The notes beneath the pieces were generated by a model that made no database searches, was not told the DNA's origin, and saw nothing but the letters and a program-made list of their open reading frames with translations. A stretch of 64,000 bases of DNA from Marchantia polymorpha subsp. ruderalis (taxonomy: Eukaryota > Streptophyta > Marchantiopsida > Marchantiales > Marchantiaceae): the NCBI GenBank assembly GCA_037833965.1, contig AP031353.1, forward strand, positions 13,518,501-13,582,500, written 5' to 3'. This document shows positions 1-64,000 of this stretch, one piece after another (positions within the stretch are counted from its first letter, which is position 1; the number at the start of each line of letters is the position of its first letter). The position numbers and the translations under genes were made by a program.

Positions 1-1542
1 TTTGGCTTGACTCTCTATGTACAGTTTGTGTTTCGACACTGATTTTACTCGAAGAACTGGTGTAATCTATCGGTGAGGTGAATTTGCGGTCAGAACTTGT
101 TTCTTGAGATCTTCGGTTGTCGGAAGAACGTCTTGGAATGGTCGGTGGAGGGAGAGATCGATTGGCTCAAGCAGTGGCTCATTAGACGTTTATATGCATT
201 TACGGAGTATCTTGATGACACGCAGTTACTTGGTCACCCACTTGACACTCCCTTGGTCACCCACTTGACACTCCCTGGAGTTGCCCTACTTTAATTATGG
301 TGTCCATGGAACCATGGAGGTTGACCCTTTGAGTCTCGGCCTTTCGATACATCGACTATCGATCCTAGCCACGTTATCTACCTTATAAGACAGCTGCTCC
401 CGAGCAAACCTGTCGCTGTCAACGTACAGTCATTAACGAAGGCGATAGATTGTGAGGCAGCAGAGAAGAATGGGACAGTACATTCCCCATGCAAGGTTGT
501 TGAAGGAAGACCATCAGGAAAGAAAGGTGTTGTTCATGCGGAGCAGGCGGCAGGAGTTTCATCAACTCGACAAGACCGAGAGTCCGAAGAAATAATCAGT
601 AGTCACGTTGATATCCAATGTATTCTCAGTTCAGTATCCAGGTATCTAGAATGAATATTCAACTACAATTCTTGTAAGTTAGAGTTCCTGAGATTATAGT
701 AATAGAAAGTTTAATCAACAGGAGTAGTATAGTGGCTCTTTACAAACCGAATTTGTAGGTAGGCTTGTAAATTCGTCGGACAGAATTGTCTTTGCTGAAG
801 TCAATGTGAGTTGACAAGAGAGACAAAAAGGAAGGAAGTAAGGAAGGAGAGGAAGAGTAAAAGCGGGAAGAAGAAGAAGAAAAAAATAAAATAAAATTCT
901 GAAGAGATTGAGAATTTGTACTCGTCTCACTTACTATGGTTTGTTGGTTGTAAAAATATTGCTTTATCTCTATTTTGTATTTTTCCTATGGCAAACAGTT
1001 AGGGTAGATAGGCTTTTCATATTTGTTATATTCGACGCCTCTATTTGTAGTGTGAAGTGGAGGTATGATGTGAAGTACGGGATAGCTCGGCGTGGAGGTC
1101 ATTTTTTTTTTCTGCGACGGGATGAGCGAGATAGCGTTGCAGGCGCGGGAGGTGGAAGATGGAAGGAAGCGATGGAGCTCGACTCGGGATCGTTATGCGA
1201 GGCGACTTCCCGTGTGTTGTGTTGTTCTGTGCTGTGTTTCATTTCGGCTGGAGAGTCGTTGCTAGCTGTTTGCTTGTGTTTGGATCCCCTCCAATCTGGC
1301 TTCTTGATACGCGCCCATGTCTGGGTTGACGTTGATTTCTGGAGTAGTTTTACTCTAGTGTGCTGTCGATAGTGCAGATGGATTTGATCACCGGCGCCTA
1401 TCTTTGTTTCTCTCATGGTGAGACTAGAGTGATGACCAGTGGACCAGGAGAGTCTTCTTGCGGTGATGACAGGTTAGGTTGCCCATACCCATAGTCAGTA
1501 GGGCTAGAGCAGGTTAGTGTAGGGACGAGGGCAGGTGGAGTT
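1..1542 (+). other. Leader or flank upstream of the methyltransferase retroelement; no gene recognised
   Basis: No recognisable coding region lies here. A 23 bp unit is directly repeated twice in tandem at 230-252 and 253-275. Purine-rich sequence (about 820-900) and a GC-richer stretch (about 1070-1540) precede the gag reading frame. This stretch probably holds the 5' LTR and untranslated leader of the element that starts coding near 1.7 kb, but I could not match it to the LTR piece at 5199-5311, so the 5' boundary is unresolved. Short open frames here (97-294, 908-1372) match no family I know. Confidence 0.4.
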
Positions 1543-1746
1543 GTGGCAGTGGTGCCGATTGGTGAGTCAGTCATCACGGAGAAGTTTGGGGGTTCCGTTG
1601 AGGACCGTGGAGGATTTACGCGGAGTGGGTTGAGGTATCGGCTACCTCATCCTAGCGCATCAGTGGGTGTAGAGGCGCGGAGTGTGGCAGATAGCGGATC
1701 TTTGGTGGTGATATCGTCCAGGGTCCCACACTCGTGGACTGGGGAC

Positions 1747-4068
1747 ATGGACGGTATGTACGGGGCCATGAAGGGCCCACGGCGGTACTCTGGTGCAGTG
1801 GGCACCATTGAGTTGGATGATTTCATCCAGGAGTTTGACACGTGGTGCGATATGCAGTTCTTGCGTAACCCCTCTTTGTTTACACCCTTCTTTGCATGGA
1901 AGGGGTTGTTTCAGCATCTGGAGGGGCCTCCCATGGATGACTACCATGAGTTTGGGAGAGAGTATGCTGTGGAGATTGACGCATGGAGGCGTCATTGGTC
2001 TCCAAACTATGCGTCGATCACCCAGGGTGGTGTTGGTACCAGTGAAGGTGCGAGTGGTAGCATCACCGATGGTACCAGTGGAGCAGGTACCACCAACGGT
2101 GCTGTTGGCGTTGCCAGCACGAGTGGAGAGACTACTTGCGTACCTTCGTTCAGCCCCATTCCTGAGTTCTTCAAGAGGTTGAGGAAGAACTATCAGGGGG
2201 TGAGGACGGAGAAGTTGAGGACTCTCCAGGAGTTTGAGCGGAAGACTGGTGAGAGTCTTCAGGAGGCATACACTCGTATGCGGCGGTTGATCTCAGTTAC
2301 TCATGGTGTAACTGAGGCACAGGCGGTCCAGTATTGGTACAGGATACTGGACAGAGAGCTACGGCGGAGGGTTCGAGATGCTACTCTCTTGAGCGATGCG
2401 TCACCGACATTGGCCTACGTGTTTGCTCTTTCTGAGAAGATTGAGCTTAACATAGTGGAGGAGAGAGTGGTGACTTCTTCATTCGCTAGAGACGCAGCCA
2501 CTACCTCTCGTGTCCCGCAGAGCACGGCACAGTCTAGACCCTTTGGTGGTGGTAGTGGTGGGGGTCGCGGAGCGCAGACACGACACCAGACAGCCGCTAG
2601 AGATACAGGGGCACGTGCACTAGTGCTGTCGTTTGCTGGCCAGCAGCAGGGACCAGCATGTTGGACATGTGGAGGGGATCATCGGCGGAGAGATTGTCCC
2701 CAGGAGGCTGGAGGTCAGGGTCCACAGGCTAGACCCCAGTCAGCACAGGTGGTGTGTGACCACTATGGTCGAGCAGGTCATACTCGAGATCGGTGTTTTG
2801 ACCTTCATCCAGAGTTGACATCTGGTGGTAGAGGTCGTGGTGGTGATGCTTCTCGAGGTCGAGGTGGCCGTGCTGGTAGAGGTGGTCGAGGTGCCGGTGT
2901 AGTTGGACGTCCTGTAGCGAGTGCTACTTCGGCTACAGAGAGCGCGATGGCTGCTCGTATTGAGCAGTTGGAGCAGAGGCTTGCTGCTATGGCGAGTTCT
3001 GGGGCGAGCACTTCCACCTCTTACGAGGAAGAGGATTTCCCTTATCTAGCGAGTGCAACACAGGTGGAGGCATCGGTTGCAGTGACTAGAGGTGCAGCTC
3101 GAGCTCTAGAGCCACGCGGTGCGACAGGGGAGTTGGATCCTCAGAGGGGTGAGGGTGGGCGTCAGGCCAGACTTCCCCAGTCGTTTTTGCTGTCAGAGGT
3201 GGGCAGTACTTCATCCATGAGACCTGTACCACCTAGTGGCCTTAGTGGGAGGACTGAGACATCTACGTCACGTGTGGTGGACACGGACACACCATCTAGT
3301 GCAGTGACGCGGATGGCTAACTCAGTGATGAGATCCCCATTATTTTCAGCTATGGAGCTGATGGACTCTGGGATTGACTTGGCTCGGGTTTTTCGTGCAG
3401 CAGCCACGTTGTGTGAACGTGGGAGTGTCACTGCTACGAGTGCCGAGATAGGCGAGACTATTGGTGAGGAGCTATCCTCTACGACTCCATTTAGCGATGA
3501 GTCGACATGGCAGGCGGCAGCGGCACAGATGGAGTCCTTGCCAGCCCGACTAGCCATTGATCGGGAGAGGGTTGTCCGTGGTGTGTGTATGGTGGACAAC
3601 CGGAGCGGTGTATTTCGCTTGGTGAGTGCTACCGGGCAGGTGTATGTCCCAGCCAGAGTGTTGCTGGATTCTGGTGCACAGCCCTTGATGTTGGGCAAGA
3701 TTGCCTGCATTAGTTTGGGAGTTCGGAGGTCCGAGTTGGAGCCTTGTCCGTTCCAGATTCAGACATCACTCGGTGGCACCAGCGACAGGTCTTACAGGAT
3801 GACCAGAGAGCGCATATCAGTGCAGTTGAGGCATGGTCATGCTCAGGATAGTTCGCAGTTTGGAGTTCGAGCGGTGGTTACATCAGCAGAGTCATATGAT
3901 GTGCTTGTTGGTGGAGCGGTGTTATATCCGATGGGATTTCGGATGGATTATTGGACGGAGACGGCAGCTTATCGCCCTGGTTGGGAGTCCGGTGATGGAC
4001 GTATGAGTGAGCTGCCTGTGAGGTTCATTTCTCGAGATCGACCTCTTGGTCTTCTCCTGCAGTTTTAG
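1747..4068 (+). CDS. Retroelement gag-protease polyprotein
   Basis: The frame is open from 1543 with a GTG; I take the first in-frame ATG at 1747, giving about 773 residues. Visible parts in order are a gag-like helical region (about 1790-2460, including a stretch near 'LQEFERKTGESLQEAYTRM'), a glycine-rich linker, a CX2CX4HX4C zinc knuckle near 2660-2700 (CWTCGGDHRRRDC), a second knuckle-like region near 2750-2790, an Arg/Gly-rich tract (about 2820-2910), a long Ser/Thr-rich linker, and an aspartic protease with the active-site triad in 'LLDSGAQP' near 3665. Gag packages element RNA and the protease matures the polyprotein. The frame is unusually long and uninterrupted compared with other fossils in the window. 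Confidence 0.75.
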   Translation: MDGMYGAMKGPRRYSGAVGTIELDDFIQEFDTWCDMQFLRNPSLFTPFFAWKGLFQHLEGPPMDDYHEFGREYAVEIDAWRRHWSPNYASITQGGVGTSEGASGSITDGTSGAGTTNGAVGVASTSGETTCVPSFSPIPEFFKRLRKNYQGVRTEKLRTLQEFERKTGESLQEAYTRMRRLISVTHGVTEAQAVQYWYRILDRELRRRVRDATLLSDASPTLAYVFALSEKIELNIVEERVVTSSFARDAATTSRVPQSTAQSRPFGGGSGGGRGAQTRHQTAARDTGARALVLSFAGQQQGPACWTCGGDHRRRDCPQEAGGQGPQARPQSAQVVCDHYGRAGHTRDRCFDLHPELTSGGRGRGGDASRGRGGRAGRGGRGAGVVGRPVASATSATESAMAARIEQLEQRLAAMASSGASTSTSYEEEDFPYLASATQVEASVAVTRGAARALEPRGATGELDPQRGEGGRQARLPQSFLLSEVGSTSSMRPVPPSGLSGRTETSTSRVVDTDTPSSAVTRMANSVMRSPLFSAMELMDSGIDLARVFRAAATLCERGSVTATSAEIGETIGEELSSTTPFSDESTWQAAAAQMESLPARLAIDRERVVRGVCMVDNRSGVFRLVSATGQVYVPARVLLDSGAQPLMLGKIACISLGVRRSELEPCPFQIQTSLGGTSDRSYRMTRERISVQLRHGHAQDSSQFGVRAVVTSAESYDVLVGGAVLYPMGFRMDYWTETAAYRPGWESGDGRMSELPVRFISRDRPLGLLLQF

Positions 4069-4091
4069 CCTCTATTGCGGGTTTCAGTGGA

Positions 4092-5036
4092 GTGCTCACA
4101 TTGCGTGATGACTTGTTGGAGGGGAACAGGTCAGCCGAGGATACTCCTGTCTATGAGGAGGTGGAGGAGATGGTGAGTCTCGCAGCGGCAGTGTCATCAT
4201 CTTTGGATGTTTCACTTTGGGATTCTTGCCACGCATTACAGCAGGAGGCTGATAGGTTGGTGAAGAAGGCTTGGAGTGAGGCCTCTTTACCAGCAGAGGC
4301 AGAGCGAGTCTCAGATGGTCGGCTAGTATGTGGTCTTAGCACCCTATCACCATTAGTTACTACACCTATCGTATGGGAGTATTCCCCAGAGGGTGTTTGT
4401 TTGCTGGATCTTTTTGGATGGATCAGCACGGGTTTCGCTGCAGTGTTGCAGTCAGGTATTCTTGTACGTAGATACTTGTACGTGGAGAAGGACGAGACTG
4501 CACGTAGGGTTTCTTCACGACATGTTACACAGTTGATGCAGCGTTTTCCTTTGTTGTTGCCGCGATCAGCTGTTCGAGGATACCAGAAGGCGTTGCCTTC
4601 AGACATTTCATTGCTGGGGGCGCCAGACCTTGATCGAGTTGGACATATTGATTTGGTGATTGCGGGATGGCCATGTCAGGGGCACACACGCGCTAAGCAT
4701 GGAGCAGGGTTACATGATCCGAGATCTCGGATGTTTTGGGAGATGCTACGAGTGTTACGTCATCTCCAGGAGCAGCAGACACGTTCTCCCGCATACATTC
4801 TACAGAACGTACCATTGTTGGGTGACACTCGGGCCCATGGTACTATGGACCCAAGCTTGGCGATTGTACGTGCCAGCTTGAGGTGCATGTTATGTGGGTC
4901 AACTGATCAGGCGGCCCATATGTTGGTGTGTGATAGGTGTTCTAGGGGATGGCACATGTCGTGCTTGACTCCACCTATCGATGTTGTTCCTACTGGACGG
5001 TGGGTTTGTCCTCGATGTACTTCAGAGGGTAGATGA
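4092..5036 (+). CDS. Retroelement DNA cytosine-methyltransferase-like domain with C-terminal PHD finger
   Basis: About 314 residues. The N-terminal third (about residues 1-100) has no domain I recognise. It is followed by methyltransferase motif I (VCLLDLFG, residue ~103), a motif II-like 'YLYVEKDE', and motif IV 'GWPCQGHT' holding the Pro-Cys dipeptide where the catalytic cysteine of C5 methyltransferases sits (residue ~194). A motif VI-like segment follows around residue 235. The last ~55 residues form a PHD finger of Cys4-His-Cys3 type (CMLC...CDRC...WHMSC...CPRC), a fold that commonly reads histone H3 tails. The methyltransferase part is shorter than a full catalytic domain. The frame differs from gag-protease and overlaps its end slightly, an arrangement seen in Ty3 families that use -1 frameshifting. 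Start uncertain; the first in-frame ATG is 4170. Confidence 0.7.
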   Translation: MLTLRDDLLEGNRSAEDTPVYEEVEEMVSLAAAVSSSLDVSLWDSCHALQQEADRLVKKAWSEASLPAEAERVSDGRLVCGLSTLSPLVTTPIVWEYSPEGVCLLDLFGWISTGFAAVLQSGILVRRYLYVEKDETARRVSSRHVTQLMQRFPLLLPRSAVRGYQKALPSDISLLGAPDLDRVGHIDLVIAGWPCQGHTRAKHGAGLHDPRSRMFWEMLRVLRHLQEQQTRSPAYILQNVPLLGDTRAHGTMDPSLAIVRASLRCMLCGSTDQAAHMLVCDRCSRGWHMSCLTPPIDVVPTGRWVCPRCTSEGR

Positions 5037-5198
5037 CTTGATCTTCACATGTTATGAATTGCAGATAGGCAACTAACGATGGGGCGACATAGCACCCGGC
5101 CTACTGGTTCGCGCACCCAGGAAGGTGCATAGCATGTAGTTGTAGATAGGGCTACCTGGGAGTCAGAGGGACCTGACCGCCAGCTAGGGGGGCGAGTT

Positions 5199-5311
5199 GT
5201 GATACCTTTGTGTGTGGACACTCTCGTTCCTTGTGTATGTATGTGTGAGTTGTGAGTAGAGCATGTCAGCGATGTATGATGTATGGCGATACTGAGTCGC
5301 ACGACAGCTAG
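5199..5311 (+). repeat. LTR fragment of the methyltransferase element
   Basis: It starts TGATACCTTTGTGTGTGGAC directly after a purine-rich tract, as a 3' LTR should. It aligns with the reverse complement of 17684-17823, an independent copy of the same LTR family. The fragment stops where the tandem-duplicated unit begins, so the LTR is probably incomplete here. Confidence 0.6.
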
Positions 5312-5344
5312 CAAAGTTTCATGGATTAAAATTATAACTTGTCC

Positions 5345-5580
5345 GGTGATCATTCATAGTCTTAGAACTTCTGAAACTTAAGAGTAACCAGAAGATCAAG
5401 TTCATAGATGTGAAGTTGGACTTCTTGAATGAAAATTTGGACAAAAAAATCTACATGGATGTATCCGTTGTCTATACCAATGTTGAGATTTTTTGTTGAT
5501 TTAGATTAAAATATTATGGGTTGAATCAAGCTCGCATGAATTGTCTTATGTACATGTATTTTGCATCAAAATTTAGTTCA
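5345..5580 (+). mobile_element. Copia reverse-transcriptase fragment (copy A)
   Basis: Conceptual translation shows Ty1/copia reverse-transcriptase landmarks: 'IDVKLDFLNENLD' followed by 'EIYMD', then a 'YGLKQA'-like stretch. It is a short, broken fossil with several interruptions. A near-identical fragment starts copy B (23030-23270), so it was present before the duplication. It appears separate from the longer copia fossil further right, whose own reverse-transcriptase region lies at 18.9-19.7 kb. Confidence 0.6.
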
Positions 5581-6213
5581 TTCTCACATCAAACACCACA
5601 ATACACATACTCTCATACATCAACATAAGTGTTTCAATATTTAGTCCACTCAAAAAGTTATTCATATTTGTTAGGTTTAGTTTGAATTAAGTCTCAAACA
5701 CGTTTGATTTTTAAGTTGAGCATTGAATAGTGCAGCTATGATGGAGAGTAGCTTGTGCTAGAATCTAAAATATTTATAATAGAGTCAATAAATATATACT
5801 AATAGATAATAAAAATAGCAATGATACATACATAGAATCATTAAATGACAACAATCAAATCAATAATGTGTTCTTTCATTTCATATTGATGATTGCCACG
5901 ATATGAATAACTTTTTGAGTGGACTAAATATTGAAACACTTATGTTGATGTATGAGAGTATGTGTATTGTGGTGTTTGATGTGAGAATGAACTAAATTTT
6001 GATGCAAATGAAATGAAAGAACACATTATTGACTTGATTGTTTTCATTTAATGATTCTATGTATGTATCATTGCTATTTTTATTATCTATTAGTATATAT
6101 TTATTGACTCTATTATAAATATTTTAGATTCTAGCACAAGCTACTCTCCATCATAGCTGCACTATTCAATGCTCAACTTAAAAATCAAACGTGTTTGAGA
6201 CCTAATTCAAACT
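5561..6213. repeat. A-B-A'-B' inverted duplication
   Basis: Arm A (5561-5666) is the reverse complement of A' (5902-6007), and arm B (5680-5884) is the reverse complement of B' (6008-6213), with a 17 bp spacer at 5885-5901. The order is A-B-spacer-A'-B', not a simple hairpin. Copy B of the tandem unit has only A-spacer-B' (23243-23573). Copy A therefore looks as if an inverted copy of the whole interval was placed between A and B'. Arms match at well over 95% by eye, so the event is later than the tandem duplication. Confidence 0.8.
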
Positions 6214-7840
6214 CTATCTCCATGAGATCTACATCTCACATCAGCAGTGTTGCATGTACATAACATAGCTTTGATAACGTTGTTAAGAGGAAAATAGTAG
6301 AGCTGAAGATCACGTCCGTTCCAATGGCTGCTATCACTAAATAACCTTAACCTAAAACAAGAATTTTCACATTGTTTGGTTTAACTTTGGTTAAAGGCTT
6401 TCCAGAATTGATAATAAAATTACATACCGTCTCATGAATGTTACCAATCAACATAAGTCGGATATCTATTAATATTGTTAATTAAACAAACTTCATATCA
6501 AGTAAACCAAATATTTAACTTTACTTGGCAAACGCTCTCTGTAATAGAACCCAATGTGCTGTCTCATTATCCATCAATTAAACACAAAATCAAAATGGAT
6601 AATTCAAAGGAAGATTTAGATCCAGAATTCATCTTCAAATAGTCAAAGACCTTGTCACCCAATTCATCAATTAGTAACTATGATCATACAATTGCTGCCC
6701 AAAACAATCCTAAAATTAGCCTTCTCAGAAGAACTTTTATGACTCTATACTCCTTTTAAGTGTTGAAAACAATTTTGAAAACCTTCAAGAAAAATTTCAG
6801 CCAAAACGCTCAAGTGGTCTAGAAGTTATAGCCCTTTCAAGATGACTATCTTACATTGTAAGCTTCAAGCACATCTCCCACTCTTTCATTTTTCACGGAC
6901 ACAAAAAGTGAATATACTCTCACTCTTCTTTAACGAAATGTTAAGAATACCTTGAGGTTATCCATTGCTAAAATCCCAAGATCTAATGTCACTCTAGCTC
7001 AAAATTAGACAAGTATTTTTCAATGGAACATTTGAGCTTCTACAAAATCTCTCAAAAAAAACGTAATTTTTCAACTTACACAAGTCTTGAACCGTTTAGT
7101 CAAATCTTACAATATTAGAATGGATCTTAGTGAACTCAAAATATATCTTTTGAATCTAAACTCAGAAGGATGTGCCTAATAGTTGTGAATCTCCTCCCAC
7201 ATGAGGTTAACCCGGCCAACTCCACAACTAAGTCACAACTCAAAATTTCAGCCCATATGCTTTGGAGTAATCTACTTTTGTCCAACCAACCTATACATAT
7301 ATTTATATAAAAAGGTCATCAAAAAAACTTTCTTATGGTGACTTTTTTCTTTCTCACGTAGTTTTGTTTAACTTCTCTAGCTTCAAAAATTCCCTGTACA
7401 TTTTGTAGAAACCAAATCTTCTAACTTTAGCTAAGTACTTAAACTACTTATCTACGTTACTTTATCTAGATTAAGAATAAGATAAACTATCCATTTACAA
7501 GTACATAGTCATTCGTGACCCAACTAAATACACTTGTTACTATAATAATATACTTGTTAATATATATTAATTACTATTAATTAGCCCAAACATATAAGGT
7601 TAAGAGTAATAGATATGCTTCACAACAAAGCTCTGGTGCTTGGTTGTTTGGGTACTTTCTTGATTTTTTTGTATGAATCTTCTACTTTGATATTCTTCCT
7701 CACTCTATCACATTTTCGCTGACTAAAATTGCAACATACAAATTTTATAATAGCGCTAATTTAATTTATCAAATCTTAGTAAATTTTGATGAAAATGTTA
7801 TAAATTTTTGCTTTATTTTAAAAATTACTTCTTATACAAC
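6214..7840. other. AT-rich non-coding part of copy A; no gene seen
   Basis: AT-rich sequence with dense stops in all frames, paired almost base for base with 23574-25190 in copy B. It likely represents old copia LTR or leader sequence plus spacer. A minus-strand primer-binding-site-like motif (gctttgataac, near 6269) hints at a buried LTR boundary, but I cannot delimit one. Confidence 0.4.
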
Positions 7841-7959
7841 AAAATTGTACGTAGTTTTGACTAATGACTTAAAGCAAAAAATTATGAAATCATTTTTTTC
7901 ATTTGTTTTATTTAAAAAAACACTAAACGCAAAAAATAATCAACTCTGTATAATTGAGT

Positions 7960-9065
7960 ATATTAAATTTATTACGATTGAAATGTTTGAAAAAATTGAA
8001 CTTAAGTTGACTCAAGTTAGATTTATACTTGATATGAGAAAAAATTTGAGCTCTCTTGAAATATTAGATTCAAAACATATCTCTAAGAAATGATTGCTTG
8101 AGGTAAAACGTCATGAGATTAAATTAGGAGGTCATGAGTACAACAATATATACATGCTATTGTATATTACTATTTATGGTAAAGTCAATTTTACTTGATT
8201 TTGAGTTAAAGTGTCTGATGTATGGCATTCTAGCCTAAGACACATGGATAAGATGTACTGAATAGGTTTAGGCGATAAAAATTTGTTACATGATAAAGGT
8301 TATATGACAAAGAGTTTTCTGAACATTGAGTGGTGGACATCATAGTCAAGTCTTGTTTGTTGAAACTCATAATTTCAAAATTTTATTTGATTATGTACAT
8401 AGTGAGATGTAGAGATTCCCTCTATGCAAAATTGTACCATGTTCACTTTATTGATGAATACTCAAGGGAAACTTTTTTCCACAAGAATATGAGTTCTTCA
8501 TAACTTTTTAATCCAAATTGAGATTGAGATATGTACATATTCATAATGGCGGAAAATATATTTTTGAAAATTTTTGGATCTTTTGCAAAGAGTAGTGAAT
8601 TTTTTGCCATCTGATCATTAATATTATGTTTCTAAGAGGTTCAATAAAAAATGTTGAAAAAGATGCATAGTTGCTTGAGCTAGTCTGATTTTTCATATGA
8701 ATTTTGAACTAAAATGATCAATTGTGTAGTATATTTGGTAAATCTTTCTAATTCTAGTGCAATTAATTTTTTGACACCGTTTGATATGAGACCAAAATAG
8801 TTGATTATTTATAATTGATTGAAAATATCTGATCGTTTGGCTTATAATTTCACATCTAAGGAGAGTAGTTTCAAGCTGGATATTACATTCAAACAATGTT
8901 GTTTTATTGGTGTTGTTAATGATGTAAAGGGCTATAGACTATAGTAGTATGTAAAATTATTGTAAGTAGTGATGTTTTCAACCTCCTCAACTTTCAAATC
9001 TTCACTCAAAGATTTTGTTGAGAAAAATATTAAACACTTTGTGATTAATAATGTGAAATTATTAA
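7960..9065 (+). mobile_element. Copia fossil, gag-pre-integrase and integrase part (copy A, left half)
   Basis: Translation shows the gag-pre-integrase signature ('VRFILDMRKNLSSLE', then 'VWHSSLRHMDKMY'), integrase-core landmarks (a 'FDYVHS' stretch, 'YIDDYSR'-like and 'HNGG' motifs at 8.4-8.56 kb) and the end of the integrase module ('KGYRL', near 8.93 kb). The element is heavily decayed, with well over ten disruptions, and is old. Its continuation lies at 18745 after the inserted cluster. The counterpart in copy B is 25290-26440. Confidence 0.7.
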
Positions 9066-9486
9066 CTACACAATTGTGGTTACGTAGTTTTTCCAAATTT
9101 TTTTTAAAGATTAACTTTGGGAAGTAAAGGGTTAGTAATTTCAAACTTTTAGAATAGGAATAGTCAAAAGAAGAGTAAAGAGTGGATTCTGGAGACGACG
9201 TTGAGTAGGAGTAGTGAATAGACAGAATCTCAGTAGAGCTCGGTGTGCTCTTTCCAATGAATCCAATAATGCTGGAAATTCTTAGCTACAAAGGTATGTA
9301 GTGGAGGATATGGATCGACAAATGCATAGTACCGTCTCTCACAAACAGTCTTCAGACTTTGGCGTTAGCTCCTTCAGTGTTACGGAAGAAGAGTCTTCGG
9401 CGAAGAATCTTTGCCGAAGTAAAAGACGGCGTCGCACGGGAAGGAAATTCAAACACTTGTACCGTCAATTTGCCTAGGTGTACGAT

Positions 9487-9880
9487 TGTAACACTAGAAA
9501 AACTCACTCGAAGATAGAAACGTAAACTCTGAAGATGATAGATACCAACAATGGTTCTACTCTCCCTTATATAGCTCTCACCAACAAGTACAAGGAGATA
9601 AGATCTCCATCATCCATCTCACTCCTCGTGGATGGATGACGTGGCGGATAATCCTAACAAGCACACGGATCGCTGACGTGACGCTCCCAACTAACACACT
9701 CAATCCTTACCTACAAGCACACGGATTGCTGACGTGGCATTGTCAACTAACACATCCATTTTGTACCTACCAAGTGCGCGGATCGCTGACGTGTCAGCTA
9801 TGACTAGTGCACACTAAAGTATCTATATCAATATTTAGAGTAACCTCTACTTTAGTTCTAACTAACTAAAGATGGTTACA
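9487..9880 (-). repeat. 3' LTR of the chromovirus
   Basis: 394 bp, about 98% identical to 15092-15498 outside two small indels. Read on the - strand it starts TGTAACC and ends GTGTTACA. It carries four ACGT-core boxes (CACGTCA on the - strand; + positions 9637-9643, 9674-9680, 9730-9736, 9787-9793) upstream of a TATATAA-type box at 9566-9575. A purine-rich tract (AAAAGGAGAGAGG on the - strand) abuts it at about 9881-9896, as expected for a polypurine tract. Confidence 0.9.
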
Positions 9881-9971
9881 AACCTCTCTCCTTTTAAGAT
9901 GCAACGTCCTCGTTGCACATACGTTCAAACTCCTGAACTATCAAAAGTGCATTTGCTAAATTTTTAGCTAG

Positions 9972-11182
9972 TTACCAAGTTGATTCATACGATGGATAGC
10001 CTTTCCATTGAATCAAATACTCTACTTTGGGATATTTATGATCTCGAATACGTTTCTTGAGTATCTTTTCTACCTCATACTCCTCATGATCTGCTATCAA
10101 GGTTGGAAGAGGAGGTGGTGCTGGTTGGTTGGTGCATTGTTTTGATCGTGGTACATGTTTTCGCAATCGTGACACATGAAATAATGGGTGTATTTTTATA
10201 TGTGACGGAAGTTCCAACTTGTATGACACTTCACCAACACGCTTCAAAACCAAAAATGGACCAATGAACCTAGGGTTCAACTTTGGTGTTCCTACAAGAG
10301 ACAAATTTGTTGCAGATAACCAAACGTGATCTCCAACCTCAAAAACCACTTCTCTACGATGAGCATTGGCATGATGCTTTTGCCGATTATGAGCTATCAC
10401 CAACTTCTCCCTGGCCTGATGTAGTCCTCGGTGAATGTGCTCCACAAACTCGTTGACTGCTGCAACTTTGATCGAAAAATTCTCTCCTTTGGGAAGTCTC
10501 ATCAAACTTGAAGGAGTTATAGTATGAGCTCCATACATAAGAAAAAATGGAGACACTTTTGTGGATGCATTAACAAAAAAGTTATATGCAAATTCCACAA
10601 GTGGCAAAAGGTTGTCCCCCTCTTCTTGCTCTTCTAATGTGAATGCTCGTAGCATATGCTCTATGGTTCTATTTGCCCTCTCCGTTTGTCCATCAGTTTG
10701 AGGGTGATAGGCCGTTGACATTGCTAGTTTTGTTTTGAAAAAACTGAACAAAATTTTCCAAAATAAATTAGTGAAGTGAGTACCTCTATCCGTGATTAAC
10801 ATTTTGCTTAAGCCGTGATTCACAAAAACTGCATCTAGATACAATTGAGCTAGTTGTGGAGCTGTTATTGTTTTTGTGGTTGGCCTGATGTGAATCAACT
10901 TGCTCAATTTGTCCATAAAAACCACCACTGAATCATGTCTTAACAAAGTCTTTGGTAACTCACATACAAGATCCATGGTGACATGTTCCCACCGCTGTTC
11001 GGAAATAGAAAGAGGTTGTAATAAACCCGCTGGTTTTTGATTACTTGCCTTGTTTTGTTGACAAGCAACACAATTTCAAACATAAGACTCCACATCCTCA
11101 CGCATTTTGGGCCAATAGTACACTCGTTGTATACTCTCCACGGTTTTTTCCACTCCCACATGACCTGCAATGGCTGTGTCAT
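9972..11182 (-). mobile_element. Chromovirus integrase and chromodomain region
   Basis: Fossil part of the element at 9487-15498. Reading leftward: the zinc-binding end of integrase (around 11.05-11.18 kb), the catalytic core with 'VVVFMDKLSKLIH', 'LITDRGTHF' and 'YHPQTDGQTERANRT' (about 10.6-10.98 kb), a GPY/F-type module ('GPFLVLKRVGEVSYKLELP', about 10.2 kb) and a C-terminal chromodomain ('EVEKILKKR...YLIQWKGY', about 9.97-10.08 kb). Integrase inserts the cDNA copy, and in this clade the chromodomain biases target choice. The 334-codon stretch 9972-10976 is the longest open piece of the element. Confidence 0.85.
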
Positions 11183-11459
11183 GACTTTCTGCCAAAATCA
11201 TTGTGCGCAAATCGTGATCTTGTGGAATCCTTATACGCTGATTGTAAAACGCCAAACCTCAAGATTTCTCTGCCTTTCCAGTGTGTAGTGCCGGAGTGAT
11301 CTCTTCATCCTCCTTTGTGGCTTGTGACATCTTGCTCCACCAATCAGCCTGAATTTTCACTTCTGCAACATGATTCAAACAAGTCATGCGTGTGAGAGCA
11401 TCTGCAAGTTGCTTCTTTCCCTCCACGTACACAATCTTCATGTTGAAGCATTGACGCCA

Positions 11460-12908
11460 CTATGCCCATCGAATTTGTCGTTTGGACAGATCCTTCTTAG
11501 TCTCCAAATAAACCAAGGGTTTATGATCAGTCTCCACCACAAACTCCTTATCACCCAAGTAATGCTTCCAATGTTTGGTTGCCAACACAATGGCTAACTC
11601 CTCTTGTTCTGTCGTGTGAAAATTTTGTTCCGCCGCCACCAACTTTTGAGAATAGAAAGCAACTGGATGTCATCGATCCTCCCATTCTTGTTGAAGCATG
11701 CCACCTACTGTTGTACCTGATGCGTCAGTAGCTAACTTGATAGAACGGTTAGGATCATATCACTTGAAAATAGGTGCTTGTAACAAAGCATCTTTCAATG
11801 CTTGAAAAGCTAACTCTTGAGATGTTCCCCATCTCCATTTTTGACCTTTTCCCAACATGGAAGTCAAGGCCTGAGCTAGGCGAGCAAAACCTTTCACAAA
11901 TCTACGATAGAATCCAATGAGCCCTAGAAAACACTTCAATTGAGTTTGATCCTCAGGTGCTATCCATTTCTAAATGGCATATATCTTCTCACTCATCACT
12001 TGGATTCCTGTAGCTGTAACTCTATGACCCAAGTAATCTACTTCTGACTTGCCAAATTCACATTTTGAAGCTTTGGCATACAATTGATTGTCTCTTAAAA
12101 CTTGAAGTACCTCTCGTAAATGACTTCTATGATCACTCAAAGTTTTGCTATACACTAATATATCATCTAGAAAAACAATGACAGATTTATCTTGATAAGG
12201 GCAAAAGATATCGTTCATCAATTCCATGAATGTAGCAGGTGCATTAGTGAGACCAAAAGGCATCACTAGACACTCAAAGTGTCCATACCTAGTACGAAAA
12301 GCTATCTTGTGGACATTTTCATATGCAATACGAATTTGATTGTAGCCGCTTCTCAAATCTAGCTTGATGAAGTACTTCGCTCCTTGAAGTTGATCAAACA
12401 AATCATCCATACGAGGTAATGGATATTTTTTTTTCACCGTTTTCTGATTCAACCCGCGATAATCGATGCATAGTCTCATGGATCCATCCTTCTTCTTCAC
12501 AAAGATAACTGGAGCTCCATAAGGTGAAACACTTGATTGAATGAATACTTTGCTCAACATCTCTTCCACTTGAGCTTTGCATTCTTCCAATTCGTTTGGA
12601 GCCAAACGATATGGAGCTTTGCAAGTTGGTGTACTTCCAGGTATAACCTCAATCTTGTGATCTACTCTCCTCTTTGGTGGTTGTCCTGCAGGTAGATCAT
12701 CTGGAAAAACATCTTTATACTCCATAAAAATGTCGTTCAAGTACTCCAAGATGTAAGGTTTGTCCGTGGACCCAATATCTCTTATAAGTCCAAGGAAACA
12801 TACATCATCTCTAGAAATGGATGATGTACCCATCACAAAGAGGGGTAAATTCATATTTTGAGATCTAATTCTATCTCCATAGATCTTCCATCCACTATTT
12901 GTAATCAT
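11460..12908 (-). mobile_element. Chromovirus reverse transcriptase and RNase H region
   Basis: Fossil part of the same element. The reverse-transcriptase domain (about 11.97-12.8 kb) shows '[14 protein letters not shown]', '[16 protein letters not shown]', '[10 protein letters not shown]' and the catalytic '[12 protein letters not shown]'. RNase H follows leftward (about 11.46-11.7 kb) with 'EQEELAIVLATKHWKHYL' and 'VETDHKPL'. These are classic Ty3/gypsy pol signatures. The region is interrupted in several places. Confidence 0.88.
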
Positions 12909-13057
12909 TTTTCTTCTCCAATCTAACTTCGGATTATATTACTCCATCCATGGTATTCCAAGGATGACATCATATCAAGCTAAACGAATTACGCTCCATT
13001 CAATGCTTTCCTGGTATCTACCTATGGATAATTCTACACTCCGTGGTAGTGTTTCTA

Positions 13058-14477
13058 TCATTTCAATTTGCCCGTTGTCAATTCAACTTCTTCACTCACG
13101 TCCTTCATGAACATCAAACCTAACTTGATAGCAACACTCTTTGATAGAAAATTCTCAGTTGCTCTAGGATCAATTAAAACTCTCACCTTGTGTACTTTCA
13201 TGAAATCAGTGACAATGAGTTGAGCTTGCTTCTTACTCCTTTCATGAGCTCCCAACCATTGCCTTCTTCCAACCTCGCCTTTTCTTCGTTTTGTAGAACC
13301 AGTAAGGCCGCGAGGCAAGTTTACTGGTGATCTTCATTTCCCGAAACTTCTTCCTTCATCTCTTCATACTCTATCCCCTCCATGTTGTTGAACGCTGCAT
13401 GGGTTTTCCTCCTTGTGGTGTCGGCCGAATTCGACAAAACTTGGCAATGTGATCCATTCATCCACATGCATAGCATTGACGATTGTCACAAACTCCAGCT
13501 CCTCCTCGAAGCATTCCATTATTTGAATAACCTTCTTGCAAATTTGGAACTCCTGGTCGCTGAATCTCACATCCAAATCTTGGTGGTGGTCCTCTTGTTG
13601 GTGCAAAACCTTCTCTACGTCGAAGGTTTCCCAACTCCATCGATGTTGGACCAGATGGATCTCAAAAATTACTTACTGGTTCACCGTGTGTGACACCAAA
13701 AGCACCCGAAATTCGTTGAGCAATTGCAATTGTTTCATTCACAATAGATGGATTGCTTACCATCACCTCCTTTCGAATTCAATTCTTCAAGCTTCGTTTG
13801 AACACGTCCAAGGCTTCAGCTCCACTAATATCCATGATAGATACTTGAAGATCACAAAATTCTTCAATGTACTCATGAATACCTCCTTTTTGCTTCAGAT
13901 CCCACAACTTCATTCTTGCAGTTTGAAGAGAATCCACCGCTTGAAACTTTTGCAGAAGTACTTCCTGCATTCCACTCCACGAAATGGTAGCACCTCGTTC
14001 TGAAAGCATTCTCTCCCATGTTGTATACCATGTGAGAGACTTATCCATAAGATAAGATCTCATGAACATTCCTGCAATATAATCAAAAACATGAAAATGG
14101 GATAAATGAATATTCATCCTCATAATTCATCACTCTAACACTCCCATTGCTCTACTCCCTTTGTAAGCTTCCACCTTAGAGGATTTTCACATTTGAAGCA
14201 AAAGATTTGTTTGATCTTCAATCTCTTCCAGACGTTTCCTATTTGCCTCTGTTGCATCAATAGTAGTTGATTCTGGCTGAACTTGGGAAGCTTGAACTTG
14301 AGGTTCAACTTCCATCTCTCCAACTCTCTCTCTCTCTACTTTCTCACTCTCCAATGCGAAGATTTTATCTTCCATGGCTTGCTGATTGGTATGACCATCT
14401 ACTATCGCTTTTATCAACTCCTTCATCTCCGCCATGATTGCATTGAGAACCTCGCCCATATCGATTGATGTACCCAT
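13058..14477 (-). mobile_element. Chromovirus gag and protease region
   Basis: Fossil part. Gag starts near 14477 with a coiled-coil-like N-terminus ('LNAIMAEMKELIKAI'), continues through a capsid-like stretch ('LLQKFQAVDSLQTARMKLW', about 13.9 kb) and a cysteine-rich zinc-knuckle region (about 13.45-13.6 kb). The protease region (about 13.06-13.3 kb) has a 'VRVLIDP...ATENFLS' active-site neighbourhood. It is broken into several frames. Confidence 0.75.
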
Positions 14478-14494
14478 GCTTTCTCACACTCTCT

Positions 14495-14957
14495 CTAATA
14501 CAAAATGAGTATAATCACTATGTGACCTCTCAACAAAGGAGTCACAAAAGGTGCAGGTGACTCTATCACAGCTCTATAGTACTCCTCTCCATAATTCCTC
14601 ACAAGAAAATCTCTCCATATCATCTTCTGTCGATATATTGTTCTAATCTCTACATAAGTGTTGAACCGAATCGGGACAGGTGGTTCGCGATACAAATCCA
14701 TGATACATTCAGGTGAGAATGTATATAGTACAATTCCAAGTCTCTCCATAAGTAACTATTGGAAGAATCAGTGGCACTCTCGATTCCATCACTCTAGTCA
14801 TAAAATCTGCACCCCAACAAGCCACAAGATACATCCGAAAATGATGTTTCTCCATGCAACAAAGGTGAATATCGAATAGGTTAGGAATTGGCCAATGCGG
14901 TACTGGATTCCTGTCAATTCCGTCCATATCTGCAAAACCACAATTTCCCCCTTCCAC
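14495..14957 (-). mobile_element. Chromovirus leader frames with a repeated ~60-residue unit
   Basis: Between the 5' LTR and gag lie two open frames (14709-14957, then 14495-14749) that resemble each other. Both have a V-P start, a central 'R..LV....G' stretch and a shared 'V.ES..P...P....G' ending. I do not recognise the domain. It may be a tandemly repeated leader peptide or an N-terminal extension of gag. A second clade member with open frames would show whether it is coding. Confidence 0.4.
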
Positions 14958-15091
14958 CTCTCTCTACATGCAGATGAATGACCTCTGCTAGCCTCTATAC
15001 ACTCTCAAAACTGCACTCCATCATCACTCACTTGCTATTCCATGAGGGGTAATCCACACTCAAGGAAAGAGCAAGGTTGCTCTAATACCAT

Positions 15092-15498
15092 TGTAACACT
15101 AGGGTTAGAAAGAAACTCACTCGAAGATAGAAACGTAAACTCTGAAGATGATAGATACCAACAATGGTTCTACTCTCCCTTATATAGCTCTCACCAACAA
15201 GTACAAGGAGATAAGATCTTATCTCCACCATCCATCCCACTCCTAGTGGATGGATGACGTGGCGGATAACCCTAACAAGCACACGGATCGCTGACGTGAT
15301 GCTCCCAACTAACACACTCAATCCTTACCTACAAGCACACGGATTGCTGACGTGGCACTGTCAACTAACACATCCACTTTCTACCTACCAAGTGCGCGGA
15401 TCGCTGACGTGTCAGCTATGACTAGTGCACACTAAAGTATCTATATCAATATTTAGAGTAACCTCTACTTTAGTTTTAACTAACTAAAGATGGTTACA
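15092..15498 (-). repeat. 5' LTR of the chromovirus
   Basis: 407 bp, with the same ends and the same four ACGT boxes and TATA motif (about 15180-15187) as the 3' LTR. One base inward lies the primer-binding site at 15079-15090, TGGTATTAGAGC on the - strand, close to the initiator-methionine tRNA-complementary site TGGTATCAGAGC used by many plant LTR elements. Confidence 0.9.
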
Positions 15499-15503
15499 AC
15501 GAT

Positions 15504-17700
15504 GCCGTTAGAGTGTCAAATTACATTGGGAGAAACGCGAGTCCAGCGCCGATATTCCGTGAGAGTGCATTCGCAAATTAGGAGCTTAGTGAGGTTCGTG
15601 AGTGAGAAATTGAGATTGCAAATGGGGCGAAATTTGAGACTTTGGTTATCAGCATTGAAGGTGCCGGAATTCGGACTGAGAGTGTATCGCAACAAATTTG
15701 TAGCTGCCAAGCTTGATTTCTTGATGTGGGTATGGAATTGGTTTTGTGCGGCAATGGTGCAAGAGTGGCACAAAAAACGAGTGACAAGAGCTAAGGGACT
15801 TCGTGGCAACCCAGCGATCTAGACCACTGAGGATTGGAGAAAGATCTTAGTACCGTGCGCAGAAGAAGATGGAAATTTCACCTTTGAAAGTGAAAGCGTG
15901 AAGGTGATCCGCGCAGAAGAGAAGACTTTTGCGCAGCTATTTAAGAAAACCTCGTTTGCCCAAGAAAGGGTACCGGACGACTGATTATCGTGATCAGATG
16001 CGCATAAATATGACGGTGGTCCTAATAGAGATCCTTCAGCCTTTGCGAATGACTTACATGATGACATGGCAGGTCGAATTTGTGGAGCGCGCGGTGGCAA
16101 GAAAGCCTATTCATTAGACACACATTCTATGGAGCACTACACGCCAGCACATCAGCGAGATGTTCGGAGAATCAGTGAATTATCTGTTCCCGTTCTTTAT
16201 CAACTTCCACTGAGGTACGAGGTTGTTGATTGCAACGGAGCATAAGAGACGGAGATTGCGGACGACGAAGGTGTGTTGGGAAGCAATGAAGTTGCCAGCG
16301 AGGAGGAGGACGACATTGCACTAGCATTGCCTTTGACCAAAGTCGATAAATCGGAGTATGCGATAGAGGAACGTCCGCAAAAGAGAAGTAAATTGCAGCG
16401 AGTCATGACTTCACAAATAATTGATTAGCGAGTAGAGTTGCGAGTCTGAAAACCAATTCTTACGAAGAGTAGAATGGAGAATGTGCATGCTTGTAGTAAG
16501 ATGAAGACACGACGCCCGTGGATTGAGGATGAAGACAACACTTAGTGTAGTGAAGCCGCATCCCAATGTCTGATAATTTCGGAGGAGTGGGCCGAGATGA
16601 AACCGAACGAAGCAAGAACAGACGACGAATGGCCTTCGGCGGAGGGCCTTCGGCATTCGGAGTGGAAATCTTTGGTAGTGCCCGCGGAATATCCGTTGGA
16701 GGAAGGAGAAGAGCAAGGAGGTGAAACTAAGATAGAGACTTCGAGTCATGGTCGTTGGCTTTCGAGGCAACCACCCGTGTATACTTCTTTGGGTAAGGAG
16801 TATTAAGAGGTACCTGCGGAGTTAGCAGACACAGTAGTGGATCCCAATTCGATGGAAGAACTCATAGATTGAGTAGAGGACTTGAGAAGAACGGTTGCGG
16901 GGCAACAGCCAATGCTTTTAGCGTAGTTGTCTTCGGGTACAATCGATTTTGGACTATGGCGAAGGACCTTTGGCCGAAGAACCCAAGTCGGCCGAACTCA
17001 ATGCAACGGACATGTTGAGCGAACGAGTAATTCCCTTGCTAAGATATTTGGATAGGAGGATGATGAAGTACGTCAAGCCATCAATAGCGGGGTTCTACAT
17101 AGAATTAGTGTGTAGCAAGACGCGGACGAAGGTGGCAGCATCTGTGGAGGTAGCTTAAAGAGTGGCGAGCTTGACCTCTGAGTGCGCGACCGCGAAGTCT
17201 ACCTTGCAGGAGCGGGAGAAGCGACTTTGGCAAACCGATTTATAGTATGACGAACTTCAAAGAAGTTTAGAAGCGGAGAAGTACCTTCATATGAAGGGAG
17301 AGCTCGAGTACATGGGTCTTCGGATCGATCTCAGCAATGCTCAGAAGATGCACGCTTCTAAATTGAAGTCAAAGGTGAATGAGTTGGAGGATTGCGAAGC
17401 TGCTTGATATTCGGAGTAGAGCATAGGAAGAGATTGGATGTAGATTGCAACGAATTGCGATCTCAATTGTCAGCAATTGAGAAGCAGTTGATCACGATCA
17501 AAGTGAAATTGCTGGAGACGGAGGTGAAGGTCCAGCAGTTGGCAGGGCAGACGGATGCTGCGTTGCGCGCGAAGATAAATTGATGCCTTCGTGGTTATGT
17601 GGAGTGGGAGATCTAGACTCTGAAATGGAGGAAATTGAGTGAGTTGGGGCGCCAAGTGATGGATTTGATAGCTAGTGGTATTGTAACACATTGGCAGTTA
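15504..17700 (+). mobile_element. Degraded coiled-coil reading frame of a putative retroelement
   Basis: + strand pieces (for example 15490-15822, 16597-16806, 16949-17158, 17392-17583) look like remains of one protein: an N-terminal part with 'TTEDWRKI', an acidic/basic linker, a segment 'LSERVIPLLRYLDRRMMKY', then heptad-like charged sequence rich in Glu, Lys, Arg and Leu. From memory it resembles an abundant coiled-coil predicted family in Marchantia, sometimes annotated by similarity to axoneme-associated proteins. It is clearly broken, with many interruptions, and was itself interrupted by the chromovirus at 15499. Whether it is a retroelement protein or a multicopy host family is unresolved. 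Confidence 0.45.
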
Positions 17701-17823
17701 GGTAGAAAGCTCAATTCATTCTGTTGTGCAAATATATATCGTCATACATGCTACATCGTTGATATGCTACTCACATACATACACACACAAGACACGAGAG
17801 TGTACACACTCAAAGGTACCACA
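17684..17823 (-). repeat. Reversed LTR piece related to the methyltransferase element
   Basis: The reverse complement begins TGGTACCTTTGAGTG and follows 5199-5311 through its GT-rich and 'cgatgta' motifs. It shows that this LTR family has at least two copies in the window, in opposite orientations. It overlaps the end of the coiled-coil fossil. Confidence 0.55.
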
Positions 17824-18179
17824 ACTAAAAATACGTGGCTTTTCCCACTAGAAAACACGTCGGTTTCAATTACCCTTCTGGCACTAAAATTGTCACAAAC
17901 ATAAGTCGAGTCCAACCCACTCCAAATAAACTCTAGGTCGACGCTTACGGGCAGATGCACAACTCCCAACGCTAATAGTCTCAACTAGAAGAACTAACGT
18001 TCTTCGGGTCGCCGTCAACACTATAAACCTCAGAATTGAAACCCTATGCCGATTGCTATTTCTAGTAAATACCGAGTTATATGACATTTCATCTTAGGTT
18101 TGGAGGAGACAAAGTAGAACTTAGAATTAGAACTGTCAGCCACTCTACGTAGGATATGAGTAAATAGGAACTCAGCGGG

Positions 18180-18701
18180 CGTGATAACTGTCGGGTCGGC
18201 TGGCGTCGCGCCTGTTGGAAGCTCGCATCTACGAAAGTGATGTTTTCCGGTGTTAGTTATGAATAAAGAGGCTCAAGGCTCTGCCTTAGTGGGGCTTTTC
18301 TCAGTTTTTCAGCATACATTCCTCCGTGCGTTAGTGAATTGTGTGTTTTGTCACCGTGCGCGAGTTGCTTCAATTTGTCCAAAATACCGCATATAAAATA
18401 GAGAGTCCAATTCGGATGTTCTGGTTGGTGCATAGTGTAGCTCAAGTTTTAAGCAAATCTGTACATTAGAAGCTCAGTGCAGTCGGCTGAGTGTGTAACC
18501 TTGGAAAATTTCCCTCTTGAATTTCGATTGCAGAGTCGCGTGCGGCTTCTATAGGGTTTTATTGGATGAATGTCAAGTTTCGAGTGTGATTTCACATTCT
18601 GGGAGTGACAAGTGCGTAAGAAGTAAAACTTCTCAATAGACAATTAATTTGTGACACTACTTGTTTCTCTCAGGTTATTTCTGTGCTCGTGGTATCGGAT
18701 C
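18180..18701 (+). repeat. Probable 5' LTR with primer-binding site, truncated element
   Basis: A TATA motif (gcatataaaatag, near 18388) sits mid-way. The block ends at TGGTATCGGATC (18690-18701), close to the initiator-tRNA primer site TGGTATCAGAGC. Only ~45 bp follow before the old copia sequence resumes at 18745, so the internal part of this element is missing. The left boundary is a guess and no partner LTR was found. Confidence 0.4.
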
Positions 18702-18744
18702 TTTACCATTATGCTCAATTTTGGTACTTATGTGTTATTACAGT

Positions 18745-19900
18745 AATTATGATGATTTAGATAAATCAAATTCTTGAAGAGCAAAAATAAAAAAACTAGA
18801 CTTTTGTTGAAGAGATTTGAACTTCTAGACCAAAAGATAGAGATCTACTATAATTATCTACTATGAGATCATCAAATTGAATCAGAAGTACTGATGTAAA
18901 GTATACATTATGGGTTGATTCATACATTATTGAGAATTGTAATATTGAAATTAAGTATGTCAATTGCATTGCATTTAACTTGGAAGAAGAATAAACTTCT
19001 TTTTGTAAAGAAGCTCAAAATTTGTCAATAAACTTAAATGCAATATTGCTATGGAACTTGAGATGTAGTCCATGGTTAAAAACAAGAACTCTAAGCTATT
19101 GGAGCTTCAAAATAATCAAAATTTGACTGATTGCAAGTTGATATGCAAGCTCAAGGACAATCTGATTTATGACAAGAGAAAAATCTTCAAAGTTAGGTTT
19201 TTTCTCACACAACATAATATTGTGGACTAGAATAAAATTCTCTAACCCATGACAAAATATAATACAATCTTATTGATATGAACATTTGCTCCAATAGTTA
19301 GTTTGGTTATGAATCAAATAGATGTAATAATAACATTTACAATAGTACATTAACATGAAAAAACCAATTTACTTGATTAAAAAAATTCAAGAAAATTTAA
19401 TTTATGAATTTTTTAAACCTTATAATAATCAAAACAAGTTGTTACTCAATTCAATGAAATTTTGATAAGTTATAAAAAATTATTATAGAAAATATGTATG
19501 ATGGGTGTTGTTATAGAAAATGAAATCTTTAATTTCATTATTCTATTCTTTACATAAATAATATAATCATTTTCGTGTATAATCAATCTTATGTTGACTT
19601 GCAAGAATCATTTGAACTATGCATTAAAGATGAATACTATAAAGAAATCCAAGATGATTTCATTCAATTAATAATTAACAAATTATAAAAATTTGAATTT
19701 TCAAATAAATAGGAATATCCGATTATCTCCAATGTGTCTCCTGTAGAGTGAGGTTCACTCATGTTTCATATGTACAAGACCTCACATAAATCACTCAATG
19801 GAAGCTGTAGCTCAGTGATTGTATAATTTCATCACATTGAAGATGTACGAAGAGAGTATTAAGGTTTTCTAAAGTCACTCTTTGCATATATTTAGAATAC
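18745..19900 (+). mobile_element. Copia fossil, reverse-transcriptase part (copy A, right half)
   Basis: This continues the fossil interrupted at 9065. Landmarks of copia reverse transcriptase are readable: 'CKLICKLKDNLIYDKRKIF' near 19.14-19.2 kb, a 'QIDVIT' motif near 19.3 kb, and remnants of the downstream RNase H approach near 19.75 kb. It is heavily broken and aligns with 26447-27560 in copy B at roughly 90%. Confidence 0.65.
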
Positions 19901-20136
19901 AGAAAGCACAATTCAAAAACTGTTTGCTTCATCAGACACCACATGAAAATCTGTGGCCAATGCCCGTTCTACTAGAACTCCCAGCACTCCGAACGCGACC
20001 GAAACCAACAGTGGAATGATTCTGCCCTGCCCATAAATGCTTCGTCTCGTACCTTACAGACAGATGTGAGCTCAAAGTATGCACCATACAGTCTACAACC
20101 TAGCTCACTCTCCAGATTCCTGCCAACCCTCAGCCG

Positions 20137-20331
20137 CTAGAACCATAACAACAGGTTGAGCTCTCTGCTCCTGGTTTCAATGCGCTCGAAGAAGATATTG
20201 GCACGAAATGCAGCAAATGGAAGGGGAACAAGGTGAGGACTTGAATAAGAAACAAACGGCAAGAGTGTATCGAGCAAGGAACGGGCAAGTACGTATAGAT
20301 TGTGGGCCTGGGACTTCACCGAAGTCGCCAT
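20137..20331 (-). other. Small minus-strand ORF shared by both gene copies
   Basis: A 64-codon frame starting MATSVKSQAHNLY. The related frame in copy B (27809-27991) stays open for 60 codons and ends with the same residues 'RSRELNLLLWF', but part of the middle is read through compensating indels and the copy B version has no ATG at the equivalent place. It sits ~1 kb upstream of the LURP start, divergent to it. I recognise no domain. It is more likely untranslated flank than a gene. Confidence 0.2.
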
Positions 20332-21147
20332 GTTACTCTCCAGCAGTGAAGACCAGTTTCGCTCTGGCTTGCTAGTGGAGCTCCTCAGATCAAAGAGTCC
20401 AGTTGGGGCTCACTGGGCTCTTCACCCTTGCCTCTTCCGGCTGCACAGTGGGATTTGCAGTTTTTTAACCTCCCGAGTGTCTAATTTCGGCCTTACTCCT
20501 CTGCAGCGCAAGGTCAATTTCTTCGTCCATCAGCCTCTTGGTGTCAATTTGGACAATTTTCTCCTTGGGTTTACCCTTGCGAATGGGCTCGTAGCCATCG
20601 AAGATTCTGATTCTCTTCACCCTCCGCACAGGCACCATCGACTAGCGTTGCATTCTCTTCGAGGATGCAGCGGATCGGGCTGCAAGGCATGAGCCCTCAA
20701 GGTGTAAGAAGAGAAGTCGTTTATGGGCAGATTACGCAAAGAGAAGGGAAGGGATGACACGGGGGGCTGACCAGACCGCTTCCAAATGGACGCGTGAAGG
20801 CATTTTGTCACCCTTTGGAGTACGTTCTCAATTCTCTTTAATTGGACTTCCCGTTTACTTCTCGGAATGTGGACTGGACAGCAGCTCCCCTCGAAGGCGT
20901 TCTCTAATGGATCTCATCCAAAGCACGTAGCCGCGTCTCCACTTTCTGGGTCAAACAAGGTTGACCGGGTGATGATTGATCGAGAGCAGCATGTCGAGTT
21001 TTGTCACTTAAGGCGGACTTGCTCTCCCGACCGATCGATTGACCGCCTCTGCCAGCGACGAATTTTTAACTGAAAGCCTTCGTAGCAACTGGCTACGAAG
21101 GGGAAAGGGGATTCGACTGGTACACCGAAGCAGCCGAACGAGAGAAC

Positions 21148-21355
21148 TTATATAAGCTTTCCTGCTAAGCTTATAGTAGATAGAAAACCCAGACAGCGAA
21201 AACATCCGACCTTCCCTGTTGAGCTTCAGTGTACATACAAACAGACAGAAAACATCTGACCTTTCCTGCGCAGCTTCAGTGCACAGAACATTCAGACAGC
21301 GAAAATCTACAAGTTTTCTTACTGAGCTTCTGTGGATAGAAAATTCAGACAAACC
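21148..21355 (+). promoter_or_regulatory. TATA box and 5' leader minisatellite of LURP copy A
   Basis: A TATA motif 'cttatataag' (21148-21157) stands ~236 bp upstream of the start codon. It is followed by four imperfect ~50 bp units (core 'ttcctgctgagcttcagtg' then 'agaaaattcagacagcgaaa') filling the 5' leader to about 21355. Copy B has only two such units. Transcription start is inferred, not seen. Confidence 0.55.
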
Positions 21356-21392
21356 ATTCAATCGGCTAAGGAGAACGGACGAATTTGCAGCG

Positions 21393-22779
21393 ATGGCGAC
21401 CTCCACGCCTGACATACCGGCGCCTGTGAGCACGAGTTATTGTGTTCCACATTTGACAGAGTTCTCGGTGGAGAGCAAGGTGCTGACGTTGAATGGTGGC
21501 AAGTTTACCGCCAAAGATACGCAGGGTTATCTCTTATTCCAAGTACAGCGCAAGTGGCCCAGTCTCCACTCCAAGCATACCGTGTGCGATTCCATGGAGA
21601 GGCCCCTTGTCCAGGTGTCTAAGAAGGTAAATCTTGTTCGTCAGATGCTTACACTGTGCGATAGATCAGAGAAGGTTTCTTGGAGAAAGTCAGTCAATTC
21701 TCGTACCCATGAAGCAGCAAGGACAAACTAATTGAGATCAGGGGGTTTCCTGCCCTCTCTGTCTGAACAGAGTACCCGTTCATCTAGGTCTCAATTAACC
21801 TCGGACCTCCAGGACTCTGCCGTCTTGATCTAGCTCTATGGATGTTCGTTCAACGTGACCTAGGAATCCTGACAGCGAGATGTCGCCATCTACACCTCGC
21901 TTCTCGTTAACAATATAATTGTCTAAACCCACCGGAACTAGGTGAAATCCGACAGCAGTATTATTCACATAGATGACTAACTTGTATGCTGTGCTGCTTC
22001 TGATGATCAGCTAGGGGAGTGGCGCCCAACATGGGAAGCGATAAGGGCAAATGGTGACCAGCAACCAGTGTTTCTCATGAAGAAGTCAAGTTTGAATCCG
22101 CTAAATAAAACTTTCGATGTTTTCCTGGGAACAAACATTTCCATGAGCAGGCCCGACTTCACAATGAAACGCGAATTTTTTTCTAACAACTACACCATTT
22201 GCTACAACGACGAGCCCATAGCCCAGGTGAGCGTGCCTCCCTTCATTCAGTCTGTTCTCAGGGCTCCTCTGTGGCCATATTTCTCTAATCAATAAGGGTG
22301 CGGCCTTTTGCTGATCTCGGTAGAGTCAATGGTATATACGCTGAGCATCCTGGAAAGAAATTCTCCTGTCTGAAGCGTCATTCAATTTAGGATGCGCAGG
22401 GAAATCTTGGAAATGTTGAATTACGTCGTTCACATGATTACTATTGGTCAAAAGCTGTTATGTACACTGATCATATATCACTGTCCCAGGAGTTCATGAA
22501 TGAAAACAATTTTCAAACCTCTGACGTAAAAAACATTTTCTAGCATAGAAAAGTCGGAACTGCAACACAATTGAAGTGATTATAGAAAAGTTTTGTGCTA
22601 TCAAAGATCTCACGTACATTTCATGTTCCCTGATGCTGCAGGCTATTCGGAAACTAAGCTTTGGAAAGACAAGTTACATGGTGATAGTTAAGCCTGGAGT
22701 AGATCGAGCTTTCATTACCTCGTTGGTTGTGATAATTATAATAAGGATTAAGGAAAAGAAAAGGAGACGGGGTCGCTGA
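21393..22779 (+). CDS. LURP-one-related protein, tandem copy A (3 exons)
   Basis: Exons 21393-21626, 22011-22226 and 22642-22779, all GT-AG and phase 0, give 195 residues, the usual size of the LURP-one-related (LOR, tubby-like fold) family. The start ATG is the one aligned with copy B; the frame is open further upstream but that part is leader repeat. Family landmarks are the N-terminal 'VLTLNGGKFTAKDTQGYLLFQV' strand pair, 'FLMKKSS', 'VFLGTN...RPDF' and 'YMVIVKPGVDRAFITSLVVI'. In Arabidopsis, LURP1 is induced by the oomycete Hyaloperonospora and needed for basal defence; the biochemical role is unknown. Oddities: the canonical 'L.D.W' motif at the exon 2 start is strongly altered, exon 3 is five residues shorter before the Gly-Lys, and the C-terminus is a basic tail (IKEKKRRRGR) encoded by one arm of an inverted repeat. 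Confidence 0.85.
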
Positions 22780-22806
22780 CCTTTTCCTTTTCCTTTCCTT
22801 AATCCT
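22743..22806. repeat. Imperfect inverted repeat over the LURP copy A stop codon
   Basis: Left arm 22743-22764 (aaggattaaggaaaagaaaagg) pairs, with short bulges, with the pyrimidine-rich right arm 22780-22806; the loop contains the stop codon. The left arm encodes the basic C-terminal tail of copy A. Copy B lacks the repeat and ends instead in an acidic/polar tail. The unit 'aaatagcaggtt' is also directly repeated just downstream. Confidence 0.6.
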
Positions 22807-23029
22807 CATTAAATAGCAGGTTTTCCTTTCCTTATCAAATAGCAGGTTCTTATCACTTACAATTGTTAATAGATGTTTGCATCGGATAACCATTGTGGCT
22901 CAAGATTCCACGGCCATCAGTGTTTACATTTTGAATTCCAATGTCTGGTATCAATTTTGAGACTGAAAATTGTATGTAAAATTTTGGATGCAGTAAAGTT
23001 TCATGGATCAAAATTATAACTTGTCCAGT

Positions 23030-23270
23030 GATCATTCGCAGTCTTAGAACTTCTGAAACTTTAGAGTAACCAGAAGATCAAGTTCATAGATGTGAAGTTA
23101 GACTTCTTGAATGAAAATTTGGACAAAGAAATCTACATGGATGTATCCGTTGTCTATACCAATGTTGAGATTTTTTGTTGATTTAGATTAGAATATTATG
23201 GGTTGAAGCAAGCTCCTATGAATTGTCTTATGCACATTCATTTTGCATCAAAATTTAGTTCATTCTCACA
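23030..23270 (+). mobile_element. Copia reverse-transcriptase fragment (copy B)
   Basis: Counterpart of 5345-5580, with the same 'IDVKLDFLNENLD' and 'YGLKQAP' landmarks and about 6% divergence. A short broken fossil. Confidence 0.6.
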
Positions 23271-25289
23271 TCAAACATCACAATACACATACTCTAATAT
23301 ATCAACACAAGTGTTTCAATATTTAGTCCACTCTCATAACGTTATTCATTTCATGGCAGCCATCAATATGAAATGAAAGAACACATTATTGAGTTGATTG
23401 TTTTCATTTTATGCTTCTATGTATATATTATTACTATTATTATTATAATCTATTAGTATATATTTTATGATTCTATTATATATATTTAGATTCTTGCACA
23501 AGCTACTCTCCATCATAGCTGCACTAATTTGAGATAAAAAATCAAACGTATTTGAAACCTAATTCAAACTCTATCTCCATGAGTTCTACATATCACATCA
23601 GTAGTTTTGCATGTACATAACATAGCTTTGATAACGTTGTTAAGGGGAAAATACTAGAGCTCAAGATCACGTCCGTTCCAATGGCTGCTATCACTAAATA
23701 ACCTTAACCTAAAACAAGAATTTTCACATTGTTTGGTCTAACTTTGGCTAAAGGCTTTCCAGAATTGATAATACAATTATATACCGTCTCATGGATGTTA
23801 CCGATCAAAATAAGTCGGAAAATCTATTAATATTATTAATAAACTTCATATCACGTAAATCAAATATTTACATCTACTTCGCAAACTTCTCTGGAATAGA
23901 TTCCAATGTGTTGTCTCATTCTCCATCAATGAAACACAAATTCAAAATGGATAATCATATGCAGACTAGGATTATTTTTCTACAAAATCCAGAAATCATC
24001 TTCAAAAGTCAAAGACCTTGTCACCCAATTCATCAATTAGTAACTATAATCATACAATTTCTGCCCAAAACAATACTAAAATTAGTCCTCTCAAAAGAGC
24101 TTTTGTGACTCTATACTACTTTCGCTTATTGAAAACAAGTTTCAAAACCTTCAAGAAAAATTTCAGCCAAAACGCCCAAGTGGTCTAGTAGTTATAGCCC
24201 TTCCAAGATGACTATCTTCCATGGTAAGTTACGAGGACATCTCCCACTCTTTGATCTTTCACGGACACAAAAAGTGAATATACTCTCACTCTTCTTTAAC
24301 AAAATGTTTTGAATACCTTCGAGGTTATCCATTGCTAAAATCCCAAGATCTAATGTCACTCTAGCTCAAAATTAGACAAGTATTTTTCAATGGAACATTT
24401 GAGCTTCTACAAAATCTCTCAAAAGAACAGTAATTTTTCAACTCACACAAGTCTTGAACCGTTTAGTCAAATGTTGCAATATTAGAATGGATCTTAGTGA
24501 GCTCAAAATATATTTTTTGAATCTAAACTCAGAATGATGTGCCTAATAGTTTTGAATCTCCTCCCATATGAGGTTAACCCGGCCAACTCCACAACTAAGT
24601 CACAACTCAAAATTTCAGCCCATATGCTTTGGAATAATCTTCTTTTTTCCAACCAACCTATACATATATTTATATAAAAAATTCATCAAAAAACTTTCTT
24701 ATGGTGACTTTTTTCTTTGTCATGTAGTTTAGTTTACCTTTGTAGAAATCAAATCTTCTAACTTTAGCTAAATACTTAAACTACTTATCTACGTTACTTT
24801 ATCTAGATTAAGAATAAGATAAAATATCCATTTACAAGTACATAGTCAAACTTGACCCAACTAAATACACTTGTTACTATAATAATATACTTGTTAATAT
24901 ATATTAATCACTATTAGTTTGCATAAGCATATAAGGTTAAAAGTAGTAGATATGCTCACAACAAAGCTCTAGTGCTTGGTTGTTTGAGTAATTTATTGAA
25001 TTTTTTGTATGAATCTTCTACTTTCATAATCTTCTTCACTCTATCACATTTTCGCTGACTAAAATTGCAACATACAAAGTTTATAATAGCTTCTATTTAG
25101 TTTATCAAATCCTAAAAAATTTTGATTAAAATGTTATAAATTTTTGCTTAATCTCATAATTTACTTCTTATACAACAAATTGTAAGTAGTTTGAACTAAT
25201 GACTTAAAGCAAAAAATTATGAAATTAATTTTTTTCATACGTTTTATTTAAAACAACACTAAATGCAAAAAATTATCAACTTTGTATAA

Positions 25290-27560
25290 TTGAGTATATT
25301 AAATCTATTAAGATTGAAATGTTTGAAAAAATTGAACTTACATTGATTCAAGTTAGATTTACACTTGATATGAGAAAAAATTTTAGCTCTCTTGAAATAT
25401 TAAATTCAAACAGTTTTGAATGAAACTCTAAGAAATGAATGCCTGAGTTAAAAGCGCGTGATAACATTAAGTTAGTAGGACATGAGTACAACAATATATA
25501 CATGCTAGAGTATATTTCTATTTGTGGTAAAGTCAAATTTACTAGATCTTGAGTTAACTTGTCTCATGTATGCATGGCATTCTAGCCTAAAACACATGAA
25601 TAATATGTACTGAATAGGTTTAGGCGATAAAAATTTGTTACATGATATAGGTCGAATTGATTAAGAGTTTTAAACATTGTGTTGTGGACATCATAGTGAA
25701 GTCTGTATGTTGAAACTCATAATTTCAAAATTTTATTTGATTATGTACATAGTGAGATGTAGAGATTCTATAAAAAAGATTCACTCTTTGGAAAATTGTA
25801 ACATGTATACTATATTGATGATTACTCAAGATACTATTTTTCAAAAAAAATGAGTTTTTCATAACTTTATAATCCAAATTGAGATTGAGACATGTACATA
25901 TTCATAATGGCGGAAAATATATTTCTGAAAAAATTTATTTCTAAATTTGCGTCTATTGCAAAGAGGAGTAATTTTTCTGTCAATCTAATCATTAATATTT
26001 TGTTTCTACGAGGTTCAATTGAACAATGTTGAAAAACATGCACAATTGTTTGAGCCAGTCTATATTGTCATATGAATTTTGAACTAAAATGATCAATTCT
26101 GTAGTATATTTGGTAAATCTTTTCACTCCTAGTGCAGTTAATTTTTTGACACCGTTTTATATGAGAACAAAATAATTGATTATCTATAATTGATTGAAAA
26201 TATTTGGTTGTATAGCTTATAATTTCATATCTAAAGAGAGTAGTTACAAGTTGAATATTATATTAAAAAAATGTTGTTTTATTGGATTTGCTGGTGATAT
26301 AAAGGGCTATAGACTATAGTAGTATGTAAAATTATTGTAAGTAGTGATGTTTTCAACCTCCACAACTTACAAATATTCACTCACAGATTTTTTTGAGAAA
26401 AAAATTAAACATTTTGTGATCAATAATGTGACATCATTAATTCCATAATGATGATGGTTTAGATGAATCAAATTCTTGAAGAGAAAAAATCAAAAAATAG
26501 ATATCGTTGATGAGATTTGAACTTCTGGACCCAAAGTTATAGATCTACTATAACCATCTATTATGATATCATCAAAATGAATCAAAATCACTCTTGTAAA
26601 GTATGGATTATGGACTAATTCATACATTTTTGAGAATTGTAATATTGAAATTAAGTATGTCAATTGCATTGAATTTACATTGGAAGAAGAAAAAACTTCC
26701 TTTTGAAAAGAAGCTCAAAACTTTGTCAATAAACTTAAATGCAATATTGCTATGAAACGTGAGATGTAATCGATGATGAAAAACAAAACCTAGTAACTAA
26801 TGGAGATTCAAAGATTGCAAGTGGATATACAAGCTCAAGTACAATCTAGTACATGACAAGAGAAAAATATTCAGAGTTTCGTTTCTTTCTCACACAACAT
26901 AATAATGTGGACTAGAATAAAATTCTCTAACCCATGACAAAATATGATACAATCTGATTGATATGAACATTTGCTCCCATAGTTAATTTCGTTATGCATC
27001 AAATAGATGTAATTATAACATATACAATAATAAATTTACATGAAACAACCAATTTACTTGATAAAGAAATTCAAGAAATATTTTGAAACCTTTTAATAAT
27101 CAAAACAGGTTGTTACTCAATTCAATGAAATTTTGATAAGTTTATGTTAAAATTTAATTTTAGAAAATATGTATGATGTGTGTATTTATAAAAAATGAGA
27201 TCTTTAATTTCATTATTCTATTCTTTACATAAATGATATAATCATTTCCGTGAATAATCAATCTTATAATGACATGCAAGAATCATTTGAACTATGTATT
27301 AAAGATGAATAATTTAAAGAAATCCAAGATGATATCATTCAATTCCTAATTCATAAAGTATAGAATTGATTTTTCAAATAAATAGTAATATCTGATTATC
27401 TACAATGTGTTACCTGTAGAGTGAAGTTCACTCATGTTTCATATGTACAAGACCTCACATAAAAAAATCAATGGAAGCTCTAGCCACATGAAGTGATTGT
27501 CCAATTTCATCACATTGGAGATGTACGAAGAGAGTATTAAGGTTCTCTAAAGTCACTCTT
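25290..27560 (+). mobile_element. Copia fossil, integrase through reverse transcriptase (copy B, uninterrupted)
   Basis: Gag-pre-integrase landmarks near 25.35 kb, integrase near 25.75-26.31 kb and the reverse-transcriptase 'CKWIYKLKYNL' stretch near 26.81 kb occur in the normal copia order and spacing. It is a decayed, old element with well over ten disruptions. It shows what copy A looked like before the cluster inserted. Confidence 0.65.
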
Positions 27561-28391
27561 GGTATATATTTGGAATACAGAAAGCACAATTCAATAACTG
27601 TTTGCTTCATCAGACACCACATGAAAATCTGTGGCCAATGCCCGTTCTACTAGAACTGCCAGCACTCCGACCAAAACCAACAGTGGAATGCTTCTGCCCT
27701 GCCCATAAATGCTTCGTCTCGTACATTACAGACAGATGTGAGCTCAAAGTATGCACCATAGAATCTACTACCTAGCTCACTCTCTAGATTCCTGCCAACC
27801 CTCAGCCGCTAGAACCATAACAACAGGTTGAGCTCTCTGCTCCTGGTTTCAGAGCGCTCGAAGAAGATATTGGCTCGAAATGCAGCAAGTGGAAGAGGAA
27901 CAAGGTGACGACTTGAATAAGAAACAAACGACAAGAAGTGTATTGAGCAAGGTCGGAGAAGTACGTTTGGATCGTGGGCCTGGGACTGCACAGAGGTCGA
28001 AATGTTCCTCTCCAGCAGTGAAGATCAGTTTCGCTTCGGCCTGCTCGTGGAGCTCCTCAGATCAAGGAGTCCTGTTGGGGCTCACCGAGCTCTTCACCTT
28101 TGCTTCTTCCAGCTGCACAGTGGGATTTGCAGTCATTTTACCTCTCGAGTGTTTAAAGTAGGCAAGTGGTGCTGCTAGTGCTCCTGGTTCTCCTTGTGCT
28201 CAGCCAAGCCAAGCCATGCACTGCCACTGCCGCTGCTCGATGGGTTGCCCTGCACGTCGGAATGTTCATGATTGCGACCTCGAAGGCTCGACTGTGGACT
28301 GTGGATATCATCAACAGTGACCTTACTCCTGTACAGTAACAGGTCAATCCGTTCGTCCATCAGCCTCTTCGTGACAAATTGGACGCGTGAA

Positions 28392-28470
28392 GGAAATGTA
28401 CTTAGGCAATGTTGTCACTCTTTGGAGTGAATGTACTCCAAAGAGTTACAACATGCCCAAGTACATTTCC
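28392..28470. repeat. 79-nt hairpin gained upstream of LURP copy B
   Basis: Left arm 28392-28428 and right arm 28435-28470 are complementary at ~34 of 37 positions around a loop of about 6 bases. Copy A has only the sequence of the left-arm half ('ttgtcaccctttggagtac', about 20803-20823), so the right arm was gained by inverted duplication in copy B. It lies ~450 bp upstream of the start codon. Its length and pairing resemble a young foldback that could yield small RNAs, but nothing in the sequence shows transcription. Confidence 0.7.
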
Positions 28471-28785
28471 TCTTTGGTTGAACTTCCCATTTACTTTTCG
28501 GAATGTCGACTGGACGGCAGGTCCTCTCGAGCGCGTTCTCTAATGGATCTGATCCAAAGCACGTAATTGCCTGTCCACTTTCCGGATCACCCAAGTTTGA
28601 CCGGGTGCTGATTGATCGAGAGCAGCATGTCGAGTTTTGTCATTTATGGCGGACTTGTTCTCCCGAACGATCGATTGACCGCCTCTGCCGGCGACGCATC
28701 TTCGAGTTAAAGCCTTCGGAGAAATTGGCCACGAGCACAGAGGATTCGACAGGTGGACGCGTCCCGGGGCAGCGGAATGAGAGAG

Positions 28786-28895
28786 CTTATATGATCTTTC
28801 ATGCTGAGCTTCAAAGGATAGAAAATCCAGACAGAGAAAATATACGACTTTTCTTGCTCAGGTTCAGTGGATAGAATTTTCATGCAAACCATTCA
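28786..28895 (+). promoter_or_regulatory. TATA-like box and two-unit leader repeat of LURP copy B
   Basis: The motif 'cttatatgat' (28786-28795) aligns with the TATA box of copy A but is less canonical. Two ~50 bp leader units follow where copy A has four. The first in-frame ATG after them is 28917. Confidence 0.5.
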
Positions 28896-28916
28896 ATCGG
28901 CGACAGAGTAGGGACG

Positions 28917-30235
28917 ATGGCGAGCTCCACGGTTGGAATACCGGCGCCTGTTAGCACGAATTTTTGTGTTCCATATATGGCGCAGTTCATCATCGAGCAG
29001 AAGGTGTTGACGCTGAGTAGTGGCAAGTTCACGATCAAAGATCCGCAGGGTAATCTCTTGTTCCAAGTGAAGAGCAAGCTGCCCAGTCTCCACACCAAGC
29101 GGATCTTGTGCGATTCCAGCGAGAAGGCCCTTGTCTTCCTTTCTAGAAAGGTACATCTTGCTCTTCCGATGCTTACACTGTGACCCTGATCAGAGAAGGT
29201 TTCTTAGAGCGAATCACTGGATTCTCGTACACATGAAGCAGCAAGGAGAAATTAATTAAGATCATGGGGTTTTCTGCACTCTCTGTCTGACTGGAGTACC
29301 CGTTCATCTAGGTCTCAATTGACCTCGGACCTCCAGGACTCTGCGATCCGGATCTAGCTCTATGGATGTTCGCTCAGTGTACCTAGGAATCCTGACAGCG
29401 AGGATTCGCTATCTACATCTTGCTTTTCGTTCACAATATAATGGTCTAAACACACCTGAACTAGCTGTAATCTGACAGCAGTATTATTCACATTGTTTAC
29501 TAACTTGTCTGCCCTGCCGCTGCTGATGATGATCAGATATTAACGATGCACGACACATGGGAAGCGACAAGTGCAGACGGTGACGAGAAAACAGTCTTTG
29601 TCATGAAGAAGTCAGGTTTGGTTCAGCTCAAGCCATCGTTCCATGTTTTCCTGGGAACAAATACTTCCATGAGCAGACCGGACTTCACTGTAAAAGGCGA
29701 TTTCTTTCAGTTCAACTACACCATTTGCTACAACGACGTGCCCATAGCCGAGGTGAGGGTGCCTCCGTTGATTCAGTGTGTTATCAGGGCTGCATCCATA
29801 TCTCTCTAATCAATAAGATCTGCGCCCTTTCGTTGATGTCAGTAGAGTCAACTGTATACAAGCTGAGCATCCTGGAAAGTATTTCCCACGAAGTCTGTTA
29901 TCTGATGGGCATATGTACACTGATCATATATCACAGTCCCAAAAGTTCATGAACGAAAACAATTCTAAAATCTCTGATGTGAAAAAAACCTTTTAACCTA
30001 GAAAGTCGAATTGCAATGCAAGTAAAGTGAAGAGGAGGTTTGTGTGATCAACGAACTAACGTGCATTTCATGTTTCCTGCTGGTGTAGGCCAGTCGCAAG
30101 ATAAACGCTTCTGCTATCCTCGTTGGAAAAGATCAATACATGGTGACAATTCAGCCTGGAGTAGATCACGCATTCATTGCCTCATTGGTGGTTATTATGG
30201 ATCAAGTTGCACAAGGTGATCAGGCAGGATCTTGA
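28917..30235 (+). CDS. LURP-one-related protein, tandem copy B (3 exons)
   Basis: Exons 28917-29150, 29537-29752 and 30089-30235 (GT-AG, phase 0) give 198 residues. This copy keeps the family pattern better than copy A: 'LTLSSGKFTIKDPQGNLLFQV', 'ILTMHDTWEA' at the exon 2 start, 'VFVMKKSG', 'HVFLGTNTSMSRPDF', 'YNDVPIAE', and 'VGKDQYMVTIQPGVDHAFIA' with an acidic C-terminus. Intron 1 is 386 bp against 384 in copy A; intron 2 is 336 against 415. Over exons 1 and 2 the two proteins share 92 of 150 residues. Both copies are open and spliceable, so both look functional. The role is inferred from the Arabidopsis LURP1/LOR family: pathogen-responsive, tubby-like fold, exact activity unknown. Confidence 0.9.
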
Positions 30236-31182
30236 TTGCAGAATTCTGCCCTTCAAACAAACTACTTGCTCTTTATATTCCTTGCACGCCGATCACTGGA
30301 CGCCCTAGCACTTTTTTCTGCAGCGCTGTGTCACAGAGATCGACAGAGGTGATAAGCCGAGATCCAAAACGAAGACTAGCACACGACATGTTCCTCCCGG
30401 TGGACTCCTTCTGTACCTGGCATGAAATGTATGTAGAGAGGTACACGATTCTGAAGTCCTCGATGGCCGAAAAATCGTTCGATAACACAGAAGGTGTTCT
30501 GCTTTGACATCTGATCGGTGAATACAGTTATCATCATTTCCATCAAAGGTTTCTCGTCAACACCAAACTGAATGAAGAAGTAATTGCGTCATTCAATATG
30601 TCAACAACCTTTCAGTTGCAAGTTTCTGTAGTGTATTTCATACATGTAACTGTACACTTATACACTCTCTACGGCAGTCTGCACAATAAGGCAGAACTTA
30701 TTGAAATCTACATCCTTGGAGCAAGTTTTAACATGCTTCCAAAAGATGATGAAAGGTTGAATAGAAATAAACAGTTTTGTTCCGTCTTATCCGTAATTCT
30801 CACTATGTACGACCACAAGTTATATATCCAGTTGCTTAATATCCAGTACAGACAATCTCTTGATTTATGCTTTTTACATAATTTACAGTATAGGTGTTTC
30901 ATTTTGCGTATATTACCTTGCTAAATGCTAATTAAAGACAATTCTCTAATTGAGTCAGATGTGCCTACATTGACAATAATCCACACTTACAACAGTAGTT
31001 ATGCTTTTGGATTATAGTGACACCTATCTAGTGAAGAAAATGTATCATTAGAGATATATTAATAAAACGATGGAATGCATTTTTAAGCTCGATAAGATCC
31101 TACTAAAATTACAAACATATGACATACAAGTCAAGGATATGAGATTGAAATTCATCAATCTTACCGCACTAACAACTACACT
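30236..31182. other. LURP copy B 3' flank; no gene seen
   Basis: Probable 3' untranslated sequence followed by AT-rich spacer. Open frames here are short and match nothing I recognise. No similarity to the DNA after copy A. Confidence 0.4.
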
Positions 31183-31910
31183 TTGCAAAAGCATGTAGGA
31201 TGTGATCGAGAACAATCTATTTCGTATGTTACAAATTACAACACATCATATTGCCTTTACAAGTTTAAAGAGGCTCAAAGAGCTTCACAAATAGAAGAGG
31301 CAACATATTCTAGTCTAAAGCTTTCTAGTGGAGAGAATTCAAGATACGCAAAGATATATTCGAGTGGAAATGGCTTTTTGGGTATTTCACGTGATGACCG
31401 AGCGATACCCTTGGAAGTCTCAAAATCGATGCATGAGAAAGGAACAGACATTGCAGGCAAATCTGATCAGAATGATGATCTCAAGGACACTTTGTCATAG
31501 TTGAAAATACCACTAAACGAAAAAATTTGAAGGTTGACAAACTTCACTAGAGCTTCCACTTTGGGGACCTTAAGCAGGCGTGAAGCAGTAGAAACCTTAC
31601 CAAGCTTTAGTTCATCTTTACTATGGGTTGGAATAAGTACCGGAGTCTTGAGTTAGATTGACCAAAAGTAGTGAGGAGATTGATCGGCTGGCTAAAAAGG
31701 CCAAATTGATGGGTGACGAATTTGAGTAACAAGCAATTGCTGACAAGTGGGAGAGGATCCAGCGAGCCTACCTCAACCGGAGTTAGTTAAAAATGTTGAG
31801 TATCAATGACAAGACAACAGCTGGTAGTAGAAGTGTTAGTCAACGCATAATGCTGGTGAAGAGTGATAAGAGAAATAATTTGGTAAAAGTGTACGACTCA
31901 CACAAAAAAA
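31183..31910 (+). pseudogene. Decayed reading frame of unknown family
   Basis: An open stretch of 105 codons (31183-31500; contains 'SSGNGFLGISRDDRAIPLEV') is followed by stop-interrupted sequence with protein-like composition: 'SSEEIDRLAKKAKLMGDEFE', 'QAIADKWERIQRAYLNRS' and 'KTTAGSRSVSQRIMLVKS', the last three in one frame with two stops between about 31670 and 31900. It looks like one gene that has lost its frame. I do not recognise the family. It could be a host gene remnant or part of a mobile element. Confidence 0.35.
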
Positions 31911-34193
31911 ATCCATGAGAGTGTTTCACAGCCAAGTGCTGGGAGCAATCTTAAATGCATGTGACAACGTCTTTAAAATCTTAAATTATAAATAAATAAA
32001 TAAATAAATAAATAACGTTAAAAAAAATACAATAACATACTTTCTGGGTAAAACTTAGATCAATATCTTTATATTTATACCTCATGATTTATCTACTTAT
32101 GATAAAACTCGTTAAGCAATTTGAAACAAAAATTTAATCACTCTTCAAAATAAGTGATTTTAAACTTATTTAATCAAAGATCATTCGGTTTGAAATCTGT
32201 GAAAATATTGCAGAAAGTTAGATGTTAGAGACAGGTAATAAAAATTTTATCAACCATTCATGAGTAAATTGTAGGTCATATATTTAGTGCTTAAGTTGCA
32301 AGTAAATAAAATGTCACATAGCTCAGAAGCAGCGATTGTGATGGGTAACATGAAAATTATGAATTCATATTGAGAACTTTGGATGCAAGCAGATCCAACA
32401 TGTCGTTTACACAAGTTTTAAAACTTTGGAAATAATTATTTTTGCTTCATAGAAATGAGCTTGGCTCCATTCAGGAAGTGATACATGTTTCAAAGGTAAA
32501 AAAGACACTCTACCATGAAAAATATATCTCTTTATAGATATGATGATGACAAGTTGTTGATGATACATTCTTAGTTTGTTAAGTAAGGGTAACTTAATTG
32601 TGTTTGAATTGTTTGGTGTAATAATCTATATATTTCTATAACAATATTCAACATAGTAATAAATGTCAATGTTTGAGTGTATGTTTTGTGTGTATGTGAT
32701 TGCTCAATTTTTATATTATAGTGATATGAAAAAAATATCAAGCTAGACATGTTCATTTTACATAAAAAAACATAAAAAAAATAATTGTTCTAAGTGTTGG
32801 ATGTGAATGACCTAGTTTTTTGAGCATTGGTTTGCATCTTTATGTTGTTCTTTATTAGCATGTTGAGTTGATATTATTTTACGTTTTGATTCATCAGTAT
32901 GTTGAATTTTTAATGAAAAATTTTAGATCTTTCTACACTTACTCGGTTTTCTATAAGAAAGAACATTAAAATTAATATTGTATTCATTTATTTTTTTATT
33001 CTATTTACTTAATTTCATGTTGTTAATATTAGCCTTTTATGAATGAAGTCAACATTGTTGCAGATTGCTTGAACAATAATCTTAATATCACTGACTTGAA
33101 AACTTTTTAAATTAGAATTTTTTTTCATGACTGGATTATTTAAATACATAATCCATGATATTTTACGATTTAGTTTGAGTAGAAAGCTAGTTACATGATT
33201 TTTTTGGTGTGGATAATTTTGATCTGTCATAAATTTAATATGATGTGCTTGAATATAATGTGTTATCGCATTCATTAACGTAATGACTACTATTATTCTT
33301 TTCATGTGTAGCAAAAACTTTCTTGCTTTAGACTTCTTTTTACATGTGTACTTGCAATGTGTGTGATATCACAATGAACGCATTTGATATTACAATTTCG
33401 TCCTCATTTGATCCAGCTGATTAAATATACCGGATATAAACCCGTTATTTTTAAATTGTATGTGAAAATTCTAGAAATGACACTTTTGTCTAAATTGAAT
33501 CAGTGCCAAATTCGTCGAAAACAGTTTTCGATGGAAAATTTATAAAATTTCACTATAAGTGATTATAAAAACTAAGCTTGCGAGGGTTTTAATCTCTTCT
33601 CCTGGGTTAGATCTAGGATTGCAGTAGGTATCATGGGCATTTCCCATTGCAAAAGTGCCAACCATCCTATGTGTTAAATCCTCCGAGAAATATCTCTATT
33701 GGTGATTTCTTCCAATGCTCCTGATATTTGTAAACCATTTTCTCCGATAATTTAGGTATAATAAGAGGGTTTAATAATTTAGGCACAAGTTAAGATTTCA
33801 ATTCTAATGGTTTCTGGCTCCGCTTTACTCATTTGGATGGGGTCTTACCCTCCTTTTTGCTAAATCTCTCGGCCCCCCTGTTTTTCGGGAGAAATAAGCG
33901 TGCGCAGCAGATTGCAAGCTCGCGTACTCCTTATGGCCGAAGTGGCCAAACCATGTACCCATCCTGTTCAAAATGGATCACCTGCAAAACACCAGCTTTA
34001 CTCTGGATTCTTCTCTGACGCAGTGCCACCGACACATTCTGGTCGGGAAAGAGATAACTGACTCTGTGACCAAATCTGATTGACAGAACCGAACGTCGAT
34101 GACATCATAAATAAATATATACATAAAAAATATCTCTAGAAACATTTTAGATTAAAATATAACCCCCAGGTTCAATTATAGACGATCGCAGTG
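31911..34193. other. AT-rich spacer with (AAAT)n microsatellite; no gene seen
   Basis: Strongly AT-rich, dense stops. A clean tetranucleotide repeat of about six units lies at 31988-32015. The stretch 33590-34020 is less AT-rich and could belong to the upstream regulatory zone of the next gene, but no domain is visible. Confidence 0.5.
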
Positions 34194-34655
34194 TCACAAC
34201 ATTGATTTGAAGAACGAGCTGCAGTCGAGGAGGGCCTGCAAACCCTGCAGAACAACACAGTCTCCAGTGTACCACAGTCCACGAGCATGGTGCCGTGAAC
34301 TAAATAACCGAGGTCCGGTTCTGGGGTGGGTGAACAAAGTAACCAGACAGGATGGGAGGGTTAGGGCAGCGGGGCTATCGTAGGACACACAGACCTTATC
34401 GCCCTCGGAACGCAGCGCGCGGAAACGGACCTCCGATCCGCACAACGTAACGCCTGACACCAAACCGTTGAGCGATGCCAAGTCGGAGCGGATTTCCACG
34501 TAAGCGGGACCATGCCAGGTCGGCGCCCGTTCTGCGCAGCGGGTCTGTGGTCTCGAGGCCGCCGTCCAGGTTGTGGATGAAACTCGCGCGAAACGTTGGC
34601 GGGGGGTAGGACGGACCGAAGCGCGCCTCGCTGCGAGACTGCGGCTGTCGGACAC
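34194..34655 (-). other. Unassigned minus-strand ORF head-to-head with the A/B-barrel gene
   Basis: A 153-codon open frame (first residues MSDSRSLAARRASVRP) in GC-rich DNA just upstream of the A/B-barrel gene. A second frame is also open here over 34361-34798, as often happens in GC-rich 5' regions, which argues against coding. A middle stretch (EIRSDLASLNGLVSGVTLCG) looks protein-like, but I recognise no family. Confidence 0.2.
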
Positions 34656-34761
34656 GACAGGGGGTCGAGCAAAAGGTTCGAGAAAGTTACAAGAGTATCG
34701 CGAAGCAGCAGCATCAGTGGATGTGACAGCAGCTCGCTCGCCCGCTCGCCCGTCCGTCCGT

Positions 34762-36521
34762 ATGGCTTTATCTGGTGCATCGCTCCTCGTCGGCGCATGT
34801 GGAAGGATTCACAGTCCGGGTTTGGATCCGAAGTCTCTGACCGCTCTGCTCCGTGGATTCTCGTCCAGAGCTGGGGTATGATTCGAAATTGACTCGTGTT
34901 TCCTGCCTCGTGCGGTTGGTTGGGTTGATTGGATCCTCGTGATTAGATGGCAATGTGAACTTTCTTGACCCTTCGTCTATCGGCTGGTCATCGCTGCATT
35001 TGTCTCTCCACTTCGCTGGATGCCAATTTGTGCTGTAGGTGAGCAATGTTGGTACTGTAGCCAATCGAAATTGCTGATAGACTCTCTTGCTCGGGCGTTC
35101 TGCAGTCGCTACAATTTTCCTTGTCTCGATTTGGCCTCTCATGACGTGGGTTCGATTGCTTTTACACAATGTGATGGGAATGTTGGGAAGGTTTCGTTGC
35201 GTGAAGGATTGCATGGACAGGTCAGCAGAAATGTGGAAGCAGAACTTCTAATATTTTGCATTAACCGATGCGGCATTTCCAATCTGTTTTCTGTTTGGTG
35301 AGGAGGTGCTGACGAGTGGGTGTGCTCCTTGGCAGCCTAGATCGATTTTTCGAGAAAATGAATTTTTGGATTGAATAGATCAGCTTATTACGCGCAAACA
35401 GGAACACGCTTTCGTTGGAGGATTGAATTTGCCGGCTGTAGATGAAGGAACTGCTTGGTTTTCGTGCTTGACTGTTCCTTGTGTGCATTTTCCCACCCGC
35501 TGCGTGGCGATGTGAAAACGTAAGTTCATCGGATAGAAACCCGGGACATAGGTACATCATAGTGGGCTGTTCTTTCCATAGTGACAGCCTAGGACCCTCT
35601 ATGCAGCCATACTCGAATCCAAGGATGCAGTAGCGTATGAGCATTCTGTTAGCTTCATCTCTGTGGACATCTGGTTTTCAGTACTAGATCATGGTAGAGT
35701 GATCATAGCTGGGAATGTGATTAGGCTTGTTGTTTGCCTTGAAACAGGTTCTGCAGGCAAGCATAAAGCAGGAACTTCCTTCTAGGGGCCGTTTCTTTCA
35801 GGAGTGTAAGCCACTCCCGCTAAGAGTTTTTTGCTCGGCAGCTGCTAAGGAAGGACCCTTGAAGCAATCTAAAATGGTGGAGAAAACTGCCCAAGGTACG
35901 ATCGTAGAGCATGTCGTTCTTTTTAAGATCAAGGACGATGTTCCAGCTGAGAAAACCGAAGAAGTATATGAAGCTTTAAGAGGTTTGAAAAATCTTGACT
36001 GTGTTCAAGACCTCAGCGCCGGAAAGGCTTTGCAGATTTTGGGTGGTGACTTCACCCATGCTTTACACTCAAGGCACGCAACAAAAGACGACCTTAAAAC
36101 ATACGCCACGCACCCCGAGCATCTGGCAATAGTGAAGGTCTTACTCCCGATGATGGATGACATCCTGGCTTTGGATTGGGTAGCTGAGCCAGTGGGTTCA
36201 CCCGTAGATGGAGGTCACGGAGCAGCTCGCATTGCCCTCATTAAGTTAGCAGATGCTATCACAGAATCTGAGAGCTCAGAAGTTTTCGAGTTACTTTATG
36301 GGCTACGAGACAAGTTCCCCTTTATCAGACAAGTGAGCGCAGGTCTGAACTTCTCGCCAAATCGAAGCAAAGGTCTGAATGTTGGGTTCCTAGCCCTTTT
36401 TAATAATGTAGAGGAGCTTGAGCAGCTGAATGGAAACCGCGAACTTCACTCCGTCCTACAGAAGAGCAAGGTTGCACCTTCTCTTGACAGGTTCATAGTG
36501 GTGGATATTGGCTCAAAGTAG
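34762..36521 (+). CDS. Stress-response A/B-barrel (Dabb) tandem-domain protein, organelle-targeted (2 exons)
   Basis: Exon 1 34762-34875 and exon 2 35748-36521, joined by an 872 bp GT-AG intron in phase 0, give 295 residues. Residues 1-80 are rich in Ser, Arg and Ala with almost no acidic residues at the start, like a plastid or mitochondrial transit peptide. Domain 1 spans about 88-183 (TIVEHVVLFKIKDDV... to LDWVAEP) and domain 2 about 192-293 (ARIALIKLADAITES... to DRFIVVDIG). This tandem layout matches plant UP3-type stress-response A/B-barrel proteins (At2g31670 class), which form dimeric ferredoxin-like barrels; their substrate is unknown. The frame is open upstream to an in-frame ATG at 34573; I prefer 34762 because the transit-like sequence begins there. 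A second in-frame acceptor (exon from 35757) is possible. An AATAAA at 36792-36797 may be the poly(A) signal. Confidence 0.85.
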
Positions 36522-38263
36522 GTTCCCGGTACCAAGTCTTAGGCTTTCCTGGATCTGTGTGGCACATTTTGTCATTTTGTCACGAACACTGCATTTTTGC
36601 CTTCTTAAGAGAAATTCCTGATATATAGTTTTTGTCCACAAACCTTAGAGTAGAAACTGGAGCTTGGCTCGAAGCCTCTAGGAACAGATTACATGGTGCT
36701 GAATATTTCAGCGAAGTATTCTGTCATACGATGTATACTATTGAGAATTACAGGTGTTAGGATTCGTATTCTTCTTCTGCTGTCAAACTTTAATAAAACA
36801 CTGTCAATCCTTTATAGTACTGTGCACGGCCTGGTTACCCACCTCTTGTGCTATGAGGATGACTTTGTCTTTCCACGATACTTGCCTTTACTACCTAATT
36901 AGATATGAGTGTGTAAGCAAATGTGATTTCCAGGTTGTGTCCATTGTTTATCGCGCTGTGCACATGAATGTAGGCGTTAATCAGTGCCCGTTAAGCACAA
37001 AAGCGAAGGCCTTGGTTGTGCCAGTAATTGAGAAGCTAATCCTTATCACTGGAAGAGATTTGTCGAGGATTAGTTTTCACGTGCAACCCAGTTCGGGCTG
37101 GAAAAGGACTTCTTCTCATGCAGTTGTTCTTCTTCTGTTCAGAGCTTATTCAAGCCTTGTACTGCCAGAGCAAGTTCAAAACTTGCCAGAGCAAATTTGA
37201 GCTTGTTCTTTACAATGAGGAATGTGACGAGCTGTAACGTATTTCATAGGTAGAGATGTATCTTGACGTATTGGATTGCACTTGTTTCTCATTTACCAGC
37301 TTGACTGGGACTGGTATATTTTTCTTAACCTGTATGCGATGTGAGCGCAATGCATGCAAGCTACAATCAGTTTTCATCCAAGACAAAATAATAGATATTG
37401 GATATATTGTATGTATTCAAAACCATTGAATATACCCAGTATCTAACATAATTTCCTTCACGCTCTTGCTAGTCAATCCTCATTCTGGCTCGTCAATTAG
37501 TGTGTTATAGACTCGTAATGCTGACATTGGCATGTGGGCTACGGAACTATTTAAAATCTACCAAATAGCACTCCGCCCCGTTTTGACACTGAGATCCTGG
37601 ATAGTGAAAGTCCTCCCGAGCATAGTTTACTCCTTCTAACTTAAGCATCGCCTCCGTGTCGGAGATTGTCTGGTCCAGTTACAGAGGCTGTGGTTTAAGT
37701 GACCTGGTGAGTCTGCTGCAAGGTATCGTCGTGATGCTTCGTGTTCTCGATGCAATGAAAGCTATCTTCCATGGATCTGTTGAAAGATCCTCTTAGCTTG
37801 CCACACGGAGATTGTGTGGGGCTAGTAATTCTCGTCTCTGCCTCCATTGAATGTTTCTTCTTCTGCTAGTGCTCAGTGCGTGGACTCTTCATATCATCCC
37901 GTTGACTCGTGTTTGAGCTTTCGAGCAGCTGAAGAGGCAATAGAAAGATACTCGTCGTTTAGTGACATTTTAAATTGTGGGTTGAGATATTGCATGCATG
38001 GGAAATTGTACAATTCGAAAATGCTGCTGTCATAGCCTGAAGTCCAATACCGCTCCCTGACTGAGCGATGCTTATTCGAAGAATTTGAGTAGCAGAGAGA
38101 TGAGGAGGAAGAGAGGGGACTATTTGAAAGTGAAAGGGTTTCTTATACTGGCGGGTCTTGCTAAGATGAGATTAGTTTGTTGTTCACCGTATCAACCAAG
38201 AGACTCGTAACCAAGTCTAATACGGAACGATTCAAAAGGCCTTGTAAACATGAATCAAAAGCT

Positions 38264-38321
38264 TTTTGGGGCCATGCATCAGAGGCCAGTGTTCACTGGC
38301 CTCTGATGCATGGCCCCAAAA
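38264..38321. repeat. Perfect 58 bp palindrome
   Basis: Arms of 28 bp (38264-38291 and 38294-38321) are exact reverse complements around a central TT. The core reads 'ccatgcatcagaggccagtg'. The arms are GC-richer than the surroundings. No similar sequence was noticed elsewhere in the window. Confidence 0.9.
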
Positions 38322-39240
38322 TCAGAGGGGCTTCACGAGCAGCATGGACTTCACCCCAACAAAGGCAGAGAATATTATAAACGCCAGCTCAAGTAAAAAA
38401 GAGCTGCAATTAGTCAAATAATGAACTGGAGTTTTTCGTACTGGCCATAGTCTGTGCATGTTGTGGACCGGCTATTCATCTTCGTCCTTTGTTTTCGAGA
38501 GTGACGATCCCGAGTCGGAACTTCAACTTAAGTTCAAGTTCGCGACCCAGGGAAGGAACCCATCCTGGACAGACCAAATTCTTCCAAAGGACATGTACCA
38601 TATATGTACCATATACTGTATATGTCATATGTACCGTACATGATATACGACATAAAGCTTGATGAGGGAGAGGACGCGGATTCGTGGGTTGCTCAATACC
38701 TTCCCGGAATATTTTACTGGCCAGTCGAACGAGGACTTAGTATTTCCTTGCTTATCCTGAAGACCGTAGGCCCCGGCCGCTGTCGTAGCTGCGTGCGCGC
38801 ATAAGTTGGGAAGAAGGAAGACGTGAGGGAGAAGACCATTTCGATGCATTTCTTCACTTGTTACCTTCGAAAGTGTTCAATGTTTGAAGAAAGTGCTGAG
38901 ATTTTTTTGGTCGAAGATTCCTGCATGTTCACTTTGTAGGTGTTTGAGGTGCTTCGGTTCCTAATGAAGATTACTCATTCAGCCGTCTGTTCTGAGCTAC
39001 TTCAAACTTTGCTCTTTCCGTCATTAACAATCTCTCGGCGAAATAATTTGCAGGCTTGTAATGTCACCGTTTGGCTTCCTTCTAACACCAGACCCAACTC
39101 CTATATCATCCAAGGGATTGTCATCCACGAGCTTGGCGTACAACTTCCACAAGCCATATCATAACCGTCACGTAAAGACTGAGGTAACAAAGTGTAGCAT
39201 AGATTCAACATAACCTCTCTTGAACCTTATTTACCGACGT

Positions 39241-39276
39241 TGTAACAGCTTCTCGACGAATCGAGAGGCTGTTACA
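39241..39276. repeat. 36 bp hairpin
   Basis: Arms of 16 bp (tgtaacagcttctcga and its complement, one mismatch) around a 4-base loop 'cgaa'. It lies ~530 bp beyond the DUF599 stop codon on the far side of that gene's 3' end. Confidence 0.8.
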
Positions 39277-39804
39277 GGGGCTTGAGGCATGGTAACTTTG
39301 AGAAAGATGCTAATTTTCACCCTCCAGTAGTTAATAAGATTCGGTTTGTAGAAAGAAGTCCGCCTTGTAGACTGTTACGCTTTTAGAAGACTGACGTCAC
39401 TTTTCAGTTGTAACTTGTCAACAGAAAGTGTATTTCCAAACACTTCAAGCGCAACACAATGCTAGGCTTGCAGCCAATCCATACATACCATGATAACCGA
39501 TCCTTGACAGTTGTGCCACGAATCTCAACAGTTTAATGAATTAATTATTTACATGAAAAGAAAAACTAAGTATTATACCCGAAAGCATGCTCCCTTCCTT
39601 CCCAGAAGGATATACTAGCTTCTATCGTACTGTACATTCAATCTCGTCGTGTTTCGTAGACTATAGCCGGTACGTATGCATACACAAGTCCAAGTAGCCT
39701 GCATATACCTTCATAAGATCCTCTACTGTACTTTGATGGATGTCTTCTGTCACAAAAACGTCAATCGTTTGTTTCAAGAACCCACGATGATTGCTTCTTA
39801 AGTT

Positions 39805-41358
39805 TCACAACATAGTGCAGACTGGGAGTCCGCCTTTGTCTGATGTAATAGAGATGGAATGGGAGACAGAGTGGTCAGAAGGATCATTTTCGACGATCCC
39901 AGCTTTGAATGCCTTCATCTGCGCCTTCCTCATCTTCTGCGCCTCGGTGTCTTGAGCTGCATCCAAACTATGCCACATCGGAACGAGTATGACCGTGGAT
40001 GCGAAAAATGGGATTGGGCCGAAGATCCACAGGAGCAAAGGGATCGTGACATAGAACGCTCGAGTGCCGATGGTGTGGAAGTTCGCTCCCCTCTCGAGAA
40101 CATCCGCTACGTACTCGGGGGTGATGGTTGCGCTGATGGGCACGTTGATGATGAAGTTTACATGATTCGTATACCTCACTGCTTGAACGTAGCAGAGAAA
40201 TGCAGACAAGAAGCCCGCCAGGAGGGTCATGTATTTGACGGACAGCGATATGTTGCTCTGAGATCCCACGATGGAGCTGTTGATTCTCCCCTTGATATCG
40301 TACGAGCTCGCCAGGAAGGCCGCCACCGCTGAGCTCAGAAGGATTGCCGTCGTTGCCAGAAGAGTCGATCCCATGATGCTGTTTCTCAAAGTCTGCACCG
40401 CCAATATGTTTTTCTTCTCATTATCCTGTTCACACGAGAGACGAACGAATCACAAATGAGTACTCGTTGACAAGTCGATCTCCGATGGAAACGAAAAACA
40501 AGCGTCAACGATCTTCCTCCCCCATCCCAAGAGTCTACACGATTCCCGAATCCCGACACGATCCCTCGACGCACAGCAGCTCGCCATCGTCGTACGGGCG
40601 GCCACCACAGGCTTACTGAACTGAGCCAGTGTGATCCAGCCCGCTTGGCAAAGCTTTCAAACGTGATCGTGCTCATGCAACAATTCTTGTCAGCGCTGAC
40701 TTCGAGGTTCCTGGATTCGCGATCATCTCTGCACGTGGAGAGGGACTCCCGGCAGTCGCTTCCTCCCCATGTACTGGCCGCAGGACCTTACAGAGGGGGA
40801 ATTGACAGAGCAAGATAGTCACGCAATTGCAGCATTTGCAGAACTGCAACATATCAGAATCGAATGAGAACCTTGTGGCCCAGCAACAATTGCAATCGAG
40901 AAACACTCGAGTCATCGATTGCCGGTGCAAGCAACCATGCCATGACACGAGGCCATATTTTCTTAAAAAAAACAGAACCACAGTGGAGAACGACCGGATC
41001 AGCGGATATCCGCTCATGATCCAGGCACAAATGCAATCAGCAGTCGAGACGGAAATCTCGACTGCGGGACCGTGAACCATTGTCCTTGAGATGACACTCC
41101 GAGTCCCAAGGTCCATACGCGCCTGTATAAATTGTAGACAATACGATACGATGATATGACCATGGCAAGAAGTGAATGAAGAAGCATTACTTGCATAATC
41201 GACCGGACCCAAGCTCGTCTGGCGCGATGGTTGACACCCATGACGGTGCTATCCGGGGCCTTGTTGAAGCGGATGTAGAGACACACATTGTAGACGAGCA
41301 TTATCGCGAAGGCTAGTGGAGAGAGAATCCAATCCAAATAATCCGACTGCCAGGCCAT
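39805..41358 (-). CDS. DUF599 family membrane protein (2 exons)
   Basis: On the - strand, exon 1 is 41358-41191 and exon 2 is 40425-39805, with a 765 bp GT-AG intron in phase 0; 262 residues. The ATG at 41358 is chosen because plant DUF599 proteins begin just before 'YLDWILSP'; the frame stays open upstream but without an ATG. Family landmarks are 'NHRARRAWVRSIM', then 'NILAVQTLRNSIMGSTLLATTA' across the splice, 'HVNFIINVP' and 'ERGANFHTIGTRAFYVTIPL'. Predicted membrane spans lie at about residues 8-28, 72-97, 121-140 and 180-204, with a charged cytosol-like tail. The function of the family is unknown. Confidence 0.88.
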
Positions 41359-41622
41359 TTGATGGAATTTGTCCCGAACCCCAACGAGCACGCACGGCCT
41401 CGACGAAGAATTGGAAGAGCTGGAACTGGAACTGGAGATGAGTGCGGAATAGAGTTCGGTCAATTCCGATTCTTTGACACGTCGAGTCCAAAGAAATCGT
41501 TATTAAAAGCAACTGCTCCTGCGCACCGACACCAGAAACGAATCGACGGAGAAAGAAGAACCTCCCTCACGGAGCAGTTGCGGGTTCTGAATATGAGTCC
41601 CTGGTATGCTCCAGGCTGCCTT

Positions 41623-41629
41623 CATATAC
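41623..41629 (-). promoter_or_regulatory. Candidate TATA box of the DUF599 gene
   Basis: The - strand reads GTATATG about 265 bp upstream of the start codon, followed by a plausible leader. It is preceded upstream by a C-rich run and a CT microsatellite (about 41764-41776). Confidence 0.35.
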
Positions 41630-41639
41630 CCCCTCCCCC

Positions 41640-44600
41640 CTCCCCCTCGCTCCTCCACCTGCTCCCGGCACGGGCTCAGACAGCGCTCGAGAATCGAGCG
41701 TCGGAGATCACGAAAACAAATCGGAAGAAAAGATTTGCGTGAGCATCAAAGAATCTTCAACGCTCTCTCTCTCTCCGTCGCCTTGAAAAGAGCAGAGTCG
41801 CGTAATCGCGCAGTGCTTGAGAGGGGAGCAATGGTCGTGGCACTGGGTCCCCGTTGTATACGAAATTTATAACCGAACAAAATGGTGGCCTCGGCCGAAA
41901 GGCTGCTTGCAGTTTCTGTCGTTCCGTCGTGGCTGAGGTGGAAGCAGTTGGGGCCTATGCAGCGACACTAAAATTGCCGAGCTCCGGAACTGCTAAATTT
42001 CACCCTCGGGTCGCCGTGGCAGCCGCAGCCTCCATACCGGCACCCGGGGCAGCATCTTTGTTTCATATCCAATTTCCCCAGCCCACCACGTGTCGAAGGC
42101 CTTGGATCTCCGATCGAATGTGCTGGGCAGCGGCCTACACTTTGTGAGTCAAGGCAGATACTTTTGAATAGGACTACCTTGTAAACAGGTTTTGCATGTG
42201 TCGCTGTGGCGCCAACACATTCGACATGTCCATAAGCCTACGAGCTTGCAGGATTGTCATCAGTCTAATCACTCTAGTCTCAGATCGACATGCTGATTCC
42301 GTTCAGGTTGGCGCTCCAACCTGAACGGAATTTCCCCTCCCATTGCCTTCTGGGAGCTGGCCTTTTACCCAACTCCTCTCGCCCATGATATTCTGCGCGC
42401 TTGTCCGTGTGCGTCTGGGTGCTCTTGTGTTCAGAACCTCACGATGGTTCACATAATCAATCATCTGCGGGGCTGGACTTTCTAAGAACCGGCAAAAATA
42501 GATTTGATATATGGGATCCGCAGTTCTGACACTCACGCTTTGAGAATATGTGTAAGAAGGGCGTAATAATTTTCCGGTACCGACCGTCATGCAGTAAGAT
42601 TGTAAAATCCCTTTCTTTGTTGTTCCTTTGGTGGAGCTAGACGATGTTCTATGAACTTGGGACTGCGTTGTTGGGCGATGGAACTTATATTTGATGCCTT
42701 GCAATGAGAGCTTCCAAATTTATATTTTTCGACGTCATTCACAAAATTATGAGTCATGTACAGTACAGCTAAAATGACCCTCACACCAAATCGCAATCAT
42801 CTCCTCATATCCAGCAATAATCATGCGCTCCTCCAACAACTCTAGTAGCAAGTGCATGGAAGTGCATGGAAGTGCCACAATGCCAATAAATACGCCTCAA
42901 CTTGGGATGGTGCAACAACGAGATCTGCTCGCAAGCCAAGGAGCCGTTAGAGACTTCACATATTGATATCATAAGCAGATCAAAGATCTAAGTGGACTTG
43001 TTTGCTGTCTACCAACATCATGTAGATCTGCTGATACCTGTCGTAAGGCCAATACTGATTCTATATAATAGGATAGCTGAATATTTCAATCCATGTCACC
43101 GTCTCGGCGGAATAAACACATTCCTGTGTTGCACAGTTGGGTGCAGATCTTGCTGTAAAGCCCAACGCTGATCGAGACATTCAGCGGACCAAAAATTCCC
43201 AGATTCTTACACCACGCTCGTGAGCTCCATCGTTCGTTGCCTTCTAGCTTGCTGGTCTGTCGGCTAGCGAAGGGCATGCCATTAATGGTAATCTTTTTAT
43301 ATACACTTGTTCCTCTTCTGGTGCAGGCTTCGGTCACTGGTTTACTTGAGAGGAGAGAACGGCGCTGGAGCACAAAAGAAGTGTCTTGTCCACTCGTCCC
43401 CTCAAAATACATGTCCGTACATCTAATGACCTTTTCAGTGCAAGTGCATCAAGTTGCAAAGGCTGAAGCTTCAGGCTCTGGTTCCCCTGTCTATGAGTGA
43501 TCTTCTGTACTATGATACAGCCATCTATCTATGCATATATCTTCTCTTTGTCTCTAAAAATATAAACATCTAATGTTTGAAATCCTATGAGACAGATGGA
43601 GGTGTATAGCCTTTGATATTGCTCACATTTTTCATGTCATTTGTGCGAACACGGTACCGTGGCTTCATGTGGTAGACACACTCCGAGTATCGTAGTTCTT
43701 TTAGGCTTTATTCATGATTGACCGCAGGCGAGTGGTTCAACTTTCAGATCTTTAGACTCAAACAAACAAGAAAGTCAAAGGGTTGGGATACTGCTGGTAC
43801 GCTAAAGATGGCCTAACATCTTGTTGCGAGCTAGTCCCACATTCTCCTTGACAGAGCTGAAGATTGTTCCAAGTACGGAAGCAGAGCTACGCCTAGTGTC
43901 AATACTTATAGACAGCCTTCTTATAGACAGCAATATTTCACTGACCGGACCATCATGACCTGATATCATCGGATTTGTGCTATATTCCAAGGCCTGCAAA
44001 ACTACAATAGCTAAAATCGCAACAATATTTTATTATTGTACTTTCGGGCAGGTGCTACTTGAAACTGCAGGCTCGTCTGATCGTCGGAGGAACGTCACAA
44101 TCTTAGTTTATTTGCGAAGTTTTCATGTACAGCTTGCATGTGTAGGGTAGAAATGCATGGGTACAGTGTTGTGCACACCACTACGGGACCTGATGTCATC
44201 AGATAGACCAACTACTTGTCTCCACTAGAAAATCTGAAGTGCTGATTGTCTAATAGGATCCGGTAGCGCTAATGTGGGCGAAAAGGAGCACGGTTGAATA
44301 GGAAACCTTTGGCATGCACTGCTAGTAAAGTACAGTACAGTGTCATGTACAATGATGGTACGAAGTCTTTCAGCGCAATTTTTCCAGATCCACGCCTTCT
44401 CCTTACCCGACTCAGATGTGGTCACCAGCATGGATCTTCCTGTTCCCTCAGGGAGTGGTGTGGTAACTTTTTCAGCAGATCGACGACAAATTTATTAGCT
44501 CACCGGCTGCGTGCTGGAATTTGTCTCTTTGCTTGCCACTTCTGGCGTCCTGAAAGTTGAAAGCCGCCATTCACGGGGTAGAAGCAGTCTCTCTCGTTCA

Positions 44601-46581
44601 ATTTCCGCTGAAAAGAAGAATCCTTTGCCTTGGATATCTGTCCTAGTGTGATACAGATTCTAATCAAATGGCAGCTCGGGCATGCTACGGTATGGTGTCA
44701 CAAAACAAGAATGACAATGAACGAGAATAGGCCGAATGATGTCATCTCTATTCTTGGAAGTTTTCTTATCCCGACCTTTGAGTACTTTCAAAACAATGTC
44801 GAAGATTTGGGGCGTATATATCGTCATCATTGTGTACTCATATATTCCTCCCAATTCCTTCAACTTCCGAGAAGTTTCAGCCATGGTTATGTTTTTTTTG
44901 TTATCAAAATGCGTAAAACTTCAAGGTCCATGTTTTAGTTTTACTATAACATGATTCTTGAAGGTCGAAGATGTATCCTGCACAAACTATAGATAGTTGA
45001 CGCCCTTATATCATCCCTTTCCATGTAAGATGATACCATGTGCATCCCTTGTCTTTTGGTACTTGATTTTCTCGTATGTATGTCTGTATGTTCATATTTC
45101 TTTCAGTAGACATACCCAGTTCTTCAGTCATTAAATTAAGATTCACGGTCACCTTCTCTACGTTTAGTCATAGCTCTAGGACCGATCATATCATTACGGA
45201 TATAGGTCCATTAAAAAACAAGAAATATATAGCAAGAAGAATACAACTAGCTTCAATAAAACCAAAGTAATAAGATGTTACCAATAAGATGGTTGGATGT
45301 ATGTATGAACAATTCAAGTCCAAATGTGTACACGAAAAAACTCACAACTGTTCTGTAAAGATGATGACATATCTCATTAACATTTTTCGAATGCAATAAA
45401 TAGTATTTTATGTTGGTCACTAATGTTTGAGTTATAAGTACATTTGAAGTGTCTAGTTAATTTCAGTTCATGATTGTGAAAGTTACTACTTTTTTTGAAT
45501 ATAATGAATTCCTAGCTTATTATTTCATCCTTATCATACTTTATGTATGATCAAATTATGATAATGAAAAACTAATAATTTCTCAATATCATAATTTGCA
45601 ATATCATCACACACATGTCATTTAAAATTTGAAAGTAGTTAGACGTTATCATGACATGATCTAATCTCGCATGAAAGAATAATAAATAATTAAAAAAAAT
45701 TGCCTTGCCTGAAATGATAAACATAATGTTTCTAATTATGCCAATATTATATTTATTGTAATATTCAAAAAATATGATTATATAGTAAAAAAATTATCAA
45801 GATATCCAAACATATCCATATGAACATATAAGATATCCATATCTTATATACTCGTAAAGTTGTGCAATCATCAATACTAACTAACATGTTTGTTATGCTT
45901 TATTATAAATTGTAAAACTTTAGACATACAACTTGCAATCGAAGTTCAATTTTTTATTTCTTTGATGTATACATAACACATGATATCTATCAAATATTAT
46001 GTGATTTATCTTGATCAGGATTTTGATCCGTTTTAAGCATAATCATTTTATATTATTATTTTATCAAGTTCTAAATATTCTGTTCAGCAACTACATGAAA
46101 TTATATATAAATTTCAAATTCTATTATAAAATATTAAACTTATTATAATTATACTTGAAATAATGATTAGCTAAATTATCAATACATGAGCAATATTGAT
46201 GATTCTATGTTGAAATGTTCCAAATGATTTTACATCAAATCAATTGAATTGTAAATATCCAAACATTATTTTTTTATATGAACATTCATCCCATAATTTT
46301 AAGAAGTTGACATGATAGTGTACAACACTTTTCACTTGAATTCAATTTATAAAGATTAAGAAATTCTGCAAATTTTTGAAATCTTTATTAAAATCAAAAA
46401 ATCTCTCAATATTTTTTAATTTTATATCAAATAAACTAAACAATAAATTCTTGCACTAAGATTAAGTCTTTTAAATTTTTCAAGCAATGCCCAAATTCAA
46501 TACATGCTTGAGTAGGATTAATAAATTTTTTATAAAGATATTATAATTTTCATGATCATTAAGTGTTTTGATTGAAAATAA
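41640..46581. other. Long region without an assignable gene
   Basis: 41.64-42.2 kb is GC-richer DUF599 upstream DNA. A perfect 34 bp hairpin lies at 42297-42330 (15 bp arms, loop cgct). 42.3-45.0 kb is of mixed composition; its open frames (for example 43237-43500 and 44294-44560 on +, 44660-44884 on -) show no domain I know. 45.0-46.58 kb is AT-rich with dense stops. Confidence 0.45.
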
Positions 46582-46833
46582 TCATAAACGTGAAACCAAG
46601 AATTTTAGTGAAACATTCAAGCCAAGCACAAACACGAGAAAGACATCGTATAATGTGATTCATCCTCAAGGGCTACGTCCACGGCTAAAACACGCGAGAG
46701 AGTTTACTTATAACTGAATATCACTCGTACAGACTAGAAGACTTGGGGGTACATATATACCCATCACCAACGACAAACCTAGCTATAAATAGCTAGAACC
46801 GGTTGAACTCATTAACCGGAATTAATCTCAATA
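46582..46833 (-). repeat. 3' LTR of the copia element
   Basis: Aligns along its length with 52499-52749, sharing 'gtgaaacattcaag', 'acacgcgagagagtttact' and 'aaacctagctata' blocks. Confidence 0.85.
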
Positions 46834-47122
46834 ATCTTCCCCTTAACTCATGTTTAGGAAACAATAATCTTTGTAACGTATATTATTACTCAGCGGGAAG
46901 TTCTAGATAGAAAACTAACACAAGGTACATCTTTACACGAAAGCTAATAAGAACTAAAACGTAGCCATAATAAGATAGAATAATAACATAAAGATGTAAC
47001 TAAAGTTACTATGCTAGCAAATTCTACATCTGTTCCCCATGTTGCGCATGGCGAATAGTAACATACTGTAGCTTGAAAGTCTCCAAAGGAATAACTTTGA
47101 TCAATGCATCAGGTGGATTGAG

Positions 47123-48444
47123 TTAAACTTCAATTTTGACTAGCTCAATCGTTTTATCAAACACTGCTTGTCTGATGAAGTGGTACTTGATGTCAATGTG
47201 CTTCACTCTGCTATCAATGACCTGGTTAGCAGCCAAATGTAAAGCACTTTGGCTATCACAATGAAGATTAACCACATCTTGCTTCAATCTCATTTCCATG
47301 ATAAGCCTATTCAACCAAATAGCTTACTTTGCTTTTCTGCTGCTGCCACATACTAAGCTTCCATTGTTGACTAAGCTACACAATTCTGCAAGGTAGACCT
47401 CCAACTAATGCTTCCATAGCCAAATGTAAACACATACCGAGTTGTATATCTACTTTTAACTAAATTTTGTCCATAATCAGCATAAACATAACAAAAAAGG
47501 ATTTGGCATTGTCCAATAAACCATTATATAATAAGCCATAATCCAAAGTACTCTTCAAATATGTCATAATTCATTTCACTGCTTCCTAGTGAAATTCCCT
47601 AGATTTGACATGTACCTGCTCACCTTGCCCATTGAAAAGCAGTATCCGATCTAGTGCACATCATCAAATACATGAGGTTGCCTACAGCTTGTTCATATGA
47701 AGCATATGGCATTCTTCTTTCTCCCACAGCATTGGTAGGACATTGAGCTCCAGAGGGTGTGAAATGTAATGCCAAAGAAGTTCATACTACTTTGAAATTG
47801 ACCATGTTGAAACTCTCAAGTAGACGACAAACATACTTGCTTGACTCAACCATAGCCTCTTTTGTTCAAGATCCCTATGAATCTCCATGTCTAATATTCT
47901 CTGACTCCCCCATATCATTCACCTTAAATGCAAACTTCAACTTACTCTTGCATTCATTAACATCGGACTGGTTTTTTGCCAGAATGAGCATGTCATCAAC
48001 GTAGAATACTAGAATGATGAGATTGAATGTCTCATCATTCACCTTCTTCATGTAGACACAAAGATCATGCGCGCTCCGTAAAAAACCTTTTGCCTTCATG
48101 AACTCATCAAATCGCGTGTTCCACTGCCTAGGAGCTTGCTTCAATGCATACAATGATTTCAACAATGTACAAATCAACCTCTCTTTGCCTTTGATCTCAA
48201 AGCCAACAGAATGTCTCATGTATATCTACTGCTCTAAATAGTTATAGAGAAAAGCTGTAATCACATCCATCTGATACATAACAAGATCAAATATTGCGAT
48301 AAATGCACATATTAGACGAATTGTAGCATACTTCACTACATGTGAGAAAACTTCATTGTACTCCACATCATTCTCTTGTGTAAAACCTCTAGCCATTAAC
48401 CTAGCATTGAAGATTCTCAACTTGTCTCCTGTTGGATTGTACAT
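47123..48444 (-). mobile_element. Copia reverse transcriptase and RNase H region
   Basis: Fossil part of the element at 46582-52749. Landmarks are 'LMARGFTQENDVEYNEVFS' and 'YQMDVITAFLYN' (about 48.26-48.42 kb), 'SLYALKQAPRQWNTRFDEFM' (about 48.1 kb), 'ILVFYVDDMLILA' (about 47.97 kb), and RNase H 'LHCDSQSALHLAAN...KHIDIKYHFIR' (about 47.15-47.28 kb). Confidence 0.85.
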
Positions 48445-48553
48445 CAGCTTGTATACTCACTAAGTCAATCACCGTCTGATTTGTAGAAAGCTCAACCAGC
48501 TCCCAAGTCTTATTGTCAATCTAGGATTGCATTTCATGCTCCATAGCAACATT

Positions 48554-49065
48554 TCACTCAAGCTTGTTGACCAAAGCTTGAGCTTCCCAATATGAAGAAG
48601 ATTCATTTTCTTCCAAAATCAACGCCATATTATCTCCATCTTCGACATTAAAGTCACGATCTTCGAGAATAGATGAATTGACCCATGCGCCAAACCTTTC
48701 AGGAGCCCTACTAGCACAATGCAATCTCCTAGTAGACATTTCCGATTGATCTCTATCATCTAAAACCGTTGTAATAGGTTCATCAACGATAACTTGCTCC
48801 TGTTTGTTCTGTTCTTGATGCATCAATGCTTCTTCTTGTGACAGATCATTACTGATATAATGATCATACTCCCCCACCACAAAATATGTTCGTGATGCAC
48901 CATTACTTCTTCATGTGACAGATCATTAGTGACATAATGATCAAACTCCTCCACAACAACATACATAAGTGAAAAAATCCACTTGTCAATACGAGGAGCC
49001 TTAGAATTCTTCCACTCTTTTAATAAGCCGAACTTATGAAAAGAAACATCCATACTGACAATCAA
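48554..49065 (-). mobile_element. Copia linker with an internal duplicated segment
   Basis: Between integrase and reverse transcriptase, two adjacent stretches share a pattern: 'EYDHYISNDLSQEEALMH' (near 48.84 kb) and 'EFDHYVTNDLSHEEVMVH' (near 48.92 kb). A segment of about 100 bp was duplicated in tandem inside the acidic linker of the polyprotein. Confidence 0.55.
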
Positions 49066-49320
49066 CTTACGAGTTACTGGATCTCATAGCTTGTAACCTT
49101 TCACTTCACTAGTATATCCAAGGAAATGACATTTCTTTGACGTAGGATCTAACTTAGACATGTGCTCCTTGGTGTGTGAGATGATAAGCAGTACAACCAA
49201 AAACTTTCAAGTGAATGTAATCCGCCATTAATTTATGCTTGAGTTCAAACGGTCTGGAGAAATTGATTGCACTAGAAGGAGAAAAATTTACCAAATAAAT
49301 TGTGATGTTGACGGATTCTG

Positions 49321-50266
49321 TCAAAATTCTCCTGGTATATCGGGTTCGCTTAGCATACTCCGCACCTTCTCCAACACTATTCTGTTTACTCTATCAGAAA
49401 TAGCGTTTTGCTGTGGAGTGTAAACCGTCGTGAAATAGCGAATAATTGCCTCCTCTGTACAATATCTCTGAAACTCATGAGAAGTATTTTCGCCGCCATT
49501 ATCTGATCGCAAATATTTCATCCTTTCGCTAGTCTAAGTCTCAACTTGTATGCGCCAAGTTTTGAAGGTGGAAAATACCTCAAACTTGTGTGTAAGAAAA
49601 TATATCTAAACTTACTTGAAGTAATCTACAAAAGATACATAGTACATATTTACTAAGAGTGAGGCAAGAGTAGATGAGCTCCACACGCCATTATATACAT
49701 ACTTCACTATCTCCATGGAACTATGAGTTCCAACACTATAAGCTCACCTATGTTGTTTGATCATGATGCACAAAATGTTCACAAAATGCCAAGTCAACTT
49801 TACCCAAACCTGGTAACATCTTTTCTCATCAAGAAGAGACATGTAACTATCACTCATATGGCCTAATTGAAATGCCATACATGACATATCTATATGCAAT
49901 ATCTAGTAAAGTTAAATTCTCCACAAATGATGCTACCTTCTAATAAGTACAGATTATTGTGCTTGTATCCCCGAATTATAACCTTCTTATTAATTGATTT
50001 GACATCTAACAAGCTTTGTCTAGAGCTCCATTCTAAGCAGTGTGAGTCTACACTTCAAGAAATATCAAGTTCTTTCTCATGTTAGGTATAAACCTAATCT
50101 GAGTCAACGTACGGTTGACACTATCAAACTTGTGGATCTTTACGGATCCAACACCCTCAATTCTACAAGGTTGATCATTCCTCATAAAACCTGAACCGTT
50201 TGATCTTGAGATTTTACAAAAGAACTCTCTAATGTAATAAATGTGATAAGAACAAGCAAAATCCAA
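49321..50266 (-). mobile_element. Copia integrase region
   Basis: Landmarks are 'MKYLRSDNGGENTS' and 'YTPQQNAISDRVNRIVLEK' in the core (about 49.33-49.52 kb) and the upstream gag-pre-integrase stretch 'LTQIRFIPNMRKNLIFLEV' (about 50.05-50.11 kb). Broken. The same pre-integrase pattern occurs in the fossils of the tandem unit, so the families are related. Confidence 0.75.
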
Positions 50267-50399
50267 AATCCATACGTCATCAATAACTTTTGGTGAACTA
50301 CAAAGGACATACTCATGTCATCATGGACCGTTGGCAAACACGTCTTACTCTTTAGAGTGAAGATGCTCCGCAGCATTCATCATTAAAAGGGAATTTGTA

Positions 50400-51272
50400 T
50401 CTCTGATTTTTATCCAGCAATACTTCATGATGTGGACATTTTTGCCACATCTTCGACACACCAAGTTACTATTGTCAGGAGATTGAATCCTAAACTGGAC
50501 TCTCCTCCGCTCATGGGATCTCTACCTCTGACTCTAGAATCTTGTTTGTTGCAAATTTCTAAGAACCATCCGATGTGATTGACCTTGAATCACAATAAGT
50601 GCAGTACTCAAAATGAGTGAGCAACATATTGACAACATATCATGTTATACCTCATCTGCCAGCTGAGCACTTACAACCTTGTTGTAAGCTACAGCCTTGT
50701 TATTACAATGAAGTAGAATCTTTGATAGCGTCTGGTAGGAGAGAATTAAGGAATGGAGTAGATACATAGCTTTCTTAACGTCACAAAGCTCTTCTTCCAT
50801 ACTTTGAAGATCTACTAACAAATTTCTGTATGCGTAAATGTGATCTTGAATCCTCAATGCAAGCCTCATCTTGAAGTTCAAAAAACTCATGTAAGTGTTC
50901 ATCACGTGTGATAGCTACTTTTGATCAAACCGTTGTTGTAGGGCATCAAAAAGCTGTGTAACCTTAGAATACTCCTTATCTTGCTTCATAATCGAAGGAT
51001 CTAGATGCCCCATCACAATGTAGATTGTCTGCTATTGTGAATGCCTCCGATCAATGACGCTAATGTGCATAGGTTTGTCTCTGAGCACATTAGCGATGTC
51101 CATAGATTTCAACTTTCCTTTCACCTGCTTTTTCCACAACAAGTAATCACCTCGGCCATCAAGGGGAAGGATGTTGTACCCTGATCCTCCGACTTGTCTC
51201 AATGTCATCTCAGTTCAACAAAAACTAGAGACAACATATGCTTCCGCATCAACTTCTTCCTTTGAAGACATT
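50400..51272 (-). mobile_element. Copia gag region
   Basis: Gag begins near 51270 (MSSKEEVDAEAYVVSSF), runs through a UBN2-type gag stretch ('LALRIQDHIYAYRNLLVDLQ', about 50.8 kb), and reaches the zinc knuckle (CRRCGKNVHIMKYC, about 50.42-50.46 kb). Broken. Confidence 0.7.
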
Positions 51273-51559
51273 TTCAACTTATGAAAAGTGTAAAGGTGCA
51301 TTAGTCACGTCATGATCTTTCCAACGATACCCAATTTGCCTATATTCCGACACAGAGTGTTTCGAACGAAATATGCACAAACGGATTTTTTTCTTGGAAG
51401 GAGAGAATCTTTTCAGAGACATAATATTCAAAACGGAATCGACTTGGCTTGAATTGCCCGCCTGTGCGCGATTGTCGTCCGCAACCTGGTCAAGATTGTC
51501 TGTGAAAATGATCGTTTGCGACACACCGTCTGTCATTCGCGACAACCGTTGTTGTTGGA

Positions 51560-51980
51560 GGAACATCCACTCCTCTGCGTGGGATGGAGGACACCTTAAT
51601 CGCGCAGGGGGGTCGAAAAACCGGGGTGGATTTACCGTTGCCCTAACCGCGCGCTGCTCTTTTGCGCGGAGGTGAGGGGTACCCTAACCGTGCAGGGGGC
51701 ACCGCTGGCCGACTACGTGGGGTGGGGGACATCATAACCGTGCGGGGGGAGGGGTTGGAGCTGCGATCTGTGCGCCGCTGCAAATTGCGCGCAACCTACA
51801 CGGTGTGCCTACCGCTTGAGCTGCTCCTGCGGCCTAAGCGACTTGCTTTGACTTTGAACCTGCTTTGAACTTTGAACCTGCTGACTTCTTTCAAATTACG
51901 CCCAAGTCGTCCGCTGCTCTTGCGAACTGCTTCGAATTTTGAACTTGTGGCCTTCTTTTGAGCTACGCCCTGGTCGTTAG
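51560..51980 (-). repeat. Repetitive GC-rich leader of the copia element
   Basis: Between the 5' LTR and gag, about four imperfect ~50 bp units share 'aaccgtgcagggggc'-like cores (51597-51760), in sharp contrast to the AT-rich surroundings. Beside them a ~65 bp unit is duplicated (51868-51975), with the shared pattern 'gaactttgaacctg...acgcccaagtcg'. Such leader repeats may hold RNA packaging or translation signals, but that is inference. Confidence 0.5.
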
Positions 51981-52498
51981 TGAGTTGTGTGGGACACAGA
52001 TACCAACTCTCATGGAATTCTTTCCCGTTTTTCTTCTGTATGTAGTATTAATTTTCTCGTTCGTGCTTTCCTTGAAAAACCTATTAGTGGGTCTATCTAC
52101 AAACTTTTGAAAAAACTTCAAAAAACACTTCTGTCAGAGATTGGGTCCATAACACATGTAAATCTGGCCTCATACAAGCGAACTCAAATAGAAAAAACTG
52201 AGAAAAAAATTAGAAACAAAAATAGACAAGAGTGAGAACACTCTCAGCTCAAGAAAAAACTCCACTCTTTTCAAATTTGTCATCGTCAAATTTCTCTCAC
52301 TATAATAAAACTTCTATCACGAAATTCCGCTCGAACCTCTGTCATATTTAACAATCTCCTGAACGAAAAAAACACTTTCACAAAACACCGTTAAAAAATT
52401 TGTCATTTGTCAATAACCGTCACAAATTAGAAAACCGTCACCGAGAAATATTTTGCGCTTTGACATAAAGTCCAAACCGGAATTTGCTTGAAACCAAT

Positions 52499-52749
52499 TC
52501 ATAAATCTAAAATCAAAAATCTTAGTGAAACATTCAAGCTAAGCACAAACACAAGAGACTCATCGTATAACGTGGTTCACCCTCAAGAGTTACGTCCACG
52601 TTGAAACACGCGAGAGAGTTTACTAACAACTAAATACTTCCGTATAGAGTAGAAGCCTTGGTGGTATATATATACCCAACACCAACAAGAAACCTAGCTA
52701 TAGATAGCTAGAACTTGAGGTTATTCTTTAACTGAAATTAACCTCAACA
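52499..52749 (-). repeat. 5' LTR of the copia element
   Basis: Partner of 46582-46833. On the - strand it starts TGTTGAGGTTAATT, a common copia LTR start. Confidence 0.85.
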
Positions 52750-55700
52750 AGTAAACCTTATTTTATCAGTAAACCTTATTCTTATCATTGAATATTATGT
52801 GCTCATGATAATATATTTTTCATAAGATTGTAAAATTTTGCATTAAAAATTGCATAGAAAATTTGATGTAAAATAATATTAAAATAATCAATCATGTATG
52901 CATTTCTTCAGCATCTTTAAAAAATACTTCCAACAAATATGTTTGCTATTAGGATTTTATTTTTTTCATATCTTGATATATTTTTTTAAATATAATTTAT
53001 TAAATGAAATATCTTTGTAAAAATATTCAAATTCACACTTTATCAAAATTTCTTGCTTAGAATTACACTATAATTTCTAAGGATTTTTGAACAAAAAACA
53101 TATTGTTGATTCAGAATCAAAAAGTACATAACTTAAAAAAAAATTATGAAAAATAAAAATAAAAATATTTAATTAATAATATAATTTGTATTAATTTTTT
53201 GAAATAAATAGTTTTGATGTATCATTTATGCTATTCTAAATTTTTAGAAAAAATTTATTAAAAACATTTTTGTCACAAAATATAATTTTATAATTTTTTT
53301 TTCAAATATTCATATTTGACATGTTCAATATTGTGATTTTCATTTTCAATTTAATCTAAGTCATGGAGTTTGTATAATGGTTTTGTTTGATCGAATAATG
53401 TGTTATGGTTGGATATAAATTCAAGGTCAATATAAAGTTTTTTAAGTTGCACAAGATATCAAAGTTCATCTTTAATTCTAATTGTTTTTTAAAGTTATTT
53501 TGCAACTTTTTGGGATTTGATCCAGCATTGGCAACTTCTTATGATACACCTAATGATTTGACTATGTTTGAAAATATCAAGTAATAAACAAAGTGATACA
53601 TGTTTTGAAAAATGATGCAAGTAATTGTGAATTTTGTACAAATATGGATATTTCAATTAGTGGATGAAGAAGAAAAAAATTAAAAGAAAAATTATTCTTG
53701 TAAATAATTCAATCCTGCAGCTTTAATCCAAATTGAAACTTCTGTAAGGCTTAAAAAAATTCAGTGGAACTAGTACAATAAAAAATATGCAACAAAATCA
53801 CATATTTGCACTTGTATTGTAAAATTATCAACGTCATGATTGAACTCCATTTTAAAAGTGAACTTCATGTGAATGATGTTGTGCATCATATTAATTTAAA
53901 AAATGCTAGGATATTTAATCAAACGTATGAATCCAAAATTTTTGATAAATTTCCAGTTGAAAATTTCTTCATTCAATTCAGAACATTTGCATATTAAAAA
54001 ATTTTATTTGATTGTAGATTTTCAAATGTAAATTAAAAATTTATGAATGACGAACTCATGATGAGCTATGGTGAAAATAGAATGTCAAGAATGAGCTTAA
54101 ATTTATACTTTACTATATTTCCAATACTTTATGCAAAATAATACTTCAACTATCATGATATATTATGAGATATATATATATTTATATTTATAGCGGCTAG
54201 TAATCACTCACCCTAGGCTAATGCTCCCATGCTGCACTACTTCTCCCATTTTCTCTGTGCCGAAGATTATATAATTGAGCTCAAGTAAACATAAGGATAG
54301 TTTTGATCAATTATAGAGCTTTGTCCTATATAGTATACTCTCTACATATACTATACGTAGAGAGTAGGGTGAAAAATAATTAACCCAAATTGAGTTATAA
54401 TTAGCACTCACTATATATATGTGTATATATAGATATATATCATTCAGACATAATAGATTTTTTTTCATTTTCATATTGATGGATCTGAACATCCATCTTT
54501 CTCTCTTATGACCCAATCACATCCTGCGAGTATCATTCATAATTATTGTTAATTTGCTAATGATCAACTTAAGAATTTTCTACAGATGAAATCTCCTTAG
54601 AAAGACGCTGAGTTGTGCTCTAGAGTATCTTGATCATACTGCTTAATTGGACTTCTGGCAATGTGATAGAAATTTTTTGTGTGGATACTTATACCTAGAT
54701 TTATATCGTATATGTGACGGAATAAGTGAACCATAGTTTGCATTTTCTATTCTTGGAGAATTATTAATCTGAAATTTCCTGTCTTATGCTTAAATGTCTT
54801 ATTACTGAAATGAATTTGCGAAAAAATTACTTCTTCCATCGCCCACCTAGATTTTGGTCCCGCATTAAATGTGGCACGATTCGTAGCATGTTCTGATGTT
54901 CTCTTTTTAGTATTACATTTTTCATTTGATTACTACCGAAGACTTGTAGCTATTTCGATATTCATCGACATTTCACTCGAAATTTATGCAATAATGGAAT
55001 CATTGGAACTGATGCAATCAAAGAAGGGTACATATAGAATACATCGATCTTTGCCATCTAATCGCGAACGTTGGTAGTACGGTGAAGATCATGTCATTAT
55101 GATGACACAAAGCATTCTAAGATGACTGATTTACAAGGGGTTATTGAAAATTTGTGTTCATTTTAACCAGTTTAATAATACTAACGAGTTTGTTCACCTC
55201 TCACCATCGAACGTTGATGAATGGTCATTATTGTCATGGTAAGGTTTGAACTTAACTTTACCTTCCTCGATGTCAACACATCTAGCATGTGACTAGCTAG
55301 TCTAAAAGTTCCCTCTTTCACGCGTTAAAATTAAAAACAATTCTACTTTGGGGTTTAGTTTATGAGTTAGCCCCTAGACCATAGACTAATCTTTTTCAAC
55401 GAATTTTTCCTCTTCGAATCACATCTTCCAATCAGCCGTTACTCTCACGGTATGAAGTTGAGCGGCCTACATGATCAGAATCTAGGAGCCAGTGAATTCC
55501 TATTGTATGGTCCTTATTTGTGATGTCGTAGTCCACTTAAACACATACCCTTCCCTTTGAATTTCAACTTACAGTTGTTGAAATAATTATTTCTCACTCA
55601 CTTTAAAGATTGCCTTAGGCTTGTTTCATACTCAATCATATGTCACGCTACATAATATGTATGCTGACTAGGACGACAGTTTCTGTTTCTTTTTCGCTTT

Positions 55701-58300
55701 AGCTTTCTGATTTGGTGAGAGCAAATGACGGCCGTGAGAGAAATAAAATAATTCCAGGTCCACTTAAGGTCTTCAACAGAATAGATATCAAAAACCATAA
55801 AATCTGCCAGAGAAGGATGATGCTAGAACATCATATCTTTTGTATATCAGCTCATTTCGATCAAAAGAATAAACAGCTACTACTGGATTTTGGCTTGTAA
55901 GTGGCTGTAGTGCTGGCATATTTAGCAAAAGTTTGTTACAAGAGTTGGAAGAGAAGATCGTTATGTTATCCATCGGATGATGTAAACTTGTGTGAAGGCA
56001 GATGTAATAATATGATTAGTCTCTTCATGCCTCCGACCTATTTGCATCTTGCACTGCATCATTGCATCTTCTACCCCACATATGTACCTAAATGTCAAAA
56101 GCTAGCTATGCCATACTCATTGATTTTGGTGTTCTCGGTAAAAGTTGGCAGTCATATCATAACCTTCGCTTTACGTAGAGATGGAACAGTGACTTGTTTA
56201 CAAAGTTTAATATGATATATCTAACATGCCTTGCATGTTCCCACTAATGTAGCAAAAAGTATGGTAAAAAACCATCTAGAAGTCTAGGTTTTATCTATGA
56301 AGTATTTCCGTGAACTGTTGTTTCCCGGTGTTCTTATTGGACCAGGGCATGATCTTGGATGCACGATTCTATTATCTCAAATAGCCTTTGCATGTGGTTT
56401 TCCCCTCCAACAGCTAGGTCTAAGTAGATCTCTTCATATGATATAAAACAAATAGTTCAACGCTAATACCTTACTCACTACAAACAAAGTTCTCCTTCTA
56501 CGTACTTTCATATACAAAACAAGTTCCACGCAGGTTTCGTTCGAGAGATTTATCTTTATTTCTAAAGCTGCAGTTCCACAGTAGTTGCAACTGATTTAAG
56601 CTTTATTACAGGACAAACAAAACACATCTTGGAGAACTAGAACCTTGGGTTTGATACAGTAAATCAAATCTTGTTTAATCATGAGAACGCATGGTTCTAA
56701 TAGGTTACGTACAGAACAATCAAATGTGAGGTCCTTATTAAGTCTCCGAGGAGGAATGTGATCACGGTAATCTTAACATTAATGGTCATATTTCCTAACA
56801 GCCAAACTAATGTAGATTATCAAAAAATAACATTTTAAATTGCTTCCTTATATCTACTGAATAAAAATTGGAAGGAACTCCTTTACATTTATCTAGCAAG
56901 CTAAAAGATGACATTAATTTTCCCTAACACATAGAGTAAATATCGGATGTGATGGTCCATGTTTGATCCTAAATGTAATTTTATCTTAGAAGTTTCATAG
57001 TTTCTGTTAATGACATTTGCATCATAGACTTGAAAGTATCAGTGGCTAGAAAATATTATGATCTGTGCAGAGATCAGTATCAGCCAATTGACAGATATGC
57101 CTCACTTTTGATTTGATGAGGTAGGTGATATAAACTATTGAGCGAGTCGGCACTCTCATTTGTTAGATCAAAATTCGAGAGTAGAATTGAAAACTTCAAA
57201 TAAGTTTGATTTTCAATATGATAATCAATGAGTGTTTGATATATTAATCTATATATATTTTAAAGTTCATATTCGGATAAGAATATAAGAAAGTTTAAGG
57301 ATATAAGGCGATATCTTAAAGTTTGTGCACATAATCACATTTGCAATATGGCAATCATGATCACAAAGTTAGCAAAATAAAAATCCAAATAGAAATAAAA
57401 TTTGAAAATTTTCATATATATATATATATATCAATTGATACTGTAGATCTTTTTCTCCTGAAGATATTTGTATAGCATGTGTCAATCAATTTTATGATCA
57501 TATCATGGTAAAGTAGTGGTAGAGTTGTAAATATTAAGCTTTGCATCAATGTGTATAATTTGTACATTCTATGACACCGATTAGACGACTTTTTTTTTGA
57601 AGATAAATTTCACACATGTTTGGAGTTATAATAATACTGTTGGAAAATTGGGGAAAACAATCAGAACAAGGTCAAAATTTAGAATAACGAAGTTAGTTGA
57701 TTTATTGTGTCATGTTTTAAAGTTGAGAAATGAGAACAATTTGAGTATTTGTATCACATTTATCCAATTTTCAATACTTTAAAAAGTATTCAAATATAAT
57801 CTAAGGATAGATCTTATACAAAAGAGATAGTAAATGTTGTAGATTTTTATTCCACACGCTGTTGAGATTGAGAGTAGAGTAATCACATCTTACTTTTGGA
57901 TGCTTATTTTATTTATAGACTAAGATATCTTAGATGCAAGATGACATATTTCTCATTGTCATGCTAGGGCAGCGTAACCCACTCTACATGCTGTCTCAAT
58001 CTATGCCTGCTTGTTCACTCTTACCACCATTTTTGCTACATTACTTTGTCTCCGATCTTGAAACATTGTTGAGCTTTCATGCCAGGATATGTCTTCTTAA
58101 TTCACCGTCGATTTACTGCAATAAAAATCGAACCTGCCAACAAGGCCAATTTCCCGATCTATTTCATCAATAAATTTTCAAAGTGAAGAGTGTATCAAAG
58201 TAAAATAGAACAAAAGAAATCCTCGCACGAAAAAGAAGGCCTTAAAAAAATCCCAAAGTGAAGATCTGAGGCATCGATCATTCCATTCTGAAGCACTCGA
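52750..58300. other. AT-rich region without an assignable gene
   Basis: 52.75-54.2 kb is extremely AT-rich. A (TA)n run lies at about 57414-57432. 54.2-57.0 kb has slightly higher GC and short frames (for example 54871-55077 and 55901-56215) with no recognised domain. I see no intact gene or complete mobile element here. Confidence 0.45.
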
Positions 58301-58323
58301 AAGACCAGAAACACGACAAAGCG

Positions 58324-59006
58324 TCAGGATCTACCGGATTCTAAAACGGTTGAAACTATATCGGTACAGTGGTTTCTTCGAAACTGGCTTACGCCACTGT
58401 TGTAGTTGACCACAAATTGCATCTGATCGATGGATACAAAACCCCGGACCGAGTGATTGAGCTTTATAAATGGCAGAGCCATGCTCGGTAGCACCCCATC
58501 ATGAGAGGTATGTCCGAGCGAGACCTGAATATAGGTCGGCCAGCCTCCCAAGGACTTTTGTTTTTCAGTTCAGTTCGTACTTCGTGATATTCTCCCAACA
58601 GTAGTTGGATCAAAGTAAACCTGGTCACAATTGGTTTGACACGCTGTCTTTGTCTTCGTGCGGAGTTCATCTCTCTAGTCGAGCGATCACTTCTTTCTAG
58701 CGAGCCACAACATGCATTACAAGGGATCTAGAATGCAGTATATTACCGAATATCTCCAGAGGTCAGCTTTCTATAGCAGCGCAATAATGTTCTCTTTACT
58801 GGGAAATGGATAGCGTGAAAAACTCTGCCGTCAAAGTTGAAGGCAAGCTGACCACACCATTCAACGACCAAGCTGGGAACAGAGAGAGATTGGCCTGTTA
58901 ATCTTCTCCCTGCTTTCAGTTCGTGGGCTCTTCTTTCCTGCCGGGCATGATGGGTTGTTCTCCCTGTGTCGAACAATGGGAATAATGTCGATCTAGCGGC
59001 AGTCAT
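58324..59006 (-). other. Minus-strand ORF cluster, unassigned
   Basis: Three - strand frames follow each other: 58743-59006 (87 codons, true ATG, starts MTAARSTLFPLF), 58464-58670 (68 codons) and 58324-58551 (75 codons). The first ends just before a possible splice donor (gtaatatac). I could not build a convincing joined gene, and no domain is recognised. It may be exons of an unknown gene or chance frames in GC-richer DNA. Confidence 0.25.
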
Positions 59007-62000
59007 GATGACCGAAGCGGAGCCTCCTCGAGTAGAAATACGAAAGGGACCAGTCCTGGTGATGGAGTCTAAAACAGCAAACTCACATTCTCACAGTGAC
59101 GATGGTAGACATTTCTAGGATAAGGCCAACGAGAAAAAGAAAACAAAATACATTTAAAATGAAGTAAATCATTCCAATACGAGGACCATACTGTGGTTCG
59201 CTGGATCTCCCTTCAATATTCGGTTCTGGTTCAGGTGACAAGAAATTCGTTTTGGGTCGCACGGATGTCCCTCATTGTTTTTTTTTTCATATTTTTGTTG
59301 TGTCTGTTCACGCGTGAACTGAGACCACACAGATCACTGGCTATAGTGGAGGCAAGCGAGTGCAATCACGTGTGATTTTTTCTGGGTGCGCGAGTCTGTC
59401 AAAGCTTAACTAAATCCGAACCGAAAATCCCGGCTGTCTTCCAATGAAAACGGTTAACATTGGATTAGCCCCATAATATTATTATGATATGAATTATATC
59501 ATACTGAACCTCATGTTTCACGATAATTCAGAACCAAACAATCTTGATTCTATAGGCGAACGTATGCACACATCATCTATCTTAGTTTCTACCAAAAACA
59601 TGAAGTCTCGAATGTACAAGAGGAATTATGTACTGTCAGTGCTTGTGTAATGATTAGAGATTTGAGTATAAAATATAGAGTTTTATAACGATTACCAACA
59701 AATGCTAAGTATAGAGCAATAACGTATGCATCAGTCTTAACATAGTATGTAGAAGAGCAGCTGTGTGAGATCACTTGCTCCTGAGAGCTTCTATTAGCGA
59801 TCCCAAGCCATAGGGACAAGGTTTAAGACTTTTGTTGTGGAACATTGCGTTCGGAGATTCAACCTTTGGAGATTCTCTTTGGAGATTATGAACCAATTGA
59901 CAGCGCTAGAGAGAGCTTCCCCACCACTGAACGTTCCCTTCCATTGGCGTTCAGGAAAATTACAACAACCTGACCATCATTAGCTACGGCCCGGCCAAGA
60001 AATCTTCAGCCACACTTCTAGACCGGACACAGGTCAATCTTCTTCATGCATCGAAGTTGGAAACGAGGCCATTTTTGTCATTTCCCTCTCGATCCTCCTT
60101 GTGTCCTGGGGTCCGCACAAATCACAAAGTCCAGAGCCAGAATCACCAGATTCACGTGGTGGGACTCCGAAGCAGCTACAAACTGTAGCAGCACTCGAGT
60201 ACTCCAACCACAGAAAAGCCTACGACGGGGAGTTCGTGAGTGGCGGCTGGCGTGTGGTAGAGAAGCCACATGTGAGATTAGTCATTTCATCGTAGAAACC
60301 AAAGACTACCATAATCATTGCGATCTATTTTTGTTACTGCGGCGCTGTATCAGTGACGAGAAGCGTAGTTCTCTACGGTAGTAGGAGTATAATTCCACAA
60401 GAGACACTTCAGATACGAAGTGCAGAGAGTTCCAAGAGCTCGGAAGCTCCGACAGAGTAGAAGCAATGACGCCGTTCTTCTGAAGTGCGAGGAACAGATT
60501 CTAGATGCAGTAGCTTGTTTGTAGCAGAGGCTCAGGTAGTTCCTAATTCTCCCATTGTTCTGAGTTTCGCCAGTACGGTGTCCATGAAACGCACCGATTC
60601 GTCGATATGGAGAGCGTAAGTTTATGTGAATGCTTCAGAAACGCGAGAAGACTTTGTCGCGTGCGGTGGAAAGAACGAACATGGAGCTCGAGCCGCTGTG
60701 CGGTTCTGACAGTCACATGAAAGGTGGCAGCAGACATGCACCTTGCGTACGCTTATGCACATCGATCCACGCCAGGTCCGTCCCTTTGCGGTTTGCCATT
60801 CGGCACACGTGGTACGCATCCGTCGACCTGAACAGACCACGCTGCACACCTGAGAATGAAGGCTCAGCCGATGTGTGTCCCCTTGCTTGGCCCCTGCGGC
60901 CAATGGACGTATAAGTTCTAGATAACAGACAGAACATAGTGCGCACGAAGGGAGGCCCAAACGAGCACTGGGCATGCTGGACACTGCCAATCCAAATTCC
61001 TCGTCAGTCTGCTGCTGATGACCTTCACTTTGTCTCGTAGCCTGACGTCACCTTGCTACGTACACACGGAGTACTCTCGCTGCGAAACTCTCACTCTTCT
61101 TTCTCAGAACTCTCTCCGTCCGTACTCGAGCATCAATTTCTGTTTTCACGTGTACTCCTCCAATCTCGTGTCTCGCATACTGGCACTTCTAAATTTGTTT
61201 ATACGGGCCGTCGCTGATTGACTCCGAGCATGAGCCGGATTGTTGAGTTGAGGATGACAGGACCTTTTGATGACACCTGGATGAAGGGCTCAACTCACCA
61301 CCGGTCGAGCCTCATCGAGCGCTCGGGTTGACGGTACCTGCGACGTGTTGATTTGACACGGGAGAGCGGTCGACGGTTACTTTGAAGCATGTTCTGATTT
61401 GCGCAGACCACTTTTCCAGCTAAGGATCTTGTCCTCCCCGAAAAAGGTATCAGATATTGACCTCGACTGCACACATATCGGAGCCAAAGTGCAAAAAGCG
61501 CAGAGACTCCACCATGCACCTTCTCGAGCATTTCCTCGTCACAATTCTCGGTTTCCTCCCACGGAAGCGTTTGTCGGGCTGTCAAGCCGGTCGATTTTGA
61601 CGGTAAAGCGAGGTGGGCAGAATAGCAGAAATGTGCTCGAGGAGTGGTGGTTCGTCACAGATCACTGTGCAATGGAGCTTCACGAGTGCACAGACTCACA
61701 CAAACATAGCATTGCTATGTTTGTGTGAGTTCCTATGCTATGATAGCATAGGCATCGTCAACATTATCTTCATGAGCATTCCCGAACGGACTCAGCCGTG
61801 GGCGCATTGATTGCTGCAGGTCCGGGCAGATTACTGCATGCGGGCTGTGGCAGCTTAACTCTTGCATCCTCTGGCCGGGTAGAGAGGGTAGCAGATCAGT
61901 TTTGGATTGTCATGCATGCCTGCTGAGAGAAACGTGGGGAAATTGGGACATTGTCAAAAGCATGAAGCGTCGCCTCACTGGTCGTGAACTGAAGGGTCTG

Positions 62001-63600
62001 TCAAGTAGACAAAGTTGGCAAAGGAGGTGCAAGTGCCATCGACCCTGAAAACTCTGCAGGTCTCTTTCGGTTGCGGATTCTTCCAGAGGTCTCGATACTA
62101 CGTGATCTGAGATCTGAGGCCTCAAGTCTCACGTTAACTGATTCGGCTGTATTCACACTGTAGAAACACTTTTACGATAAATTCAATGATTTCAATGACA
62201 GATTTTTCAATATTCTTTCATTGTTGTAGACTTTTGTGATTTTATATTTTCAGCTTGAGCACATTACATCATTTGTTCCATTTCCAGTGAATAAGGACCT
62301 TAGATCAACATAAGAAACAAATGGCTTTTTCTGATGATATATTTTTAGACAAATGAATCTCCTTTGAGTACATTACGGATGAATGACAATTCTAGACAAT
62401 GTCCATTCTTCATTTCGTCCATACATTTTAACTTTACATCATATGAATCTAAGAAAAGTCTATTCATTTTACAGATTCCATTATCAGGATTTTTTCAAAC
62501 TGTGTGATCGTAAATGGGTGGAATTACTGTACACGGTTGCTGAAATTGATGTGTAACAACACATTTGACTCCCTTACATACACCAGAATTTACGGTACTA
62601 AAGCAGAGTAGTTGAACTGAAACTGCGCACAAACTGAAACATCCATATAGAAAGACATAGTAATTATCTGAACTGCGAATTGTATCGAAGTATGAATGCG
62701 GGACGATCGCATCGATAGTGCAGTCCTGCCTTCAGTACGAGCAAGATTAGACTCCAAGATTGAGGACCGATGAGACCCAACGAATGTACTCCTATCCATT
62801 TTGCTGTATTGCTTGGTTGTCTGAACCTTTCAATATAGACCAACAAAGCGCTGACTTTTATGACGGCCTACGATGTAAGGTTGCGTGCAGTCGACGCCTA
62901 TTTACCGAGCACGACTCTTCTGGTTATAATTTAATATCTAACACGTGTGTTAAATTAATTGTTTATTTTGGCTCATCGGTCTGAATTTCCCCGGCCCGAT
63001 CACCCGACTTTCGTTGCATGCAATTGGTCCTCCCAAGGAACATTGCACTTGAGGATGAATGTACATTGCTGTGAATAGCGCTCAGCCCGCAGGTGCATGG
63101 TGCACCTGAATCGTGCATTCACTGGAGGCAAGAGCATTTGTCTCTTGCCAAATTGTCTGCGTTGCCACTGCACCCCATCGTTATCCCAGCACGACTGCAG
63201 TCGTCGCCAGAAGAGTGGCCTGGGCTGCAAATCGATACGGGAGCCATTCAGACCTTTCCTCGTACAAAAACAACACTGTTTCTCTCCCGAAAGCTTTCTT
63301 GCGAGAGGAGTCATGCAAGAGTGCGCGGCATCTGATTGTTAATTATCACTACACGGGACGATACGAACGGATGACGCCAACAAAACGAAGTTAGAGGTAC
63401 GAATCGAAATCGAAAGCGAGTCGATTCTACAGAAATCTCCTGATCCGGTCACTCGAATGGTTGACTGAAGATCGTGCCTTCCTTCCTCAGAATTCCGGGT
63501 GCTGCCTGGCCCAAGTCGATCTGTCCGAAGTGCAGACAAATCCCGCCCCAGATCAAAGTTGTATCTCTAAAGAACCACAGGGGAGAATCGGCAACCTTGT
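59007..63600. other. GC-richer region without an assignable gene
   Basis: Open frames overlap on both strands (for example 60046-60381 on + and 60622-60990 on -) with no domain I recognise. Composition resembles the 5' flanks of the other host genes. Two adjacent perfect hairpins lie at 61694-61730 and 61732-61752, and a 19 bp palindrome at 63090-63108. The region may be the upstream zone or non-coding exons of a gene lying outside the window. Confidence 0.35.
61694..61752. repeat. Two adjacent perfect hairpins
   Basis: The first has 18 bp arms around one base (61694-61730, arm actcacacaaacatagca). The second has 10 bp arms around one base (61732-61752, arm cctatgctat). Only one base separates them. 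Confidence 0.85.
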
Positions 63601-64000
63601 AGTCGACTTCTAAAAATGTCCACTAGACTTACGAAATTCTCAAATAATTAGAAGTTTTCATATATAGGATAGCTAAACTTTAGATTCAAGAGTCTTATTT
63701 TCAAAATTGTTTTAAATTGATGTAAAGAAAACTCTCGTTGTCTTCAAATTTTATATTAATTTTTGCATGAGATATATTAGATTATAATATATGTATATGT
63801 GATGAATAATTTTTCTTAAATTTTATTTCTGGGTTAAAAAACCAAGATTGGGAAACACGGAAGTGCACTTTTTTATTCTTTATGATTTTCGTTACCTTTG
63901 GGTAGATTTTTTTATTCACAAACACAAAAAAATCCTTTTTAAAAAATAAATATGAATAATTTTATTATTATTCTTATAATTTTCCTTTACGTGTATGTAG
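63601..64000. other. AT-rich end of window; nothing seen
   Basis: Composition changes sharply to AT-rich at about 63600. No open frame or repeat family was recognised. Confidence 0.5.

What the first reader, a model, noticed from the sequence alone, without database searches (positions are those of the whole stretch)
21393..30235. Exons of the tandem LURP genes are more diverged than their intron
Counting by eye, exon 1 differs at 53 of 234 bases (30 codons change the amino acid, 7 change only silently) and exon 2 at 48 of 216 (28 replacement codons, 7 silent-only). The first ~255 bases of intron 1 differ at about 35 positions (~14%), and gene-flanking and copia DNA at roughly 6-14%. Coding DNA evolving faster than its own intron, with no stops or frameshifts, is the signature of diversifying selection, not of decay. 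The family includes Arabidopsis LURP1, a pathogen-responsive defence gene, so an arms-race explanation is natural but inferred. Gene conversion limited to non-coding DNA, or intron constraint, is an alternative.
Basis: partly seen in the sequence, partly recalled or inferred. Interest (0 to 1): 0.82.

Follow-up and report, generated by a model that had tools for sequence, protein, structure and literature searches.

The report
Near-neutral exons in liverwort LURP tandem
Two neighbouring liverwort genes related to a plant defence gene differ more in their coding parts than in one of their introns, mainly because one of the two proteins has lost most of its usual evolutionary brake and that intron changes unusually slowly, and not because selection is proven to be driving the proteins apart.

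Summary
The counts hold: exon 1 differs at 53/234, exon 2 at 49/216, intron 1 at 56/383. The inference does not. A-B dN/dS is 0.81 (ML 0.82; omega=1 not rejected, p=0.48). Neutral simulation expects 66.6 replacement codons; 58 are seen. Intron 2 is as diverged as the exons (71/335, p=0.66); intron 1 is the slow one, also against an unlinked copy. Part of the flank is only 4-6% different, so it is younger or homogenised.

A real oddity remains. The organism is Marchantia polymorpha. B resembles its M. paleacea counterpart (83%). A belongs to a group of six copies (A, G0, H, C, D, E) with omega about 1, against 0-0.32 in 21 control pairs of other LOR genes. Frames and fold mostly survive. Copy H, outside the window, joins an exon-1 block 37% different from G0 to an intron 0.8% different: gene conversion. 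Copy E is the pathogen-induced 'LURP1' of a 2026 paper. Most likely: asymmetric duplicate evolution under partial constraint, reshaped by conversion. Positive selection at a few codons is possible but unproven.

The parts
21393..21626 (+). gene A exon 1 (LOR/LURP-one-related)
   Evidence: 53/234 different from B
21627..22010 (+). gene A intron 1, the slowly diverging intron
   Evidence: GT-AG; 56/383 different from B; B's intron 1 matches 7 places of the genome, each at a copy of this gene
22011..22226 (+). gene A exon 2
   Evidence: 49/216 different from B
22227..22641 (+). gene A intron 2, about as diverged as the exons
   Evidence: 71/335 different from B plus 81 gap columns
22642..22779 (+). 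gene A exon 3, with a 5-codon loss shared with copies G0, H, C, D and E, and an altered tail
22735..22815 (.). near-perfect hairpin across the stop codon of A (31-base arms), weaker in G0 and D, not found in H, C, B
   Evidence: coordinates approximate
28917..29150 (+). gene B exon 1
   Evidence: whole protein identical to MPTK1_3g12640
29151..29536 (+). gene B intron 1
29537..29752 (+). gene B exon 2
29753..30088 (+). gene B intron 2
30089..30235 (+). gene B exon 3, full-length LOR end
   Evidence: aligns to the M. paleacea protein to the C-terminus
20834..21392 (+). promoter-proximal DNA of A; aligned windows 14-22% different from that of B
28470..28916 (+). promoter-proximal DNA of B
26440..28156 (.). 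duplicated intergenic DNA upstream of B, about 87.5% identical to 18744-20484 and only 4-6% different at about 27.5-27.9 kb: younger or homogenised relative to the genes
22992..26440 (.). duplicated intergenic DNA between A and B, matching 5310-9065 in pieces

Best explanation
Asymmetric evolution after duplication, in a patchwork locus. B (Mp3g12640) kept the ancestral LOR protein under constraint. The lineage of A and its relatives (G0, H on the same chromosome, C, D and E = Mp4g08800 elsewhere) lost most amino-acid constraint: about a quarter of codons are frozen and three quarters change at the neutral rate, so exons diverge as fast as silent sites and intron 2. Exons look faster than 'the intron' because intron 1 evolves at about half to two thirds of the intron-2 rate (constraint, or its own conversion), and faster than the flanks because parts of the flanking DNA were duplicated or converted later. 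The protein is still predicted to fold as a Tubby/LOR-like barrel and one member is pathogen-induced, so it probably keeps a defence-related role with low sequence demands. Shown: counts, omega about 1, asymmetry in residue changes, slow intron 1, conversion-like tract between H and G0, the step in the flank. Inferred: why constraint fell, and any defence role of A or B.
For: dN 0.257, dS 0.318, omega 0.81, ML 0.82, p=0.48 against 1; seven-copy tree omega 0.98; neutral simulation. Relative rate against M. paleacea: 37 changes unique to A, 11 to B, p=0.0002; same direction with 4 of 4 outgroups. A changes at invariant LOR sites 13/42 and variable sites 34/108 alike and in strands 22/70 and elsewhere 25/80 alike, while B avoids strands (6/70 against 20/80, p=0.009). 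M1a: 24% of codons omega 0, 76% omega 1. 21 of 21 control pairs have exons below both introns, omega 0-0.32. Intron 1 below intron 2 in A-B, E-B, A-E, A-C (p=0.032, 0.001, 0.003, 0.016) and G0-A (p=0.07) (the pairs share sequences, so they are not independent). H-G0 run of 87 informative columns, 0 of 2000 shuffles. Flank step upstream of B. Fold: pLDDT 84.8, best PDB match 1zxu.
Against: Pure loss of constraint would often have produced a stop: P(no stop in exons 1-2) is 0.07 for 75 neutral changes and 0.001 for 200, so some selection on the protein persists. Site model M2a beats M1a (2dl 8.22, nominal p=0.016 without H; 10.12, p=0.006 with H). H-G0 over the comparable CDS has more replacement than silent change (71/426.5 against 11/116.5, one-sided p=0.03), though H-A does not (p=0.13). 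Branch models cannot separate B's omega (0.73) from the rest (1.07), p=0.39. Slowness of intron 1 is only weakly localised (80-column window, 81 of 2000 shuffles), and the confidence intervals of dS (0.20-0.46) and intron 1 (0.12-0.21) just touch.
Confidence: 0.62

Rival explanations
1. Diversifying (arms-race) selection: exons of A, H, E and B were driven apart by pathogen pressure at some sites, with purifying selection at others averaging omega to about 1.
For: M2a class of 6-11% of codons with omega 3.9-7.1; open frames and kept fold; H exon-1 block, codons 15-63, with 31 of 48 aligned residues changed from A plus one inserted codon and 4 silent-only codons; H-G0 replacement excess, one-sided p=0.03; E (Mp4g08800, called LURP1) is reported as induced by fungal, oomycete and bacterial pathogens and linked to climate (PMC12890914, passages).
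Against: Pairwise and branch omegas do not differ from 1; the site signal vanishes without codons 28 and 79 (2dl 1.35), and simulations reach it in 1 of 36 under M1a and 1 of 36 under a doublet-mutation null; the recent pair A-G0 has exons 1-2 below introns (4/450 against 10/384 and 22/414) and omega 0.27, though only 4 changes (p=0.22); A's changes are not confined to loops; H block omega 1.16-1.24, one-sided p=0.34-0.45 against A, G0, C.
Confidence: 0.22
2. Gene conversion in non-coding DNA: introns and flanks were homogenised between copies while exons kept their older divergence.
For: H-G0 intron 1 3/384 beside an exon-1 block at 54/144 and the 87-column identical run; C, H and G0, on two chromosomes, share an identical stretch of intron 1; flank 4-6% next to promoter 14-22%.
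Against: For A-B the longest run is only 13 columns and lies in intron 2 (p=0.0035); intron 1 is equally slow against E, on another chromosome; intron 2 is not homogenised. The shuffle test is liberal: 11 of 15 pairs fall below 0.05, most with runs of 10-13 columns.
Confidence: 0.3
3. Simple pseudogene decay of the A lineage.
For: D has a 7-base shorter exon 2 with in-frame stops, C an extra base in exon 3, A and E lost five codons and the usual tail; exon 3 of A and G0 differs at 20/137; changes hit invariant sites freely.
Against: A, G0, H, E keep exons 1-2 open with no length change except one codon in H, while introns took 8, 13 and 11 length changes in A-B, E-B, A-E; 12-strand barrel predicted for the A protein with pLDDT 84.8; E is pathogen-induced.
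Confidence: 0.12

Closest known systems
LOR / LURP-one-related family (PF04525), Arabidopsis At5g01750 (1ZXU) and LURP1
   Same: A and B pass the Pfam cut-off; the predicted A model matches 1zxu best (E 3.8e-10, TM 0.67/0.80).
   Different: A-type copies lost five codons of exon 3 and the usual tail; omega about 1. In B. napus the duplicated LOR pairs that could be computed have Ka/Ks below 1 (PMC10264818, passages).
Marchantia LURP1 (Mp4g08800), copy E here
   Same: Protein P0009 has E's sequence; same exon-3 deletion, same near-neutral exons; reported as pathogen-induced (PMC12890914, passages).
   Different: On another chromosome, about 37 kb from an NB-ARC match. No expression data seen for A or B.
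Duplicated loci with introns homogenised by conversion and exons kept apart (primate opsins, MHC class I; recalled, from no call)
   Same: H-G0: near-identical intron beside a highly diverged exon block.
   Different: Within-block dN is not significantly above dS; no donor found in this genome.

Membership tests
LOR (PF04525) | Profile score over the curated cut-off | tested here: met
   95.4 (A) and 146.2 (B) bits against 24.5
LOR (PF04525) | Tubby-like beta barrel with C-terminal helix | tested here: met
   Predicted for the A and B proteins P0011 and P0001; A's model matches 1zxu, then TULP1
Genes under diversifying selection | dN/dS significantly above 1 | tested here: not met
   A-B 0.81, p=0.48; seven-copy tree 0.98, p=0.91
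Genes under diversifying selection | A class of codons with omega above 1 | tested here: inconclusive
   2dl 8.22; reached by 1 of 36 simulations under each null; rests on codons 28 and 79
Pathogen-responsive LURP genes | Induction on infection | not testable with these tools
   Reported for E (Mp4g08800), PMC12890914; no held paper text names Mp3g12620, Mp3g12630 or Mp3g12640
Conversion-homogenised introns with diversified exons | Conversion tract over intron adjoining diverged exon | tested here: met
   For H-G0; not for A-B intron 1
Conversion-homogenised introns with diversified exons | Exon block with dN above dS | tested here: not met
   H block 15-63 against A, G0, C: omega 1.16-1.24, one-sided p 0.34-0.45

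The most novel reading that the evidence does not exclude
A liverwort-specific, pathogen-responsive LURP clade that diversifies by patchwork: gene conversion keeps introns and flanks of copies alike while selection retains distinct N-terminal barrel segments (as in copy H), making the LOR barrel a variable recognition or decoy surface.
Probability: 0.15. Interest if true: 0.7.

Novelty: new member of a known kind. Interest (0 to 1): 0.42.

Why it matters
Other LOR genes of this genome are strongly conserved, and what the domain does is, to my knowledge (recalled), unknown. A clade that lost most constraint yet kept frame and predicted fold, with one member induced by three kinds of pathogen, is a tractable test case in a model liverwort. 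It is also a caution: exon-over-intron divergence alone does not show positive selection, because one intron and the flanks can be slow or homogenised.

Tried and rejected
Rejected: H exon-1 block as a double frameshift (block scores 82 in A's frame 0 against 14-32 in the other five); H block from an extant donor (DNA search finds only A, G0, C, D at 72-76%; the protein search's best match outside the seven copies is F at E 0.0014); intron 1 as a repeat or known RNA (7 genomic places, all at this gene; no Rfam hit in it up to E 0.5, and the 10 hairpin hits elsewhere are far below gathering scores); relatives in viral contigs (none). F as root for silent changes: saturated (NG86 dS about 1.9-2.3). 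Protein quartets for the age of the A lineage relative to M. paleacea: too few sites, no answer.

Rows dropped or corrected: three control pairs with L013 were out of register by one codon (they showed omega 0.93-1.10) and were redone (0.07-0.32); 24 of 45 control pairs did not pass that script's filter. The 5'-flank column is misaligned for G0 and not used. D's frameshifted exon 2 was set to missing in the codon trees. Two of ten counts differ slightly between alignments (intron 1 56 or 58, intron 2 71 or 72). Only 36 simulations per null were run. The structure alignments held 12 database proteins.

Full report
What is there. The window lies on contig C4 of a 241-Mb genome. Gene B encodes a protein identical to MPTK1_3g12640 of Marchantia polymorpha subsp. 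ruderalis and gene A one 99% identical to MPTK1_3g12630, so the organism is this liverwort. Both are LOR genes with three exons and two phase-0 introns.

Observation. A-B differences are 53/234 (exon 1), 49/216 (exon 2), 56/383 (intron 1) and 71/335 (intron 2). Exon exceeds intron 1 (p=0.003) but not intron 2 (p=0.66).

Test of selection. Over exons 1-2, dN is 0.257 and dS 0.318, omega 0.81 (bootstrap 0.51-1.31); ML omega 0.82, omega=1 not rejected, p=0.48. Random mutation to 102 differences (kappa 1.3, 3000 runs) gives 66.6 replacement codons (95% 59-74) and 14.2 silent-only codons; observed 58 and 14. So the codon counts are what neutrality gives. Silent sites (0.32, interval 0.20-0.46) and intron 2 (K 0.26) agree; intron 1 (K 0.17, interval 0.12-0.21) is the outlier. 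Intron 1 is below intron 2 also in E-B (p=0.001), A-E (p=0.003), A-C (p=0.016) and, not significantly, G0-A (p=0.07); these pairs share sequences and are not independent. E is on another chromosome, so local conversion is not needed for the slowness, although C, H and G0 share an identical stretch of intron 1 across two chromosomes.

Relatives in the genome. A search with A's gene finds seven copies and some short fragments (17 matches): A and B; G0 (95% identical to A) and H upstream of the window on C4; C and D on C3; E on C5. F on C6 is a more distant conserved copy. D carries a 7-base shorter exon 2 with in-frame stops, C an extra base in exon 3. A database protein shows that a D-like copy with an open exon 2 exists in another assembly (P0012). 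A, G0, H, C, D and E share the five-codon loss in exon 3, which sets them apart from B, F and M. paleacea.

Asymmetry. With the M. paleacea protein (83% to B) as outgroup, 37 residues changed only in A and 11 only in B (p=0.0002); for E 39 and 11, for H 52 and 8; two Riccia proteins and F agree in direction. Splitting dN in that proportion and assuming equal silent rates, omega is roughly 1.2 on A's side and 0.4 on B's; this is inference, and branch models do not separate them (B 0.73, rest 1.07, p=0.39). A's changes fall on invariant LOR sites as often as on variable ones (13/42, 34/108) and on strands as often as elsewhere (22/70, 25/80), whereas B avoids strands (6/70 against 20/80, p=0.009).

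How unusual. In two other LOR subgroups of the same genome (10 genes), 21 of 21 usable pairs (of 45) have exons less diverged than both introns and omega 0-0.32. A rapeseed survey reports Ka/Ks below 1 for the LOR duplicates that could be computed (PMC10264818, passages read). The near-neutral clade here is therefore a real oddity, though not one that proves diversifying selection.

Decay or function. P(no stop in exons 1-2) under neutrality is 0.071 for 75 changes, 0.045 for 90, 0.001 for 200 (2000 simulations each). Exons 1-2 took no length change in A-B, E-B, A-E while introns took 8, 13 and 11. The A protein's model is a 12-strand barrel with terminal helix, pLDDT 84.8, nearest solved structure 1zxu; the alignment used has only 12 sequences. 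M1a puts 24% of codons at omega 0 and 76% at 1. So constraint is partial, not absent. M2a improves the fit (2dl 10.12 with H, 8.22 without), but 1 of 36 M1a simulations and 1 of 36 doublet-mutation simulations reach the latter, and removing codons 28 and 79 leaves 1.35. The recent pair A-G0 has 4/450 in exons 1-2 against 10/384 and 22/414 in the introns, but its exon 3 differs at 20/137, mostly in the tail.

Copy H. H is 3/384 different from G0 in intron 1 and 36/414 in intron 2, yet codons 15-63 of exon 1 differ from G0 at 54 of 144 bases. Against A the block has 31 of 48 aligned residues changed, one inserted codon and 4 silent-only codons. From base 185 of exon 1 to about base 319 of intron 1, H and G0 agree at 87 successive informative columns, reached in 0 of 2000 shuffles. 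That shuffle ignores rate variation and is liberal: 11 of 15 pairs fall below 0.05, most with runs of 10-13 columns; the H-G0 run stands out by its length beside the diverged block. The block has high dS (0.42-0.45) as well as dN (0.51-0.54) against A, G0 and C, so it is an old segment beside converted DNA, not a burst of replacement alone. Over the comparable CDS replacement exceeds silent change in H-G0 (one-sided p=0.03) but not significantly in H-A (p=0.13). No donor was found. A protein from another M. polymorpha assembly carries the same block (P0013), so an assembly error is unlikely.

Flanks. A and B upstream DNA is 4-6% different at about 27.5-27.9 kb (G0 and B 2-7%), then unalignable at about 28.16-28.47 kb apart from a 64-base match, then 14-22% different up to the gene. 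Thus the flank is not of the same age as the genes and is no neutral yardstick.

Known work. PMC12890914 (passages read) lists LURP1 (Mp4g08800) among genes induced by Colletotrichum nymphaeae, Phytophthora palmivora and Pseudomonas syringae and linked to climate. P0009 shows this is copy E. No held paper names Mp3g12620, Mp3g12630, Mp3g12640 or MARPO_0040s0002 in its text; supplements could not be searched. That Arabidopsis LURP1 is needed for defence against Hyaloperonospora is cited in PMC10264818 and PMC8067046 (passages); the original paper was not seen.

Noticed in passing
L032:7842 to about 9220 (C4:13509842 to about 13511220), outside the window: Copy H: exon-1 codons 15-63 about 37% different from G0 and A between almost unchanged flanks; strongest exon-intron conflict of the family.
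   Followed up: yes
22735-22815: Near-perfect hairpin spanning A's stop codon (31-base arms), weaker in G0 and D, not found in H, C, B; looks like a templated quasi-palindrome change that rewrote A's C-terminal peptide.
   Followed up: partly
1495-5036: Two adjoining reading frames, the second with a C-5 DNA methylase stretch (PF00145) and a PHD finger (PF00628); the first looks gag-like with CCHC knuckles by eye but has no Pfam hit. Possibly a retroelement carrying a methyltransferase.
   Followed up: partly
9481-15499: LTR element: reverse transcriptase (PF00078), integrase and chromodomain frames on the minus strand between direct repeats 94-96% identical; lies in the intergenic DNA between G0 and A.
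   Followed up: partly
28391-28471: 81-base stretch that is its own inverted repeat (88%), in the unalignable step just upstream of B.
   Followed up: no
C5:11638400-11639020 and C5:11.675 Mb: Copy E lies about 37 kb from an NB-ARC match; the paper names Mp4g08790, the preceding gene number, as MpNBS-LRR11.
   Followed up: partly
C3:4139919-4355682: Cluster with 13 LOR exon-1 matches, some with stops; 10 genes from it served as the constrained control.
   Followed up: partly
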